Source: a virus
Virus record (IMG/VR): IMGVR_UViG_3300010373_001271
Span: 1 to 35,828 of that record
DNA length: 35,828 nucleotides
Reading direction: 5' to 3' (one strand)
In this document: piece after piece, positions 1 through 35,828 of the stretch
Position numbering within the stretch: position 1 is the stretch's first letter
How the letters are laid out: each line of letters begins with the position of its first letter
Position numbers and translations under genes: made by a program
The notes under the pieces: generated by a model
Told to the model about the DNA's origin: nothing
Databases searched by the model: none
Seen by the model: only the letters and a program-made list of their open reading frames with translations

Positions 1-156
1 CAGCGCGGCCTCGGCGAACAGCAGATTCGAGACCGGCTCGTCGCCGCGTGTGAGTCCTTCAAAAATGCTTTTCGGTCAGAACTCTCGGCTCTCATCGGAA
101 ATGAAAATGTAAACAAAACCGACTTACCACCAACGGAAAAAAGTAAACATTTATGA
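1..156 (+). CDS. 3' end of a phage gene, possibly small terminase subunit (partial)
   Basis: An open frame enters from the left edge in frame 1 and stops at TGA 154-156, leaving 51 residues of a C-terminal tail. The tail is charged and helical (QQIRDRLVAACESFKNAF) and ends in a Lys/Thr-rich stretch. The stop overlaps the next start as ATGA, the same coupling used throughout this phage cluster, which supports it as a real gene. In lambda-type late operons the small terminase or a regulatory protein precedes the large terminase. Small terminase is therefore a guess from position only, because no DNA-binding domain is visible in the part present. Confidence 0.5.
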   Translation, partial: QRGLGEQQIRDRLVAACESFKNAFRSELSALIGNENVNKTDLPPTEKSKHL

Positions 157-533
157 CAGAAACAAACTCAATGACGGTCGCTGGATTCATGTCCAGTGAA
201 GAAAAACTCAATCAGGCCATCGACCAGGTATTGGTTCAGTTCCCAGTCGCGAGCAGGCTGGATAATCTGACCAGCTTCAACTTCCTTTTGGACCAGTTGA
301 CCGAGATGGCACCACAAGCTCATCCACTGGAATCAGCCCGCGAATTGTATGTTAGACTCGCTTCGCGTGAAACGATCACCGCTGACGCGCTCCGCTCCAC
401 GTTTATGATGGGCGCAGCGGTCGCCATATCCGGTCGCAGTCGTACTGCCGAATTCAATGCCAAAGCAGAGGCGGAAGCTGCGGAGGCATGTCGCCAGATT
501 CGTGAGAACTGGTCCAGTTACCACCAACCGTGA
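153..533 (+). CDS. Hypothetical phage protein upstream of large terminase
   Basis: A 126-residue, mostly helical protein of unknown function. ATG 153 overlaps the previous stop, and TGA 531-533 lies one base before the terminase start at 535, so it sits inside one translationally coupled run. No motif, signal peptide or membrane segment is seen. The C-terminal third (residues about 95-126) is rich in Ala and Glu and likely one long helix. Position directly before the large terminase would fit a small terminase or accessory packaging protein, but the sequence does not prove it. Confidence 0.55.
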   Translation: MTETNSMTVAGFMSSEEKLNQAIDQVLVQFPVASRLDNLTSFNFLLDQLTEMAPQAHPLESARELYVRLASRETITADALRSTFMMGAAVAISGRSRTAEFNAKAEAEAAEACRQIRENWSSYHQP

Positions 534-534
534 C

Positions 535-2394
535 ATGACAGAGAAACCCTCCAGCGCCAGTTGGCTATTCACCGCGTGGTTGGGGCTGATCCCCCAACCG
601 CCGGAGCCATCGGTCGTCGATTGGGCAGCCACAAACGTCTTCATTCCCGGCTCCGCACGCTCAGAACGCTATGAGCCGGACGTGTCGCCACAGATTAAAG
701 AGCCTGTCGAGCAGGCCGGGCGCTCGCTGGCCCGAAGTGTCACCTTGATTAAGCCAACTCAGAGCGCCGGAAGTCTCGCCGGTGAGATCGTTTTGGATTA
801 TTGGCTGTCGCACTGGAACGGCGGTGACGTTTGCTTTTACATGCAGAACGATCTTGCCGCACGGGACCGCTGGTCGCGACGGTTGGAACGGAGAATTAAA
901 GCGTGTGAACCTGTCATGCGCCGTACGTCGGCTGACCGGTTCAAGTTTGTAAACTGCGAAATCAACTTCCCTCATTTGAATCTTGTCGTACAAGGGGCAC
1001 GAAGCGACCGCAATGTCGCCAGTGACTCTTTCAGGGGAATCCTCCTCGAAGAAGTACACGATGCTCAGGGTGGCTGGACTCCAGGCCGCGTGGATCAGTG
1101 CTTCGGGCGTCAGACCGCGTACTGGGACGCCGTGGCGATGATCATTTCCAACGCTTCCTTTAGCGGAGACCAGCTCCATCAGCTTTGGAAATCCGGCACG
1201 ATGCAGTACTGGGAAGTGCCTTGCCCAATTTGTAAACAATTTCATCGAATGCACACCAAGCGTCACGATGATGGCAGTGGCTTGAACTATGATCACAACG
1301 GCTGCCTCATGCCGAATGGCGATCTCGATTACCAGAAAGTTGTCGCTCGTGGCATCTACTACCAGTTCGAGTGCGGCCATCGTGTGAACGACAACGCGGA
1401 GGAGCGCCGGGCGCTGTCCATGTCCGGCAGATATTCGGACCCGACGAACCCTGGAGCAGCTCTCACGGATAGGTCTTACACGTACCAAAGCGTGGCTGTG
1501 GACTATCGAAAATGGATCGACATTCTAAAACGCAAGCACCGCTCACGTATGGCCCAGAAGGTGGGCGACTTCAAAAGCTGGCTTGATTATCTGCGCGAGG
1601 AAGAATGCCAATTTGTTGACGAGGGCCGAGACCGACCTCCGATTGAGCGTGTCACCATCATCAGTAGCACAAAGCGAAAAAGCCGCGAAGGACTTCCGAA
1701 CCGTGATTTCCGTTTCGCGTACGCCGACTGGCAGCGCGGTCGTGATGGCCAGCCACCGCACTTCTGGGTTTTCATCCAAGATTTTTTGATGAGTGGTGAC
1801 GCGCTGATTGTTTACGAAGGCCGGGTGGACACCGAAGGTGAACTCGTGGCGGTCCTGAATGACCACGGCGTGAAGCCTGTCTGCGTCACGGTCGATTCCA
1901 GTTGGGACACCACGAATATCTACAATCTCTGTTTACGTCGTGGATTCAACGCGGCCAAAGCCGACGACAAAATGTACTGGAAACACGAGGACGGTACGGA
2001 GCGATTTTACGCGGAGCCACGCCCGTTGTGTATGATCGCGAATGCTCCGGTTTCACAGCCAGATGATCCGTCTGCGGAGCCGGATTTCTTCCTGTATTCA
2101 AAGTACGTGACGATGGAACGCCTGATTTATCTCCGGCAATCCAAGGAAGTGAAATACGAAATCCCCGCCGACGTGTCCGAAGATTTCGTCAACCAGTTTG
2201 ATTCCTGGTCTGTGGAAGTCATCCGCCAGCGCGACGGCCAGTCAAAAATGAAATGGATGCAGCAGCGGGATGACGATCACCTGTTTCAGTGCGCTGCTGG
2301 AATCCTGCTGATGGCCGATTTAGCGGGCGTATTTACAGGTGTTGGCGTGTCCCTTCCTCAAAACGAATCTCAGCCGGAGGCAATCGAAGTATGA
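535..2394 (+). CDS. Phage terminase large subunit, GpA family
   Basis: ATP-driven DNA packaging motor and nuclease that cuts concatemeric phage DNA and docks on the portal. The 619-residue length is typical of lambda GpA-type terminases. A Walker A-like segment (TLIKPTQSAGSLAGE, residues about 70-84) is followed by a Walker B-like GILLEEVHD near 168-176. A CPICKQFHRMH segment (about 230) and a later FECGH (about 279) form the zinc-finger insertion typical of the GpA family. The C-terminal nuclease domain contains VTVDSSWDTTNIYNLC. An upstream in-frame ATG at 457 would overlap the previous gene by 77 bases. ATG 535, one base after that gene's stop, is preferred. The portal and capsid genes follow. 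Confidence 0.93.
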   Translation: MTEKPSSASWLFTAWLGLIPQPPEPSVVDWAATNVFIPGSARSERYEPDVSPQIKEPVEQAGRSLARSVTLIKPTQSAGSLAGEIVLDYWLSHWNGGDVCFYMQNDLAARDRWSRRLERRIKACEPVMRRTSADRFKFVNCEINFPHLNLVVQGARSDRNVASDSFRGILLEEVHDAQGGWTPGRVDQCFGRQTAYWDAVAMIISNASFSGDQLHQLWKSGTMQYWEVPCPICKQFHRMHTKRHDDGSGLNYDHNGCLMPNGDLDYQKVVARGIYYQFECGHRVNDNAEERRALSMSGRYSDPTNPGAALTDRSYTYQSVAVDYRKWIDILKRKHRSRMAQKVGDFKSWLDYLREEECQFVDEGRDRPPIERVTIISSTKRKSREGLPNRDFRFAYADWQRGRDGQPPHFWVFIQDFLMSGDALIVYEGRVDTEGELVAVLNDHGVKPVCVTVDSSWDTTNIYNLCLRRGFNAAKADDKMYWKHEDGTERFYAEPRPLCMIANAPVSQPDDPSAEPDFFLYSKYVTMERLIYLRQSKEVKYEIPADVSEDFVNQFDSWSVEVIRQRDGQSKMKWMQQRDDDHLFQCAAGILLMADLAGVFTGVGVSLPQNESQPEAIEV

Positions 2395-2624
2395 AAATCG
2401 AAAAAGTCGGTGCTGTTCCCAAGGTCGAAAAAGTCCAAGCGGCCCCGCCGTGGTGGCTTGGCAAACGAGTCGAATGCCCGCGTTGCTTTATCGTCCTCAC
2501 TTTGGAAATGGGTGACGCACCAGCGCACTACGTCAATTTCGCGCTCCGCTGCCCCACAAAAGGCTGCGGGGCCTACATCGCCGTGCGTCCTGTGTACGAT
2601 CGGAGCGGAGCCATTGCGCAATGA
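2391..2624 (+). CDS. Small zinc-ribbon-like phage protein
   Basis: A 77-residue protein with a CPRC knuckle (residues about 29-32) and a second Cys pair in CPTKGC about 22 residues later. This is a four-cysteine zinc-ribbon arrangement. ATG 2391 overlaps the terminase stop as ATGA and its own stop overlaps the next gene's start the same way. It lies where lambda-type phages keep the small head-joining protein gpW, but gpW has no zinc ribbon, so no role is assigned. It could bind nucleic acid or stabilise the terminase complex; that is inference only. Confidence 0.7.
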   Translation: MKIEKVGAVPKVEKVQAAPPWWLGKRVECPRCFIVLTLEMGDAPAHYVNFALRCPTKGCGAYIAVRPVYDRSGAIAQ

Positions 2625-2812
2625 CCGAGCGCGATTTCATAAATCGTAAACAATTCGTGGAGCTGTCTCCGCTGCTGACGTACGACCGGGTGCGACGCCA
2701 CGAAAAGGAATGGGGTCTGGATCAGTGCCGCGTGCCCACGATCAGAAAGCCGGTGCTCTACATCCGCTGCAAGGTGGTCATCCAGCTCACTCGCATTGGT
2801 CTTATTTGGTGA
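2621..2812 (+). CDS. Small excisionase/MerR-like DNA-binding candidate
   Basis: A 63-residue protein starting at the ATGA overlap with the previous gene. The layout FINRKQFVELSPLLTYDRVR, then an EKEWGL turn, then PVLYIRCKVVI resembles the small winged-helix fold of excisionase or AlpA-type proteins. Those show a recognition helix, a turn with Gly-Leu, a basic wing ending in a Tyr-Ile/Arg strand, and a final helix. The resemblance is by eye and weak. Position between terminase and portal is unusual for a regulator, so a structural role remains possible. Confidence 0.5.
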   Translation: MTERDFINRKQFVELSPLLTYDRVRRHEKEWGLDQCRVPTIRKPVLYIRCKVVIQLTRIGLIW

Positions 2813-2937
2813 CTTGGTTTACCAGAATCACGCAGCGTTGCCACGATTGCCAGATTCCGCCAGGTAGCAGCGTTGTTTCTTTCCGCCGACACGCCCAAAT
2901 GTGCCAGCATCAATGGCACAAGTTCGTGGACAACTAA
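2809..2937 (+). CDS. Tiny Cys/His-rich phage protein (GTG start)
   Basis: A 42-residue frame beginning at GTG 2809, which overlaps the preceding TGA (GTGA). It contains CHDC near residues 11-14 and FRRHAQMCQHQWH near residues 27-39, so two Cys followed by His and Cys could bind one zinc ion. It is the second small Cys-rich protein in a row after the zinc-ribbon protein at 2391. Support is the stop/start overlap and the metal-site spacing. It is short enough to be chance, and the next gene's start lies within its 3' end. Confidence 0.4.
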   Translation: MTWFTRITQRCHDCQIPPGSSVVSFRRHAQMCQHQWHKFVDN

Positions 2938-3314
2938 AACGCGCTATTCTCAACAGCCTCTTTCGGCAGGCCACGGACACCGTTTCCCTCCTCGACATTC
3001 TTGAAGCGTACCAGGACGCGCTCGTCACCGGGGTCAAAGGTGGTCGCGTCGTTGAGGCCACGAGTCAGAGCGGTCATTCCACAAAGTTTCGCACCCCGAA
3101 TCCCGGTGAGCATTTCAGGCCGGAGGACATGGGCGAACTGACCCAGGAATTTATCGAGGCTTACAGCGACGCACTTGTCACGCTCTCCGCCCAGGACAAC
3201 TCCAACCCCACTGACGCTCAGGTAGTCGCTGTCATGCTCGCTGATGATCGTCTGGCCTCGATCACGGTTACCCGTAGCGACTTCAGCCTGATCCGGTACC
3301 CCAACCGATTTTAA
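2913..3314 (+). CDS. Hypothetical phage head-region protein
   Basis: A 133-residue protein that ends two bases before the portal start. ATG 2913 is chosen; an in-frame GTG at 2901 would add four residues. The first half is helical (RGQLKRAILNSLFRQATDTV), the middle is polar with a SGHSTKFRTPNPGEHFRPED loop, and the second half contains a helix plus a strand-rich end. The site between terminase and portal is where head-tail joining proteins occur in lambda-like phages, but no family is recognised. Confidence 0.65.
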   Translation: MAQVRGQLKRAILNSLFRQATDTVSLLDILEAYQDALVTGVKGGRVVEATSQSGHSTKFRTPNPGEHFRPEDMGELTQEFIEAYSDALVTLSAQDNSNPTDAQVVAVMLADDRLASITVTRSDFSLIRYPNRF

Positions 3315-3316
3315 CT

Positions 3317-4957
3317 ATGGCCGGACTCATCCAGCACATTTTAGACGGCGTAACTTCGTGGCACCTGTCGCGCAAGGTTAAGGCCGGGACCGTGCTGGAA
3401 CTGCCGGAGGCACGGTATGAATCGGCGTTTCCCTTTTATCGCAAGCGGTCGTACGTGCCTGGCACCATCCAGGATGCCCGGCTCGACGCTTCTCCAGGCG
3501 TACGACGTGAGCTGCTGAAGAATTCGCGATACTGGGAACGCAACTCGGCGTACGCGAACAAGCTCATCGACCTCTTTGAAGCGTTTACCGTTGGCTCGAA
3601 TGGCCTGCATATCGTTCCCAGTTCCAGCGATGAGGATTGGAACGAGGCCGCGTCAGACTGGTGGAGAGATTGGTGCGAGCAGCCCGCCAGGGACAATTTT
3701 CAATCTTTCGGGATGCTCCAGGGCCTCATGGCGCGTGAGTGGTTTGTGGACGGCGAAATTTTTCTCAATCTGACCAGCGATCCTTCCACGGGTCGTCCTG
3801 CCTTCCAGCTCATCGAATCTCATCGCGTTGAAACTCCCGGTGACAAGGGACAGTACGAAGGCAACGGCATCACAGATGGTGTCGAGACGGACCAGGCCGG
3901 TCTGCCTACTGCCTATTACGTTCGCCAGCGAGACACTTCCTCGTTCTACGGCCAATCCAGTTTGATGGCCGGTGCTACGCAGATGTTGAACTACTCGACC
4001 CCTGGCACGTACGCACGAGTCAACGCCAGCAACATCATTCACATTTTTGAGCCGGTTCGAGCCGGTCTCAATCGTGGTCTCCCCATGTTGTATGCCGTCG
4101 AGCGCGATCTGCACGATCTGGATGACCTCCAGGACCTTGAAATGCAGAAAGCGAAGGAAAACGCGCGTACTGCAAAGGTCGTCAAAAGCAAAGCCGGTGA
4201 AGCTCCAAGCTCCGCCAATCTGTACCGGCAGAAGTATTCCACGCAAACCCAGGACGCGGCAGGCAACTCAGTTACGAAAAACATGCCGCAGTTCTATGAG
4301 ATTACGCAGGGCGGTGACGTGATTTACATGCAGCCGGGCGAGGACATGAGCGAGTTTCGCTCTGACCAGCCCAGTGCGGCCACGCAGGACTACTGGAACA
4401 CGTTGATTGGAAAAGTCTGTATCGGCGTCGGCATTCCCCGCGTGTTGGTCGTTCCTTATTCGATCCAAGGCACGGTTCTTCGCGCTGACATTGAAGTGGC
4501 TGCCGCCTATTTCCGCACTCGTTCCGCCGTGGTCGCTCACTCCATGCACCAGCTTTACAAGTTCGCCATGGGTTGGGCCGTCGAGCACGACCGCACTCTC
4601 AAACGAGCCACGCCGAAGGACTGGGACAATGTTGTCGTGCGTCCACCGCGTTCCGTCAACGTGGACGTGGGCAGAAATTCTTCGGCGCTCATCAATGAAA
4701 TGAACGCGGGCATTCGCAGCCTGGCTCAGGTGTGCAGTGAGCTTGGTGTCGATTGGCGGGAAGTCCTTCGCCAGCGTGCCATCGAATGGGCTTACGCACA
4801 GAAGATCGCAGACAAAACGGGCGTTCCTATCGAGCGGATTATGGAACTGCCGAAACCTGCTACGCCTCCGTCTGCTCCGCCCGATGGTTCTGACCCTGAC
4901 GCTGTAGTTATTCCCAAAGTAAACGGCAATGGCCATCACCGCCTGCAACTCGCTTGA
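3317..4957 (+). CDS. Phage portal protein, lambda gpB-like family
   Basis: The dodecameric ring through which DNA enters and leaves the capsid. Its 546 residues are typical for the family. Supporting segments are the N-terminal NSAYANKLIDLFEAFTVGSN helix and loop, MAREWFVDGEIFLNL, IESHRVETPG, and the stem region IIHIFEPVRAGLNRGLPMLY followed by a helix-rich charged stretch. The C-terminus ends in a Pro-rich tail. It sits directly between the packaging genes and the protease-capsid fusion, four bases before the latter. No Shine-Dalgarno is present at the start (TTTTAACTATGG), so translation is probably coupled to the upstream gene. Confidence 0.92.
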   Translation: MAGLIQHILDGVTSWHLSRKVKAGTVLELPEARYESAFPFYRKRSYVPGTIQDARLDASPGVRRELLKNSRYWERNSAYANKLIDLFEAFTVGSNGLHIVPSSSDEDWNEAASDWWRDWCEQPARDNFQSFGMLQGLMAREWFVDGEIFLNLTSDPSTGRPAFQLIESHRVETPGDKGQYEGNGITDGVETDQAGLPTAYYVRQRDTSSFYGQSSLMAGATQMLNYSTPGTYARVNASNIIHIFEPVRAGLNRGLPMLYAVERDLHDLDDLQDLEMQKAKENARTAKVVKSKAGEAPSSANLYRQKYSTQTQDAAGNSVTKNMPQFYEITQGGDVIYMQPGEDMSEFRSDQPSAATQDYWNTLIGKVCIGVGIPRVLVVPYSIQGTVLRADIEVAAAYFRTRSAVVAHSMHQLYKFAMGWAVEHDRTLKRATPKDWDNVVVRPPRSVNVDVGRNSSALINEMNAGIRSLAQVCSELGVDWREVLRQRAIEWAYAQKIADKTGVPIERIMELPKPATPPSAPPDGSDPDAVVIPKVNGNGHHRLQLA

Positions 4958-4960
4958 TCT

Positions 4961-7666
4961 ATGAAAAAGTCTTTCTTCCACATCGGCCAAAAAGCCAAAG
5001 CCATAGCGCCAAAATCCCCGAAAGCAAACTGGGCGGATGAGAGATTTGTTTACGCCTGCCAGAACCTCATCACGTGTTGCACCGGCGCGTTGCGTGAAGG
5101 TGCCGACGCCATTGGCAACGAAGTCTCCACCGCCTGCTCTCAGGCCATCGTGTGCGCCAACGTCGCGATCTCCTGTTTCACCTATTACGACGAGGCCAGC
5201 TTGGCTGAGCGTATCAGCGCGTGCAGTGAACTCGCTGCGTGTTGCGAACTCTTGGAAGGCGCACTGGCTGAAGCGGATTTCGATGGCGCGAAATTCTGTT
5301 TGGAAGCTGCGCAGTCGTGCCAGGAGTTGTGCGCGTTGACGGCAGGCATTGAACCGGAGGAAGACGACGGCGCTACCAGCGCCGATGAAACTGCCACCGT
5401 TGCTCCGGCCCAGGCCAAAGCATCCAAAGCCCCCGCGAAAAAGGTTTCTGCCAAACGTCGTAACCCTGACTGGTTGATTGTCGAAGCCGTGGCCGGTGAG
5501 GACGGCACCGAATCGTACGACATGACCATTGATGGCGTCATCGGCGAAAGCCTCGACGACGACAGCCAGGTCGCATCCACAGAATTCAAAAATGCACTCG
5601 CAAAAATCCCCGCAGGTTCCGCCATCAACCTCTACATCAAATCACCGGGAGGAAGCTGCCTCGACGGCTACGCCATCTACAGCGCCCTCCAGGAGCGAAA
5701 AGACGATGTCACGGTCCATGTTATCGCAGCCCTGTCGATTGCTTCCATCATCGCACTCGGAGGCGGTCAGGTCCTCACGTCGCTCGCTTCCCAGTGGATG
5801 ATTCATTCGCCGCTGTCGAGCACGTACGGCAACGAGGACGACCACGCCGACAGCATCAAAATGCTTAAAAGCTTCGGGTCCACCATGGCCGACGTTTATT
5901 CCGCTCATACCGGAATGAGCAAGGACGACTGCTTGGCCATGATGAAAGATGAAACGTGGCTCACCGGCAAAGAGGCGGTCGAGATGGGTTTTGCCGCTGC
6001 CCTGGACCAGGATGCCGACGAGGAGGAAGTGTCCGCTACCTGCGCAAAGATGGTTGCTGCCTGTGAGCAGAACCTCGAACCGCGCTACGCAGTCGCTGCG
6101 TACTACAAACCCACGAAATCAATTTCCGCTCGCGCTGATGCTGGCGGTAAAACCAACGCTGGCTCCGCCGCCAGCACAACCAAAACTGAGAAAGAAAGTA
6201 TTATGGAAAAGCAAACAACTCCCGTGGCGGCGGCTCCCACCGCCAGCCCAACCCTTGAGCAACGCTTCGCCGAGGAGCGCAAAATGCGGATCACCGCTGA
6301 AGTGAATCGCCGCGCTGAGGGCAAAGTCACCAACTCCAATCTGGACTGGTGGATTGGCCAGGCGCTGGCCACGACCACCGCTGAGTCGGAGCAAGCGATT
6401 TACAAGCAGCTCGACGACATGCCGAAAGCTGCGGCACCCGGTGGTGCAGCCCTTCGGCCTGACAAGCCGGAAGCTGAATCATCCAGTGCGCCCGTGTTTG
6501 AAGTCCCGGTTGCACACGGTGCCCTGCCTCGCGCCAGCAAACGCCTTCCGTGGATGGAAGACGTGCGCAACCTGAAAAGCCGCGCAGCTCGTATCGAAGC
6601 GACCAAAAAGGATTGGGGTCAGAAGCTCGAATACTGCCTCCAGTTGGACGCCCGCGAAAACAAGGGCCAGTTGCCCGTGGCGGCAAACACGTACAGCGCC
6701 ACGCTGATCACGGATTTCCTCGTGGATCAGGCCGTGACGATTCTCGTGGCTCGCTTCGCCGCGCTCAGTTCGTTCGCCATCGAATTCGGGCCTGACCGGA
6801 TTAAGGAATACGCGACTGCGCAATGCAAATTCGTCACGTCGGCGGGGACCACACAGCGGGGAACAAAGTCGTCTCCGATCACGAATTTCGAGCAGGGCGA
6901 CGGAACCGTGGTCCCAATCACGGTGCCAATGACGCACTATGTCAAATCGTTCAATGTCTCACAGGAGGATATGCTCAGCGGCCTGCGCATCGAGAATTTG
7001 ATGCAGCTCAACCTGCTCCAGTTCACGAAGGACGTGACGCTCGACGCGCTCCAGCCCCTGGCAGCGGGACCTTCCAGCCAGCAAATTCCGGGTCCGCTGA
7101 ATAGCTCCGGCAACGTCACGAGCTTCAGTGCCGGAACGATTCACATCAACGCCGGAACATTCGGGTGGAACGCTGGTCAAACGGACGGTCACGACCTGGC
7201 ATCGCTCTGGGCGTACCTCAAAAACAGCCCGGAGAAAAATCTTATCCTGGACGGCAATCTCTATGGCCGTCTGACCAACTCGCCTGGATTCTTCCAGCCC
7301 GCGCTGGAGGACGAGAGCGGCGGTGGCGGTGACTCTGTGAAAACATTCGGGTGGGATCGTATTGAGGAAAACACGGTCTGGCCTGGGGTCACGGACGGCG
7401 GCGGCAACGCAGTCGGCGGTCTGGCTTGCAATCGTCAGGCCATCATCGGCGTCACCGGACTGCCTATGGTTCCGCCCAACATTCCGGGCGGGACGCTCAC
7501 AGAAACTGTGGTCACGCTGCCAAATGGTCTGTCGGTCAGCATGTTCACCTGGTTCTCCCTCCAGGCCCGCAAATTCTGGAACTCGTTTGAACTCATGGGC
7601 GGCTTTGCTGGCGGCGACGCCAGCGCGGGTGCCGTGATCTTCAACGGCAAGGGTTCAGTTAGCTAA
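4961..7666 (+). CDS. Cys-rich helical domain + ClpP-type prohead protease + major capsid protein fusion
   Basis: A 901-residue fusion protein. Residues 30-128 hold 12 Cys in four clusters (33/39/40, 59/65/72, 88/94/95, 113/120/124), each in a predicted amphipathic helix. This resembles the Cys-lined four-helix bundle of copper-storage (Csp/DUF326-like) proteins. Residues about 165-370 are a ClpP-fold (S14) protease: YIKSPGGS oxyanion-region motif, likely nucleophile Ser in ALSIASIIALGGG, and likely catalytic His in MIHSPLS. Residues about 415-500 are a charged, scaffold-like linker. About 545-901 is the major capsid part (TYSATLITDFLVDQAVTILV...). In lambda-like phages gpC matures the prohead and a nested product is the scaffold. 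Here the protease presumably cuts itself from the capsid part. An internal ATG at 6203 could give the capsid part alone. Confidence 0.88.
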   Translation: MKKSFFHIGQKAKAIAPKSPKANWADERFVYACQNLITCCTGALREGADAIGNEVSTACSQAIVCANVAISCFTYYDEASLAERISACSELAACCELLEGALAEADFDGAKFCLEAAQSCQELCALTAGIEPEEDDGATSADETATVAPAQAKASKAPAKKVSAKRRNPDWLIVEAVAGEDGTESYDMTIDGVIGESLDDDSQVASTEFKNALAKIPAGSAINLYIKSPGGSCLDGYAIYSALQERKDDVTVHVIAALSIASIIALGGGQVLTSLASQWMIHSPLSSTYGNEDDHADSIKMLKSFGSTMADVYSAHTGMSKDDCLAMMKDETWLTGKEAVEMGFAAALDQDADEEEVSATCAKMVAACEQNLEPRYAVAAYYKPTKSISARADAGGKTNAGSAASTTKTEKESIMEKQTTPVAAAPTASPTLEQRFAEERKMRITAEVNRRAEGKVTNSNLDWWIGQALATTTAESEQAIYKQLDDMPKAAAPGGAALRPDKPEAESSSAPVFEVPVAHGALPRASKRLPWMEDVRNLKSRAARIEATKKDWGQKLEYCLQLDARENKGQLPVAANTYSATLITDFLVDQAVTILVARFAALSSFAIEFGPDRIKEYATAQCKFVTSAGTTQRGTKSSPITNFEQGDGTVVPITVPMTHYVKSFNVSQEDMLSGLRIENLMQLNLLQFTKDVTLDALQPLAAGPSSQQIPGPLNSSGNVTSFSAGTIHINAGTFGWNAGQTDGHDLASLWAYLKNSPEKNLILDGNLYGRLTNSPGFFQPALEDESGGGGDSVKTFGWDRIEENTVWPGVTDGGGNAVGGLACNRQAIIGVTGLPMVPPNIPGGTLTETVVTLPNGLSVSMFTWFSLQARKFWNSFELMGGFAGGDASAGAVIFNGKGSVS
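6203..7666 (+). CDS. Possible nested in-frame product: linker plus major capsid protein
   Basis: Inside the fusion gene an in-frame ATG at 6203 is preceded by GAGAAAGAAAGTATT, a purine-rich stretch that could act as a ribosome binding site. Most genes in this cluster lack one. Initiation here would yield 487 residues starting MEKQTTPVAAAP, carrying the charged linker and the capsid domain but no protease. This copies the logic of lambda C/Nu3, where an in-frame internal start makes the scaffold. It also would allow capsid subunits to be made in excess over protease. This is an inference from position and sequence only; the fusion may instead be processed purely by proteolysis. Confidence 0.35.
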   Translation: MEKQTTPVAAAPTASPTLEQRFAEERKMRITAEVNRRAEGKVTNSNLDWWIGQALATTTAESEQAIYKQLDDMPKAAAPGGAALRPDKPEAESSSAPVFEVPVAHGALPRASKRLPWMEDVRNLKSRAARIEATKKDWGQKLEYCLQLDARENKGQLPVAANTYSATLITDFLVDQAVTILVARFAALSSFAIEFGPDRIKEYATAQCKFVTSAGTTQRGTKSSPITNFEQGDGTVVPITVPMTHYVKSFNVSQEDMLSGLRIENLMQLNLLQFTKDVTLDALQPLAAGPSSQQIPGPLNSSGNVTSFSAGTIHINAGTFGWNAGQTDGHDLASLWAYLKNSPEKNLILDGNLYGRLTNSPGFFQPALEDESGGGGDSVKTFGWDRIEENTVWPGVTDGGGNAVGGLACNRQAIIGVTGLPMVPPNIPGGTLTETVVTLPNGLSVSMFTWFSLQARKFWNSFELMGGFAGGDASAGAVIFNGKGSVS

Positions 7667-7684
7667 GCGCGGTCATGTGCAAGG

Positions 7685-7711
7685 CCGGGCATCGGGTTTG
7701 CCGGTGCCCGG
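7685..7711 (+). terminator. Strong hairpin after the capsid gene (attenuator or mRNA-stabilising)
   Basis: An 11-bp stem formed by CCGGGCATCGG (7685-7695) and CCGGTGCCCGG (7701-7711) around a GTTTG loop, with one G-U pair. It lies in the only notable gap of the head module, between the capsid stop (7666) and the next start (7721). No T-run follows, so it is not a classic rho-independent terminator. Partial attenuation or protection of the 3' end of the abundant capsid message is more likely. Confidence 0.5.
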
Positions 7712-7720
7712 TTCCAACCG

Positions 7721-8065
7721 ATGGCAACCTTCGCTCCAACTCTCGCGCAGCAGGACCTGATTCTGGCTTTCCAGGATCAGCTCAGCTTGTACGGCCACAC
7801 GTTGACCAGCACGGGCACGAATTCGTTCGATTGTCTGCTGACGCCAGCCAATCCGGCTGAGCCGGAGTTCATGGAGATTTTCAAAGATGCCCGCGAAGTG
7901 AGCATCGCCTCGGCCTTGCGGACTAGCATTACGAACGGAATCACCGCACAAACAACTCTCACGGACGAAATGGGCCAGCAGTGGGTCACGATCAATCGCG
8001 TGGATAATCCAAGCCAGATCACGGTCGAGTTCTGGATGACCAAAGTGGCGAGTGTGGACACGTGA
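7721..8065 (+). CDS. Hypothetical phage protein, probable head-tail connector
   Basis: A 114-residue protein just after the capsid hairpin. The N-terminal half contains QDLILAFQDQLSLYGHTLTS. The C-terminal half alternates strands (TTLTDEMGQQWVTINRVD, then QITVEFWMTKV), a compact alpha/beta pattern seen in head-completion or tail-attachment proteins. That role is inferred from its place as first gene after the capsid, as with lambda FII. No family is recognised. The start at 7721 lacks a Shine-Dalgarno. The shorter frame starting at 7675 runs through the hairpin and is rejected. Confidence 0.6.
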   Translation: MATFAPTLAQQDLILAFQDQLSLYGHTLTSTGTNSFDCLLTPANPAEPEFMEIFKDAREVSIASALRTSITNGITAQTTLTDEMGQQWVTINRVDNPSQITVEFWMTKVASVDT

Positions 8066-8066
8066 T

Positions 8067-8852
8067 ATGCAAGCCAGCCTCACCATCGACACCACGAAAT
8101 TCAACCTCGGCTGCGGTGTGTACGTCACCGAGCTGAAAAAGACTCCCCGTGAAGTGGTCATGGAACAGGCCGGTTTGCTCATGGTCGATTTAGGCCGCAA
8201 TTTGCCACCGAAAGACCCAGAAAAAACCAAAGCGACCATTGAAAAATCGGTCCTGGGCAAATTCGGCACCATCAGCACGTCCACCGACGCGAACACTTTC
8301 ACAGTTGGCTCCGGTGGCAAAGAGGGCCATGGCGATGTTCACTGGATCGGAGCCAATGCGACTTCGCTGTTTGGTGTCGCTAAAGAAAAAGACATGACGC
8401 AGGCCAGCGCGGAGGACCTGCGAAAACTGTATTACACAATCACCAAGAGTGGAAAACAGCGTGTCAGCCAGCACGGTCGTCAAAAAGTTTACATTTCTCA
8501 GCGCGTCACGACGAAGGAATCCACGCAAAAAAAGCTAATTAAAATCATTCAGGGCCGAGTTGGCCTCTTGCGAGCGTCGTTTTGCGTCGGTCTGGGTGAA
8601 GTCAATGCCAGGCAGAATCCGCCAGCCTTCGTGATGAAGCATGTGGCCTCTGGCAAGGCGAAAGGTTCATTCATCAATGGCCTCGGCCTGCCAGGCAAAG
8701 CTGAGTTCACGCTTATTTCAAACGCTGCTGGCTGCACGGATGAAAAATCTACTTATTTTCTACAATCCGCACTGAATCGTCGAGGGGAGGCCATGCTCAC
8801 CAGGATTAGCTACCTCCAGAGAGAAGCCAAAAAGAAGGCGAGGTTTCAATGA
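8067..8852 (+). CDS. Hypothetical phage neck/minor tail protein
   Basis: A 261-residue basic protein starting at ATG 8067, one base after the previous stop. An in-frame ATG at 8052 would overlap that gene and is not preferred. It contains many Lys and Gln, a KYSI-like polar middle (GRQKVYISQRVTTKESTQKK) and a basic C-terminus (LQREAKKKARFQ). By position it corresponds to the lambda Z or HK97 gp10-type tail completion protein. No sequence motif confirms this. Its stop overlaps the next start as ATGA. Confidence 0.6.
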   Translation: MQASLTIDTTKFNLGCGVYVTELKKTPREVVMEQAGLLMVDLGRNLPPKDPEKTKATIEKSVLGKFGTISTSTDANTFTVGSGGKEGHGDVHWIGANATSLFGVAKEKDMTQASAEDLRKLYYTITKSGKQRVSQHGRQKVYISQRVTTKESTQKKLIKIIQGRVGLLRASFCVGLGEVNARQNPPAFVMKHVASGKAKGSFINGLGLPGKAEFTLISNAAGCTDEKSTYFLQSALNRRGEAMLTRISYLQREAKKKARFQ

Positions 8853-9394
8853 TCCAGGCAGCTCTCGATTTTGAGAACATCATTGAAGGTGCGATTGCCA
8901 CGGTGCTGACAAACGCTGGCCTGAACGTCTTCACGACCGGGCAGATTCCCGATTTCCAAAAAGACCGGCCTCGCGTCCAGGTGGAATACATCCACGGCCC
9001 TGGTCATCTCCAGTGGGCCAATCCGAACGTGATACCCAGTGACTTGAAGGGCCAGAAGGTTGAAACCGCCTGGGCCAGCACGCTGCATACACTGATCGTC
9101 ACGGCTGCCACCACTGCGGGCAAACAGCAGCAGTCGGATATTCGCGGCACAGTTCGGCTCGTGTATCTCAACTTGGGTCCGCAGTTGAACGGCAACCTGC
9201 TGACGCTCCACAAATTTAACCTGGTGAAGGAATCCGGCAGTTCACGCGGCATTCATCCGAACGACTCTAATTCCGAAGTGCTTCACCTGGTTCACGAAAT
9301 CCAGGTCAGCCTGCATGAGTCCGTCTGGAGCCAATACGAGCGTATCACCAATGATGGTTCCGTCCGTGTTGGTTTCATCAGGATCACCAACTGA
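8849..9394 (+). CDS. Hypothetical phage protein, candidate tail terminator
   Basis: A 181-residue alpha/beta protein. It starts with a helix (ALDFENIIEGAIATVLTNAG), then a short strand with Pro-Arg-Val-Gln-Val, and a later strand-rich part ending VGFIRITN. An N-terminal helix followed by a strand carrying a conserved RPRVQV-like segment is what tail-terminator (gpU-like) proteins show, and the position before the tail genes agrees. The assignment is by layout, not by a recognised domain. It overlaps the previous gene by four bases. Confidence 0.6.
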   Translation: MIQAALDFENIIEGAIATVLTNAGLNVFTTGQIPDFQKDRPRVQVEYIHGPGHLQWANPNVIPSDLKGQKVETAWASTLHTLIVTAATTAGKQQQSDIRGTVRLVYLNLGPQLNGNLLTLHKFNLVKESGSSRGIHPNDSNSEVLHLVHEIQVSLHESVWSQYERITNDGSVRVGFIRITN

Positions 9395-9396
9395 CC

Positions 9397-9687
9397 ATGC
9401 CGATCTTGTTCAAAAACATTACCGACCTGAACCAGGGCACCGTGATCAGCGGCACGGATGTCATTGAGATGGTCCACAATCCCGGCGTCAACGGTGAGAA
9501 CGTTCAGGTGACGGTGAATACCCTGGCTGCGGCCATCGGCGGCGGGGGCGGCGGTCAAATTATTGAGTACTCCGGCACTTATCCCAGTTCTCCACCAGCG
9601 AACTCCAACAGCCCGGCAATCGCGTATTCGGCGGATGGTACTGGCTCCGTGTGGTTCTGGAACGTCACCGGGCAGACCTGGATTTGA
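9397..9687 (+). CDS. Small fibre-associated protein with Gly-rich hinge
   Basis: A 96-residue protein. Residues 1-48 resemble a small alpha/beta attachment unit (MPILFKNITDLNQGTVISGT), followed by GGGGGG (about 48-53) and a short Ser/Pro/Asn-rich tail. The tail ends SVWFWNVTGQTWI, a pattern common at the N-terminal or exposed part of phage fibres. It sits immediately before two fibre-like genes with a two-base gap, so it may be an adaptor or chaperone for them. No family is recognised. Confidence 0.55.
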   Translation: MPILFKNITDLNQGTVISGTDVIEMVHNPGVNGENVQVTVNTLAAAIGGGGGGQIIEYSGTYPSSPPANSNSPAIAYSADGTGSVWFWNVTGQTWI

Positions 9688-9689
9688 AA

Positions 9690-11978
9690 ATGAAAGCCAC
9701 CCTGATTTTTATTTGCGCCCTGTTAGCACTGTCAGTGCGGGCAGCCAGCCCACTTTTCAGCCAGTTTGATACGAACAGTTTTGCATCTGATCCGCTGGCC
9801 GGATATGTGCGGGCTAACACAAACGCCAGCAACCCAAATGCGCTGGCAACCAAGGGCGATTTGAACGGCAGTTCTAACGCGCTGAATTCAGCCATTCAGT
9901 CGGCAAGCAGCACCGCCAATCTCGCCGTCGTCACCAACGATTCCCGCAAACTCATTTTGGGCAACTCGGCGAATCAAATCAGCGGCACATTATCAGGCTC
10001 CGCGCTCGGCACCTTTATACAATCCAATTCCCTCGTGACCGGCACGGCAAACCCTTTCCGCATAGGGTTTAATTCTGGCATCGGCTTTTATGTTTCCGGG
10101 ACCACCGCAGGACAAGAGACTTCCGTGGGTCTTTTGTCGCCTTGGGAAAATGTGGTCGATTATGGAAACGGATTTCCAGCCTTCAGTGCCTACGACGGCG
10201 TTGCGGGTGATTATACGTTTCGATTTTACCGAATGATTTCGACCTTGCCGACGACAAATCCAGACCCAACGAAACATACCGTGGCGGGAGTGCGCTACGG
10301 AAATATCGGCGCACAGCAAACCATTTACGCGCCCTTTATCGGCGGCTCTGCGGGGTCGCTGATTGATTTGCCCTCACATGACGGCGCTGAATTTCATTCC
10401 GCCATGCCGAAGCCATGGCTCGGTGTTTACACTGATGACACTACTGGAACGGCAACCGATTCAAATCCTGGGCCAGAGATGACCAATTACCTTTACCTGA
10501 CAAACATGTCTTATTTTTTCGAGACCAGCGGAATCACGGCGGCGCTCAACACTTACGGGACTGCGCCTAATATCTGGGGCGATTGCGGGTGGGAGCAAAC
10601 TAATCGCACGTCAGACGGAGTGATCCAGGTAAACACAAATCTGTTTCCCTTCGGATTCCAAAACGAAATTTCGATTGTGCATTCGCACGGAACCACGTTG
10701 ACGCTTCACATTTATCAGACGGCCAATTTGCCCAATCAATTTCCCAATCTCGTGGCGACAGTCCCGGATATGGCCTGGCGCACAAGTTTGGGCGGACATT
10801 TTTGGAACAGCTACCCAAGCGGAACCGGAGCGCAGGCAGGTTATCAAACGAATTTCACGTATCCGGCCATCACGCCTGACACAGTGCAAGTTGACCTGCT
10901 TTGGTTCTACACGAACGGTGTTGACGGAATCATGGATGCAGACCTCGACTCTCAGGAGGCGGAATCGCAAGGCTACGAGCATTACCGGCTGGCTAGTGTA
11001 GGTGATGCGATTCTCTATCCGCTGACTAAAAATTCTGGCCGAACAGCATGGCGAAACTGGACTCCACCAGACAGCGGCGGGAACAATGGAGCCATCGCCA
11101 CGACTTCATTTACAAACTCGCCATCCCTGCATCATCAACTTTGGTTCGGATACTTTGTGAACCATAGCGGCTCGGAAACGCCTTACTACGCGAACTTCAT
11201 TTCGCCAGACCAGTCCCCTGGGAATGTATCTTCAGATTCCTTGTTCGGCATGGCGATGTCTTATGCGCAGCTTTACGAAAACATGGGCGCAACGAATTGG
11301 CCTATTGGAACCTTCGGTTTCGCCGGGACACACGATTTCGGTCTAGGGATTACGATGGGCCAATGGACTAACTGGTATTCGGTCGTTGGCGAGTTCAATT
11401 TCTGTTCGGCCTCGCTGTGGTATACGAATGCCTGGAACACCAATCAGACTCCGATTGTCACCAATGCCAATTTCCTAGCGACCTGGACGGACACGACAGG
11501 CGGATGGCCGAAGCCCGTGTTTTGCGATTCATTTGTGGATGTGGCTGGAAAGGATTATGAGGGCACGAATAGCTTATGGATTCGACAGTTGAAAGATGGC
11601 TACGCGGTTCTGGCCTCGAACCTCGGCACCGTGTCGAGTAATTATAATTCCTCACTCGTCATTAACGGTGGCGTCGCTACAAATCAGGTTTATTGCGCGA
11701 CGAACATTTTGACCCAGACGCCATTCGGTACCGGATTGCTGACCAACAATTTCATCGGAACCATCGGCGCAGCCTCGCGAGCATGGGTGAAGCTCACGCC
11801 GTATTCAATCAATGGAAACTTTGTCGGCAACGGCGCGGGTGTGACCAACACACCGTTTTCCAATTTGAATCTCTCGCTCGTGATTGGGAGCGGAAGTAAT
11901 AACGTCGTCGGCTACCTCAATTTCACGAACAACCGGATTCATTACACGATCCCTGTTTGCACCAACGCTGTGCCATGA
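9690..11978 (+). CDS. Secreted fibre-like protein with degenerate GH27/clan GH-D-like domain
   Basis: A 762-residue protein. Residues 1-20 are a Sec signal peptide (MKATLIFICALLALSVRAAS). Residues 20-235 are Ser/Asn/Thr-rich, like fibre shafts. From about 240 the order of motifs recalls alpha-galactosidases: PKPWLGVYTDD, then GDCGWEQTNRTSDGVIQVN, FPFGFQNEISIVHSHGTTL and GVDGIMDADLD near 410. The last is in the place of the family's KYD nucleophile strand. GTHDFGLGITMGQW follows near 547. A C-terminal beta part (about 618-707, IRQLKDGYAVLASNLG ... AWVKLTP) is also as in GH27. The end has GNGAGVTN, a fibre-type motif. The nucleophile Asp is not cleanly aligned, so activity is uncertain. ATG 9690 is chosen because it begins the signal peptide two bases after the preceding stop. 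A host-polysaccharide binding or degrading role is inferred. Confidence 0.65.
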   Translation: MKATLIFICALLALSVRAASPLFSQFDTNSFASDPLAGYVRANTNASNPNALATKGDLNGSSNALNSAIQSASSTANLAVVTNDSRKLILGNSANQISGTLSGSALGTFIQSNSLVTGTANPFRIGFNSGIGFYVSGTTAGQETSVGLLSPWENVVDYGNGFPAFSAYDGVAGDYTFRFYRMISTLPTTNPDPTKHTVAGVRYGNIGAQQTIYAPFIGGSAGSLIDLPSHDGAEFHSAMPKPWLGVYTDDTTGTATDSNPGPEMTNYLYLTNMSYFFETSGITAALNTYGTAPNIWGDCGWEQTNRTSDGVIQVNTNLFPFGFQNEISIVHSHGTTLTLHIYQTANLPNQFPNLVATVPDMAWRTSLGGHFWNSYPSGTGAQAGYQTNFTYPAITPDTVQVDLLWFYTNGVDGIMDADLDSQEAESQGYEHYRLASVGDAILYPLTKNSGRTAWRNWTPPDSGGNNGAIATTSFTNSPSLHHQLWFGYFVNHSGSETPYYANFISPDQSPGNVSSDSLFGMAMSYAQLYENMGATNWPIGTFGFAGTHDFGLGITMGQWTNWYSVVGEFNFCSASLWYTNAWNTNQTPIVTNANFLATWTDTTGGWPKPVFCDSFVDVAGKDYEGTNSLWIRQLKDGYAVLASNLGTVSSNYNSSLVINGGVATNQVYCATNILTQTPFGTGLLTNNFIGTIGAASRAWVKLTPYSINGNFVGNGAGVTNTPFSNLNLSLVIGSGSNNVVGYLNFTNNRIHYTIPVCTNAVP

Positions 11979-12739
11979 ACCGACGCGCTTTCATTCGGCG
12001 GGCCGGTTGGGTTTCTACTGGCTTGATTTTCGTCCCGAAATTGCTTCGGGCCGACAACGTGACGAACTTTGTCGCGGGTCAGGGTATCGGCCTTGGGGAA
12101 ACCATTTCGACCACGCCAAGCGGAAGCGGTGGCGGTGGATGGTCTCTCATCGGCAGTGGAATCGTCGCTGCCAGCACGGATCAAGTATCGGTCACGACGG
12201 CACCATATAACACAGTCGGGGCTTCCTTGATTGTTATTGTTGAAACGGCAAATACGGCCAAGGCGCCAACGGATTCCAAGGGCAACACGTATACGTTGCG
12301 GGCCGATGGAACTCAGTCGTTTGGCAATGCACATTCCTACATTTACGCCTGCACTTCTCCCATCACCGACGCCGCGCAAACCTTTAGTGTCGCGGGCGCG
12401 AACTCACCCGCTCTCTGCGTCATGGCCTTCAGTGGCGGGATTGGAACATTTGACCAAGCCAATCACGGCTTCAACGATCTGACGACGACCGTTCAGCCGG
12501 GTTCGGTTACGCCGACTGCCAGCGGCGAACTGATTATTACTGGGATTGGTTACGGGGCCGGAACCTCAGCATCCGTCGATTCCGGCTTCAACACGCCGCT
12601 AAACAGCGCTCCGGGCTCCCACAGCACTGGCGGCGCAATGGCCTATCTCGTGCAGGCCGTCGCTGCCGCAATCAATCCCACTTGGACGGTTGGAGCAGCG
12701 GATAAATGCACGGCAGTCATCGCGACTTTTGAGAAATGA
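11975..12739 (+). CDS. Tat-signal beta-sandwich protein in the tail cluster
   Basis: A 254-residue protein overlapping the preceding stop (ATGA). Residues 1-32 form a twin-arginine signal: NRRAFIRRAG, hydrophobic WVSTGLIFVPKLL, then RAD. After a Gly-rich linker (SGSGGGGW, about 50-57) comes a beta-rich domain with GASLIVIVETANTAK, DSKGNTYTLRADG and ALCVMAFSGG. This is the pattern of secreted beta-sandwich domains with a Asp-x-Gly-Asn-Thr-Tyr motif, common in bacterial surface proteins. A Tat signal on a gene in a phage tail operon is odd. The protein may be displayed on the host surface or be a captured host gene. Function is unknown. Confidence 0.65.
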   Translation: MNRRAFIRRAGWVSTGLIFVPKLLRADNVTNFVAGQGIGLGETISTTPSGSGGGGWSLIGSGIVAASTDQVSVTTAPYNTVGASLIVIVETANTAKAPTDSKGNTYTLRADGTQSFGNAHSYIYACTSPITDAAQTFSVAGANSPALCVMAFSGGIGTFDQANHGFNDLTTTVQPGSVTPTASGELIITGIGYGAGTSASVDSGFNTPLNSAPGSHSTGGAMAYLVQAVAAAINPTWTVGAADKCTAVIATFEK

Positions 12740-12823
12740 AATCCCTGCTGCCAGATTTCCATCAAATGAAGCGTTTTCCATAAAGAAATCCTTGATTTTT
12801 AACCCACAACCAAAGGAAATAAA

Positions 12824-13219
12824 ATGAGCATTCAATACCCAACAACTCCGAACGTCACGCCGACCGGAGGCAGTTACAACGACAGTTCCAGCGTTTACGG
12901 CTCCGCCCAACTGACATTCACCAGCGGCGGCACGCAGACGTACGACACTAATGACTTCACACCGGACTACGACAGCGGTCGCAAAGAGCTGACGAATCGT
13001 TTCGGCGTGCCGAACCAGGCATTTGGCTTGCCAGCGACGCCCAACGGCAGTTGCACGCTCCAGATGTCATCCAACAGCGCCCAGATTCCCAGGCCGGGCT
13101 GGACGTTTACGGCTGACGTGACCGGGGCGATCACCTGGATCGTGAGCAAGGTGGCCACGCCCTATAAAAAGGATGACTTCCTGCTGCTGCCGGTCAGTTA
13201 TTACCAGAAGCTCAATTAA
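12824..13219 (+). CDS. Small tail protein, candidate tail tube
   Basis: A 131-residue beta-rich protein with a clear ribosome binding site (AAAGGAAATAAAATG), one of very few in the phage cluster, which suggests strong expression. It has many Ser, Thr, Tyr and Asn and a compact strand pattern (SAQLTFTSGGTQTYDTNDF, later TWIVSKVATPYKKDDF). Position two genes before the tape measure gene, followed by a likely chaperone, is where the major tail tube gene is normally found. It is shorter than most tail tube proteins, so the call is tentative. Confidence 0.55.
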   Translation: MSIQYPTTPNVTPTGGSYNDSSSVYGSAQLTFTSGGTQTYDTNDFTPDYDSGRKELTNRFGVPNQAFGLPATPNGSCTLQMSSNSAQIPRPGWTFTADVTGAITWIVSKVATPYKKDDFLLLPVSYYQKLN

Positions 13220-13230
13220 CGGGTCCTGCT

Positions 13231-13809
13231 GTGCGCTCTGATGTCACATATCAGGAGGCGCTCTTTCAGCAGAACCTTGTTTGGAATGTTTCCTGGGCCG
13301 GAGTCAGCGAGGACATCTGCGGAATAGAGGCGCTGCCGTTTACGCCACTGCATTTCGTGCGGTTGGCAGCAGCGCGTTCGCCTTTTGTCTGCGGCGGTCG
13401 TGAGCCGACTGAGACGGATGTCGGCAATTTCCTTTGGTCCGTCAGTCCGCTCTACGATCCGTGCAGCCGTTGGAAAAAATTCCGTCACTGGCTCCGCTAC
13501 TTTCAAGCCTGCCGTAAAGTCACTCGCGATCAGTTCATTGCGAGCATTGACGAATACCTGGAGGAGGCGTGGCAGGATTCACCGCCGCGTCCGGCCAACG
13601 GCGGAAAATCCAAGGCGTACTACTCGCCTGTCGTCAGCCTCATGCGAGCACTCTGCCCGGAATACAGCATGACGCCTGAGACCGTGCTGCGTACGCCCTA
13701 TAAGCAACTGTTCCAGTTGTACAAACCAGTTGGCGCTGCCGTGGGTGTTCCCTTGACCGCTCCGGCTGACAGCGCGTTTCTTCGCGAGCGTTCCCGAACT
13801 CGAAACTGA
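13231..13809 (+). CDS. Hypothetical protein, candidate tail assembly chaperone
   Basis: A 192-residue protein starting at GTG 13231; no ATG lies in frame near the start. It has aromatic-rich helices (FLWSVSPLYDPCSRWKKFRHW), a central LEEAWQDSPPRP, and a basic C-terminus. It lies between the small tail protein and the tape measure gene, the slot of tail assembly chaperones (lambda G/T). No second overlapping frame suggesting programmed frameshifting was found. Identification is by position only. Confidence 0.55.
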   Translation: MRSDVTYQEALFQQNLVWNVSWAGVSEDICGIEALPFTPLHFVRLAAARSPFVCGGREPTETDVGNFLWSVSPLYDPCSRWKKFRHWLRYFQACRKVTRDQFIASIDEYLEEAWQDSPPRPANGGKSKAYYSPVVSLMRALCPEYSMTPETVLRTPYKQLFQLYKPVGAAVGVPLTAPADSAFLRERSRTRN

Positions 13810-13810
13810 T

Positions 13811-15331
13811 ATGACCAAGCTGGAACAGATCATGGTAAAAATGGGCTTTGATGTCAGCGAAGCCAGCAAGGTGGGCGACGCCATGAACAAGGTCAAGGAG
13901 GGCACCAAAAAAGGCGGCGAGGGCATTGACGGCTTCAACACGAAAGGGCGTGAGATGAACGAGCTGATCAATAAAATCGGCGCGTCTTCTCCCGTTTTGG
14001 GTTCCGCCCTCAAAGCCTGCTTCAGCCCGGAGGCGGCTGGCATTGCCCTTTTCCTTGGCGCTCTGGAGTTCGTTAAAAGCCAGATCGAAAAGGTGGAGGA
14101 AAAAGTCAAAGAGTTGACCCAGGAAATGCGGGAGATGTGGCTGTCGGAGCAGGATTCAGCGATGAAAGCCCAGGAAGTGTACGAGGCTTATCAGCAAAAA
14201 ATCTCCGAAATCCTGGATTCCAAAAATCAAAAACTGGAGAACGAAGCCAAGGCTTACGAGCGGCAGTTGGCCGCGCTCAAAAATATCACCGGCGAGCACG
14301 AAAAGGTCCTCGCCAAAATTTACGAGGTCCAGGATGCCGATCAGAAGCGCCAGCGTGCCAAAGAGGACAAGACGCTGGATGCCCGGCAGGAAAAGGAATT
14401 GGCCGGGGCCGGAACAGAGGCTGCCAAGGATGCCATCAGGAAACGTTACGAACTGGAAAAAGAAGCCATCAACAACCGGCGTGAGTATGAGGACGCCGTT
14501 ACCAAGCGGCAGCGGGAAAAGCAGGCCGACGCGGATGCGGCCACGGCTGAAAAGGCCACGCAGACAGCCATGGCAAACCGTTTAAAGGCGCTGGAGGCGG
14601 CACAACAAAAATCTCTTGATGATGGAAAGAGCCTCGCCCAGGCGCAGAAAAAACAGCTTGCCGACAAGTACGCGCTGGAGGCTGAGCAGGGTAAAAATCT
14701 CGATAATCTTAAAAAGGAAATGGCCAAAGCGGATGCCGAGGTCAATCGCCGAGGCGGCGGCAGCGTCCTGCACAACCTCGCCCGAACTGCTTCCTATGCC
14801 ATGGGTGAAACCGGCGCTGCGCTGCGGGAGCAGGATGACGCCGGACTGGCGGACGCTCAAAAGAAGCAGGCCGACTTGCAGGCGCAGTACACCAAAATGC
14901 TTAAAGATCGGGCTGAGCTTCAGAAGAAAATCGAGGAGTCCACCAAAAAGATTTCTGAAAATGAAGCTGATGTGCAGGCGCGTAACACCGCGATCAATGA
15001 ACTGAAACAGCAACAGAAAGACCTTAACCAGCAGATCGCGCAGAACCAGTTACAGCGACGAGCTATTGGCGGTATCGCTGACGCCGAATTGAACCGCCTA
15101 AAAGGCGATCTGGGCATGGCACAAGCCATGAGCAGCGGCAATCTCGCTGCATGGTGGACGGGCAATTCAGGAGACTTCAGCCTCACCGGGCAGGTTGGCC
15201 GGGACTATGCAGCGCGGCACGGCGGCTTCGGCCTGCCGAGCCAGATAAAGACCAATGCCAAGGAGGATCAGGACAAACAGCAGACGGATTTTTTGAAGGA
15301 CATCCGCGACATTCTGGCTGGAGACAAATAA
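13811..15331 (+). CDS. Tape measure-like tail protein (coiled coil)
   Basis: A 506-residue protein dominated by long coiled coil (about residues 90-235, 245-300, 345-415). It is full of Lys, Glu, Gln and Ala, with one hydrophobic stretch at about 57-92 (SSPVLGSALKACF...GIALFLGALEFV). This matches tape measure proteins, whose length sets tail length. The MTKLEQIMVKMGFDVSEASKVG start is typical of the N-terminal part of such proteins. It is short for the class. It starts one base after the previous stop and the next gene starts one base after its own stop. Confidence 0.75.
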   Translation: MTKLEQIMVKMGFDVSEASKVGDAMNKVKEGTKKGGEGIDGFNTKGREMNELINKIGASSPVLGSALKACFSPEAAGIALFLGALEFVKSQIEKVEEKVKELTQEMREMWLSEQDSAMKAQEVYEAYQQKISEILDSKNQKLENEAKAYERQLAALKNITGEHEKVLAKIYEVQDADQKRQRAKEDKTLDARQEKELAGAGTEAAKDAIRKRYELEKEAINNRREYEDAVTKRQREKQADADAATAEKATQTAMANRLKALEAAQQKSLDDGKSLAQAQKKQLADKYALEAEQGKNLDNLKKEMAKADAEVNRRGGGSVLHNLARTASYAMGETGAALREQDDAGLADAQKKQADLQAQYTKMLKDRAELQKKIEESTKKISENEADVQARNTAINELKQQQKDLNQQIAQNQLQRRAIGGIADAELNRLKGDLGMAQAMSSGNLAAWWTGNSGDFSLTGQVGRDYAARHGGFGLPSQIKTNAKEDQDKQQTDFLKDIRDILAGDK

Positions 15332-15332
15332 A

Positions 15333-16055
15333 ATGGCCAACCCCGGAGCAATTTACACGGATGGTGATTTCACAGTGCCGAACCCAGTGACGCTGCCGGT
15401 GCTGTCCGCACCCATACAGGGCGTCAATGTCGATTACATTCTCACGCAGGAGTTCGTCCAACTGGAGGCCAACTTCACGTCCTTGCCGCTCAACACCGCG
15501 TACCCGAATTCGGCTGGCAGCAGTCCCGGTGCTGATTTTGCTGGTGATGACAGCTACAACAGCGCGGGATTCATTCTGGTAGGCGAAGGTCCACGTCAGG
15601 ACATCGGCGCTGGCGTTGTGCGCTGGACGCGCCGTTATGCCAGAATTCCAAGCACTCATTATGACCCGGTGCAGGTCAGCTATCAGTTTCCTGGTTTCCT
15701 GGAATTCCTTCCCCTGGAAACACTCGTCCGAAATCCCTTCACGCGCTCAGTGCCTGGCACGGTCGAGTATGCCTATTTTCTGGCGGGCACGAACACGCAG
15801 GCAGCCATTCAGGCGGTTGAAACAACTAATTACGTGGCGGCACAACAATACGTGTGGCCCAGAACCTTTTCACCGCCGCTGCCCAGTTCCAGTTTGCAAG
15901 TGGATTACCTCTGGGACCTGACCACCCCAACGTTGGCAACGTACGCCAGTTGGGTCAGCAGTGGAACCATCACCATCGTTCCGTATGCGAGCCAGTTCAC
16001 CCGGTGGGAAGGAAACATTTTGAGGCGGGAAGTTATCACCATCCTGCCGCAGTAG
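15333..16055 (+). CDS. Hypothetical distal tail protein
   Basis: A 240-residue strand-rich protein following the tape measure gene, where lambda M-like or distal tail proteins occur. It contains DYILTQEFVQLEANFTSLPL, an Asp/Gly-rich loop with GEGPRQDIGAGVVRWTRRYA, and a C-terminal FTRWEGNILRREVITILPQ. A GGAGA upstream (in the preceding gene's end) can serve as ribosome binding site. No family is recognised. A role in the tail tip or baseplate is inferred from position. Confidence 0.6.
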   Translation: MANPGAIYTDGDFTVPNPVTLPVLSAPIQGVNVDYILTQEFVQLEANFTSLPLNTAYPNSAGSSPGADFAGDDSYNSAGFILVGEGPRQDIGAGVVRWTRRYARIPSTHYDPVQVSYQFPGFLEFLPLETLVRNPFTRSVPGTVEYAYFLAGTNTQAAIQAVETTNYVAAQQYVWPRTFSPPLPSSSLQVDYLWDLTTPTLATYASWVSSGTITIVPYASQFTRWEGNILRREVITILPQ

Positions 16056-16059
16056 CTCT

Positions 16060-16317
16060 ATGATCACACCACTTCAACTCCTCTCCGTGCGGCAGATGGC
16101 GATTTCGCTATCCAAGGGCATCGGCACCGGCCTCATCTGGTTCGCCTCGGTGGTGCTGGACGAGCATACGCTGATTCCTGTCGGCTCAGCTCTCGCTGTC
16201 GGCCTGGTCATCTGGAGGTCCAGCGCGGTGATCCAGAGATTTCGTGACAAGGTGGAAACCCTGGAGCGTGACCTCAATCAAATGAGGAAGGATATGCGCC
16301 GACAAAGGGACGATTAA
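16060..16317 (+). CDS. Small two-TM protein, holin candidate
   Basis: An 85-residue protein with two hydrophobic segments: about 18-34 (SKGIGTGLIWFASVVL) and 39-53 (IPVGSALAVGLVIW). A short Asp-Glu-His turn separates them. A charged coiled tail follows (residues 55-85, ending KDMRRQRDD). Small size, two membrane segments and a charged C-terminus fit class II holins, which open the cytoplasmic membrane for the endolysin. No endolysin gene is recognised nearby, so this could also be a tail-associated membrane protein. Confidence 0.5.
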   Translation: MITPLQLLSVRQMAISLSKGIGTGLIWFASVVLDEHTLIPVGSALAVGLVIWRSSAVIQRFRDKVETLERDLNQMRKDMRRQRDD

Positions 16318-16319
16318 CA

Positions 16320-16877
16320 ATGGCCGCAACTCCACCAGTCATTCAGCCGGGTAAGAAGCTGGACTATACCAGCCGTCCTTTCCGTGGTGGTAAGCGCGTC
16401 AATTTTCTCATCGCACTGTTCAACGCGATGAATAATCTGCGCGTGAAGGTCGTTTCGACCGTGGGCACCACCGGCTCCAGCCCCAGTGCGCTGAACAACA
16501 TCACGCCTGCGTTCAGCTTCGACAGCACTGGTAACGCAGTTCTGACCATTCCGGTTACCACGCAGGCCAGCCAGCAGGGCTGGTTTTGGGTGAGTGGCAG
16601 CCGCAATTACAACCCGGCCAACTCGTACATGGATCAGCAGCTTGTTTACGTCCAGCCGACGAGCGCCGCAGCTACAACCGGAATTCTGAACCGGGCAACG
16701 CTTTCCAACGTGAAGTCTGTGGCAGGAATCTGGGTCTGCCTCCAGGCAACGGCTCCAACCGTGATCTCTGGTACTACCTATTACGACGTTCCGCAGCTCC
16801 CTATGCCGGTTCCTGGTGACATGGACAGCGGGAGCAATTTCTGGGCGCTGGTTAGTCAGGACCCGCTTTGCGTTTAG
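16320..16877 (+). CDS. Hypothetical tail-region protein
   Basis: A 185-residue protein starting two bases after the previous stop. It has a basic N-terminal third (SRPFRGGKRVNFLIALFNAM) and a Ser/Thr/Ala-rich, strand-rich remainder. The latter includes a WVSGSRNYNPANSYMDQQLV stretch of the type found in phage surface or fibre-related proteins. No family is recognised. Its stop overlaps by four bases the 3' end of the minus-strand HNH gene. Confidence 0.6.
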   Translation: MAATPPVIQPGKKLDYTSRPFRGGKRVNFLIALFNAMNNLRVKVVSTVGTTGSSPSALNNITPAFSFDSTGNAVLTIPVTTQASQQGWFWVSGSRNYNPANSYMDQQLVYVQPTSAAATTGILNRATLSNVKSVAGIWVCLQATAPTVISGTTYYDVPQLPMPVPGDMDSGSNFWALVSQDPLCV

Positions 16878-17341
16878 CTATGAGTCCAAGCCTTTCCACG
16901 TCGGATGTCCGATATTGTGCTCTGATCGACGCCGTAAATTTCAGCAATTATCTGCTGAGTCATGCCGGTGATCGAACGTATCGTCTTCACCTGATCCTCC
17001 GTAAGCTTGTGGGAAAACCGACGTTTCTGGTCTCGGTCCCTGTTATTATCGCTTTTGGTGCCAAGGAAAAGATGCGCCGGATTGCAGCAACGCCGGTTAT
17101 CTCCGCGAGGGCAGTCGTGAAGTACGCACAATCCTTTTGGTATTGGGCCACAGTGGATAAGCCAGGAAACTCGGTGAGCCATAACGTGAGGCCCGCCTCC
17201 TGTAAGACGGATGGAGCCGTAACCACCGCGTGTACTCGCAGTCCAAAGCCAGCACGATTCGGTAATTTTTATCTTCGAGAAGAATCTTCTAAGCAGTCCG
17301 GCAGTAATTTCAATTTCCAGTTCTTTAAGCATGTTGGTCAT
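16874..17341 (-). CDS. Free-standing HNH homing-type endonuclease
   Basis: A 155-residue protein on the opposite strand to the phage late genes. The N-terminal part is an HNH core: ESCWLWTAS, GGYGSIRL, a HRVSW segment (first catalytic His region), LCVLHDCPRGDNRRCCNPAHLFLG with the Cys pairs and NPxHL motif, and DNNRDR. A C-terminal helix-turn-helix follows (LTEDQVKTIRSITGMTQQII ... DQSTISDIRRGKAW), giving DNA specificity. Both parts are typical of phage homing endonucleases. It splits the late operon between two + strand genes. ATG 17341 is used; ATG four codons later is possible. Confidence 0.88.
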   Translation of the reverse strand: MTNMLKELEIEITAGLLRRFFSKIKITESCWLWTASTRGGYGSIRLTGGGPHVMAHRVSWLIHCGPIPKGLCVLHDCPRGDNRRCCNPAHLFLGTKSDNNRDRDQKRRFSHKLTEDQVKTIRSITGMTQQIIAEIYGVDQSTISDIRRGKAWTHS

Positions 17342-17414
17342 GCGGGCTGGAATTTGTTTACGAAGACGTTCCGGCCCGCTTCCTTACAGAACGGAATAGG
17401 AGAAGTTTATGAGT
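16879..17414. repeat. 7-bp direct repeat TATGAGT flanking the HNH gene
   Basis: TATGAGT occurs at 16879-16885, right after the stop of the upstream gene, and again at 17408-17414, where it contains the start codon of the 1083-residue gene. The HNH gene lies between the copies. The left copy sits in a taGCTATGAGT context like the other late gene starts, as if the downstream gene once began there. This is suggestive of insertion at a start codon, but seven bases can match by chance. Confidence 0.3.
17398..17403 (+). promoter_or_regulatory. Ribosome binding site of the 1083-residue gene
   Basis: AGGAGA lies five bases before ATG 17409. Most other late genes here start without such a site and depend on coupling to an upstream stop. 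A proper site here fits with the HNH gene having separated this gene from its upstream neighbour. Confidence 0.6.
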
Positions 17415-20400
17415 GAGGGGGACGATAGACCATTTCGAGAACCCTGTGACGGCCAGTCGCTGTGTGGCGCTGGCCCGCTGTGGCAGCACGGGACGAACAC
17501 TGCGCAGAACATACCGCAGTACATCAATACGACCGGTGTGCCCGACTGGGCGAGCAGCGGCACGATCAATCCGTACGAGCGTTGGACACCTGATCCCGGT
17601 GGAGGAGAAAGCTGCGACACGCATTTTTGCGTGGACGGTGGCGCTCCGTGCGTGGCTTGGCCGAAGCCCTATCCGACGAACACATTCGCTTCCAGCGGCA
17701 CGAATATCGACCTCAGCCTGTGCCACAAAACCGGATTCAAGAATGTTCAGGCCCGCCGTACGTGGCACGGCTGCTTTGGGTGGGTGTCGAGCTGCGTCAA
17801 CTGCAACACCAACTTGTGCTCAGATGGTTCTGGCTATCGCTCGTGGCAGGGCACGGCTGATCAGACCAAATATCTGGTATGCACAATCGCCTCCACACTT
17901 TCCTCGGGATGGGATGACACGGACGGAAGCACCTTTTACAATTTCTTTTCCAGTACAGCCACCACGCGCACGGTCAACGCGCAGACCGGCGAAATCACCG
18001 AAACAAAATCCAACAGCGAATCAGATTCCAACACGCCCGATAGCGGCGGTTCCACTACCACCACTTCTGACATGACTGACGGTGTCGGTACAGTGGATGG
18101 AACGACTTACGCCAACAACGCCGGTAGCCTCACCGACGCGATTTTAAGCGTTGATTTTCATTGCGACACACCGCCATTGCCGAGCGCGGGCGGATTTTTC
18201 GGAGGCAACGATAGCTTGATTGCCGCCATCAGTGATTGGAATGCTGAACTATTGCTCGGAAGCGGAGCCTTTCCGGCACCGACCGATCCGAACAACTATA
18301 ACCAGATTGTAAACGTCGGAGATGGTGCTGGAGGCGTGATTGGCAGTTACAAAATTTCATGGTCGCGCAGTGCGACGGTGTTTTCGTGGGATGTGGAATT
18401 CACCCGTGATGTCGGCGCAGGCCAGAATTATTCCTTCAGCGGTTCAGCCACGCTCTCAAGTGCCAATACCAGCGCCGACATCTACTCCGATGTCGTCACT
18501 CTGCTCAATGAATGGCCGCTCAACGATGACACGCTGTACCCGTGGCGCACTGATCTTAAAGTCAGTGTGGCTCCGCTCGTTACGCGGAACGAATTTGTCA
18601 CCATTGCCACGCCCATCGGATTCAATTCATTCACGCAGGATGATTTTCGCTCACCCATCAATGACGCCAGTGGTAACGCGCCCTTCAGCGCGGGTTGGAC
18701 GCCCACCTTCAGTCAAATGAACTGGAAAGACCCTAACATTTGGGTCTTCACCTTTGCCGATGGCACCCAGGCGGCAGTTGGAGGATCATTCGGAGCCAGC
18801 GCCGCTGCCACTGGGTTGATGGCGCTGTTTGATGGCTCCATCGTCGGCGCTCCATTGCCAGCCGGGTATAAGAATTTTTTCGATTTTGGGTTTCTCGACG
18901 TGCGCGGCTGCTGCGACCGTCCGCCTGACAATCCCGGTGTGCAGACGTGGAGCTGGTACCAAGTGGGATGGGGCCAGACTCCCGAAACGTTTAACAGCAA
19001 CTCCGGCTGCGGATTGCCGCTCAATGCCACGCAGTGGAATAACTGGTTTGAGGCTGTAAACAAACCGCAGGGTGCTTATCTCTTTTATGCAGACCAGGGC
19101 CAGGGTTATTTCGGTCAGGGTTGCGTATCGTCTGGCAGCGGCAGCGGTGCCGGTGATGCTGGCCAGCTCGTCGGCTGCAAGTACGCTGAAATCCTGGAGA
19201 TGTGGCCATCCCAGAACTTCGCGCTGCCAGCAGGCGATATGAAATTCTGGTTTGATGAAAACCACGTATTCTGCGCCACGAACATTTCCGGCTCCGGCGC
19301 GGGTTCCACGTGGAGCCTAACTGATCCGATAACCGGCACGCCTCCGCCTGATTCAACGGACTTCAGCGGCGACTGGGGCGGCTCTGTTGTCAGTGGCTTC
19401 TACAATGTCACCAGCTACTCAGGCGGCACTTTGACACTTGGTTCAAAAATTTGGGACGTGCCAAGCAACTGGAGTTCAAAGAGCAACAGTGACGAGGCGC
19501 TGTGCTTCGGCAAACTCCGCTTTCCCTCATATCCGTCCCTCCTGGGCCGGGTGAAGATCACGCCGGACGTGGCGGGCACAGCGTTTACATTTGAAACTCC
19601 GCAACCAGCGTTCGGCATGGATGACTCGACGCACCAGGAAAAAGTTGATTTATGGGACGAGACAATGACATCGCTGGCGAGCAACGTCACGGCCACGCGG
19701 GTTGACGATTCCACGTTTACAACTGGCAGCGCCTATCTCACCGCCAAGTATGTCACAATTCACGGCGGACCTGCCTGGTACGTCAACGACACCCGCCCGA
19801 AAGGCGACTATGCGTTTTTGCAGTGGGTGGCGGATTTCCGAGCGCCAGGAGAATATCTCCGCTTGAATGGTGCGCTCGATTGCTCCGGCACTCAGATTCC
19901 AATTCCAGCCACGGTTTCGTACACAAACGCTGACTGTAACGACAGTCCGATCACGGTGACCACACCGGGCAACGGGTACGCTCAATTCTGCCAGACCGAA
20001 GGATGCCGGGGCTTTGCCCGCTGCAATCCACGAGTCATCTGCATTTCGCCGAACTGCGAATCATTCCCGAACGGCATCACTTATCCTTTTCCCAATGTGT
20101 CCACGGATTGCCAAGGTAACGACATCGCACACCCCATCACGTTCTCCCTCGATGAACAGTACGGCTCCAAGTGGTGGGGCTACGTTCAGTCCACGATGAC
20201 AGACCTGTACTGGCAGCAGCCACACCGGCCCTGCAACATCGAACCGTGCGCAAAGTGGCAGATGGACGGCGGTAGTTGTGCGGACGATCAGGCGCTCGAC
20301 TGTCCGGTGTTCTGTTGTCCAGGTGACGACGATTACGATCCTGATTCGAGCCAGCCACCAACTTACTACTACGGCCACGCTCCGCAGGCGGAGCCACGTT

Positions 20401-20660
20401 TGAGCGTGCCCAACAATTACGGCATGAGTCAGGACGAGTCTGGGCCGACTCTGCCGACTGGCATCCAAGTGGGCTGGCTGTCGCCCGTGAACAACACGAC
20501 CGGGGACATCGCTTTCCCTCCGGTTCCACCTGGGGCGCTTGGTGACAATGGAGCACCGGCAGGTGCAGCCGTGACATGGGATTTACACGCCTTGTTCTGT
20601 GGGTCTGGCCCTGGTTGCCGTTTCAGCGGATACACCGTTCCAGGCTGTGACCCTGCATGA
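17409..20660 (+). CDS. Large Cys-rich phage tail-tip or receptor-binding candidate
   Basis: A 1083-residue protein, the largest in the phage cluster, with no recognised family. Cys are concentrated at the two ends: residues about 13-160 (e.g. WVSSCVNCNTNLCSDG) and about 830-1083 (e.g. AQFCQTEGCRGFARCNP, LDCPVFCCPGDDDYDPD). The middle is rich in Ser, Thr, Asn and Gly and strand-forming. The C-terminal region has a Tyr-rich TYYYGHAP and Pro-rich stretches. No signal peptide is visible at the start (MSEGDDRPFREP). By size, late position and composition it could be a tail tip, host-specificity or fibre protein. The Cys may form disulfides or bind metal. Confidence 0.65.
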   Translation: MSEGDDRPFREPCDGQSLCGAGPLWQHGTNTAQNIPQYINTTGVPDWASSGTINPYERWTPDPGGGESCDTHFCVDGGAPCVAWPKPYPTNTFASSGTNIDLSLCHKTGFKNVQARRTWHGCFGWVSSCVNCNTNLCSDGSGYRSWQGTADQTKYLVCTIASTLSSGWDDTDGSTFYNFFSSTATTRTVNAQTGEITETKSNSESDSNTPDSGGSTTTTSDMTDGVGTVDGTTYANNAGSLTDAILSVDFHCDTPPLPSAGGFFGGNDSLIAAISDWNAELLLGSGAFPAPTDPNNYNQIVNVGDGAGGVIGSYKISWSRSATVFSWDVEFTRDVGAGQNYSFSGSATLSSANTSADIYSDVVTLLNEWPLNDDTLYPWRTDLKVSVAPLVTRNEFVTIATPIGFNSFTQDDFRSPINDASGNAPFSAGWTPTFSQMNWKDPNIWVFTFADGTQAAVGGSFGASAAATGLMALFDGSIVGAPLPAGYKNFFDFGFLDVRGCCDRPPDNPGVQTWSWYQVGWGQTPETFNSNSGCGLPLNATQWNNWFEAVNKPQGAYLFYADQGQGYFGQGCVSSGSGSGAGDAGQLVGCKYAEILEMWPSQNFALPAGDMKFWFDENHVFCATNISGSGAGSTWSLTDPITGTPPPDSTDFSGDWGGSVVSGFYNVTSYSGGTLTLGSKIWDVPSNWSSKSNSDEALCFGKLRFPSYPSLLGRVKITPDVAGTAFTFETPQPAFGMDDSTHQEKVDLWDETMTSLASNVTATRVDDSTFTTGSAYLTAKYVTIHGGPAWYVNDTRPKGDYAFLQWVADFRAPGEYLRLNGALDCSGTQIPIPATVSYTNADCNDSPITVTTPGNGYAQFCQTEGCRGFARCNPRVICISPNCESFPNGITYPFPNVSTDCQGNDIAHPITFSLDEQYGSKWWGYVQSTMTDLYWQQPHRPCNIEPCAKWQMDGGSCADDQALDCPVFCCPGDDDYDPDSSQPPTYYYGHAPQAEPRLSVPNNYGMSQDESGPTLPTGIQVGWLSPVNNTTGDIAFPPVPPGALGDNGAPAGAAVTWDLHALFCGSGPGCRFSGYTVPGCDPA

Positions 20661-20661
20661 C

Positions 20662-20961
20662 ATGCACTCCGTTTTTTTAACTCAGATCAGCGGCCCGGCT
20701 ACGGCGGGCGCACGAGTCGTCACGGTGGAGGCGAAAGCATTACCGACTGAAAAGTGGCCTCTATGGGCAAAAGCCATGGCGCTGATGAAGAAAAAGGAAG
20801 ATGAGGGAGTAGGGGACACCGTTCATCGGGTTATCGGCCATCCAGCCTCAGAGGCTTTCCAAAAGTGGTATCTCCGCATGTTTGGAAAAAGCTGCGGCTG
20901 TGCGCGTCGTCACCGGGAGTGGAATTCCAAATATCCGTACGCAGCAGATAAGACGGAGTGA
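20662..20961 (+). CDS. Small phage protein with C-terminal CGC motif
   Basis: A 99-residue protein starting at ATG 20662, one base after the stop of the large Cys-rich gene. A longer in-frame start (20599) lies inside that gene and is not preferred. The N-terminal part is strand-forming (HSVFLTQISGPATAGARVV), the middle is a Lys-rich linker, and the C-terminus has WYLRMFGKSCGCARRHREWN followed by SKYPYA. The CGC followed by basic residues and WN recalls a short Cys motif I have seen in phage-encoded small proteins. A diverged copy of this end occurs at 21508-21611. Function is unknown. Confidence 0.65.
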   Translation: MHSVFLTQISGPATAGARVVTVEAKALPTEKWPLWAKAMALMKKKEDEGVGDTVHRVIGHPASEAFQKWYLRMFGKSCGCARRHREWNSKYPYAADKTE

Positions 20962-21115
20962 AATAATCTGCGCGGGGATCGTCGCCTGCTTCCAGTTGAA
21001 CGGTGGTGACTGGCGCGTACGGTGGGTCCGCGATAATCACGTCTTCGCTTGGGAGTTGAGTCACATCTTTCCAGGCGTCCACGTCCGTGTCTTCAAATTC
21101 ATTGTCGTAGTCCAT
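20831..21115 (-). CDS. Hypothetical small acidic protein, minus strand
   Basis: A 94-residue frame on the minus strand, starting at ATG 21115, three bases after the stop of the minus-strand gene at 21119. That spacing suggests a two-gene operon. The N-terminus is acidic (MDYDNEFEDTDVDAWKDV), then SEDVIIADPPYAPVTTVQLE. DPPY is the catalytic motif of N6-adenine methyltransferases, but nothing else of that family is present. The last 44 codons run antisense to the CGC-motif gene, so either the 3' end is shared or this frame is partly spurious. Confidence 0.4.
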   Translation of the reverse strand: MDYDNEFEDTDVDAWKDVTQLPSEDVIIADPPYAPVTTVQLEAGDDPRADYFTPSYLLRTDIWNSTPGDDAHSRSFFQTCGDTTFGKPLRLDGR

Positions 21116-21118
21116 AGC

Positions 21119-21490
21119 TTAATTACCGATTGCCTTTGCGAGTTTTACAGCCTCCCTGACCGGCCAGCGATTCGCCAGGGCGGCAGCCATGTCCTCGTTC
21201 TCGCCACAGGTGACCCAGAGGCCAAAAACCATCAGGGCGATCACCTGTCCACCCGTGAGCTTTTTGTTGGGGTCCCAGGCAGGGATGACGAACTGTGGCT
21301 CCTGGCAGAGATGGAGCGGCTGCTGTTCGCTGATCTGGGAAGCCTGGTAGGTTAACTCGTTAAGCCGCACAATCGGCAGCGAGCGCAGCCGGGGCAGCAT
21401 TTCAACGCCGTACCACAACACAGCCATTTTAAGTTCATCGCTTTGGGCAGCAGTCACCCTGGAAAGAACCGAAACCAGGAAGATCGCCAT
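21119..21490 (-). CDS. Hypothetical protein, minus strand
   Basis: A 123-residue frame from ATG 21490; a GTG at 21520 would add ten residues. The N-terminus is hydrophobic (MAIFLVSVLSRVTAAQS), possibly a weak signal or helix. The C-terminal half looks like a helical domain (FVIPAWDPNKKLTGGQVIAL, then ENEDMAAALANRWPVREAVK). No family is recognised. It precedes the acidic 94-residue gene by three bases. These are among the few minus-strand genes in the phage part, which is where regulators or accessory (moron) genes are often found. Confidence 0.5.
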   Translation of the reverse strand: MAIFLVSVLSRVTAAQSDELKMAVLWYGVEMLPRLRSLPIVRLNELTYQASQISEQQPLHLCQEPQFVIPAWDPNKKLTGGQVIALMVFGLWVTCGENEDMAAALANRWPVREAVKLAKAIGN

Positions 21491-21507
21491 TTTCAAAAGG
21501 CAGTCTT

Positions 21508-21611
21508 GAGCAGGTGTCACCCAGGAAAGAACGGAAAAGTCGTGCGGCTGTGCGCAAAGGCACGTCAGATGGAATCAGCGGTATCCTTACGTTAGTCGTA
21601 ATGGTCATAAA
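21508..21611 (+). pseudogene. Decayed second copy of the CGC-motif gene end
   Basis: Plus-strand codons from 21537 read KSCGCAQRHVRWNQRYPYVS and stop at TGA 21609-21611, matching KSCGCARRHREWNSKYPYA in the gene ending at 20961. An in-frame TGA at 21507 closes the frame upstream and no start codon exists. Another frame upstream reads FQKAVLSRCHPGKN, echoing FQKWYLRMFGKS in the intact gene. The DNA around it also has a roughly 25-base near-repeat at 21450 and 21508 (GGAAAGAAC cores). It is best read as a frameshifted remnant of a duplication. Confidence 0.5.
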
Positions 21612-21774
21612 TGACTTCTCCTTGGAGGATGTCGCCTGTGTAATAATCGCGCCATAGACCCTGAGCGTCCCTGTATGCGAATCGGTGTTTTCCTAAATTT
21701 TCCACGAAGACACCTTTTCCAACAGGCGGCAAATGCTTGGACGATTCTTGTTCACCATTTTTCCCAGATTCCAT
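21592..21774 (-). CDS. Small hypothetical protein, minus strand
   Basis: A 60-residue soluble protein with a polar N-terminus and a compact C-terminal part, HRFAYRDAQGLWRDYYTGDI followed by LQGEVIYDHYD. The WRDYYTG-like segment gives it the look of a small folded domain rather than chance translation. A good promoter candidate lies just upstream on the same strand. It marks the right edge of the phage-like region. Function unknown. Confidence 0.5.
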   Translation of the reverse strand: MESGKNGEQESSKHLPPVGKGVFVENLGKHRFAYRDAQGLWRDYYTGDILQGEVIYDHYD

Positions 21775-21783
21775 AGGTTTACA

Positions 21784-21813
21784 ACTATCCTTTGCGCCCT
21801 ACTGTTCTGTCAA
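21784..21813 (-). promoter_or_regulatory. Promoter candidate for the 60-residue minus-strand gene
   Basis: On the minus strand a perfect TTGACA (21808-21813) is followed after 18 bases by GATAGT (21784-21789; four of six consensus positions). The start codon at 21774 lies nine bases beyond the -10, so the message would have almost no leader. Confidence 0.4.
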
Positions 21814-21941
21814 AAGATTTAATGTATAGACATCGCCATCGCAATACGCAGCAATGGGGGTGACACCCTCCTAGTCGCAGTTCTCCACGATAAATCAGCT
21901 TGCCGGTCTGGCTTTTCTAGTTTTTGTCCGTATGTTTCACT

Positions 21942-22166
21942 ATGGGAGCATTGATCAAAAACTGTGAGACTCAGGCATTTCTTAAAAGCCTTAACGAGTG
22001 GACGCCAAAAAGAGCGGAGGCAAAGGAATTCAATTCATCGCTTCAGGCGGTGATGTTCTGCCAAAAAAACAAATTGGAAAAGGTGGAAGTGATATTGGTA
22101 ACTGACGGTGCTGAATACGATGTGCCACTTCACCAAAGTCCTGAATGCAAAGACAAGACAGGTTAG
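21942..22166 (+). CDS. Small hypothetical protein, host-type
   Basis: A 74-residue protein from ATG 21942; a TTG at 21924 could add six residues. It reads as one small alpha/beta domain: NCETQAFLKSLNEWTPKRAE, then SSLQAVMFCQKNKLEKVEVI and a final strand with YDVPLHQSPEC. The layout of a helix ending in FC followed by a V-x-V-x-L strand and a YD...P end resembles short proteins I associate with Verrucomicrobia. That is recollection, not a search. It is the first gene to the right of the phage block. Function unknown. Confidence 0.5.
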   Translation: MGALIKNCETQAFLKSLNEWTPKRAEAKEFNSSLQAVMFCQKNKLEKVEVILVTDGAEYDVPLHQSPECKDKTG

Positions 22167-22271
22167 CTTTTCATTCGGCGGGAAGATTCGTGAATTTTTT
22201 CCTTGCTCTTGTCCCAATTACCTCCCAAACCGGGACGCAAGCGATTGCGTCCCTTTTTGTTGCCGCCGCGC

Positions 22272-22335
22272 GGAGCGCCGAGCACCAGCTCGGCAAGATG
22301 GCAGTTCCACGCGCCGATCTGGAGATCGGCGCTCC
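22272..22335. repeat. Composite palindromic (REP-like) element upstream of polA
   Basis: Outer arms GGAGCGCCGA (22272-22281) and TCGGCGCTCC (22326-22335) are exact inverted repeats. Within them lie two hairpins: GCCGAGC-ACCA-GCTCGGC (22277-22294) and GCGCCGATC-TGGA-GATCGGCGC (22311-22332). The second hairpin with its flank recurs in inverted orientation inside polA at 23335-23360 with one base different. Two facing hairpins of this kind are typical of REP/BIME elements mobilised by TnpA-REP transposases, of which a remnant lies at 31717-32216. It could also affect polA transcription. Confidence 0.7.
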
Positions 22336-22402
22336 ATCTCCGCTCCCTCCTGTTCAATTCTGCAGACTCGCGGAACTCACCTCTCCGGGGTACTCTGTGC
22401 CC

Positions 22403-25222
22403 ATGGCGAAACGGCTTTTTCTTCTGGATGGCATGGCGCTCGTGTACCGCGCCCACTTCGCGCTCATCGCGCGGCCGATTTTTACGTCCAAAGGCGTCAA
22501 CACGTCCGCGCTCTACGGCTTCACCCAGACCCTGCTGGAAATCTTGAGCAAACAACAGCCGACGCACCTCGCCGTCGCATTCGACACGGATGCGCCGACG
22601 CCGCGGCACACGGTTTATCCGGAATACAAAGCCACGCGCCAGGCGATGCCGGAGGATTTGTCGGCGGCGTTGCCGCACGTGCGACGGATGCTGGAAGCCT
22701 TCCACGTGCCGATTTTGGAATGCGACGGCTACGAGGCGGATGACATCATTGGCACGCTCGCGCGACGCGCGGAGAAGGAAGGTCTTCAAACTTACATGGT
22801 CACGCCGGATAAGGACTTCGGCCAGCTCGTGGATGAGAACACGTTTCTTTACCGGCCCTCGCGCGCGGGCGACGGCGTGGAAATCATGGGCGTGGAGGAG
22901 ATCAAGCAGCGTTGGGGCATCCAACGGCCGGAACAAGTCATCGATATTCTCGCGTTGATGGGCGATTCGGTGGACAACGTGCCTGGCGTGCCGGGGGTCG
23001 GCGAAAAAACGGCGATGAAGCTCGTGGGTGAATTCGGCACCGTGGAAAATTTGCTCGCGCGCAGCGGCGAACTGAAAGGGAAGCTCAAGGAAAATGTGGA
23101 AAAGAATCGCGAGGTTGCGTTGCTCTCGAAAAAACTGGTGACGCTGTCGTGCGACGCGCCCTGCGATTACAAGTTGGAAGAGCTCAAGCTGCGTCCGCCG
23201 GACGAGCCGAAAGTGAAGGAGCTTTTGATCGAGTTCGAGTTCAATTCGATCGGGAAGCGCTTGTTCGGTGAAGATTTCAAAGCCGGCAGGGGATTTGGCC
23301 CGGCAGCTTCACCGGTCAGCAAAGGCGAAGCGTCGGAGCGCCGATCTCCTGATCGGCGCGAACAAGCAGAAGGTGCAACCTCCGCCGAGCAGCCTCCGAG
23401 CATTCCAAAAGCAGATTTGAAATTCCTGCCAGACGTGCCGCACGATTATCAAATCGTTTCGACCTGCGCGCAGCGCACGGAATTGATGGAAACGCTGCGC
23501 GCATCTAAATCGTTTTCACTCAAAGTGCGGACACACGGCGAGGACGCCAAGGACGCGCGACTGGCGGGATTGGCTTTTTCCCTGAAGGCGCACGCTGGAT
23601 TTTACGTGCCCCTCTCCGATGACGTGAAGGGCGCGGAGGAAATTCTTCAACAGTTCCGCGGCGTGCTGGAGTCGGATACGATCGAGAAGATCGGGCACAA
23701 TCTAAAATTCGACGCCAGCGTGCTGAAGTGGCGCGGCATTTCGCTGCGCGGAAAACTTTTTGACGCAATGGTCGCACACAGCCTGGTTGAGCCCGACATG
23801 CGGCATACGCTGGGCTATTTGTCCGAGGCGTATCTCGGCTACAGCGTGAGCGCGGCCGCCGAGGAAAAAAAAGAGGAGCAACTCAGCCTCGGCGATGTGG
23901 CCTCGGAAAAGATCGCCGAACGCGCCATGGAAGCCGCCGACGTGGCGCTGCAATTGCGCGCAGCGCTGGAGCCATTGCTGAAGGAAAAGGGACAGGAACG
24001 CGTGTTTTATGAAATTGAAGCGCCGTTGATCCCGGTGCTGGTGGACATGGAGTTCGAAGGCATTCGCGTGGAGTCCACCGCATTGTCGGAATTTGCCACA
24101 CAACTTTCGCGCGAGATGGCGCAATTGGAGAAAACAATCTGCCAGGCGGCCGGGCGGGAGTTCAATTTGAATTCGCCGCGGCAATTGGGCGAAGTCTTCT
24201 TCGAGGTGATGAAAATTTGCGAGGCTCCCAAGAAAACCAAGACCGGCCAATACGCGACCGACGAACAAACGCTGCTCGCGCTTGCTCCGGACCACGAAGT
24301 CGTGCGGAAGCTTTTGGATTATCGAGCCGCGTCGAAATTAAAATCCACCTACGCGGATGCCTTGCCAACGGCGATCTGGCCAAAGACGAATCGCGTTCAC
24401 ACTACTTACAACCAGGTGGCGACCGCGACCGGCCGTTTGAATTCTCAAAATCCGAACCTCCAGAACATTCCCATCCGCAGCGAACGCGGCCAGGAAATTC
24501 GCAAGGCCTTCGTGCCGCGTGACGCAAAACATCGCCTGCTCTCCGCGGATTATTCGCAGATTGAATTGCGCATCATCGCGGGACTGAGCCGCGAGGCGGG
24601 GTTGCTGGAGGCATTTCGCACTGGCGCGGACGTGCACACGGCCACGGCGGCGAAAGTTTATGGCGTCGCGGCGGATGGGGTGACGACTGAGATGCGTAGC
24701 AAGGCGAAAATGGTGAATTACGGCATCGCGTATGGCATCTCCGCGTTCGGCCTGGCGCAGCGGTTGGGCATTCCCCGGCGCGAGGCCGCGGAGATCATTG
24801 ACCAATATTTCAAGCAATTTTCCGGCATCCGCAAATACATGGATGACACCATCGAGTTCGCGCGCAAAAATGGCTATGTGGAAACCGTGACCGGCCGCCG
24901 GCGCTACATCCGTGACATCCGGTCATCGAATGCCACCGTGCGCGGCAGCGCGGAGCGCAACGCCATCAACGCCCCCATCCAGGGCACCGCCGCGGACATG
25001 ATCAAGCTGGCGATGATTCACATTCAGGCCGAGTTGCAGAAACGGAAGCTGAAGACGAAGATGCTGTTGCAGGTGCACGACGAACTGGTGTTTGACCTAT
25101 TGAAAACCGAAGAAAGGGAAGTGCTGCCAATCGTGGAAGAGAAAATGAAAGCGGCCATTGCGCTGGAAGTGCCAATTGAAGTGGAAATGGGCGTAGGTGA
25201 AAACTGGCTGGAGGCGCACTAA
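22403..25222 (+). CDS. polA: DNA polymerase I
   Basis: Repair and Okazaki-fragment polymerase, 939 residues. The start at ATG 22403 (MAKRLFLLDGMALVYRAH) is where Pol I proteins begin; the open frame upstream crosses a REP-like element and is ignored. Residues 1-290 are the 5' nuclease (YEADDIIGTLAR, GDSVDNVPGVPGVGEKTA). The 3'-5' exonuclease domain (about 350-540) lacks the catalytic DxE; the strand reads FSLKVRTHG instead of LDTET. It keeps IGHNLKFD, so proofreading is probably lost. The polymerase domain carries motif A (LLSADYSQIELR, about 712-723), motif B (KAKMVNYGIAYG) and motif C (LLQVHDELVFD, about 887). A palindromic repeat adds an Arg/Ser-rich segment at about residues 310-325. Confidence 0.97.
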   Translation: MAKRLFLLDGMALVYRAHFALIARPIFTSKGVNTSALYGFTQTLLEILSKQQPTHLAVAFDTDAPTPRHTVYPEYKATRQAMPEDLSAALPHVRRMLEAFHVPILECDGYEADDIIGTLARRAEKEGLQTYMVTPDKDFGQLVDENTFLYRPSRAGDGVEIMGVEEIKQRWGIQRPEQVIDILALMGDSVDNVPGVPGVGEKTAMKLVGEFGTVENLLARSGELKGKLKENVEKNREVALLSKKLVTLSCDAPCDYKLEELKLRPPDEPKVKELLIEFEFNSIGKRLFGEDFKAGRGFGPAASPVSKGEASERRSPDRREQAEGATSAEQPPSIPKADLKFLPDVPHDYQIVSTCAQRTELMETLRASKSFSLKVRTHGEDAKDARLAGLAFSLKAHAGFYVPLSDDVKGAEEILQQFRGVLESDTIEKIGHNLKFDASVLKWRGISLRGKLFDAMVAHSLVEPDMRHTLGYLSEAYLGYSVSAAAEEKKEEQLSLGDVASEKIAERAMEAADVALQLRAALEPLLKEKGQERVFYEIEAPLIPVLVDMEFEGIRVESTALSEFATQLSREMAQLEKTICQAAGREFNLNSPRQLGEVFFEVMKICEAPKKTKTGQYATDEQTLLALAPDHEVVRKLLDYRAASKLKSTYADALPTAIWPKTNRVHTTYNQVATATGRLNSQNPNLQNIPIRSERGQEIRKAFVPRDAKHRLLSADYSQIELRIIAGLSREAGLLEAFRTGADVHTATAAKVYGVAADGVTTEMRSKAKMVNYGIAYGISAFGLAQRLGIPRREAAEIIDQYFKQFSGIRKYMDDTIEFARKNGYVETVTGRRRYIRDIRSSNATVRGSAERNAINAPIQGTAADMIKLAMIHIQAELQKRKLKTKMLLQVHDELVFDLLKTEEREVLPIVEEKMKAAIALEVPIEVEMGVGENWLEAH
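23335..23360. repeat. REP-like palindrome inside the polA coding sequence
   Basis: A perfect nine-base stem, GCGCCGATC (23338-23346) and GATCGGCGC (23351-23359), around TCCT. Including flanks the 26 bases match the reverse complement of 22310-22335 with one loop difference. It is read in frame as Ser/Glu/Arg/Pro/Asp residues between the 5' nuclease and 3'-5' exonuclease domains, a linker where an insertion is tolerable. The host gene stays open. Confidence 0.7.
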
Positions 25223-25245
25223 CCTGCGAAGTGCTCCGTCGCAAT

Positions 25246-25491
25246 TTATCGAAAGGACTCCATATTCAGTCCGCTACCTTCAATGATACTTTTGAGAGTT
25301 CCAATCGGGATAGGTTTGTTTCCGTGCTTCGCGACAATCACCTGACGACCGTTTTCGTGGCGCCATTTTTGATGACTGCCGGATTGTGCGACCAGTTGGA
25401 AACCGTGCCTGCGCAGAATCTTGACGACCTCTTTTGCGTTGCGGATTGGAATCGCTGACTCACGGCACGGCGAGTTTGACCACTTTCGCAC
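25246..25491 (-). CDS. hicA: HicA-type mRNA interferase toxin
   Basis: Small toxin that cleaves mRNA and is held in check by HicB. The C-terminal 65 residues are typical: IRNAKEVVKILRRHGFQLVA, then QSGSHQKW with the catalytic His in GSH, RQVIVAKHGNKPIPIGTLKS and a final helix. The start is uncertain. In frame there is a GTG at 25491 (81 residues), inside the end of hicB. The GTG that overlaps hicB's stop is out of frame. The frame is also open further up to 25662 and joins the first 18 residues of HicB because hicB is frameshifted, giving a possible 138-residue fusion. Confidence 0.8.
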   Translation of the reverse strand: MRKWSNSPCRESAIPIRNAKEVVKILRRHGFQLVAQSGSHQKWRHENGRQVIVAKHGNKPIPIGTLKSIIEGSGLNMESFR

Positions 25492-25662
25492 CTTTTTTAA
25501 TTTTGACCGGAGTAGGCTCAAACCACAGCCGCAACGCTTCCTTCGCGTTCGCGATTGCTTCCTCCTCCGTATCACCGGCTGACGCGCAGCCAGGCAGTTC
25601 AGGGAAACAGCCGACCAGCGATTGGTTTCGGGATCGTGCTCAACGACTAGCCGAAGTTTCAT
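25460..25662 (-). pseudogene. hicB: HicB antitoxin, frameshifted by one base
   Basis: HicB would neutralise HicA and repress the operon. Starting at ATG 25662 the first 18 residues are MKLRLVVEHDPETNRWSA. The rest of the family pattern continues in another frame as CFPELPGCASAGDTEEEAIA ... EALRLWFEPTPVKIKKG and ends AVP-stop at 25460. The 203-base length is one short of the 204 needed for 67 residues plus stop, so one base is missing near 25609-25610 (between the GGC and TGT codons). Either the antitoxin is dead or the sequence has an error. The toxin gene follows on the same strand. Confidence 0.8.
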
Positions 25663-25717
25663 AATACGGAAATAGTTTTAATTTCTGGCCAAAGCAAGTT
25701 TGTCGAATTGAATTCAA

Positions 25718-26095
25718 TCACAACCGATGCGCCTTCAAAAATTTCCTAAACGCCGAGCACGCAAACAGCATCGGATAATCCCGCCGCATGGTTTCTACGG
25801 AAACCTTGCCCCACAAGAGATTCGCCCAGTGGTTGGGAAATTCCTGGCATTGCTGCGGCTTCACGGCATGGACGAGACACGAGTTGCCCTCCAGGAAAAT
25901 GCACGAGTGGTCGTCGCGCTCTTTAAGCGCAAGCCCGGTCCGGTCGTTGCGAAGACGCGTATGTCGCTCAACGAAATCCTTTTCGCTCAAACCCAGAAAT
26001 GCCGCGAGCTTTCGCGCATCATCACCGACGAGCCGGACCTCACCCGGCCAGCGGCAACAGGCAGCGCATCGTTGGCATTGAAGGTCGAATTCCAT
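25718..26095 (-). CDS. YkgJ-family Cys-cluster (zinc/iron-chelating) protein
   Basis: A 125-residue protein of the YkgJ family, whose conserved Cys cluster is thought to bind zinc or iron; substrate unknown. The hallmark CQRCAACC (C-x2-C-x2-CC) lies at residues about 7-14, followed by C in HSCIFL, C in NSCLVH and C in QQCQEFP. These are the expected later ligands. The start at ATG 26095 (MEFDLQCQRC) puts the cluster at the N-terminus as in the family. A longer open frame to 26278 has no family similarity. No Shine-Dalgarno is visible. It is divergent from the addiction-module gene at 26205. Confidence 0.85.
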   Translation of the reverse strand: MEFDLQCQRCAACCRWPGEVRLVGDDARKLAAFLGLSEKDFVERHTRLRNDRTGLALKERDDHSCIFLEGNSCLVHAVKPQQCQEFPNHWANLLWGKVSVETMRRDYPMLFACSAFRKFLKAHRL

Positions 26096-26168
26096 GTTGA
26101 CGGGATGTGTTTGAGTATAGGCCGATACGGGAACCAAATCAATCGTTCGATTCAGCGTCAAATCCACT

Positions 26169-26197
26169 TTGGCGAGTGATTCCTGCGAAGATAATAT
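26169..26197 (+). promoter_or_regulatory. Promoter candidate for the addiction-module gene
   Basis: TTGGCG (26169-26174) and TAATAT (26192-26197) are 17 bases apart. The ATG at 26205 is only seven bases past the -10, so the transcript would begin at or next to the start codon. Confidence 0.35.
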
Positions 26198-26204
26198 TTT
26201 CTCT

Positions 26205-26408
26205 ATGAGCAAGGAGAAAATAATCGAGGCCGTCAGGGCTTTGTCGGAAAAGGAGCGGCTAGAGTTGGCGCGCCGCATTATTCAGAGCATCGAATCTGAA
26301 TCCAGCGAAACCGAGCAGGTTGCTGAAGCGGTACGCGGGATTGAGGATGTTGTCACCGGGAAAGTTGCAGGATTAAGTGAAACGGAATTTCGGAATGCCT
26401 TGAGATGA
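26205..26408 (+). CDS. Putative addiction-module component (antitoxin-like)
   Basis: A 67-residue protein starting MSKEKIIEAVRALSEKERLE followed by LARRIIQSIES. A Leu-Ser-x2-ER-x2-Leu-Ala segment like this is typical of the small 'addiction module component' family, the presumed antitoxin of a RelE/HigB-type pair. No toxin-like gene follows: the next gene, overlapping by ATGA at 26405, is a lipoprotein. The module is therefore an orphan or the partner was lost. ATG 26205 is chosen over an upstream in-frame codon because the family begins here. Confidence 0.75.
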   Translation: MSKEKIIEAVRALSEKERLELARRIIQSIESESSETEQVAEAVRGIEDVVTGKVAGLSETEFRNALR

Positions 26409-26852
26409 GAGTTTTCTTTGCCGTGGTTGCCTTGAGTGCGGTCGGATTTCTTGCGGGATGCGATCGCAAACAGGATTCAATTTGGAAATGGAAGTATTCG
26501 GAAATCAAGAGAGTCGTGTCGCCGGATGCCAAGGTCGACGCGGTGATTGCGGATGGAGATGCTGGAGCCGTCACCCGGACAACGACCTTTATTTTTCTAG
26601 TACCACACGGGGCAAAAGTAGATGAAGAAAATGACGACAATTGCCCGGTCTTCCGGAGCGGACGACGTCAAAAACCTGAACCTTGTGTGGAGCAAGCCTA
26701 AATTCCTGGAAATCCATTTTGATGAGGCGAGAGTAATCCAGTTCCAAAATTACTGGCAGAGCCGCGAGGCGGAGGATTTTCACTATCTTGTGGAAACCAG
26801 ATTATTTCCCGAAAAAGACTCCTCGCTGCCGTTGGAACTGCGAGAATGGTAA
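26405..26852 (+). pseudogene. Lipoprotein gene frameshifted by one base
   Basis: The 5' part (26405 on) encodes a lipoprotein signal (MRVFFAVVALSAVGFLAGCD, lipobox LAGC) and then VSPDAKVDAVIADGDAGAVT and TTFIFLVPHGAKVDEENDD. This is the usual order of a small lipoprotein family that begins with SPDxxxDAV. The expected continuation, ADDVKNLNLVWSKPKFLEIH ... FQNYWQ, is in a different frame and ends at TAA 26852. The total of 448 bases is one more than a multiple of three, so one base seems inserted near 26657. Read through, it would give about 149 residues. A sequencing error is the alternative. Confidence 0.65.
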
Positions 26853-27003
26853 TAGGCACGGCTCATTGCTGGTCCGGCAAAGTTGCGGATAAAGTTTTGG
26901 TGTTGCGGTGCAGATATTCGCTTGGCGAACGGGCCGGGCGCGAATAAATTCGCCTTGTGCGCGCGTGCCACTCAACGCGAACGAGCCTGAGGACTTTTTC
27001 GTT

Positions 27004-29100
27004 ATGAAAGAATATCAGCCCGCGGACATCCGCAACTTCGCCATCGTCGGCCACGCTTCTTCCGGGAAAACCATGCTCAGCGAAGCCATGCTCGCCTGCG
27101 CGGGCGTCATCAATCGCATGGGCAGCATCCCGGCCGGGTCCACGGTTTCCGATTATCACGAAAGCGAAAAGCAGCGGCAAATTTCCGTCTCCGCCACGCT
27201 CATGCACCTCGAATGGCTGGGGAAAAAATTCAACCTTCTCGATTGCCCGGGCTATGCGGATTTTATCAGCGAAGGTTTGGGCGCGCTGCGCGTCGGCGAT
27301 TTTGCGCTCATCGTCGTGAACGCGAATCACGGTGTCAGCATCGGCACCGATGCGGCATGGAAATACGCGACGGAAGATGACATTCCAAAGATGATCGTCA
27401 TCAATGCGTTCGACAAGGAGGACACCGATTTTGAACGCGTGATGACGCAATTACGCGAGCATTTTGGCGCGCGCATTTTTCCAGTCAGCCTGCCGATCAA
27501 TCCCGGGCCGGGTTTCAATCAATTGCTGGACACGATTCGCAGCGAAGTCATTACCTACGCCGGCGATCGCAGCGGAAAATTTACCGAAACGCCCGCCTCG
27601 GGTGAATTGACGGACCGCGTTTCCGAGTTGCACCGGGAGTTGATTGAATACATCGCCGAGGCGGACGATTCACTAATGGAAAAGTGGATGGACAAGGGCA
27701 CGCTGACGGAGGAGGAATTGCGCGCGGGCTTGCACGCGGCGGTGCAGAAACAATCCTTCGTGCCGGTGTTTTGTGCGTCGGCGGAAAACAACATCGGCGT
27801 GGCCCGCATGATGGATTTCATTGCCAAGTACGGCTCGTCGCCGGTGGATCGCGAGAAAGTGAAGGCGCTGGATGCCAACGGCAAGGACGTGGACGTGGCG
27901 CTCACGGATCCCGACGCGGTTTGTTATGTGTTCAAAACCATGAGCGAAGCGCAGTTCGGGGAACTATCGTTTTTTCGCATTTATTCCGGGCACGTGAAAT
28001 TCGGCTCGGAATTATACAATACCGACCGGCGCACGTCGGAAAAAATCGGGCAGATTTATGTCTTGAACGGCAAAAATCGCGAGACGGTTCAATCGCTCGG
28101 GCCGGGGGACATCGGCGCGGTGGTGAAATTGAAGGACACGCACACGGGCAACACGCTCTGCAGCGCGAAACGGCCGGTATCGCTGCCGAAGGTCGTCTAT
28201 CCAAAGCCGAACATTCACGCGGCGTTGAAGAGCACGAACAAAGGCGAAGAGGATAAGGTTGCCTCCGGCCTGGCGGCGTTGCATCACGAGGACCCGACGT
28301 TTTTGCATCACGTGGATTCGGAATTGCACCAGACCGTTTTGTCCGCGCAAGGCGAGTTGCACCTGGAAGTCATCGCGGAACGTTTGCGGCGGCGTTACGG
28401 CGTCCACGTGGAATTGCACGAACCGCGCGTGCGTTATCGCGAGACGATCAAGGGCCGCGGCGAATCGAAATATCGGCACAAGAAACAAACCGGCGGCGCG
28501 GGGCAATTCGCGGAAGTGTGGATGCGCATCGAACCGACAGCGCGCGACACCGGCGTGGAGTTCACACAATCATTGGTCGGTCAGAACGTGGATCGCGTGT
28601 TCGTGCCATCGGTGGAGAAGGGCGTGAACAAGGCGTGCGAAGAGGGGATCGTGGCCGGCTACCGCGTCGTCGATTTGAAGATCGATTTTTACGACGGCAA
28701 AATGCACCCCGTGGATTCCAAGGACATCGCCTTTCAAATCGCGGGATATTTTGCCTTCAAAGAAGCGTTTGCCGCCGCGCGGCCCTGTTTGCTGGAGCCG
28801 ATTTACACGGTCGAAATCCGCGTGCCGGAGGATTTCATGGGCAAAGTCATGGGCGACCTCTCGAGCCGGCGCGGAAAAATTCAAGGGATGGACACCGATG
28901 GCGCCTTCCAGGTCATCCGCGCCCACGTGCCCGCCAAGGAACTGTATCGCTATTCCAGCACGCTGCGGTCCTTGACCGGCGGCCGCGGCGTGCACACCGA
29001 GGAATTCAGCCATTACGAAGAGATGCCGCGCGAGGCCGAGCAACGGGTGGTGGAGGACAGCAAAAAGCACCGGCAACAGTTACAGGCGGAGGTGCACTGA
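27004..29100 (+). CDS. Elongation factor G-like translational GTPase (EF-G2 type)
   Basis: A 698-residue full-length EF-G paralogue. ATG 27004 is chosen because EF-G homology starts at once; the open frame upstream is low quality. The P-loop reads GHASSGKT (16-23) instead of the AHIDAGKT of canonical EF-G. The G2 region has RQISVSATL, G3 is DCPGYADF (about 80-87) and G4 is NAFDKED (about 134) instead of NKMD. Domain IV features are present (HKKQTGGAGQFAEVWMRIEP) and the C-terminal domain has EVRVPEDFMGKVMGDLSSRR-like text. The altered motifs are typical of EF-G2 or EF-G-like proteins rather than the main fusA product. Canonical ribosomal neighbours are absent. Exact role is unknown. Confidence 0.92.
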   Translation: MKEYQPADIRNFAIVGHASSGKTMLSEAMLACAGVINRMGSIPAGSTVSDYHESEKQRQISVSATLMHLEWLGKKFNLLDCPGYADFISEGLGALRVGDFALIVVNANHGVSIGTDAAWKYATEDDIPKMIVINAFDKEDTDFERVMTQLREHFGARIFPVSLPINPGPGFNQLLDTIRSEVITYAGDRSGKFTETPASGELTDRVSELHRELIEYIAEADDSLMEKWMDKGTLTEEELRAGLHAAVQKQSFVPVFCASAENNIGVARMMDFIAKYGSSPVDREKVKALDANGKDVDVALTDPDAVCYVFKTMSEAQFGELSFFRIYSGHVKFGSELYNTDRRTSEKIGQIYVLNGKNRETVQSLGPGDIGAVVKLKDTHTGNTLCSAKRPVSLPKVVYPKPNIHAALKSTNKGEEDKVASGLAALHHEDPTFLHHVDSELHQTVLSAQGELHLEVIAERLRRRYGVHVELHEPRVRYRETIKGRGESKYRHKKQTGGAGQFAEVWMRIEPTARDTGVEFTQSLVGQNVDRVFVPSVEKGVNKACEEGIVAGYRVVDLKIDFYDGKMHPVDSKDIAFQIAGYFAFKEAFAAARPCLLEPIYTVEIRVPEDFMGKVMGDLSSRRGKIQGMDTDGAFQVIRAHVPAKELYRYSSTLRSLTGGRGVHTEEFSHYEEMPREAEQRVVEDSKKHRQQLQAEVH

Positions 29101-29121
29101 AGGGAGTTTTCCAATACTTCA

Positions 29122-29156
29122 AAATGCTACATTAGTCATCTCTGACCCCTTTCCCC
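29122..29156 (+). repeat. Dispersed short repeat, copy A
   Basis: Core ACATTAGTCATCTCTGACCC (29129-29148), preceded by AAATGC. Close variants are found at 31687-31721 (minus strand) and 35146-35180 (plus). It fills the short gap between the EF-G-like gene and the minus-strand immunity candidate. Its association with the transposase remnant suggests a REP-type element. Confidence 0.5.
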
Positions 29157-29162
29157 AAGTTG

Positions 29163-29750
29163 CTACTGGCTGACAGCCGACTGTTGAGCTTGCCACTTCT
29201 CGGCGTTCTTCATGGCTCGCCGCAAAACGTCTCGATCCACTTCCCATTTTTCGTCTTGGTCAAGACAGTCTAACCATTTTCGGATTAAAGCCCATTGCTG
29301 CTTCGTGAACAACTTCCATCGCTCCTGCCTCCGTGCACTCACCTGTTTTTGGTCTATATAAGCAAGTGTATCTGAGATTTCAGGGTGTTCCGCCAAAAGC
29401 TTCGCCTCGACATCTTTCACTGACTCTGGCCATTTGCCTATCTCTACATCAGCCAACATATCAATCAGCCAATCTACCAGCAGGCTTGTTTTCTTCGCGT
29501 CAACCTGCGACTGCTTAATGAAGGCGGGGAAGAAGTAATGAAACGCTTGAGGGTTCAGCCAAGATCCGATATCGAAGAATCCCTGCAGAAAGTCGGATCC
29601 AATATCCTCCCAATTTTTGCCCTTTAACTTTTCAGCCTCAATGCGATCATCTTCAAATTCAGAGAGTTCGCCCTCCGTGGTGCGAGCCAAATCCTTTGGA
29701 AATTCGCGTTGAAAAGCTTTGTGAAGCTCTGTATCCGAAATCGTGATCAT
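29163..29750 (-). CDS. Candidate RHS immunity protein (DUF6714-like)
   Basis: A 195-residue, strongly acidic soluble protein (TTEGELSEFEDDRIEAEKL), with an aromatic core (ADFLQGFFDIGSWLN-like, then AFHYFFPAFIKQSQ) and a helical C-terminus ending in KNAEKWQAQQ. ATG 29750 lies 15 bases after the stop of the RHS gene on the same strand. That is the standard place for the immunity protein that blocks the RHS C-terminal toxin. The FHYFFPAFI-type segment resembles a family (DUF6714) I associate with such loci. This is from memory and position, not a search. Confidence 0.6.
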   Translation of the reverse strand: MITISDTELHKAFQREFPKDLARTTEGELSEFEDDRIEAEKLKGKNWEDIGSDFLQGFFDIGSWLNPQAFHYFFPAFIKQSQVDAKKTSLLVDWLIDMLADVEIGKWPESVKDVEAKLLAEHPEISDTLAYIDQKQVSARRQERWKLFTKQQWALIRKWLDCLDQDEKWEVDRDVLRRAMKNAEKWQAQQSAVSQ

Positions 29751-29765
29751 TTGATACCGTTCTAT

Positions 29766-31793
29766 TTAGCGAAGTGGGAACTTGCCGGTGGGAGACCCGA
29801 CACAGCCTTTCTCCGTCTGCAATGCAATCCCCTTACTAACTTGCGCCCACGCTTTAGCCGTTTCCTCTTGGTGGGTTGGGTTACCTCCACCAAAGCAAAC
29901 GTTATTCAATCTGCTTCTTGCCACTGCCAGAACCAACCATGCTGCTGTTTTTGCCTTGAGGACTGCACAACTATCTCCGCTCTTAGGTCCACCCAAAGCG
30001 CCAACGCCCTTTTTGGCGGCTTGGACGGCGGCCGCTAATATTGCGCACTTGCATTGTTTCGCCCTGTAAGCCGCAAGTTCCTCATCATCCATCAAAAGAG
30101 TTGGGTCTAACTCCAAAGTAGCTTCACCGTCTAACCCAAGTGAATCGGTCCGGTTCACCGGATTGCCTTTTAGAAAAGTGTAGAGATTCGGACCATCACC
30201 AAGCAGGTCAGCCTGTCTTCTACGCAAGGCCTCAAACCCCGGTTCACCCAACGGGTCACGATTTGGCCATCTTTGAAGGTTCGGCTCGTAATAACGATAT
30301 AAATAGTAAACCAAGCCCGATGGAGAATTATACTCTTTGCTGGAAAATCGGTACAGATTATCGCCAGCCAAAGAACCGCTTTGACTCATAATATGCCCGT
30401 AGGGATCGTATTCGTATTTCGCCGCAATTATTTGATTCGTATAAATCAGACACGTGATATTGCCGTTTCCATCTGCGTGATAAAGCGCTGTCGCAAATAT
30501 TGAAGTTTGCGGATTGAGCGTTAATGGATTTGCAGTTCTCGCCAGCAGTCCACCAATTCCCCCGGCACCTTGCAGGCTACCACTCAGGTCTGTTCCGCGC
30601 GTGTACGTCACTTGCGGTAAGTTGTTCAAATCTCGCTCCTGAATCACCAGATTGCCATCATAAACATAACGTACTTCATTCGTCTGCAGCCATGTGCCCC
30701 CGCTCCAAGTATATTCCTTCCGAATCCGCCGCCGCATTTTGCCATCATAAGCAAACTCGCTCTTCCAGGCGTTGGGTTCGGTAATTCGAACGAGTTGGTT
30801 TTCATCATCATATTCAAAAACCCTGGTTCCATTCGTGCGCAAATTTCCGTTCAAATCGTACACAAAAGCGTTTGTGCCCTCGATATCGACCGTGATGCTA
30901 TTGGTATCCATTCGGCCATAATGATCTTTGGCGATCGCCGTATAGCTGTTGTTCCCGTTCACCCACGGTTGATTGGTGCTGGCAAACGTCGAATCCACGT
31001 ACAAATTCGCATTCAAGCCATTCACTGTCACATTTGTCGCCGGCGAAGTTGTCGTTCCGGCGACCGTCAATTTCCCTCCGTTTGTCACGGTCGTCAATTC
31101 GTTTAGGTTGTTGACATTGAATTGCTGCAAAAGCGTGTTGTTCGTCCGGTAATTCAAATTCCCGGCGGCATCGTAGAAATATCCCAATTGCTCCTGCATC
31201 CGGTTGGTCGTGCCACTGGGTTCGCTGCCAAGGGCCGTCTTTAATTGCCCAATGTTGTCATACGTGAAATTCATGTAATTTCCCGCAGTGAACACCTCCT
31301 GGGTGCGCTGATTGCCTACATTGTAAATGTAATCGGCACTGTCGAGAATTGTGCTACCGCTGTTGAGCAGATACGTGCCCAGCATGCGCGCATTGCCGTC
31401 GCAACGGTTCGTGATCAAAGCGCCGCCAGGAAGCAGAAGCTTTTTGATCAATGGGCTGGTGGGTACGGTTCCTCCGAGTGTGTAAGTGAATGATCCGGCC
31501 GCCGACGTCACGTTCGTCAGTCGCCGAGCGACATCGTAGCCGTAGCTTTGAACCCAAGCGGACGCGTTCGGCGCTGGAAGGCTCAATCCAGTTCGCAATC
31601 GATTTTGATACGTATAGCTCACGGTATCGTCATCCCACGGGCCGTCTTCGCTCAAAAGCTGGCCCGCCGCATCGTAACTGTAAACGTGAAGGGGGCGGAG
31701 CTGACTAATGTAACGATCATTTGCGTTTTCTTTCAATGTTTCGCGCTGCGTTGCGTGCCGTGCGCCAATAGCCCATCGCCAACCGTTCGGCAA
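29766..31793 (-). CDS. RHS repeat protein with C-terminal toxin-like domain, 5' truncated
   Basis: The 675-residue frame has YD-type repeats (e.g. YSYDAAGQLLSEDGPWDDDT, YFYDAAGNLNYRTNN, FEYDDENQLVRI). The RHS core ending is NRDPLGEPGFEALRRRQADL followed by GPNLYTFLKGNPVNRTDSLG. A polymorphic tip follows with WLVLAVARSRLNNVCFGGGN, PTHQEE and a terminal Cys. The CFxGG...H pattern is recurrent in RHS toxin tips. The first 26 codons (31793-31716) run out of frame through a transposase remnant, so the native N-terminus is missing. With only about 570 residues of RHS core and no signal or full barrel, this looks like an orphan RHS tip. The immunity candidate lies just downstream. Confidence 0.75.
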   Translation of the reverse strand: MPNGWRWAIGARHATQRETLKENANDRYISQLRPLHVYSYDAAGQLLSEDGPWDDDTVSYTYQNRLRTGLSLPAPNASAWVQSYGYDVARRLTNVTSAAGSFTYTLGGTVPTSPLIKKLLLPGGALITNRCDGNARMLGTYLLNSGSTILDSADYIYNVGNQRTQEVFTAGNYMNFTYDNIGQLKTALGSEPSGTTNRMQEQLGYFYDAAGNLNYRTNNTLLQQFNVNNLNELTTVTNGGKLTVAGTTTSPATNVTVNGLNANLYVDSTFASTNQPWVNGNNSYTAIAKDHYGRMDTNSITVDIEGTNAFVYDLNGNLRTNGTRVFEYDDENQLVRITEPNAWKSEFAYDGKMRRRIRKEYTWSGGTWLQTNEVRYVYDGNLVIQERDLNNLPQVTYTRGTDLSGSLQGAGGIGGLLARTANPLTLNPQTSIFATALYHADGNGNITCLIYTNQIIAAKYEYDPYGHIMSQSGSLAGDNLYRFSSKEYNSPSGLVYYLYRYYEPNLQRWPNRDPLGEPGFEALRRRQADLLGDGPNLYTFLKGNPVNRTDSLGLDGEATLELDPTLLMDDEELAAYRAKQCKCAILAAAVQAAKKGVGALGGPKSGDSCAVLKAKTAAWLVLAVARSRLNNVCFGGGNPTHQEETAKAWAQVSKGIALQTEKGCVGSPTGKFPLR
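31687..31721 (-). repeat. Dispersed short repeat, copy B, at the RHS/transposase junction
   Basis: On the minus strand this reads ACATTAGTCAGCTCCGCCCC (core), directly after the stop codon of the transposase remnant (31717-31719) and at the start of true RHS sequence. It matches copy A at 29122-29156. It therefore marks the breakpoint at which the RHS gene lost its 5' part. Confidence 0.5.
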
Positions 31794-32216
31794 TCCATCG
31801 CCATGTCACAGTGGTTTCCACCCGCAGTCGATTCGCCAGTTCCGCTTTGATCGCATCTCCTTTCCGTTGACTTTTCAAGTCGTCTTCCTTCCAACGGAGT
31901 TTTTTCAGCGCTTGAGCAATCAGCCGCCCGGCTTTTCCTCCGACTCTCTCACTTCCTCGCCGCTATGTGGTTCACCCCGTTGGTCACCAATCAACTCCAG
32001 CAATTCCTCCCGAAACGTCTTTGGATCGAAACACCATCCGCGTTGCAATCGGTTCCAATCCACGTTTTCTTTGCTGAGATCCCGCTTCCGGCGCTGTTCC
32101 AGCGCGGCTGCCAGCTCGCGGCGCACCGCGCTGGTGTCTTGTTTCATCCCCCATTCTCCCATCACCCGCAACCAGAGAGGGCGCTTCCCCGGCCTTTTGA
32201 ATCGAATGTTATTCAT
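31717..32216 (-). pseudogene. REP-associated tyrosine transposase, 3' remnant, frameshifted
   Basis: The remnant encodes the C-terminal half of a RayT/TnpA-REP protein: KRPLWLRVMGEWGMKQDT, then RLQRGWCFDPKTFREELLEL and GEEVRESEEK. In a different frame it continues GRLIAQALKKLRWKEDDL ... LRVETTVTWRWIAERLAMG, ending at TGA 31717-31719. The frame change is in the A4 run of the coding strand (31933-31936): 500 bases where 501 are needed. The N-terminal HUH catalytic domain is absent, so it is inactive. Such enzymes mobilise palindromic repeats like those listed here. Confidence 0.8.
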
Positions 32217-32386
32217 AAATGGTCAACCCTGATATATTATATGATATTCTCCAACATTTCGGCGATCAATCGCTACCGCCTTTCATTCATCTGGTTCCAC
32301 GCGCGTTGATCATCATCAGACTTCATGGAAAACGAAGCCATCGCCCCGTCTTGCCGCGCCGCCATTTGCCTTGAAAAATAGGCATT

Positions 32387-32415
32387 TTGGCACTATCCTT
32401 AAATAGTTGTATAAG
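32387..32415 (+). promoter_or_regulatory. Sigma-70-type promoter of the Gly-rich protein gene
   Basis: TTGGCA (32387-32392) and TATAAG (32410-32415) with a 17-base spacer, each five of six to consensus. The start codon is 31 bases downstream. Confidence 0.6.
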
Positions 32416-32446
32416 TCCCGAATACAGAACCAATTTGGGACGTCTG

Positions 32447-33469
32447 ATGGTTATGAAAACGCGGATTATCTCACTTTTTGCTGTTGGCGGCATGTTGATG
32501 GCCTCGGGCTTTGCGGCCCCGGCGGTTGACACGCCTCCCGCTCAGCCTCAACCGAGCGTTACCGACAGCGCCACTGCTCCCACCAGCGGTGCTCCTCAAT
32601 TTTCCGGCCGTATCGATGAAGTTGTGACTCTGGCGAAGTCCGGCGTCGATCAGTCGGTTGTTTTGTCCTATATTCATAATTCGCCGGGGCCGTTTGAGCC
32701 GACGGCGGACGAAATCATCAAGCTGCGCGATATGGGTATCACTTCGCAGGAAATCACCGCCATGCTGGAACGGGGCGGGGAACTGCGTGAACAAGCCCAG
32801 GCGGCGGCTGCAAACGCCGCGCAACCGGCGGTATCGCCGGCGCAAGCACCAATGATCAGTGACGCGCAACCGGACACCGAAGCTGTCCAGACACCGCCGA
32901 ACTCGTACGTCGGCACCGATTATGGCACTGACTATGGTTATCAGCCGGGCTCGCAGGTGGTGTTCATCGGGGGATCCTCTTATCCAGTTTTCTTCAATAG
33001 CGGATTTGTTCCATTCCCGTTCTTTTATCCGTTTCCGTGCTGGTTTCATGGAGTCTTTTTCCCGAGGGGCTGCTTGTTCCCGCACGGTGGATTCGTCAAT
33101 GACCGGTTTCACGTTCACGATGGCTTCCGCGGTTTCCACGGCGGTGGATTCGTGGGCCATAGCGGTTTCCACAGCGGCGGTTTTATCGGGGGCGGATTCC
33201 GTGGCGGCGTGAGGGGTGGTTTTCATAGCGGCGCGATTGGCGGTTTCCACGGAAGCGTTGGTGGATTCCGTGGTAACGTGGGCGGTTTTCATGGAAACAT
33301 CGGTGGGTTCCGCGGCGGAATGAGTTTCCATGGCGGATCGATTGGTGGAGGCTTTCATGGTTCAATCGGCGGCGGTGCCCGCATGGGTGGCGGCGGATTT
33401 CACATGGGCGGCGGCGGATTTCACATGGGCGGCGGCGGGGGTGGCTTTCATGGCGGTGGCCGCCGGTAA
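32447..33469 (+). CDS. Secreted Gly/Phe/His-rich repeat protein
   Basis: A 340-residue exported protein. Residues 1-25 form a signal peptide (MVMKTRIISLFAVGGMLMAS). Residues about 55-105 form a helical domain, DEVVTLAKSGVDQSVVLSYI followed by DEIIKLRDMGITSQEITAML. It resembles short helical repeats seen in secreted proteins I associate with Verrucomicrobia. An aromatic region follows (YPVFFNSGFVPFPFFYPFP), then about 110 residues of Gly-Gly-Phe-His/Arg-Gly repeats ending in two GGGFHMG units. Gly/Phe/His-rich tails can form flexible or adhesive matrices or bind metals; the role is unknown. ATG 32447 (GGGA upstream) is taken; ATG 32453 is equally possible. It has its own promoter and terminator. 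Confidence 0.75.
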   Translation: MVMKTRIISLFAVGGMLMASGFAAPAVDTPPAQPQPSVTDSATAPTSGAPQFSGRIDEVVTLAKSGVDQSVVLSYIHNSPGPFEPTADEIIKLRDMGITSQEITAMLERGGELREQAQAAAANAAQPAVSPAQAPMISDAQPDTEAVQTPPNSYVGTDYGTDYGYQPGSQVVFIGGSSYPVFFNSGFVPFPFFYPFPCWFHGVFFPRGCLFPHGGFVNDRFHVHDGFRGFHGGGFVGHSGFHSGGFIGGGFRGGVRGGFHSGAIGGFHGSVGGFRGNVGGFHGNIGGFRGGMSFHGGSIGGGFHGSIGGGARMGGGGFHMGGGGFHMGGGGGGFHGGGRR

Positions 33470-33502
33470 GCTCTGATCTCGAAACTCCCAGCCTAAATTT
33501 TT

Positions 33503-33538
33503 AAAAGCGGGACGGCGTTTGAACGCCTTCCCGCTTTT
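33503..33538. terminator. Bidirectional rho-independent terminator
   Basis: AAAAGCGGGA (33503-33512) pairs with TCCCGCTTTT (33529-33538), with an inner GGCGT/ACGCC stem. It lies between the convergent Gly-rich protein and DUF892 genes. A-runs and T-runs on both sides let it stop transcription from either direction. Confidence 0.85.
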
Positions 33539-33562
33539 GTGTTTCAATTTTTGAATTAGGGA

Positions 33563-34126
33563 TTATTCCGCCTGCGCCCGCTCGTTGGCGATGGTTTCAG
33601 CCACCTCGGTCAGTTTTTCGTCCGCGGCGGATTCCTCTTCTTCGGTCTGGCGGAGAAGTTTTGCGGCTTCGTCGTGGCCCATTTGTTCGGCCCAGGCGCA
33701 GAGTGTGCCGTAGCTGGCGATTTCATAATGCTCGACTTTCTGGCAGGCCGCAATGATGGCGGCGTCGAGCGCGCTGGTGCCTTTTTGTTCTTTCAACAGG
33801 TCGTCGGCTTCTTCGATCAAGCCTTTCATGGCCTGGCAGGTTTTGCGTTTGAGGGATTCATCGAGCGATTCGGCGACTTGTTCGAGGCGGGAAACGTGTT
33901 CCTCGGTTTCCTCGAGATGCTCTTCGATGGCTTCGCGCAGCTCATCGGATTCGGCGGCCTTGGCCATTTTGGGAAGGGCCTTGGTCAGTTGTTGTTCGGC
34001 GTTGTAAACATCGGCGAGTTCGTCGAGGAAAAGCTCGTGAAGATCGTTATCCATTCCCTGGGCTTCGGATTCGGATTGCATGTTGCTCCGGGACATTCCA
34101 CCGGATTGTCTGTTTTGTTTAGCCAT
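33563..34126 (-). CDS. DUF892 ferritin-like (YciE/YciF-type) stress protein
   Basis: A 187-residue all-helical protein with the DUF892 pattern: HELFLDELADVYNAEQQLTK at about 28-47, AAIIAACQKVEHYEIASYGT and KLLRQTEEEESAADEKL. The Glu/His residues (e.g. DELxxxxxAE, KVEHYE, EEEESAAD) are the expected di-iron ligands of this ferritin-like group. The group is linked to stress response but the reaction is unknown. ATG 34126 is chosen: GGAG lies about eleven bases upstream and the MAKQNRQSGG start is usual. The frame is open upstream to 34195 but has no similarity. Confidence 0.9.
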   Translation of the reverse strand: MAKQNRQSGGMSRSNMQSESEAQGMDNDLHELFLDELADVYNAEQQLTKALPKMAKAAESDELREAIEEHLEETEEHVSRLEQVAESLDESLKRKTCQAMKGLIEEADDLLKEQKGTSALDAAIIAACQKVEHYEIASYGTLCAWAEQMGHDEAAKLLRQTEEEESAADEKLTEVAETIANERAQAE

Positions 34127-34463
34127 AGTTTTTTCTCCGTTAAGTTTTTGTTGCGATACGCGAAGCAAACTTCGGCGAATCGGTGGCGGCGGCAACTGGG
34201 GTGAAGCCCGGAGAAATCTGAAATCCGAACACCGAAATCCGAAATTCGAAGGAACAAAAAAGCGGATTTAACCGCAGATGACGCGGATAAACGCAGATTA
34301 TTAACAAAGGGCACGGAGGGCGCCGACGATGAATGGATGGTGGATGGTGGATGATGGATCCAAATCCGCCATTACATACAGTGGTCAGTCCTGGTGTTTT
34401 TAGGCTGGGTCTGTGAGGTGGGATAGCCTTGCCCGGCGTGTGGCAGCGCCGTACTCTCGCGGG
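34127..34463. other. Repeat-rich intergenic stretch
   Basis: No gene is seen. It contains short GAAATCCGAA-like near-repeats (about 34211-34251), an ATGGATGGTGGATGGTGGATG microsatellite (about 34330-34352) and CGCAGATGACGCGGATAAACGC. The last is a motif I recall as dispersed spacer DNA in Verrucomicrobia genomes. A long minus-strand open frame (34140-35141) crosses this and is judged spurious. Confidence 0.5.
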
Positions 34464-35013
34464 ATGCGACCGCTTCGGTATTCCATTAATGTCACTTTGG
34501 ACGGGTGCTGTGATCATCGGGGAATTATACCGGACGAAGAGTTGCATCGTCATGCGGTCGAGAATCTCGAACGGGCGGATGCGCTTCTGTTTGGCCGGGT
34601 GATTTATGAGATGATGGAGGCAGCGTTTCGGCCGCCGCCGCAGGCGGGAGCGAGGCCCGATTGGATGGAACCGTTCGCCCGGACGATCAATGCGGCAAAG
34701 AAATACGTCGTGTCGAGCACGCTGGGCCGGGTGGATTGGAACGCGGAGCTCCTGCGCGGGGATCTGAGGAAAGCCGTTGAGCAACTCAAGCGGGAGCCGG
34801 GCAGGGGACTGTTCGTGGGTGGCGTGAAGCTGCCGCTGGCCGTTGGCAGAGTTGGGATTGATCGATGAATACGAGTTCGTGGTGCATCCCAGGATAGCCG
34901 GACACGGGCCGACGTTGTTCGCGGGGCTCGCGAAGTCTATAGACTTGAAGCTCGTGAGCCGGGTGGAATTCGGGTCGGGAGCGATGGCGATGCGGTACGA
35001 GCCGAGAAGATAA
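34464..35013 (+). pseudogene. Dihydrofolate reductase-like (RibD C-terminal) protein, frameshifted
   Basis: The start, MRPLRYSINVTLDGCCDHRG, and DALLFGRVIYEMMEAA and KKYVVSSTLGRVDWNAEL are typical of the RibD C-terminal/DHFR-like family. Near 34840 the frame breaks. The first frame ends at TGA 34866-34868, while the family continues in another frame with ELGLIDEYEFVVHPRIAGHG ... FGSGAMAMRYEPRR and stops at TAA 35013. The 550 bases are one more than a multiple of three, so a base appears inserted (CTGGCCGTTGG for an expected CTGGCGTTGG). Repaired, it is about 182 residues, the usual length. Confidence 0.8.
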
Positions 35014-35145
35014 CTATTCTCAAAAAGGGGGTTACGCGAATTTCCAACCGCATTTGAGACGCGGATTTTTGAACAGGAGGACGCAGAGGTAACGGAGGGG
35101 GAATGATTATGTCCGATGATTAACGCAAAGACGAAACACATATTC

Positions 35146-35180
35146 GAAATGCGCCATTAGCCATCTCCGGCTCTTTTCGG
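35146..35180 (+). repeat. Dispersed short repeat, copy C
   Basis: GAAATGCGCCATTAGCCATC (35146-35165) continuing TCCGGCTCTTTTCGG matches the cores of copies at 29122-29156 and 31687-31721 with several substitutions. Shared elements are AAATG, CATTAG-CAtCTC and a pyrimidine-rich end. It lies upstream of the prepilin-like gene. Confidence 0.4.
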
Positions 35181-35230
35181 ATTTTCGATATTTTTGTTGA
35201 CACTCTGTGCACACGCGTCAAGGTGAATTG

Positions 35231-35252
35231 CGTTCACAAAGTGAACGTTTTT
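35231..35252 (+). terminator. Palindrome CGTTCAC-AAA-GTGAACG followed by T5
   Basis: A 7-bp perfect stem with a 3-base loop and five T after it, which could end transcription arriving from the left. The same sequence is also a plausible operator for the prepilin-like gene, whose start lies about 95 bases further on. Confidence 0.4.
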
Positions 35253-35347
35253 AGGGGTTAACAGTCACATCGCAATCAACGCTGGAGCGTAGTTTTAGCG
35301 TTGCGAGAGTGTACGAGAGATAGTCGAGATCGAAATGGTTCGAACCG

Positions 35348-35734
35348 ATGAAAAGTGGCTTCCAGGCTAAGTTGACGGGCTCAAAGAAGGTTAATCACTT
35401 GCTTGGTATCCGGCCTAGTGGTTTTACGTTGATTGAGCTTTTGGTGGTTATTGCTATCATTGCCATTCTGGCCGCCCTCATGTTGCCCGCGCTTTCTTCA
35501 GCGCGAGAAAAGGCCCGGCGCATGGCGTGCCTGAGTCACTTGCGTCAGATCGGCATCGGGATGACGATTTACGCGGGAAACTACTCGGACCGGGTGCTCG
35601 AAGCACATAATAACCAGGTTCAAATTGCATTGAATGCGCCGGCTGATGCCGCGGCGGAGACTGTGGGTCTGGATATCAAGTCCAATTCTATCAGCATGTG
35701 GACCTGGGGCGCATCTCATTTTTTAGGAGCTTGA
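35348..35734 (+). CDS. Prepilin-type protein (DUF1559-like), prematurely ended
   Basis: A 128-residue protein with a type IV prepilin-type N-terminus: a basic leader, then [18 protein letters not shown] (about 24-41) with cleavage expected after Gly and methylation of Phe. The following [19 protein letters not shown] and [17 protein letters not shown] are typical of the numerous pseudopilin-like proteins of Verrucomicrobia and Planctomycetes. Members are normally about 200-300 residues and include a Trp-Thr-Cys region; here sequence stops fitting after SISMWTW and a stop follows ten codons later. The 3' half seems replaced by unrelated DNA near 35705. Confidence 0.75.
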
Positions 35735-35828
35735 TTTTTCAGGAGGTAGTAAAACGATGGGATGAGCGACTGCTGCCTGAAATCGGTTCCTCAATCCGAC
35801 AGCAGTTAGGAGACGTTTGACCCGCCGG
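35705..35828. other. Unrecognised sequence at window end, possible insertion
   Basis: After the prepilin-like sequence stops fitting the family, DNA of different character begins. A plus frame in it reads FQEVVKRWDERLLPEIGSSI and stops at TGA 35818-35820; a good AGGAGG lies at 35741-35746 but the next ATG (35757) meets TGA after two codons. It could be the edge of an insertion sequence, but only 124 bases are visible and no terminal repeat can be shown. Confidence 0.3.

Follow-up and report, generated by a model that had tools for sequence, protein, structure and literature searches.

A Csp-like, cysteine-rich four-helix domain at the N-terminus of a protease-capsid polyprotein in a predicted Limisphaerales prophage

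Here we describe a phage head polyprotein in which a predicted four-helix, cysteine-rich domain, closely matching the fold of the Csp copper-storage proteins, precedes a ClpP-like head maturation protease and a presumed major capsid protein. The polyprotein is encoded in the virus record IMGVR_UViG_3300010373_001271, of which positions 1 to 35,828 are the window analyzed here. We favor, with moderate confidence, the reading that the N-terminal domain is a thiol-lined accessory module of the Csp fold, probably binding Cu(I), that is carried into the prohead and freed at the linker that follows it. This is a known fold within a new architecture. Within the papers searchable, we found no description of a metal-storage fold in a phage capsid polyprotein, and the literature search over the same papers returned nothing on Csps in phages or on fusions of this kind.

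The gene is a single open reading frame that begins at an ATG 3 bases past the stop codon of the adjoining upstream portal gene (Table 1). A terminase search identified one contig, IMGVR_UViG_3300037258_001118 (L005), encoding a protein with the same architecture, P0002, which is 48% identical to the fusion over the whole length, N-terminal domain included. Because a protein this similar and identically organized sits on an independent contig, the fusion is not an assembly artefact; P0002 is also the one further case of the domain fused to a protease.

Table 1. Features of the fusion gene and its upstream neighbor. Below the whole ORF, the parts of the polyprotein are listed from the N-terminus to the C-terminus.
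Feature	Residues	Position	Strand	Basis
Portal protein gene		3317..4957	+	phrog_21, E = 1.5e-60
Whole fusion ORF, without internal stop	901 aa	4961..7666	+	
Csp-like four-helix Cys-rich domain	24-130	5030..5350	+	AF2 model; VIA-align 2; kept in L005
Low-complexity linker, acidic then A/K/P-rich	131-185	5351..5515	+	sequence
ClpP-like head maturation protease domain	186-350	5516..6010	+	NF045542; PF00574; alignment A9
Scaffold-like region (inferred)	351-500	6011..6460	+	flanked by the protease and the capsid part; alignment A9
Presumed HK97-type major capsid region	501-901	6461..7663	+	hhalign against capsid parts of other fusions

Cellular genes, including those for DNA polymerase I (22.1-25.2 kb), a later EF-G-like protein and, on the minus strand, an Rhs-like protein, occupy approximately positions 21500-35828. 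The DNA polymerase I and EF-G-like genes are closest to those of Limisphaerales, with up to 77% full-length identity, which is why the window is most likely a prophage with a host flank on the right, and why the virus record includes host DNA. Judging from these flanking genes, the putative host belongs to Limisphaerales (Verrucomicrobiota subdivision 3). None of the window ORFs that were read was recognized as a copper gene. A small ORF past the terminase (2391-2624, plus strand) contains two cysteine pairs (CPRC and CPTKGC) and is zinc-ribbon-like, and an ORF on the opposite strand within the structural gene region (16874-17341, minus strand) has, by eye, the look of an HNH homing endonuclease (HRVSW...VLHDCPRGDNRRCCNPAHLFLGT).

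The N-terminal domain of the fusion (residues 24-130) contains 12 cysteines, at positions 33, 39, 40, 59, 65, 72, 88, 94, 95, 113, 120 and 124, compared to 7 in the other 771 residues (131-901), so that its cysteine content is approximately tenfold that of the remaining protein (Fisher p = 1.5e-7). The helices predicted at residues 27-46, 53-74, 81-103 and 110-127 hold three cysteines each, in agreement with the earlier claim of 12 cysteines in four helical clusters near the N-terminus. The domain contains a single CXXXC motif (C120-C124) and neither histidine nor methionine. On a helical wheel, 18 of 22 cysteines fall within 90 degrees of the hydrophobic face, a result that is unreliable for helix 3, where the moment is near zero, and that weakly supports orientation of the cysteines toward the core.

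AlphaFold2, given two sequences only, modeled residues 27-127 as a confident four-helix bundle (helices mostly at pLDDT of about 88-97; pTM 0.74). In the comparison of this model with the PDB using VIA-align 2, the best 25 entries were all Csp proteins or their relatives (Z 12.9-15.3), with Csp-family alignments spanning 99-115 residues, and the first entry outside the family scored Z 12.0. Although helical bundles may reach Z of about 13 merely as a common arrangement, most of the Csp entries exceed this value, and no other family is represented in the top 25. Thus, the structural comparison with Csp proposed in the preliminary description yielded a cysteine-rich bundle of the expected topology. 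The first 16 Foldseek matches were likewise all Csp proteins, with modest E-values (0.04-0.12), and the best viral match, at E = 1.5e-3, was to an uncultured marine phage protein of 116 residues. The model is closest to BsCsp3 (5FIG, 6WKT), a bundle of the same length and fold, with Z 15.3 and an rmsd of 1.8 A across 100 residues.

Superposition places phage residues 24-129 onto residues 4-108 of BsCsp3, which corresponds to offset 20-21. Without gaps and at offset 21, 8 of the 12 phage cysteines (33, 40, 59, 88, 95, 113, 120 and 124) coincide with BsCsp3 cysteines (12, 19, 38, 67, 74, 92, 99 and 103, respectively), and at offset 20, cysteines 39, 65 and 94 meet three further BsCsp3 cysteines. 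Under a null model with three randomly placed cysteines per helix, such coincidence has p = 0.001 at offsets 20-21 and p = 0.004 over all offsets; when the cysteine pattern of each helix is itself slid along the helix, p = 0.009. All cysteines point into the core in Csp3 structures (PMC5171941), so that, given the shared register, core-facing thiols are a fair inference for the phage domain, and by this analogy we regard such orientation as probable.

At the sequence level, identity of the domain to Csp1 and Csp3 (DUF326, PF03860) is 17%. A Pfam (PF03860/DUF326) and NCBIfam search with the fusion protein produced no Csp match up to E = 10, and hhalign of the domain against Csps gave no significant match; against our own profile of 17 Csp sequences, the phage domain scored above 995 of 1000 shuffled sequences, and its homologue was not separated from the shuffles. 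Since these profile tests do not establish homology to Csps, we denote the domain Csp-like rather than Csp; the predicted fold itself closely matches the Csp four-helix bundle. This lack of significant sequence homology, together with the commonness of four-helix bundles and of chance Z-scores up to 13 among them, is what one would expect of an unrelated cysteine-rich bundle that has converged on the Csp shape and binds Zn, Fe-S, heme or nothing. However, the exclusive presence of Csps among the best 25 structures, the three Z units that separate the best Csp from the first other protein, and the ungapped coincidence of the cysteine register make such convergence very improbable.

As in Csp1 and Csp3, every cysteine of the phage domain lies in a helix, but the domain has 12 cysteines as opposed to 16-19, a lone CXXXC in place of the repeated motifs of classical Csps, and no histidine or methionine at the mouth of the bundle, and, unlike Csps, it is fused to a phage head polyprotein. 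The missing histidine and methionine are not decisive because Csp3s of a subgroup that lacks the classical His motif still bind about 17-18 Cu(I); Csp3s do not require the motif to take up Cu(I) (PMC10155185). We put the chance that the domain binds metal, copper being the likeliest, at about even.

The distribution of the domain was traced through related fusions. A search with the capsid profile identified seven more viral fusions (L145, L146, L148-L152), and a genome of the host order yielded one more protease-capsid fusion (L100). These proteins are 31-38% identical to the one described here over the protease and capsid parts and share the gene order after the portal; in all eight, a short N-terminal tail leads directly into the protease, without a Csp-like domain. 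In a tree of 10 fusions, the clade that unites the two carriers has support of 100/100. Given this grouping and the eight relatives without the domain, it looks like a single N-terminal addition, and the codon-position differences of 0.32/0.35/0.75 between the domains of the carriers show that purifying selection acts on it. The absence of the domain from all eight relatives also makes this a clean case of N-terminal domain gain on a protease-capsid fusion, and makes it unlikely that the domain serves as a scaffold on which this capsid family depends.

Searches for the domain elsewhere covered several collections. The N-domain sequence had no match in PDB sequences or plasmids, nor, as a single-sequence query, in viral contigs, and the one match in phages was judged to be due to chance. 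With a two-row profile of the domain, neither 320 host-order genomes nor 388 genomes of the phylum gave a convincing match; this negative result is informative for close homologues because the same profile detects both carriers. Three weak profile matches (E 0.002-0.004) were dismissed as chance: one lacks the cysteine pattern and contains a stop (L130), one is a short ORF (L131), and one lies inside a 460-residue ORF resembling UDP-glucose dehydrogenase (L132).

Identity between the two carriers is highest in the protease (74%), followed by the domain (54%), the linker (42%) and the capsid region (40%), and the higher conservation of the domain compared to the capsid part favors a function that is being kept. 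P0002 retains 9 of the 12 domain cysteines, including 7 of the 8 that are in register with BsCsp3; C72 is replaced by histidine, and a new cysteine creates C65-x3-C69 in helix 2, a second CXXXC beside the equivalent of C120-C124. Loss of the cysteines in homologues, named previously as evidence that would count against the proposal, is therefore not seen in the one homologue at hand. Retention of the cysteines (9/12) does not significantly exceed that of the other domain residues (48/94; p = 0.10), which is compatible with the possibility that the bundle, although of the Csp fold, has no metal role and serves as a structural or oligomerizing module of the prohead, its cysteines being ordinary core residues; variants of this explanation include an N-terminal tether, a delta-domain-like organizer, and a domain for protease dosage and targeting. 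The fold would suit oligomerization, since four bundles make up a Csp tetramer (PMC10155185), and the smaller number of cysteines than in Csps and the single CXXXC fit as well. The strong cysteine enrichment of the domain and the Csp register of the cysteine positions speak against such a module, as do the eight related fusions that manage without the domain, which shows that assembly in the family does not need it; on balance, we consider a purely structural role rather unlikely.

The remainder of the polyprotein resembles known head proteins to different degrees. The protease scores 137.2 bits against NF045542 (cut-off 120), the profile of head maturation proteases, and matches phrog_94 (E = 3.4e-48) and PF00574 (E = 2.1e-22). 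Three residues are invariant in all 10 fusions in alignment A9, namely S259, H282 and E331; from the alignment and our knowledge of ClpP, we take these to be the ClpP triad, with S259 as the presumed nucleophile, and the active site appears intact. For the capsid part (residues ~501-901), family-profile searches gave no direct family match, and its AF2 model, for which few sequences were available, has pLDDT of 34.5. In hhalign, its profile aligns with the capsid parts from other fusions at E = 1.6e-5 and a probability of 79%; among these, the capsid parts of L101 and L011 match the major head protein families phrog_267 and phrog_283, and that of L104 matches phrog_267. We presume residues 501-901 to be an HK97-type major capsid region because of their place in the fusion and this profile match; thus, of the earlier assignment of protease plus major capsid protein, the protease stands and the capsid identity is presumptive. 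The order of protease, scaffold-like stretch and capsid part is that of NF045540, the ClpP-like prohead protease/MCP fusion, to which the phage protein scores 128.4 bits, far under the cut-off of 475, in a match that ends at residue 496; the N-terminal Csp-like domain is additional to both NF045540 and NF045542.

Taken at face value, these features suggest the following course of events. A single lineage of Limisphaerales phages would have gained a Csp-fold domain once, at the N-terminus of its protease/capsid polyprotein. The core of the domain would most likely hold up to 12 reduced thiols and bind Cu(I), or a different soft metal, at fewer sites than Csp3, which has 17-19. Being built into the polyprotein, the domain would enter the prohead interior in many copies alongside the protease, and location inside the prohead is probable. 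The protease would then cut the flexible linkers, releasing the mature capsid protein and the domain, which might stay as cargo or leave; cleavage at the linker is somewhat less assured than the internal location, and residues 131-185 are a possible processing region.

Because the cysteine-rich domain precedes an intact-looking protease on the same chain, metal occupancy or oxidation of its thiol core could conceivably alter the activity or access of the protease, so that maturation would be gated by metal or redox state, the idea put forward in the preliminary description. The low-complexity linker of ~55 residues between the two domains, the complete lack of such a domain in the other fusions, and the reported slowness of Csp3 thiols to oxidize (PMC5171941) make this gating highly doubtful. 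Returning to the accessory, probably Cu(I)-binding domain that we favor, an extended version, in which hundreds of Csp-like domains form a working copper store in the prohead, taking up Cu(I) from the cytosol of the host as the head assembles, for detoxification, delivery by the virion or timing of maturation, seems improbable. If Cu(I) is bound, the result would be a virus-borne copper store at a very high local concentration within a protein shell, which raises the questions of whether phage heads carry metal and whether head maturation is affected by metal state.

Other Csp-like or metal-binding candidates were encountered along with these proteins. Among DUF326 genes in records labeled as Acinetobacter 'phage', the one inspected (H63; L177, CAKLQH020000032.1) adjoins cueR and a cation P-type ATPase, looks like bacterial DNA and was set aside. 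A stand-alone DUF326/Csp-like protein with many cysteines is encoded in a 634-kb uncultured phage record (L176; LR745206.1, 52550-54765) and is another, distinct instance of a phage with a Csp-like gene. In one of the fusions without the N-terminal domain (L150:3765-6044, plus strand), the protease is followed immediately by an insert rich in Cys and Asp (LADASCACDEDCPEDCDCDCHDEIPKN), which may be a further metal-binding element added within this polyprotein family.

Follow-up and report, generated by a model that had tools for sequence, protein, structure and literature searches.

Results

The locus of P0001 and its provirus

The stretch of DNA analysed here (the window) is the whole of record IMGVR_UViG_3300010373_001271, which is 35,828 bases long and carries phage structural genes over approximately 0.15–21 kb. 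An earlier sequence-only reading had proposed that the ORF at 9690–11978 encodes a secreted GH27-like protein embedded in the tail cluster. The ORF is confirmed and encodes a protein of 762 amino acids, referred to below as P0001. The placement also holds, because P0001 lies in the structural operon, between the head gene block (terminase, portal, and an ORF combining ClpP-type protease and major capsid protein) on one side and the tail genes on the other; it is encoded among the virion genes, as a tail spike or fibre would be. The features of the window are as follows, and other loci are denoted by L and a number.

457–2394: terminase
3317–4957: portal
4961–7666: ORF of 901 amino acids, ClpP-type head maturation protease (PHROG match) and capsid (by position and length)
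8849–13219, plus strand: variable stretch of 4.4 kb with five ORFs, between genes 8052–8852 and 13231–13809
9397–9687, plus strand: small protein of 96 amino acids without a signal, directly upstream of P0001 (2-base gap to the ATG)
9690–11978, plus strand: P0001, Sec-signal, GH27/GH-D-like protein (ATG at 9690, stop at 11978)
9690–9743, plus strand: Sec-type signal peptide, residues 1–18 (MKATLIFICALLALSVRA), from the sequence and a rule-based test
10578–10718, plus strand: residues 297–343 (DCGW...DG...FPFG...HSHG), the only clear GH27 profile match (Pfam, GH27 profile and hhalign)
10917–10949, plus strand: residues 410–420 (GVDGIMDADLD), proposed nucleophile strand (alignment A4, no profile support)
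11451–11768, plus strand: residues 588–693, weak colinear match to the C-terminal part of GH27 (score 22.0, 0 of 60 shuffles)
11814–11969, plus strand: C-terminal module with GNGAGVTN, common to the L142 protein at 8191–9726 and host secreted proteins
11975–12739, plus strand: protein of 254 amino acids with a twin-arginine (Tat)-type signal (MNRRAFIRRAGW...), its start overlapping the P0001 stop (ATGA)
13811–15331: tape-measure-like ORF
17409–20660: protein of 1083 amino acids with a homologue in prophage L108

In L313 a single ORF of 2077 amino acids also has matches to both protease and head protein. From approximately 22 kb onwards the genes are of host type, namely PolA (22145–25222) and, by eye, EF-G-like and RHS-like ORFs. 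The full-length identity of PolA is up to 77% to metagenome-assembled genomes of Verrucomicrobia subdivision 3 (Limisphaerales; L080) and, in view of this and the other host-type genes of the flank, we judge the record to be a provirus or a chimeric contig with flanks of Limisphaerales type. A tRNA search of the window found none. Host-type chromosome makes up 22145–35828, more than one-third of the record, and includes a pilin-like N-terminus at 35348. The source record draws its viral boundary too wide.

P0001 belongs to a variable cassette, since the syntenic prophage L108 has approximately 0.9 kb and two ORFs at the place where the window has 4.4 kb and five, between homologues of the flanking genes 8052–8852 (32% identity, E value 6e-28) and 13231–13809 (1e-9). 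No promoter- or terminator-like excess was found within the cassette. The GC3 of P0001 is slightly low, at 0.59 compared with 0.60–0.75 in other phage genes.

The N-terminus of P0001, MKATLIFICALLALSVRA/ASPLF, has the charged n-region, hydrophobic core and AxA site of a Sec-exported protein, and the Sec signal proposed by the earlier reading is therefore canonical, as judged by the home-made rule that was applied to all signal peptides in this work.

Similarity of P0001 to GH27 enzymes

The sole Pfam match to P0001 at E ≤ 1 was Melibiase_2 (PF16499), which aligned residues 298–343 with profile positions 55–97 at an E value of 0.022; the score was 14.5 bits against a curated cut-off of 23, and by that threshold P0001 falls outside GH27. 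When the window alone was compared with Melibiase_2, a second colinear piece (10830–11018, profile positions 97–162) appeared at a non-significant 2.1 bits (E value 1.7). With a GH27 profile built on an alignment of 55 Limisphaerales ORF pieces, P0001 scored 16.4–16.5 bits and the runner-up in a set of 1122 proteins from related phage loci 2.4; run against 4835 ORF segments of other loci, the same profile retrieved six true GH27s, and the best unrelated segment reached 5.0 bits. The hhalign score of P0001 against the GH27 profile was 35.4, with 20 shuffles at or below 21.4 and the reversed sequence at 13.7, and is to be read beside a single-sequence chance match by one of the 17 other window proteins (gene 8849–9394), which scored 31.0 (P 0.001).

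Scores for separate segments locate the similarity. Residues 285–350 (34.9) and 480–720 (22.0) had scores that none of 60 shuffles reached, whereas those of residues 345–480 (12.2) and 225–300 (12.3) were reached by 49 and 28 of 60, respectively. The proposal that the middle and C-terminal parts follow the segment order of clan GH-D is therefore supported at two places only. At residues 297–343 we found the conserved β2–β3 segment DDxW...FPxGxxxxxxxxHxxG, and in the weak C-terminal match TNSLWIRQLKDGYAVL stands opposite the GH27 'evWxkxLxdGxxaV' strand pair, in the correct order. The profile comparison that had been suggested for residues 230–710 thus recovers a remote similarity but misses the Pfam cut-off. 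From these alignments we consider the resemblance to GH27 and clan GH-D to be real but remote, and P0001, which fails the curated threshold, is best called GH27-like. A GH27 subfamily with 'GAQ.YY', which by eye seemed closer kin, was discarded, its hhalign score of 20.7 falling within those of 30 shuffles (maximum 21.3).

The sequence-only reading had further taken GVDGIMDADLD as the nucleophile strand, which is not borne out, as the surrounding residues 345–480 have no profile similarity. In alignment A4, GVDGIMDAD lies opposite W-G-(L/I)-D-x-V-K-V-D, with M-D-A facing K-V-D, so that Met415 occupies the position of the GH27 Lys and Ala417 that of the nucleophile Asp, with an Asp on both sides of Ala417. 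The catalytic strand of P0001 may therefore be inactive (lectin-like), shifted or misaligned. Another stretch, 'VQVDLL' (alignment A3), was considered as nucleophile but ranked below GVDGIMDAD because of A4 and the FxxxG(V/I)D pattern; both are candidates only. The region of the acid/base Asp has no reliable alignment to GH27, and AF2 gave pLDDT values of 30 for P0001 as a single sequence and 31 for residues 228–721 with four GH27 rows (A4), too low to show the TIM barrel plus C-terminal β-sandwich of clan GH-D.

Relatives of P0001 and of its C-terminal module

No whole-protein homologue of P0001 was found in phages, viral contigs, genome contigs, plasmids or 320 genomes of the order; among 387 genomes of the phylum, two gave short matches that held stops and were taken as chance. 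P0001 had no match in PHROGs, and so falls into no known tail family there. GH27 genes were present in 56 of 146 genomes of the host order, which makes this GH27-rich order a plausible source. On viral contigs GH27 was rare by the patterns used: one search gave two stretches, neither a relative of P0001, and another gave 14 loci, three of them GH27 (L232, L238 and L241). Full-length GH27 genes lie on the viral contigs L238 (7940–9061, minus strand), where terminase-like and HNH-type ORFs were seen nearby by eye, and L232 (7168–8298, minus strand). The L238 gene gave seven matches among 50,697 phage records, all of them unannotated records from faecal metagenomes. One GH27 is also listed among coral viral auxiliary metabolic genes in the available text of PMC11656804. 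P0001 is like these genes in being a GH27 sequence on a viral contig, but those of L232, L238 and L241 are full-length, recognisable GH27 enzymes, whereas P0001 is a remote mosaic.

Residues 709–760 match a Sec-signal, fibre-like protein of the related phage L142 (8191–9726; 38% identity over 58 amino acids, E value 0.014), and the similarity runs through a GNGAGxTN motif. This motif occurs in 22 of 116 Limisphaerales genomes (reversed control pattern, 0), mostly in signal-bearing proteins where the ORF start falls inside the fetched piece. We therefore rejected it as a marker of phage fibres: the module is common in Limisphaerales secreted proteins and is not phage-specific, so that of the fibre-like ends proposed earlier the C-terminus does match a fibre-like protein, but through a motif shared with the host. 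One Limisphaerales genome (G120, contig C12, 190088–194971) has 14 GNG.G.TN motifs in approximately 5 kb, in a repeat-rich protein of secreted type.

Sec-type N-termini among the spike-type proteins of related phages

Through the portal we gathered 91 loci (the window, 84 viral contigs and six prophage loci), which were divided, after a first look at the signals, into a near group of 48 and 43 others. Among non-core ORFs with a length of 300 amino acids or more, the near group had a strict Sec-type N-terminus in 14 of 76, compared with none of 132 core ORFs (terminase, portal and major capsid protein; Fisher 3e-7), a count in which L129 repeats L128 and from which three Sec-signal ORFs (in L142, in L108 and at L129:9744) are missing because an upstream start was used. 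The other 43 loci, which may end short of the fibre genes, gave one of 54 non-core ORFs, tape-measure-like by eye, and none of 114 core ORFs.

Three of nine Sec-signal proteins compared with PHROGs were matched and six were not. The pectate-lyase proteins of L139 and L007 matched tail spikes (1.5e-27 and 8.6e-7, respectively), and the β-helix spike of L143 gave a match at 4.3e-10. Pfam identified GDSL (esterases) in L106 and L005 and pectate lyase in L007 and L139, and further Sec-signal proteins are of YadA-head or other fibre-like types. The tail spike of Bacillus phage Adastra, a homologue of the L139 spike, has no signal. Several of the Sec-signal proteins have in common the domain right after the signal, which in L143 also occurs alone and without a signal, just upstream of the signal-bearing spike. 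Among nine loci with a distant portal, only L269 and L112 were judged to reach the fibre region: L269, a Limisphaerales prophage, encodes a Sec-signal fibre-like protein of 309 amino acids, and L112 a fibre-like ORF of 984 amino acids without a signal. L128 (8620–12521) and L129 (5592–11432) each have a row of four to five phage genes in which every one carries a Sec-type signal, these rows comprising a fibre-like protein of 869 amino acids, three small proteins and a β-helix protein.

Small Sec-signal proteins encoded next to the capsid gene

Small ORFs related to one another, each with a Sec-type N-terminus, were recognised in six loci, namely L106 (13586–14014, minus strand), L108 (6262–7077), L132, L136, L142 and L144 (7058–7522), and L116 was added by homology. 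Where the map shows their position, these seeds lie just after the capsid ORF or one gene further on. The seven ORFs form alignment A5, which by its look is too degenerate for peptide patterns; it leans towards signal-bearing members, most of the seeds having been detected by way of their signals and the signal being part of five of the seven rows. A search with the A5 profile, read with that bias in mind, gave matches in 11 of 313 genomes, two of them seeds. Ten new places were fetched and nine recovered as ORFs (L318 was not), namely L313 (8696–9154), L314 (8885–9349), L315, L316, L317 and L319–L322. The strict signal rule was passed by seven of these nine, L319 and L320 being signal-like by eye; the N-terminus in L321 (8162–8674), MKKTLKYGFSLLQVMLVIAILGILAALALPAQA, resembles a mix of prepilin and Sec signals.

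With L316 left out as a near copy of L315, PHROGs identified the gene directly upstream as a major head protein in seven of eight cases (L313, L314, L315, L317, L319, L320 and L321), and in L322 it had no PHROG match. The upstream head proteins of these new prophage loci fall into three families. Two members of the small family had no match in PHROGs. This adjacency to head protein genes indicates that the signals belong with virion genes, not with stray cargo.

Discussion

Virions of tailed phages are assembled in the cytoplasm, and as a rule the parts of a virus do not leave the cell before lysis. Export signals on spike proteins are unusual for this reason, and a spike bearing a cleavable signal for export would be barred from the usual route of joining the virion. 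The signal peptide, only a detail in the earlier reading, is therefore the more unusual feature of P0001, and it argues for export from the cytoplasm rather than for an ordinary tail fibre. The suggestion of a phage fibre with a glycosidase-fold domain survives in part: the remote GH27 middle, the Sec signal, the position in the structural operon and the Sec-signal homologues of tail spikes in related phages agree with it, but the catalytic strand is not recognisable.

We give an even chance to P0001 being an exported protein of spike or depolymerase type, encoded by a Limisphaerales provirus, with a middle derived from GH27 (clan GH-D). On the comparisons made here, the best reading would be that it is one case of a recurrent habit, in which phages of this host group export spike-type proteins. 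The habit appears undescribed, in that phages of Verrucomicrobia with Sec-signal spikes were absent from the portions of the literature returned by our search.

That P0001 is instead an ordinary virion fibre or spike, whose hydrophobic N-terminus serves as a tail anchor or is a leftover, seems to us unlikely. Its position in the structural operon would suit such a protein, as would the matches of Sec-signal relatives to tail-spike and fibre PHROGs and the N-terminal domain that several of them share after the signal; however, these N-termini are textbook signal peptides with a charged n-region and AxA sites, the core structural genes have no such signal (0 of 132), the neighbour of P0001 bears a Tat-type signal instead, and the homologous Adastra spike lacks such an N-terminus. 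The structural-operon setting with its tight gene overlaps, the same kind of signal on homologues of known tail spikes in other phages of the group and the small Sec-signal family tied to capsid genes likewise make it quite improbable that we are dealing with a cargo (lysogenic-conversion) gene pair taken from the secreted repertoire of the host, P0001 being then a bacterial modular surface protein with no role in the phage cycle, even though signal-bearing secreted proteins of Limisphaerales often contain the GNGAGxTN module, the host order has many GH27 genes, syntenic L108 lacks the stretch and P0001 has a slightly lower GC3 than the other phage genes.

Alternatively, the GH27 similarity might have arisen by chance over a short stretch, and the middle might have a different fold, for the clear similarity extends over approximately 45 residues only, the active-site region is without a match and AF2 gave no fold. 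We think this improbable, because the difference between 16.4 and 5.0 bits separates P0001 from all unrelated proteins, the only Pfam hit is to the GH27 family too, and the second, weak colinear match beats 60 of 60 shuffles. Compared with GH27/Melibiase_2 itself, P0001 has DxGW...DG...FPxG...HSxG in register and the weak C-terminal match, but differs in its score below the cut-off, in lacking a recognisable K-x-D nucleophile strand and in its long unrelated N- and C-terminal parts. Tail-spike depolymerases of the pectate-lyase fold (PHROG 2234 and others), homologues of which occur in the same phage group, share the structural-operon position, but P0001 has no PHROG match, a GH27-like rather than a β-helix middle, and a Sec signal. 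WceF of Pantoea stewartii, as described in the available text of PMC7949094, can be likened to P0001 as a tailspike-like enzyme acting on biofilm exopolysaccharide; it differs in being a bacterial gene with a tailspike-like fold, outside phage operons.

If P0001 is indeed an exported protein of spike type, it would be made from the structural operon during late expression and would cross the inner membrane by way of Sec, and its neighbour (11975–12739) would leave by Tat. The GH27-derived middle could then recognise or cleave a galactose-type sugar of the host surface or exopolysaccharide, either in the periplasm or, after passage of the outer membrane or lysis, outside the cell. Most likely it would remove surface polysaccharide before or during release, or else prevent re-adsorption. 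It is possible, although we are doubtful, that tailed phages of Limisphaerales export several products of the structural operon, diverse spike enzymes and the small post-capsid protein, through Sec or Tat before lysis, as exit or receptor-destroying enzymes or as parts that join the virion only outside, the make-up of the virion being split over two compartments. If the signals are used, then depolymerases would be deployed ahead of lysis, or virions would be finished outside the cell, and either route, if true, would change the view of spike genes in Verrucomicrobia phages and of soluble depolymerases in general.
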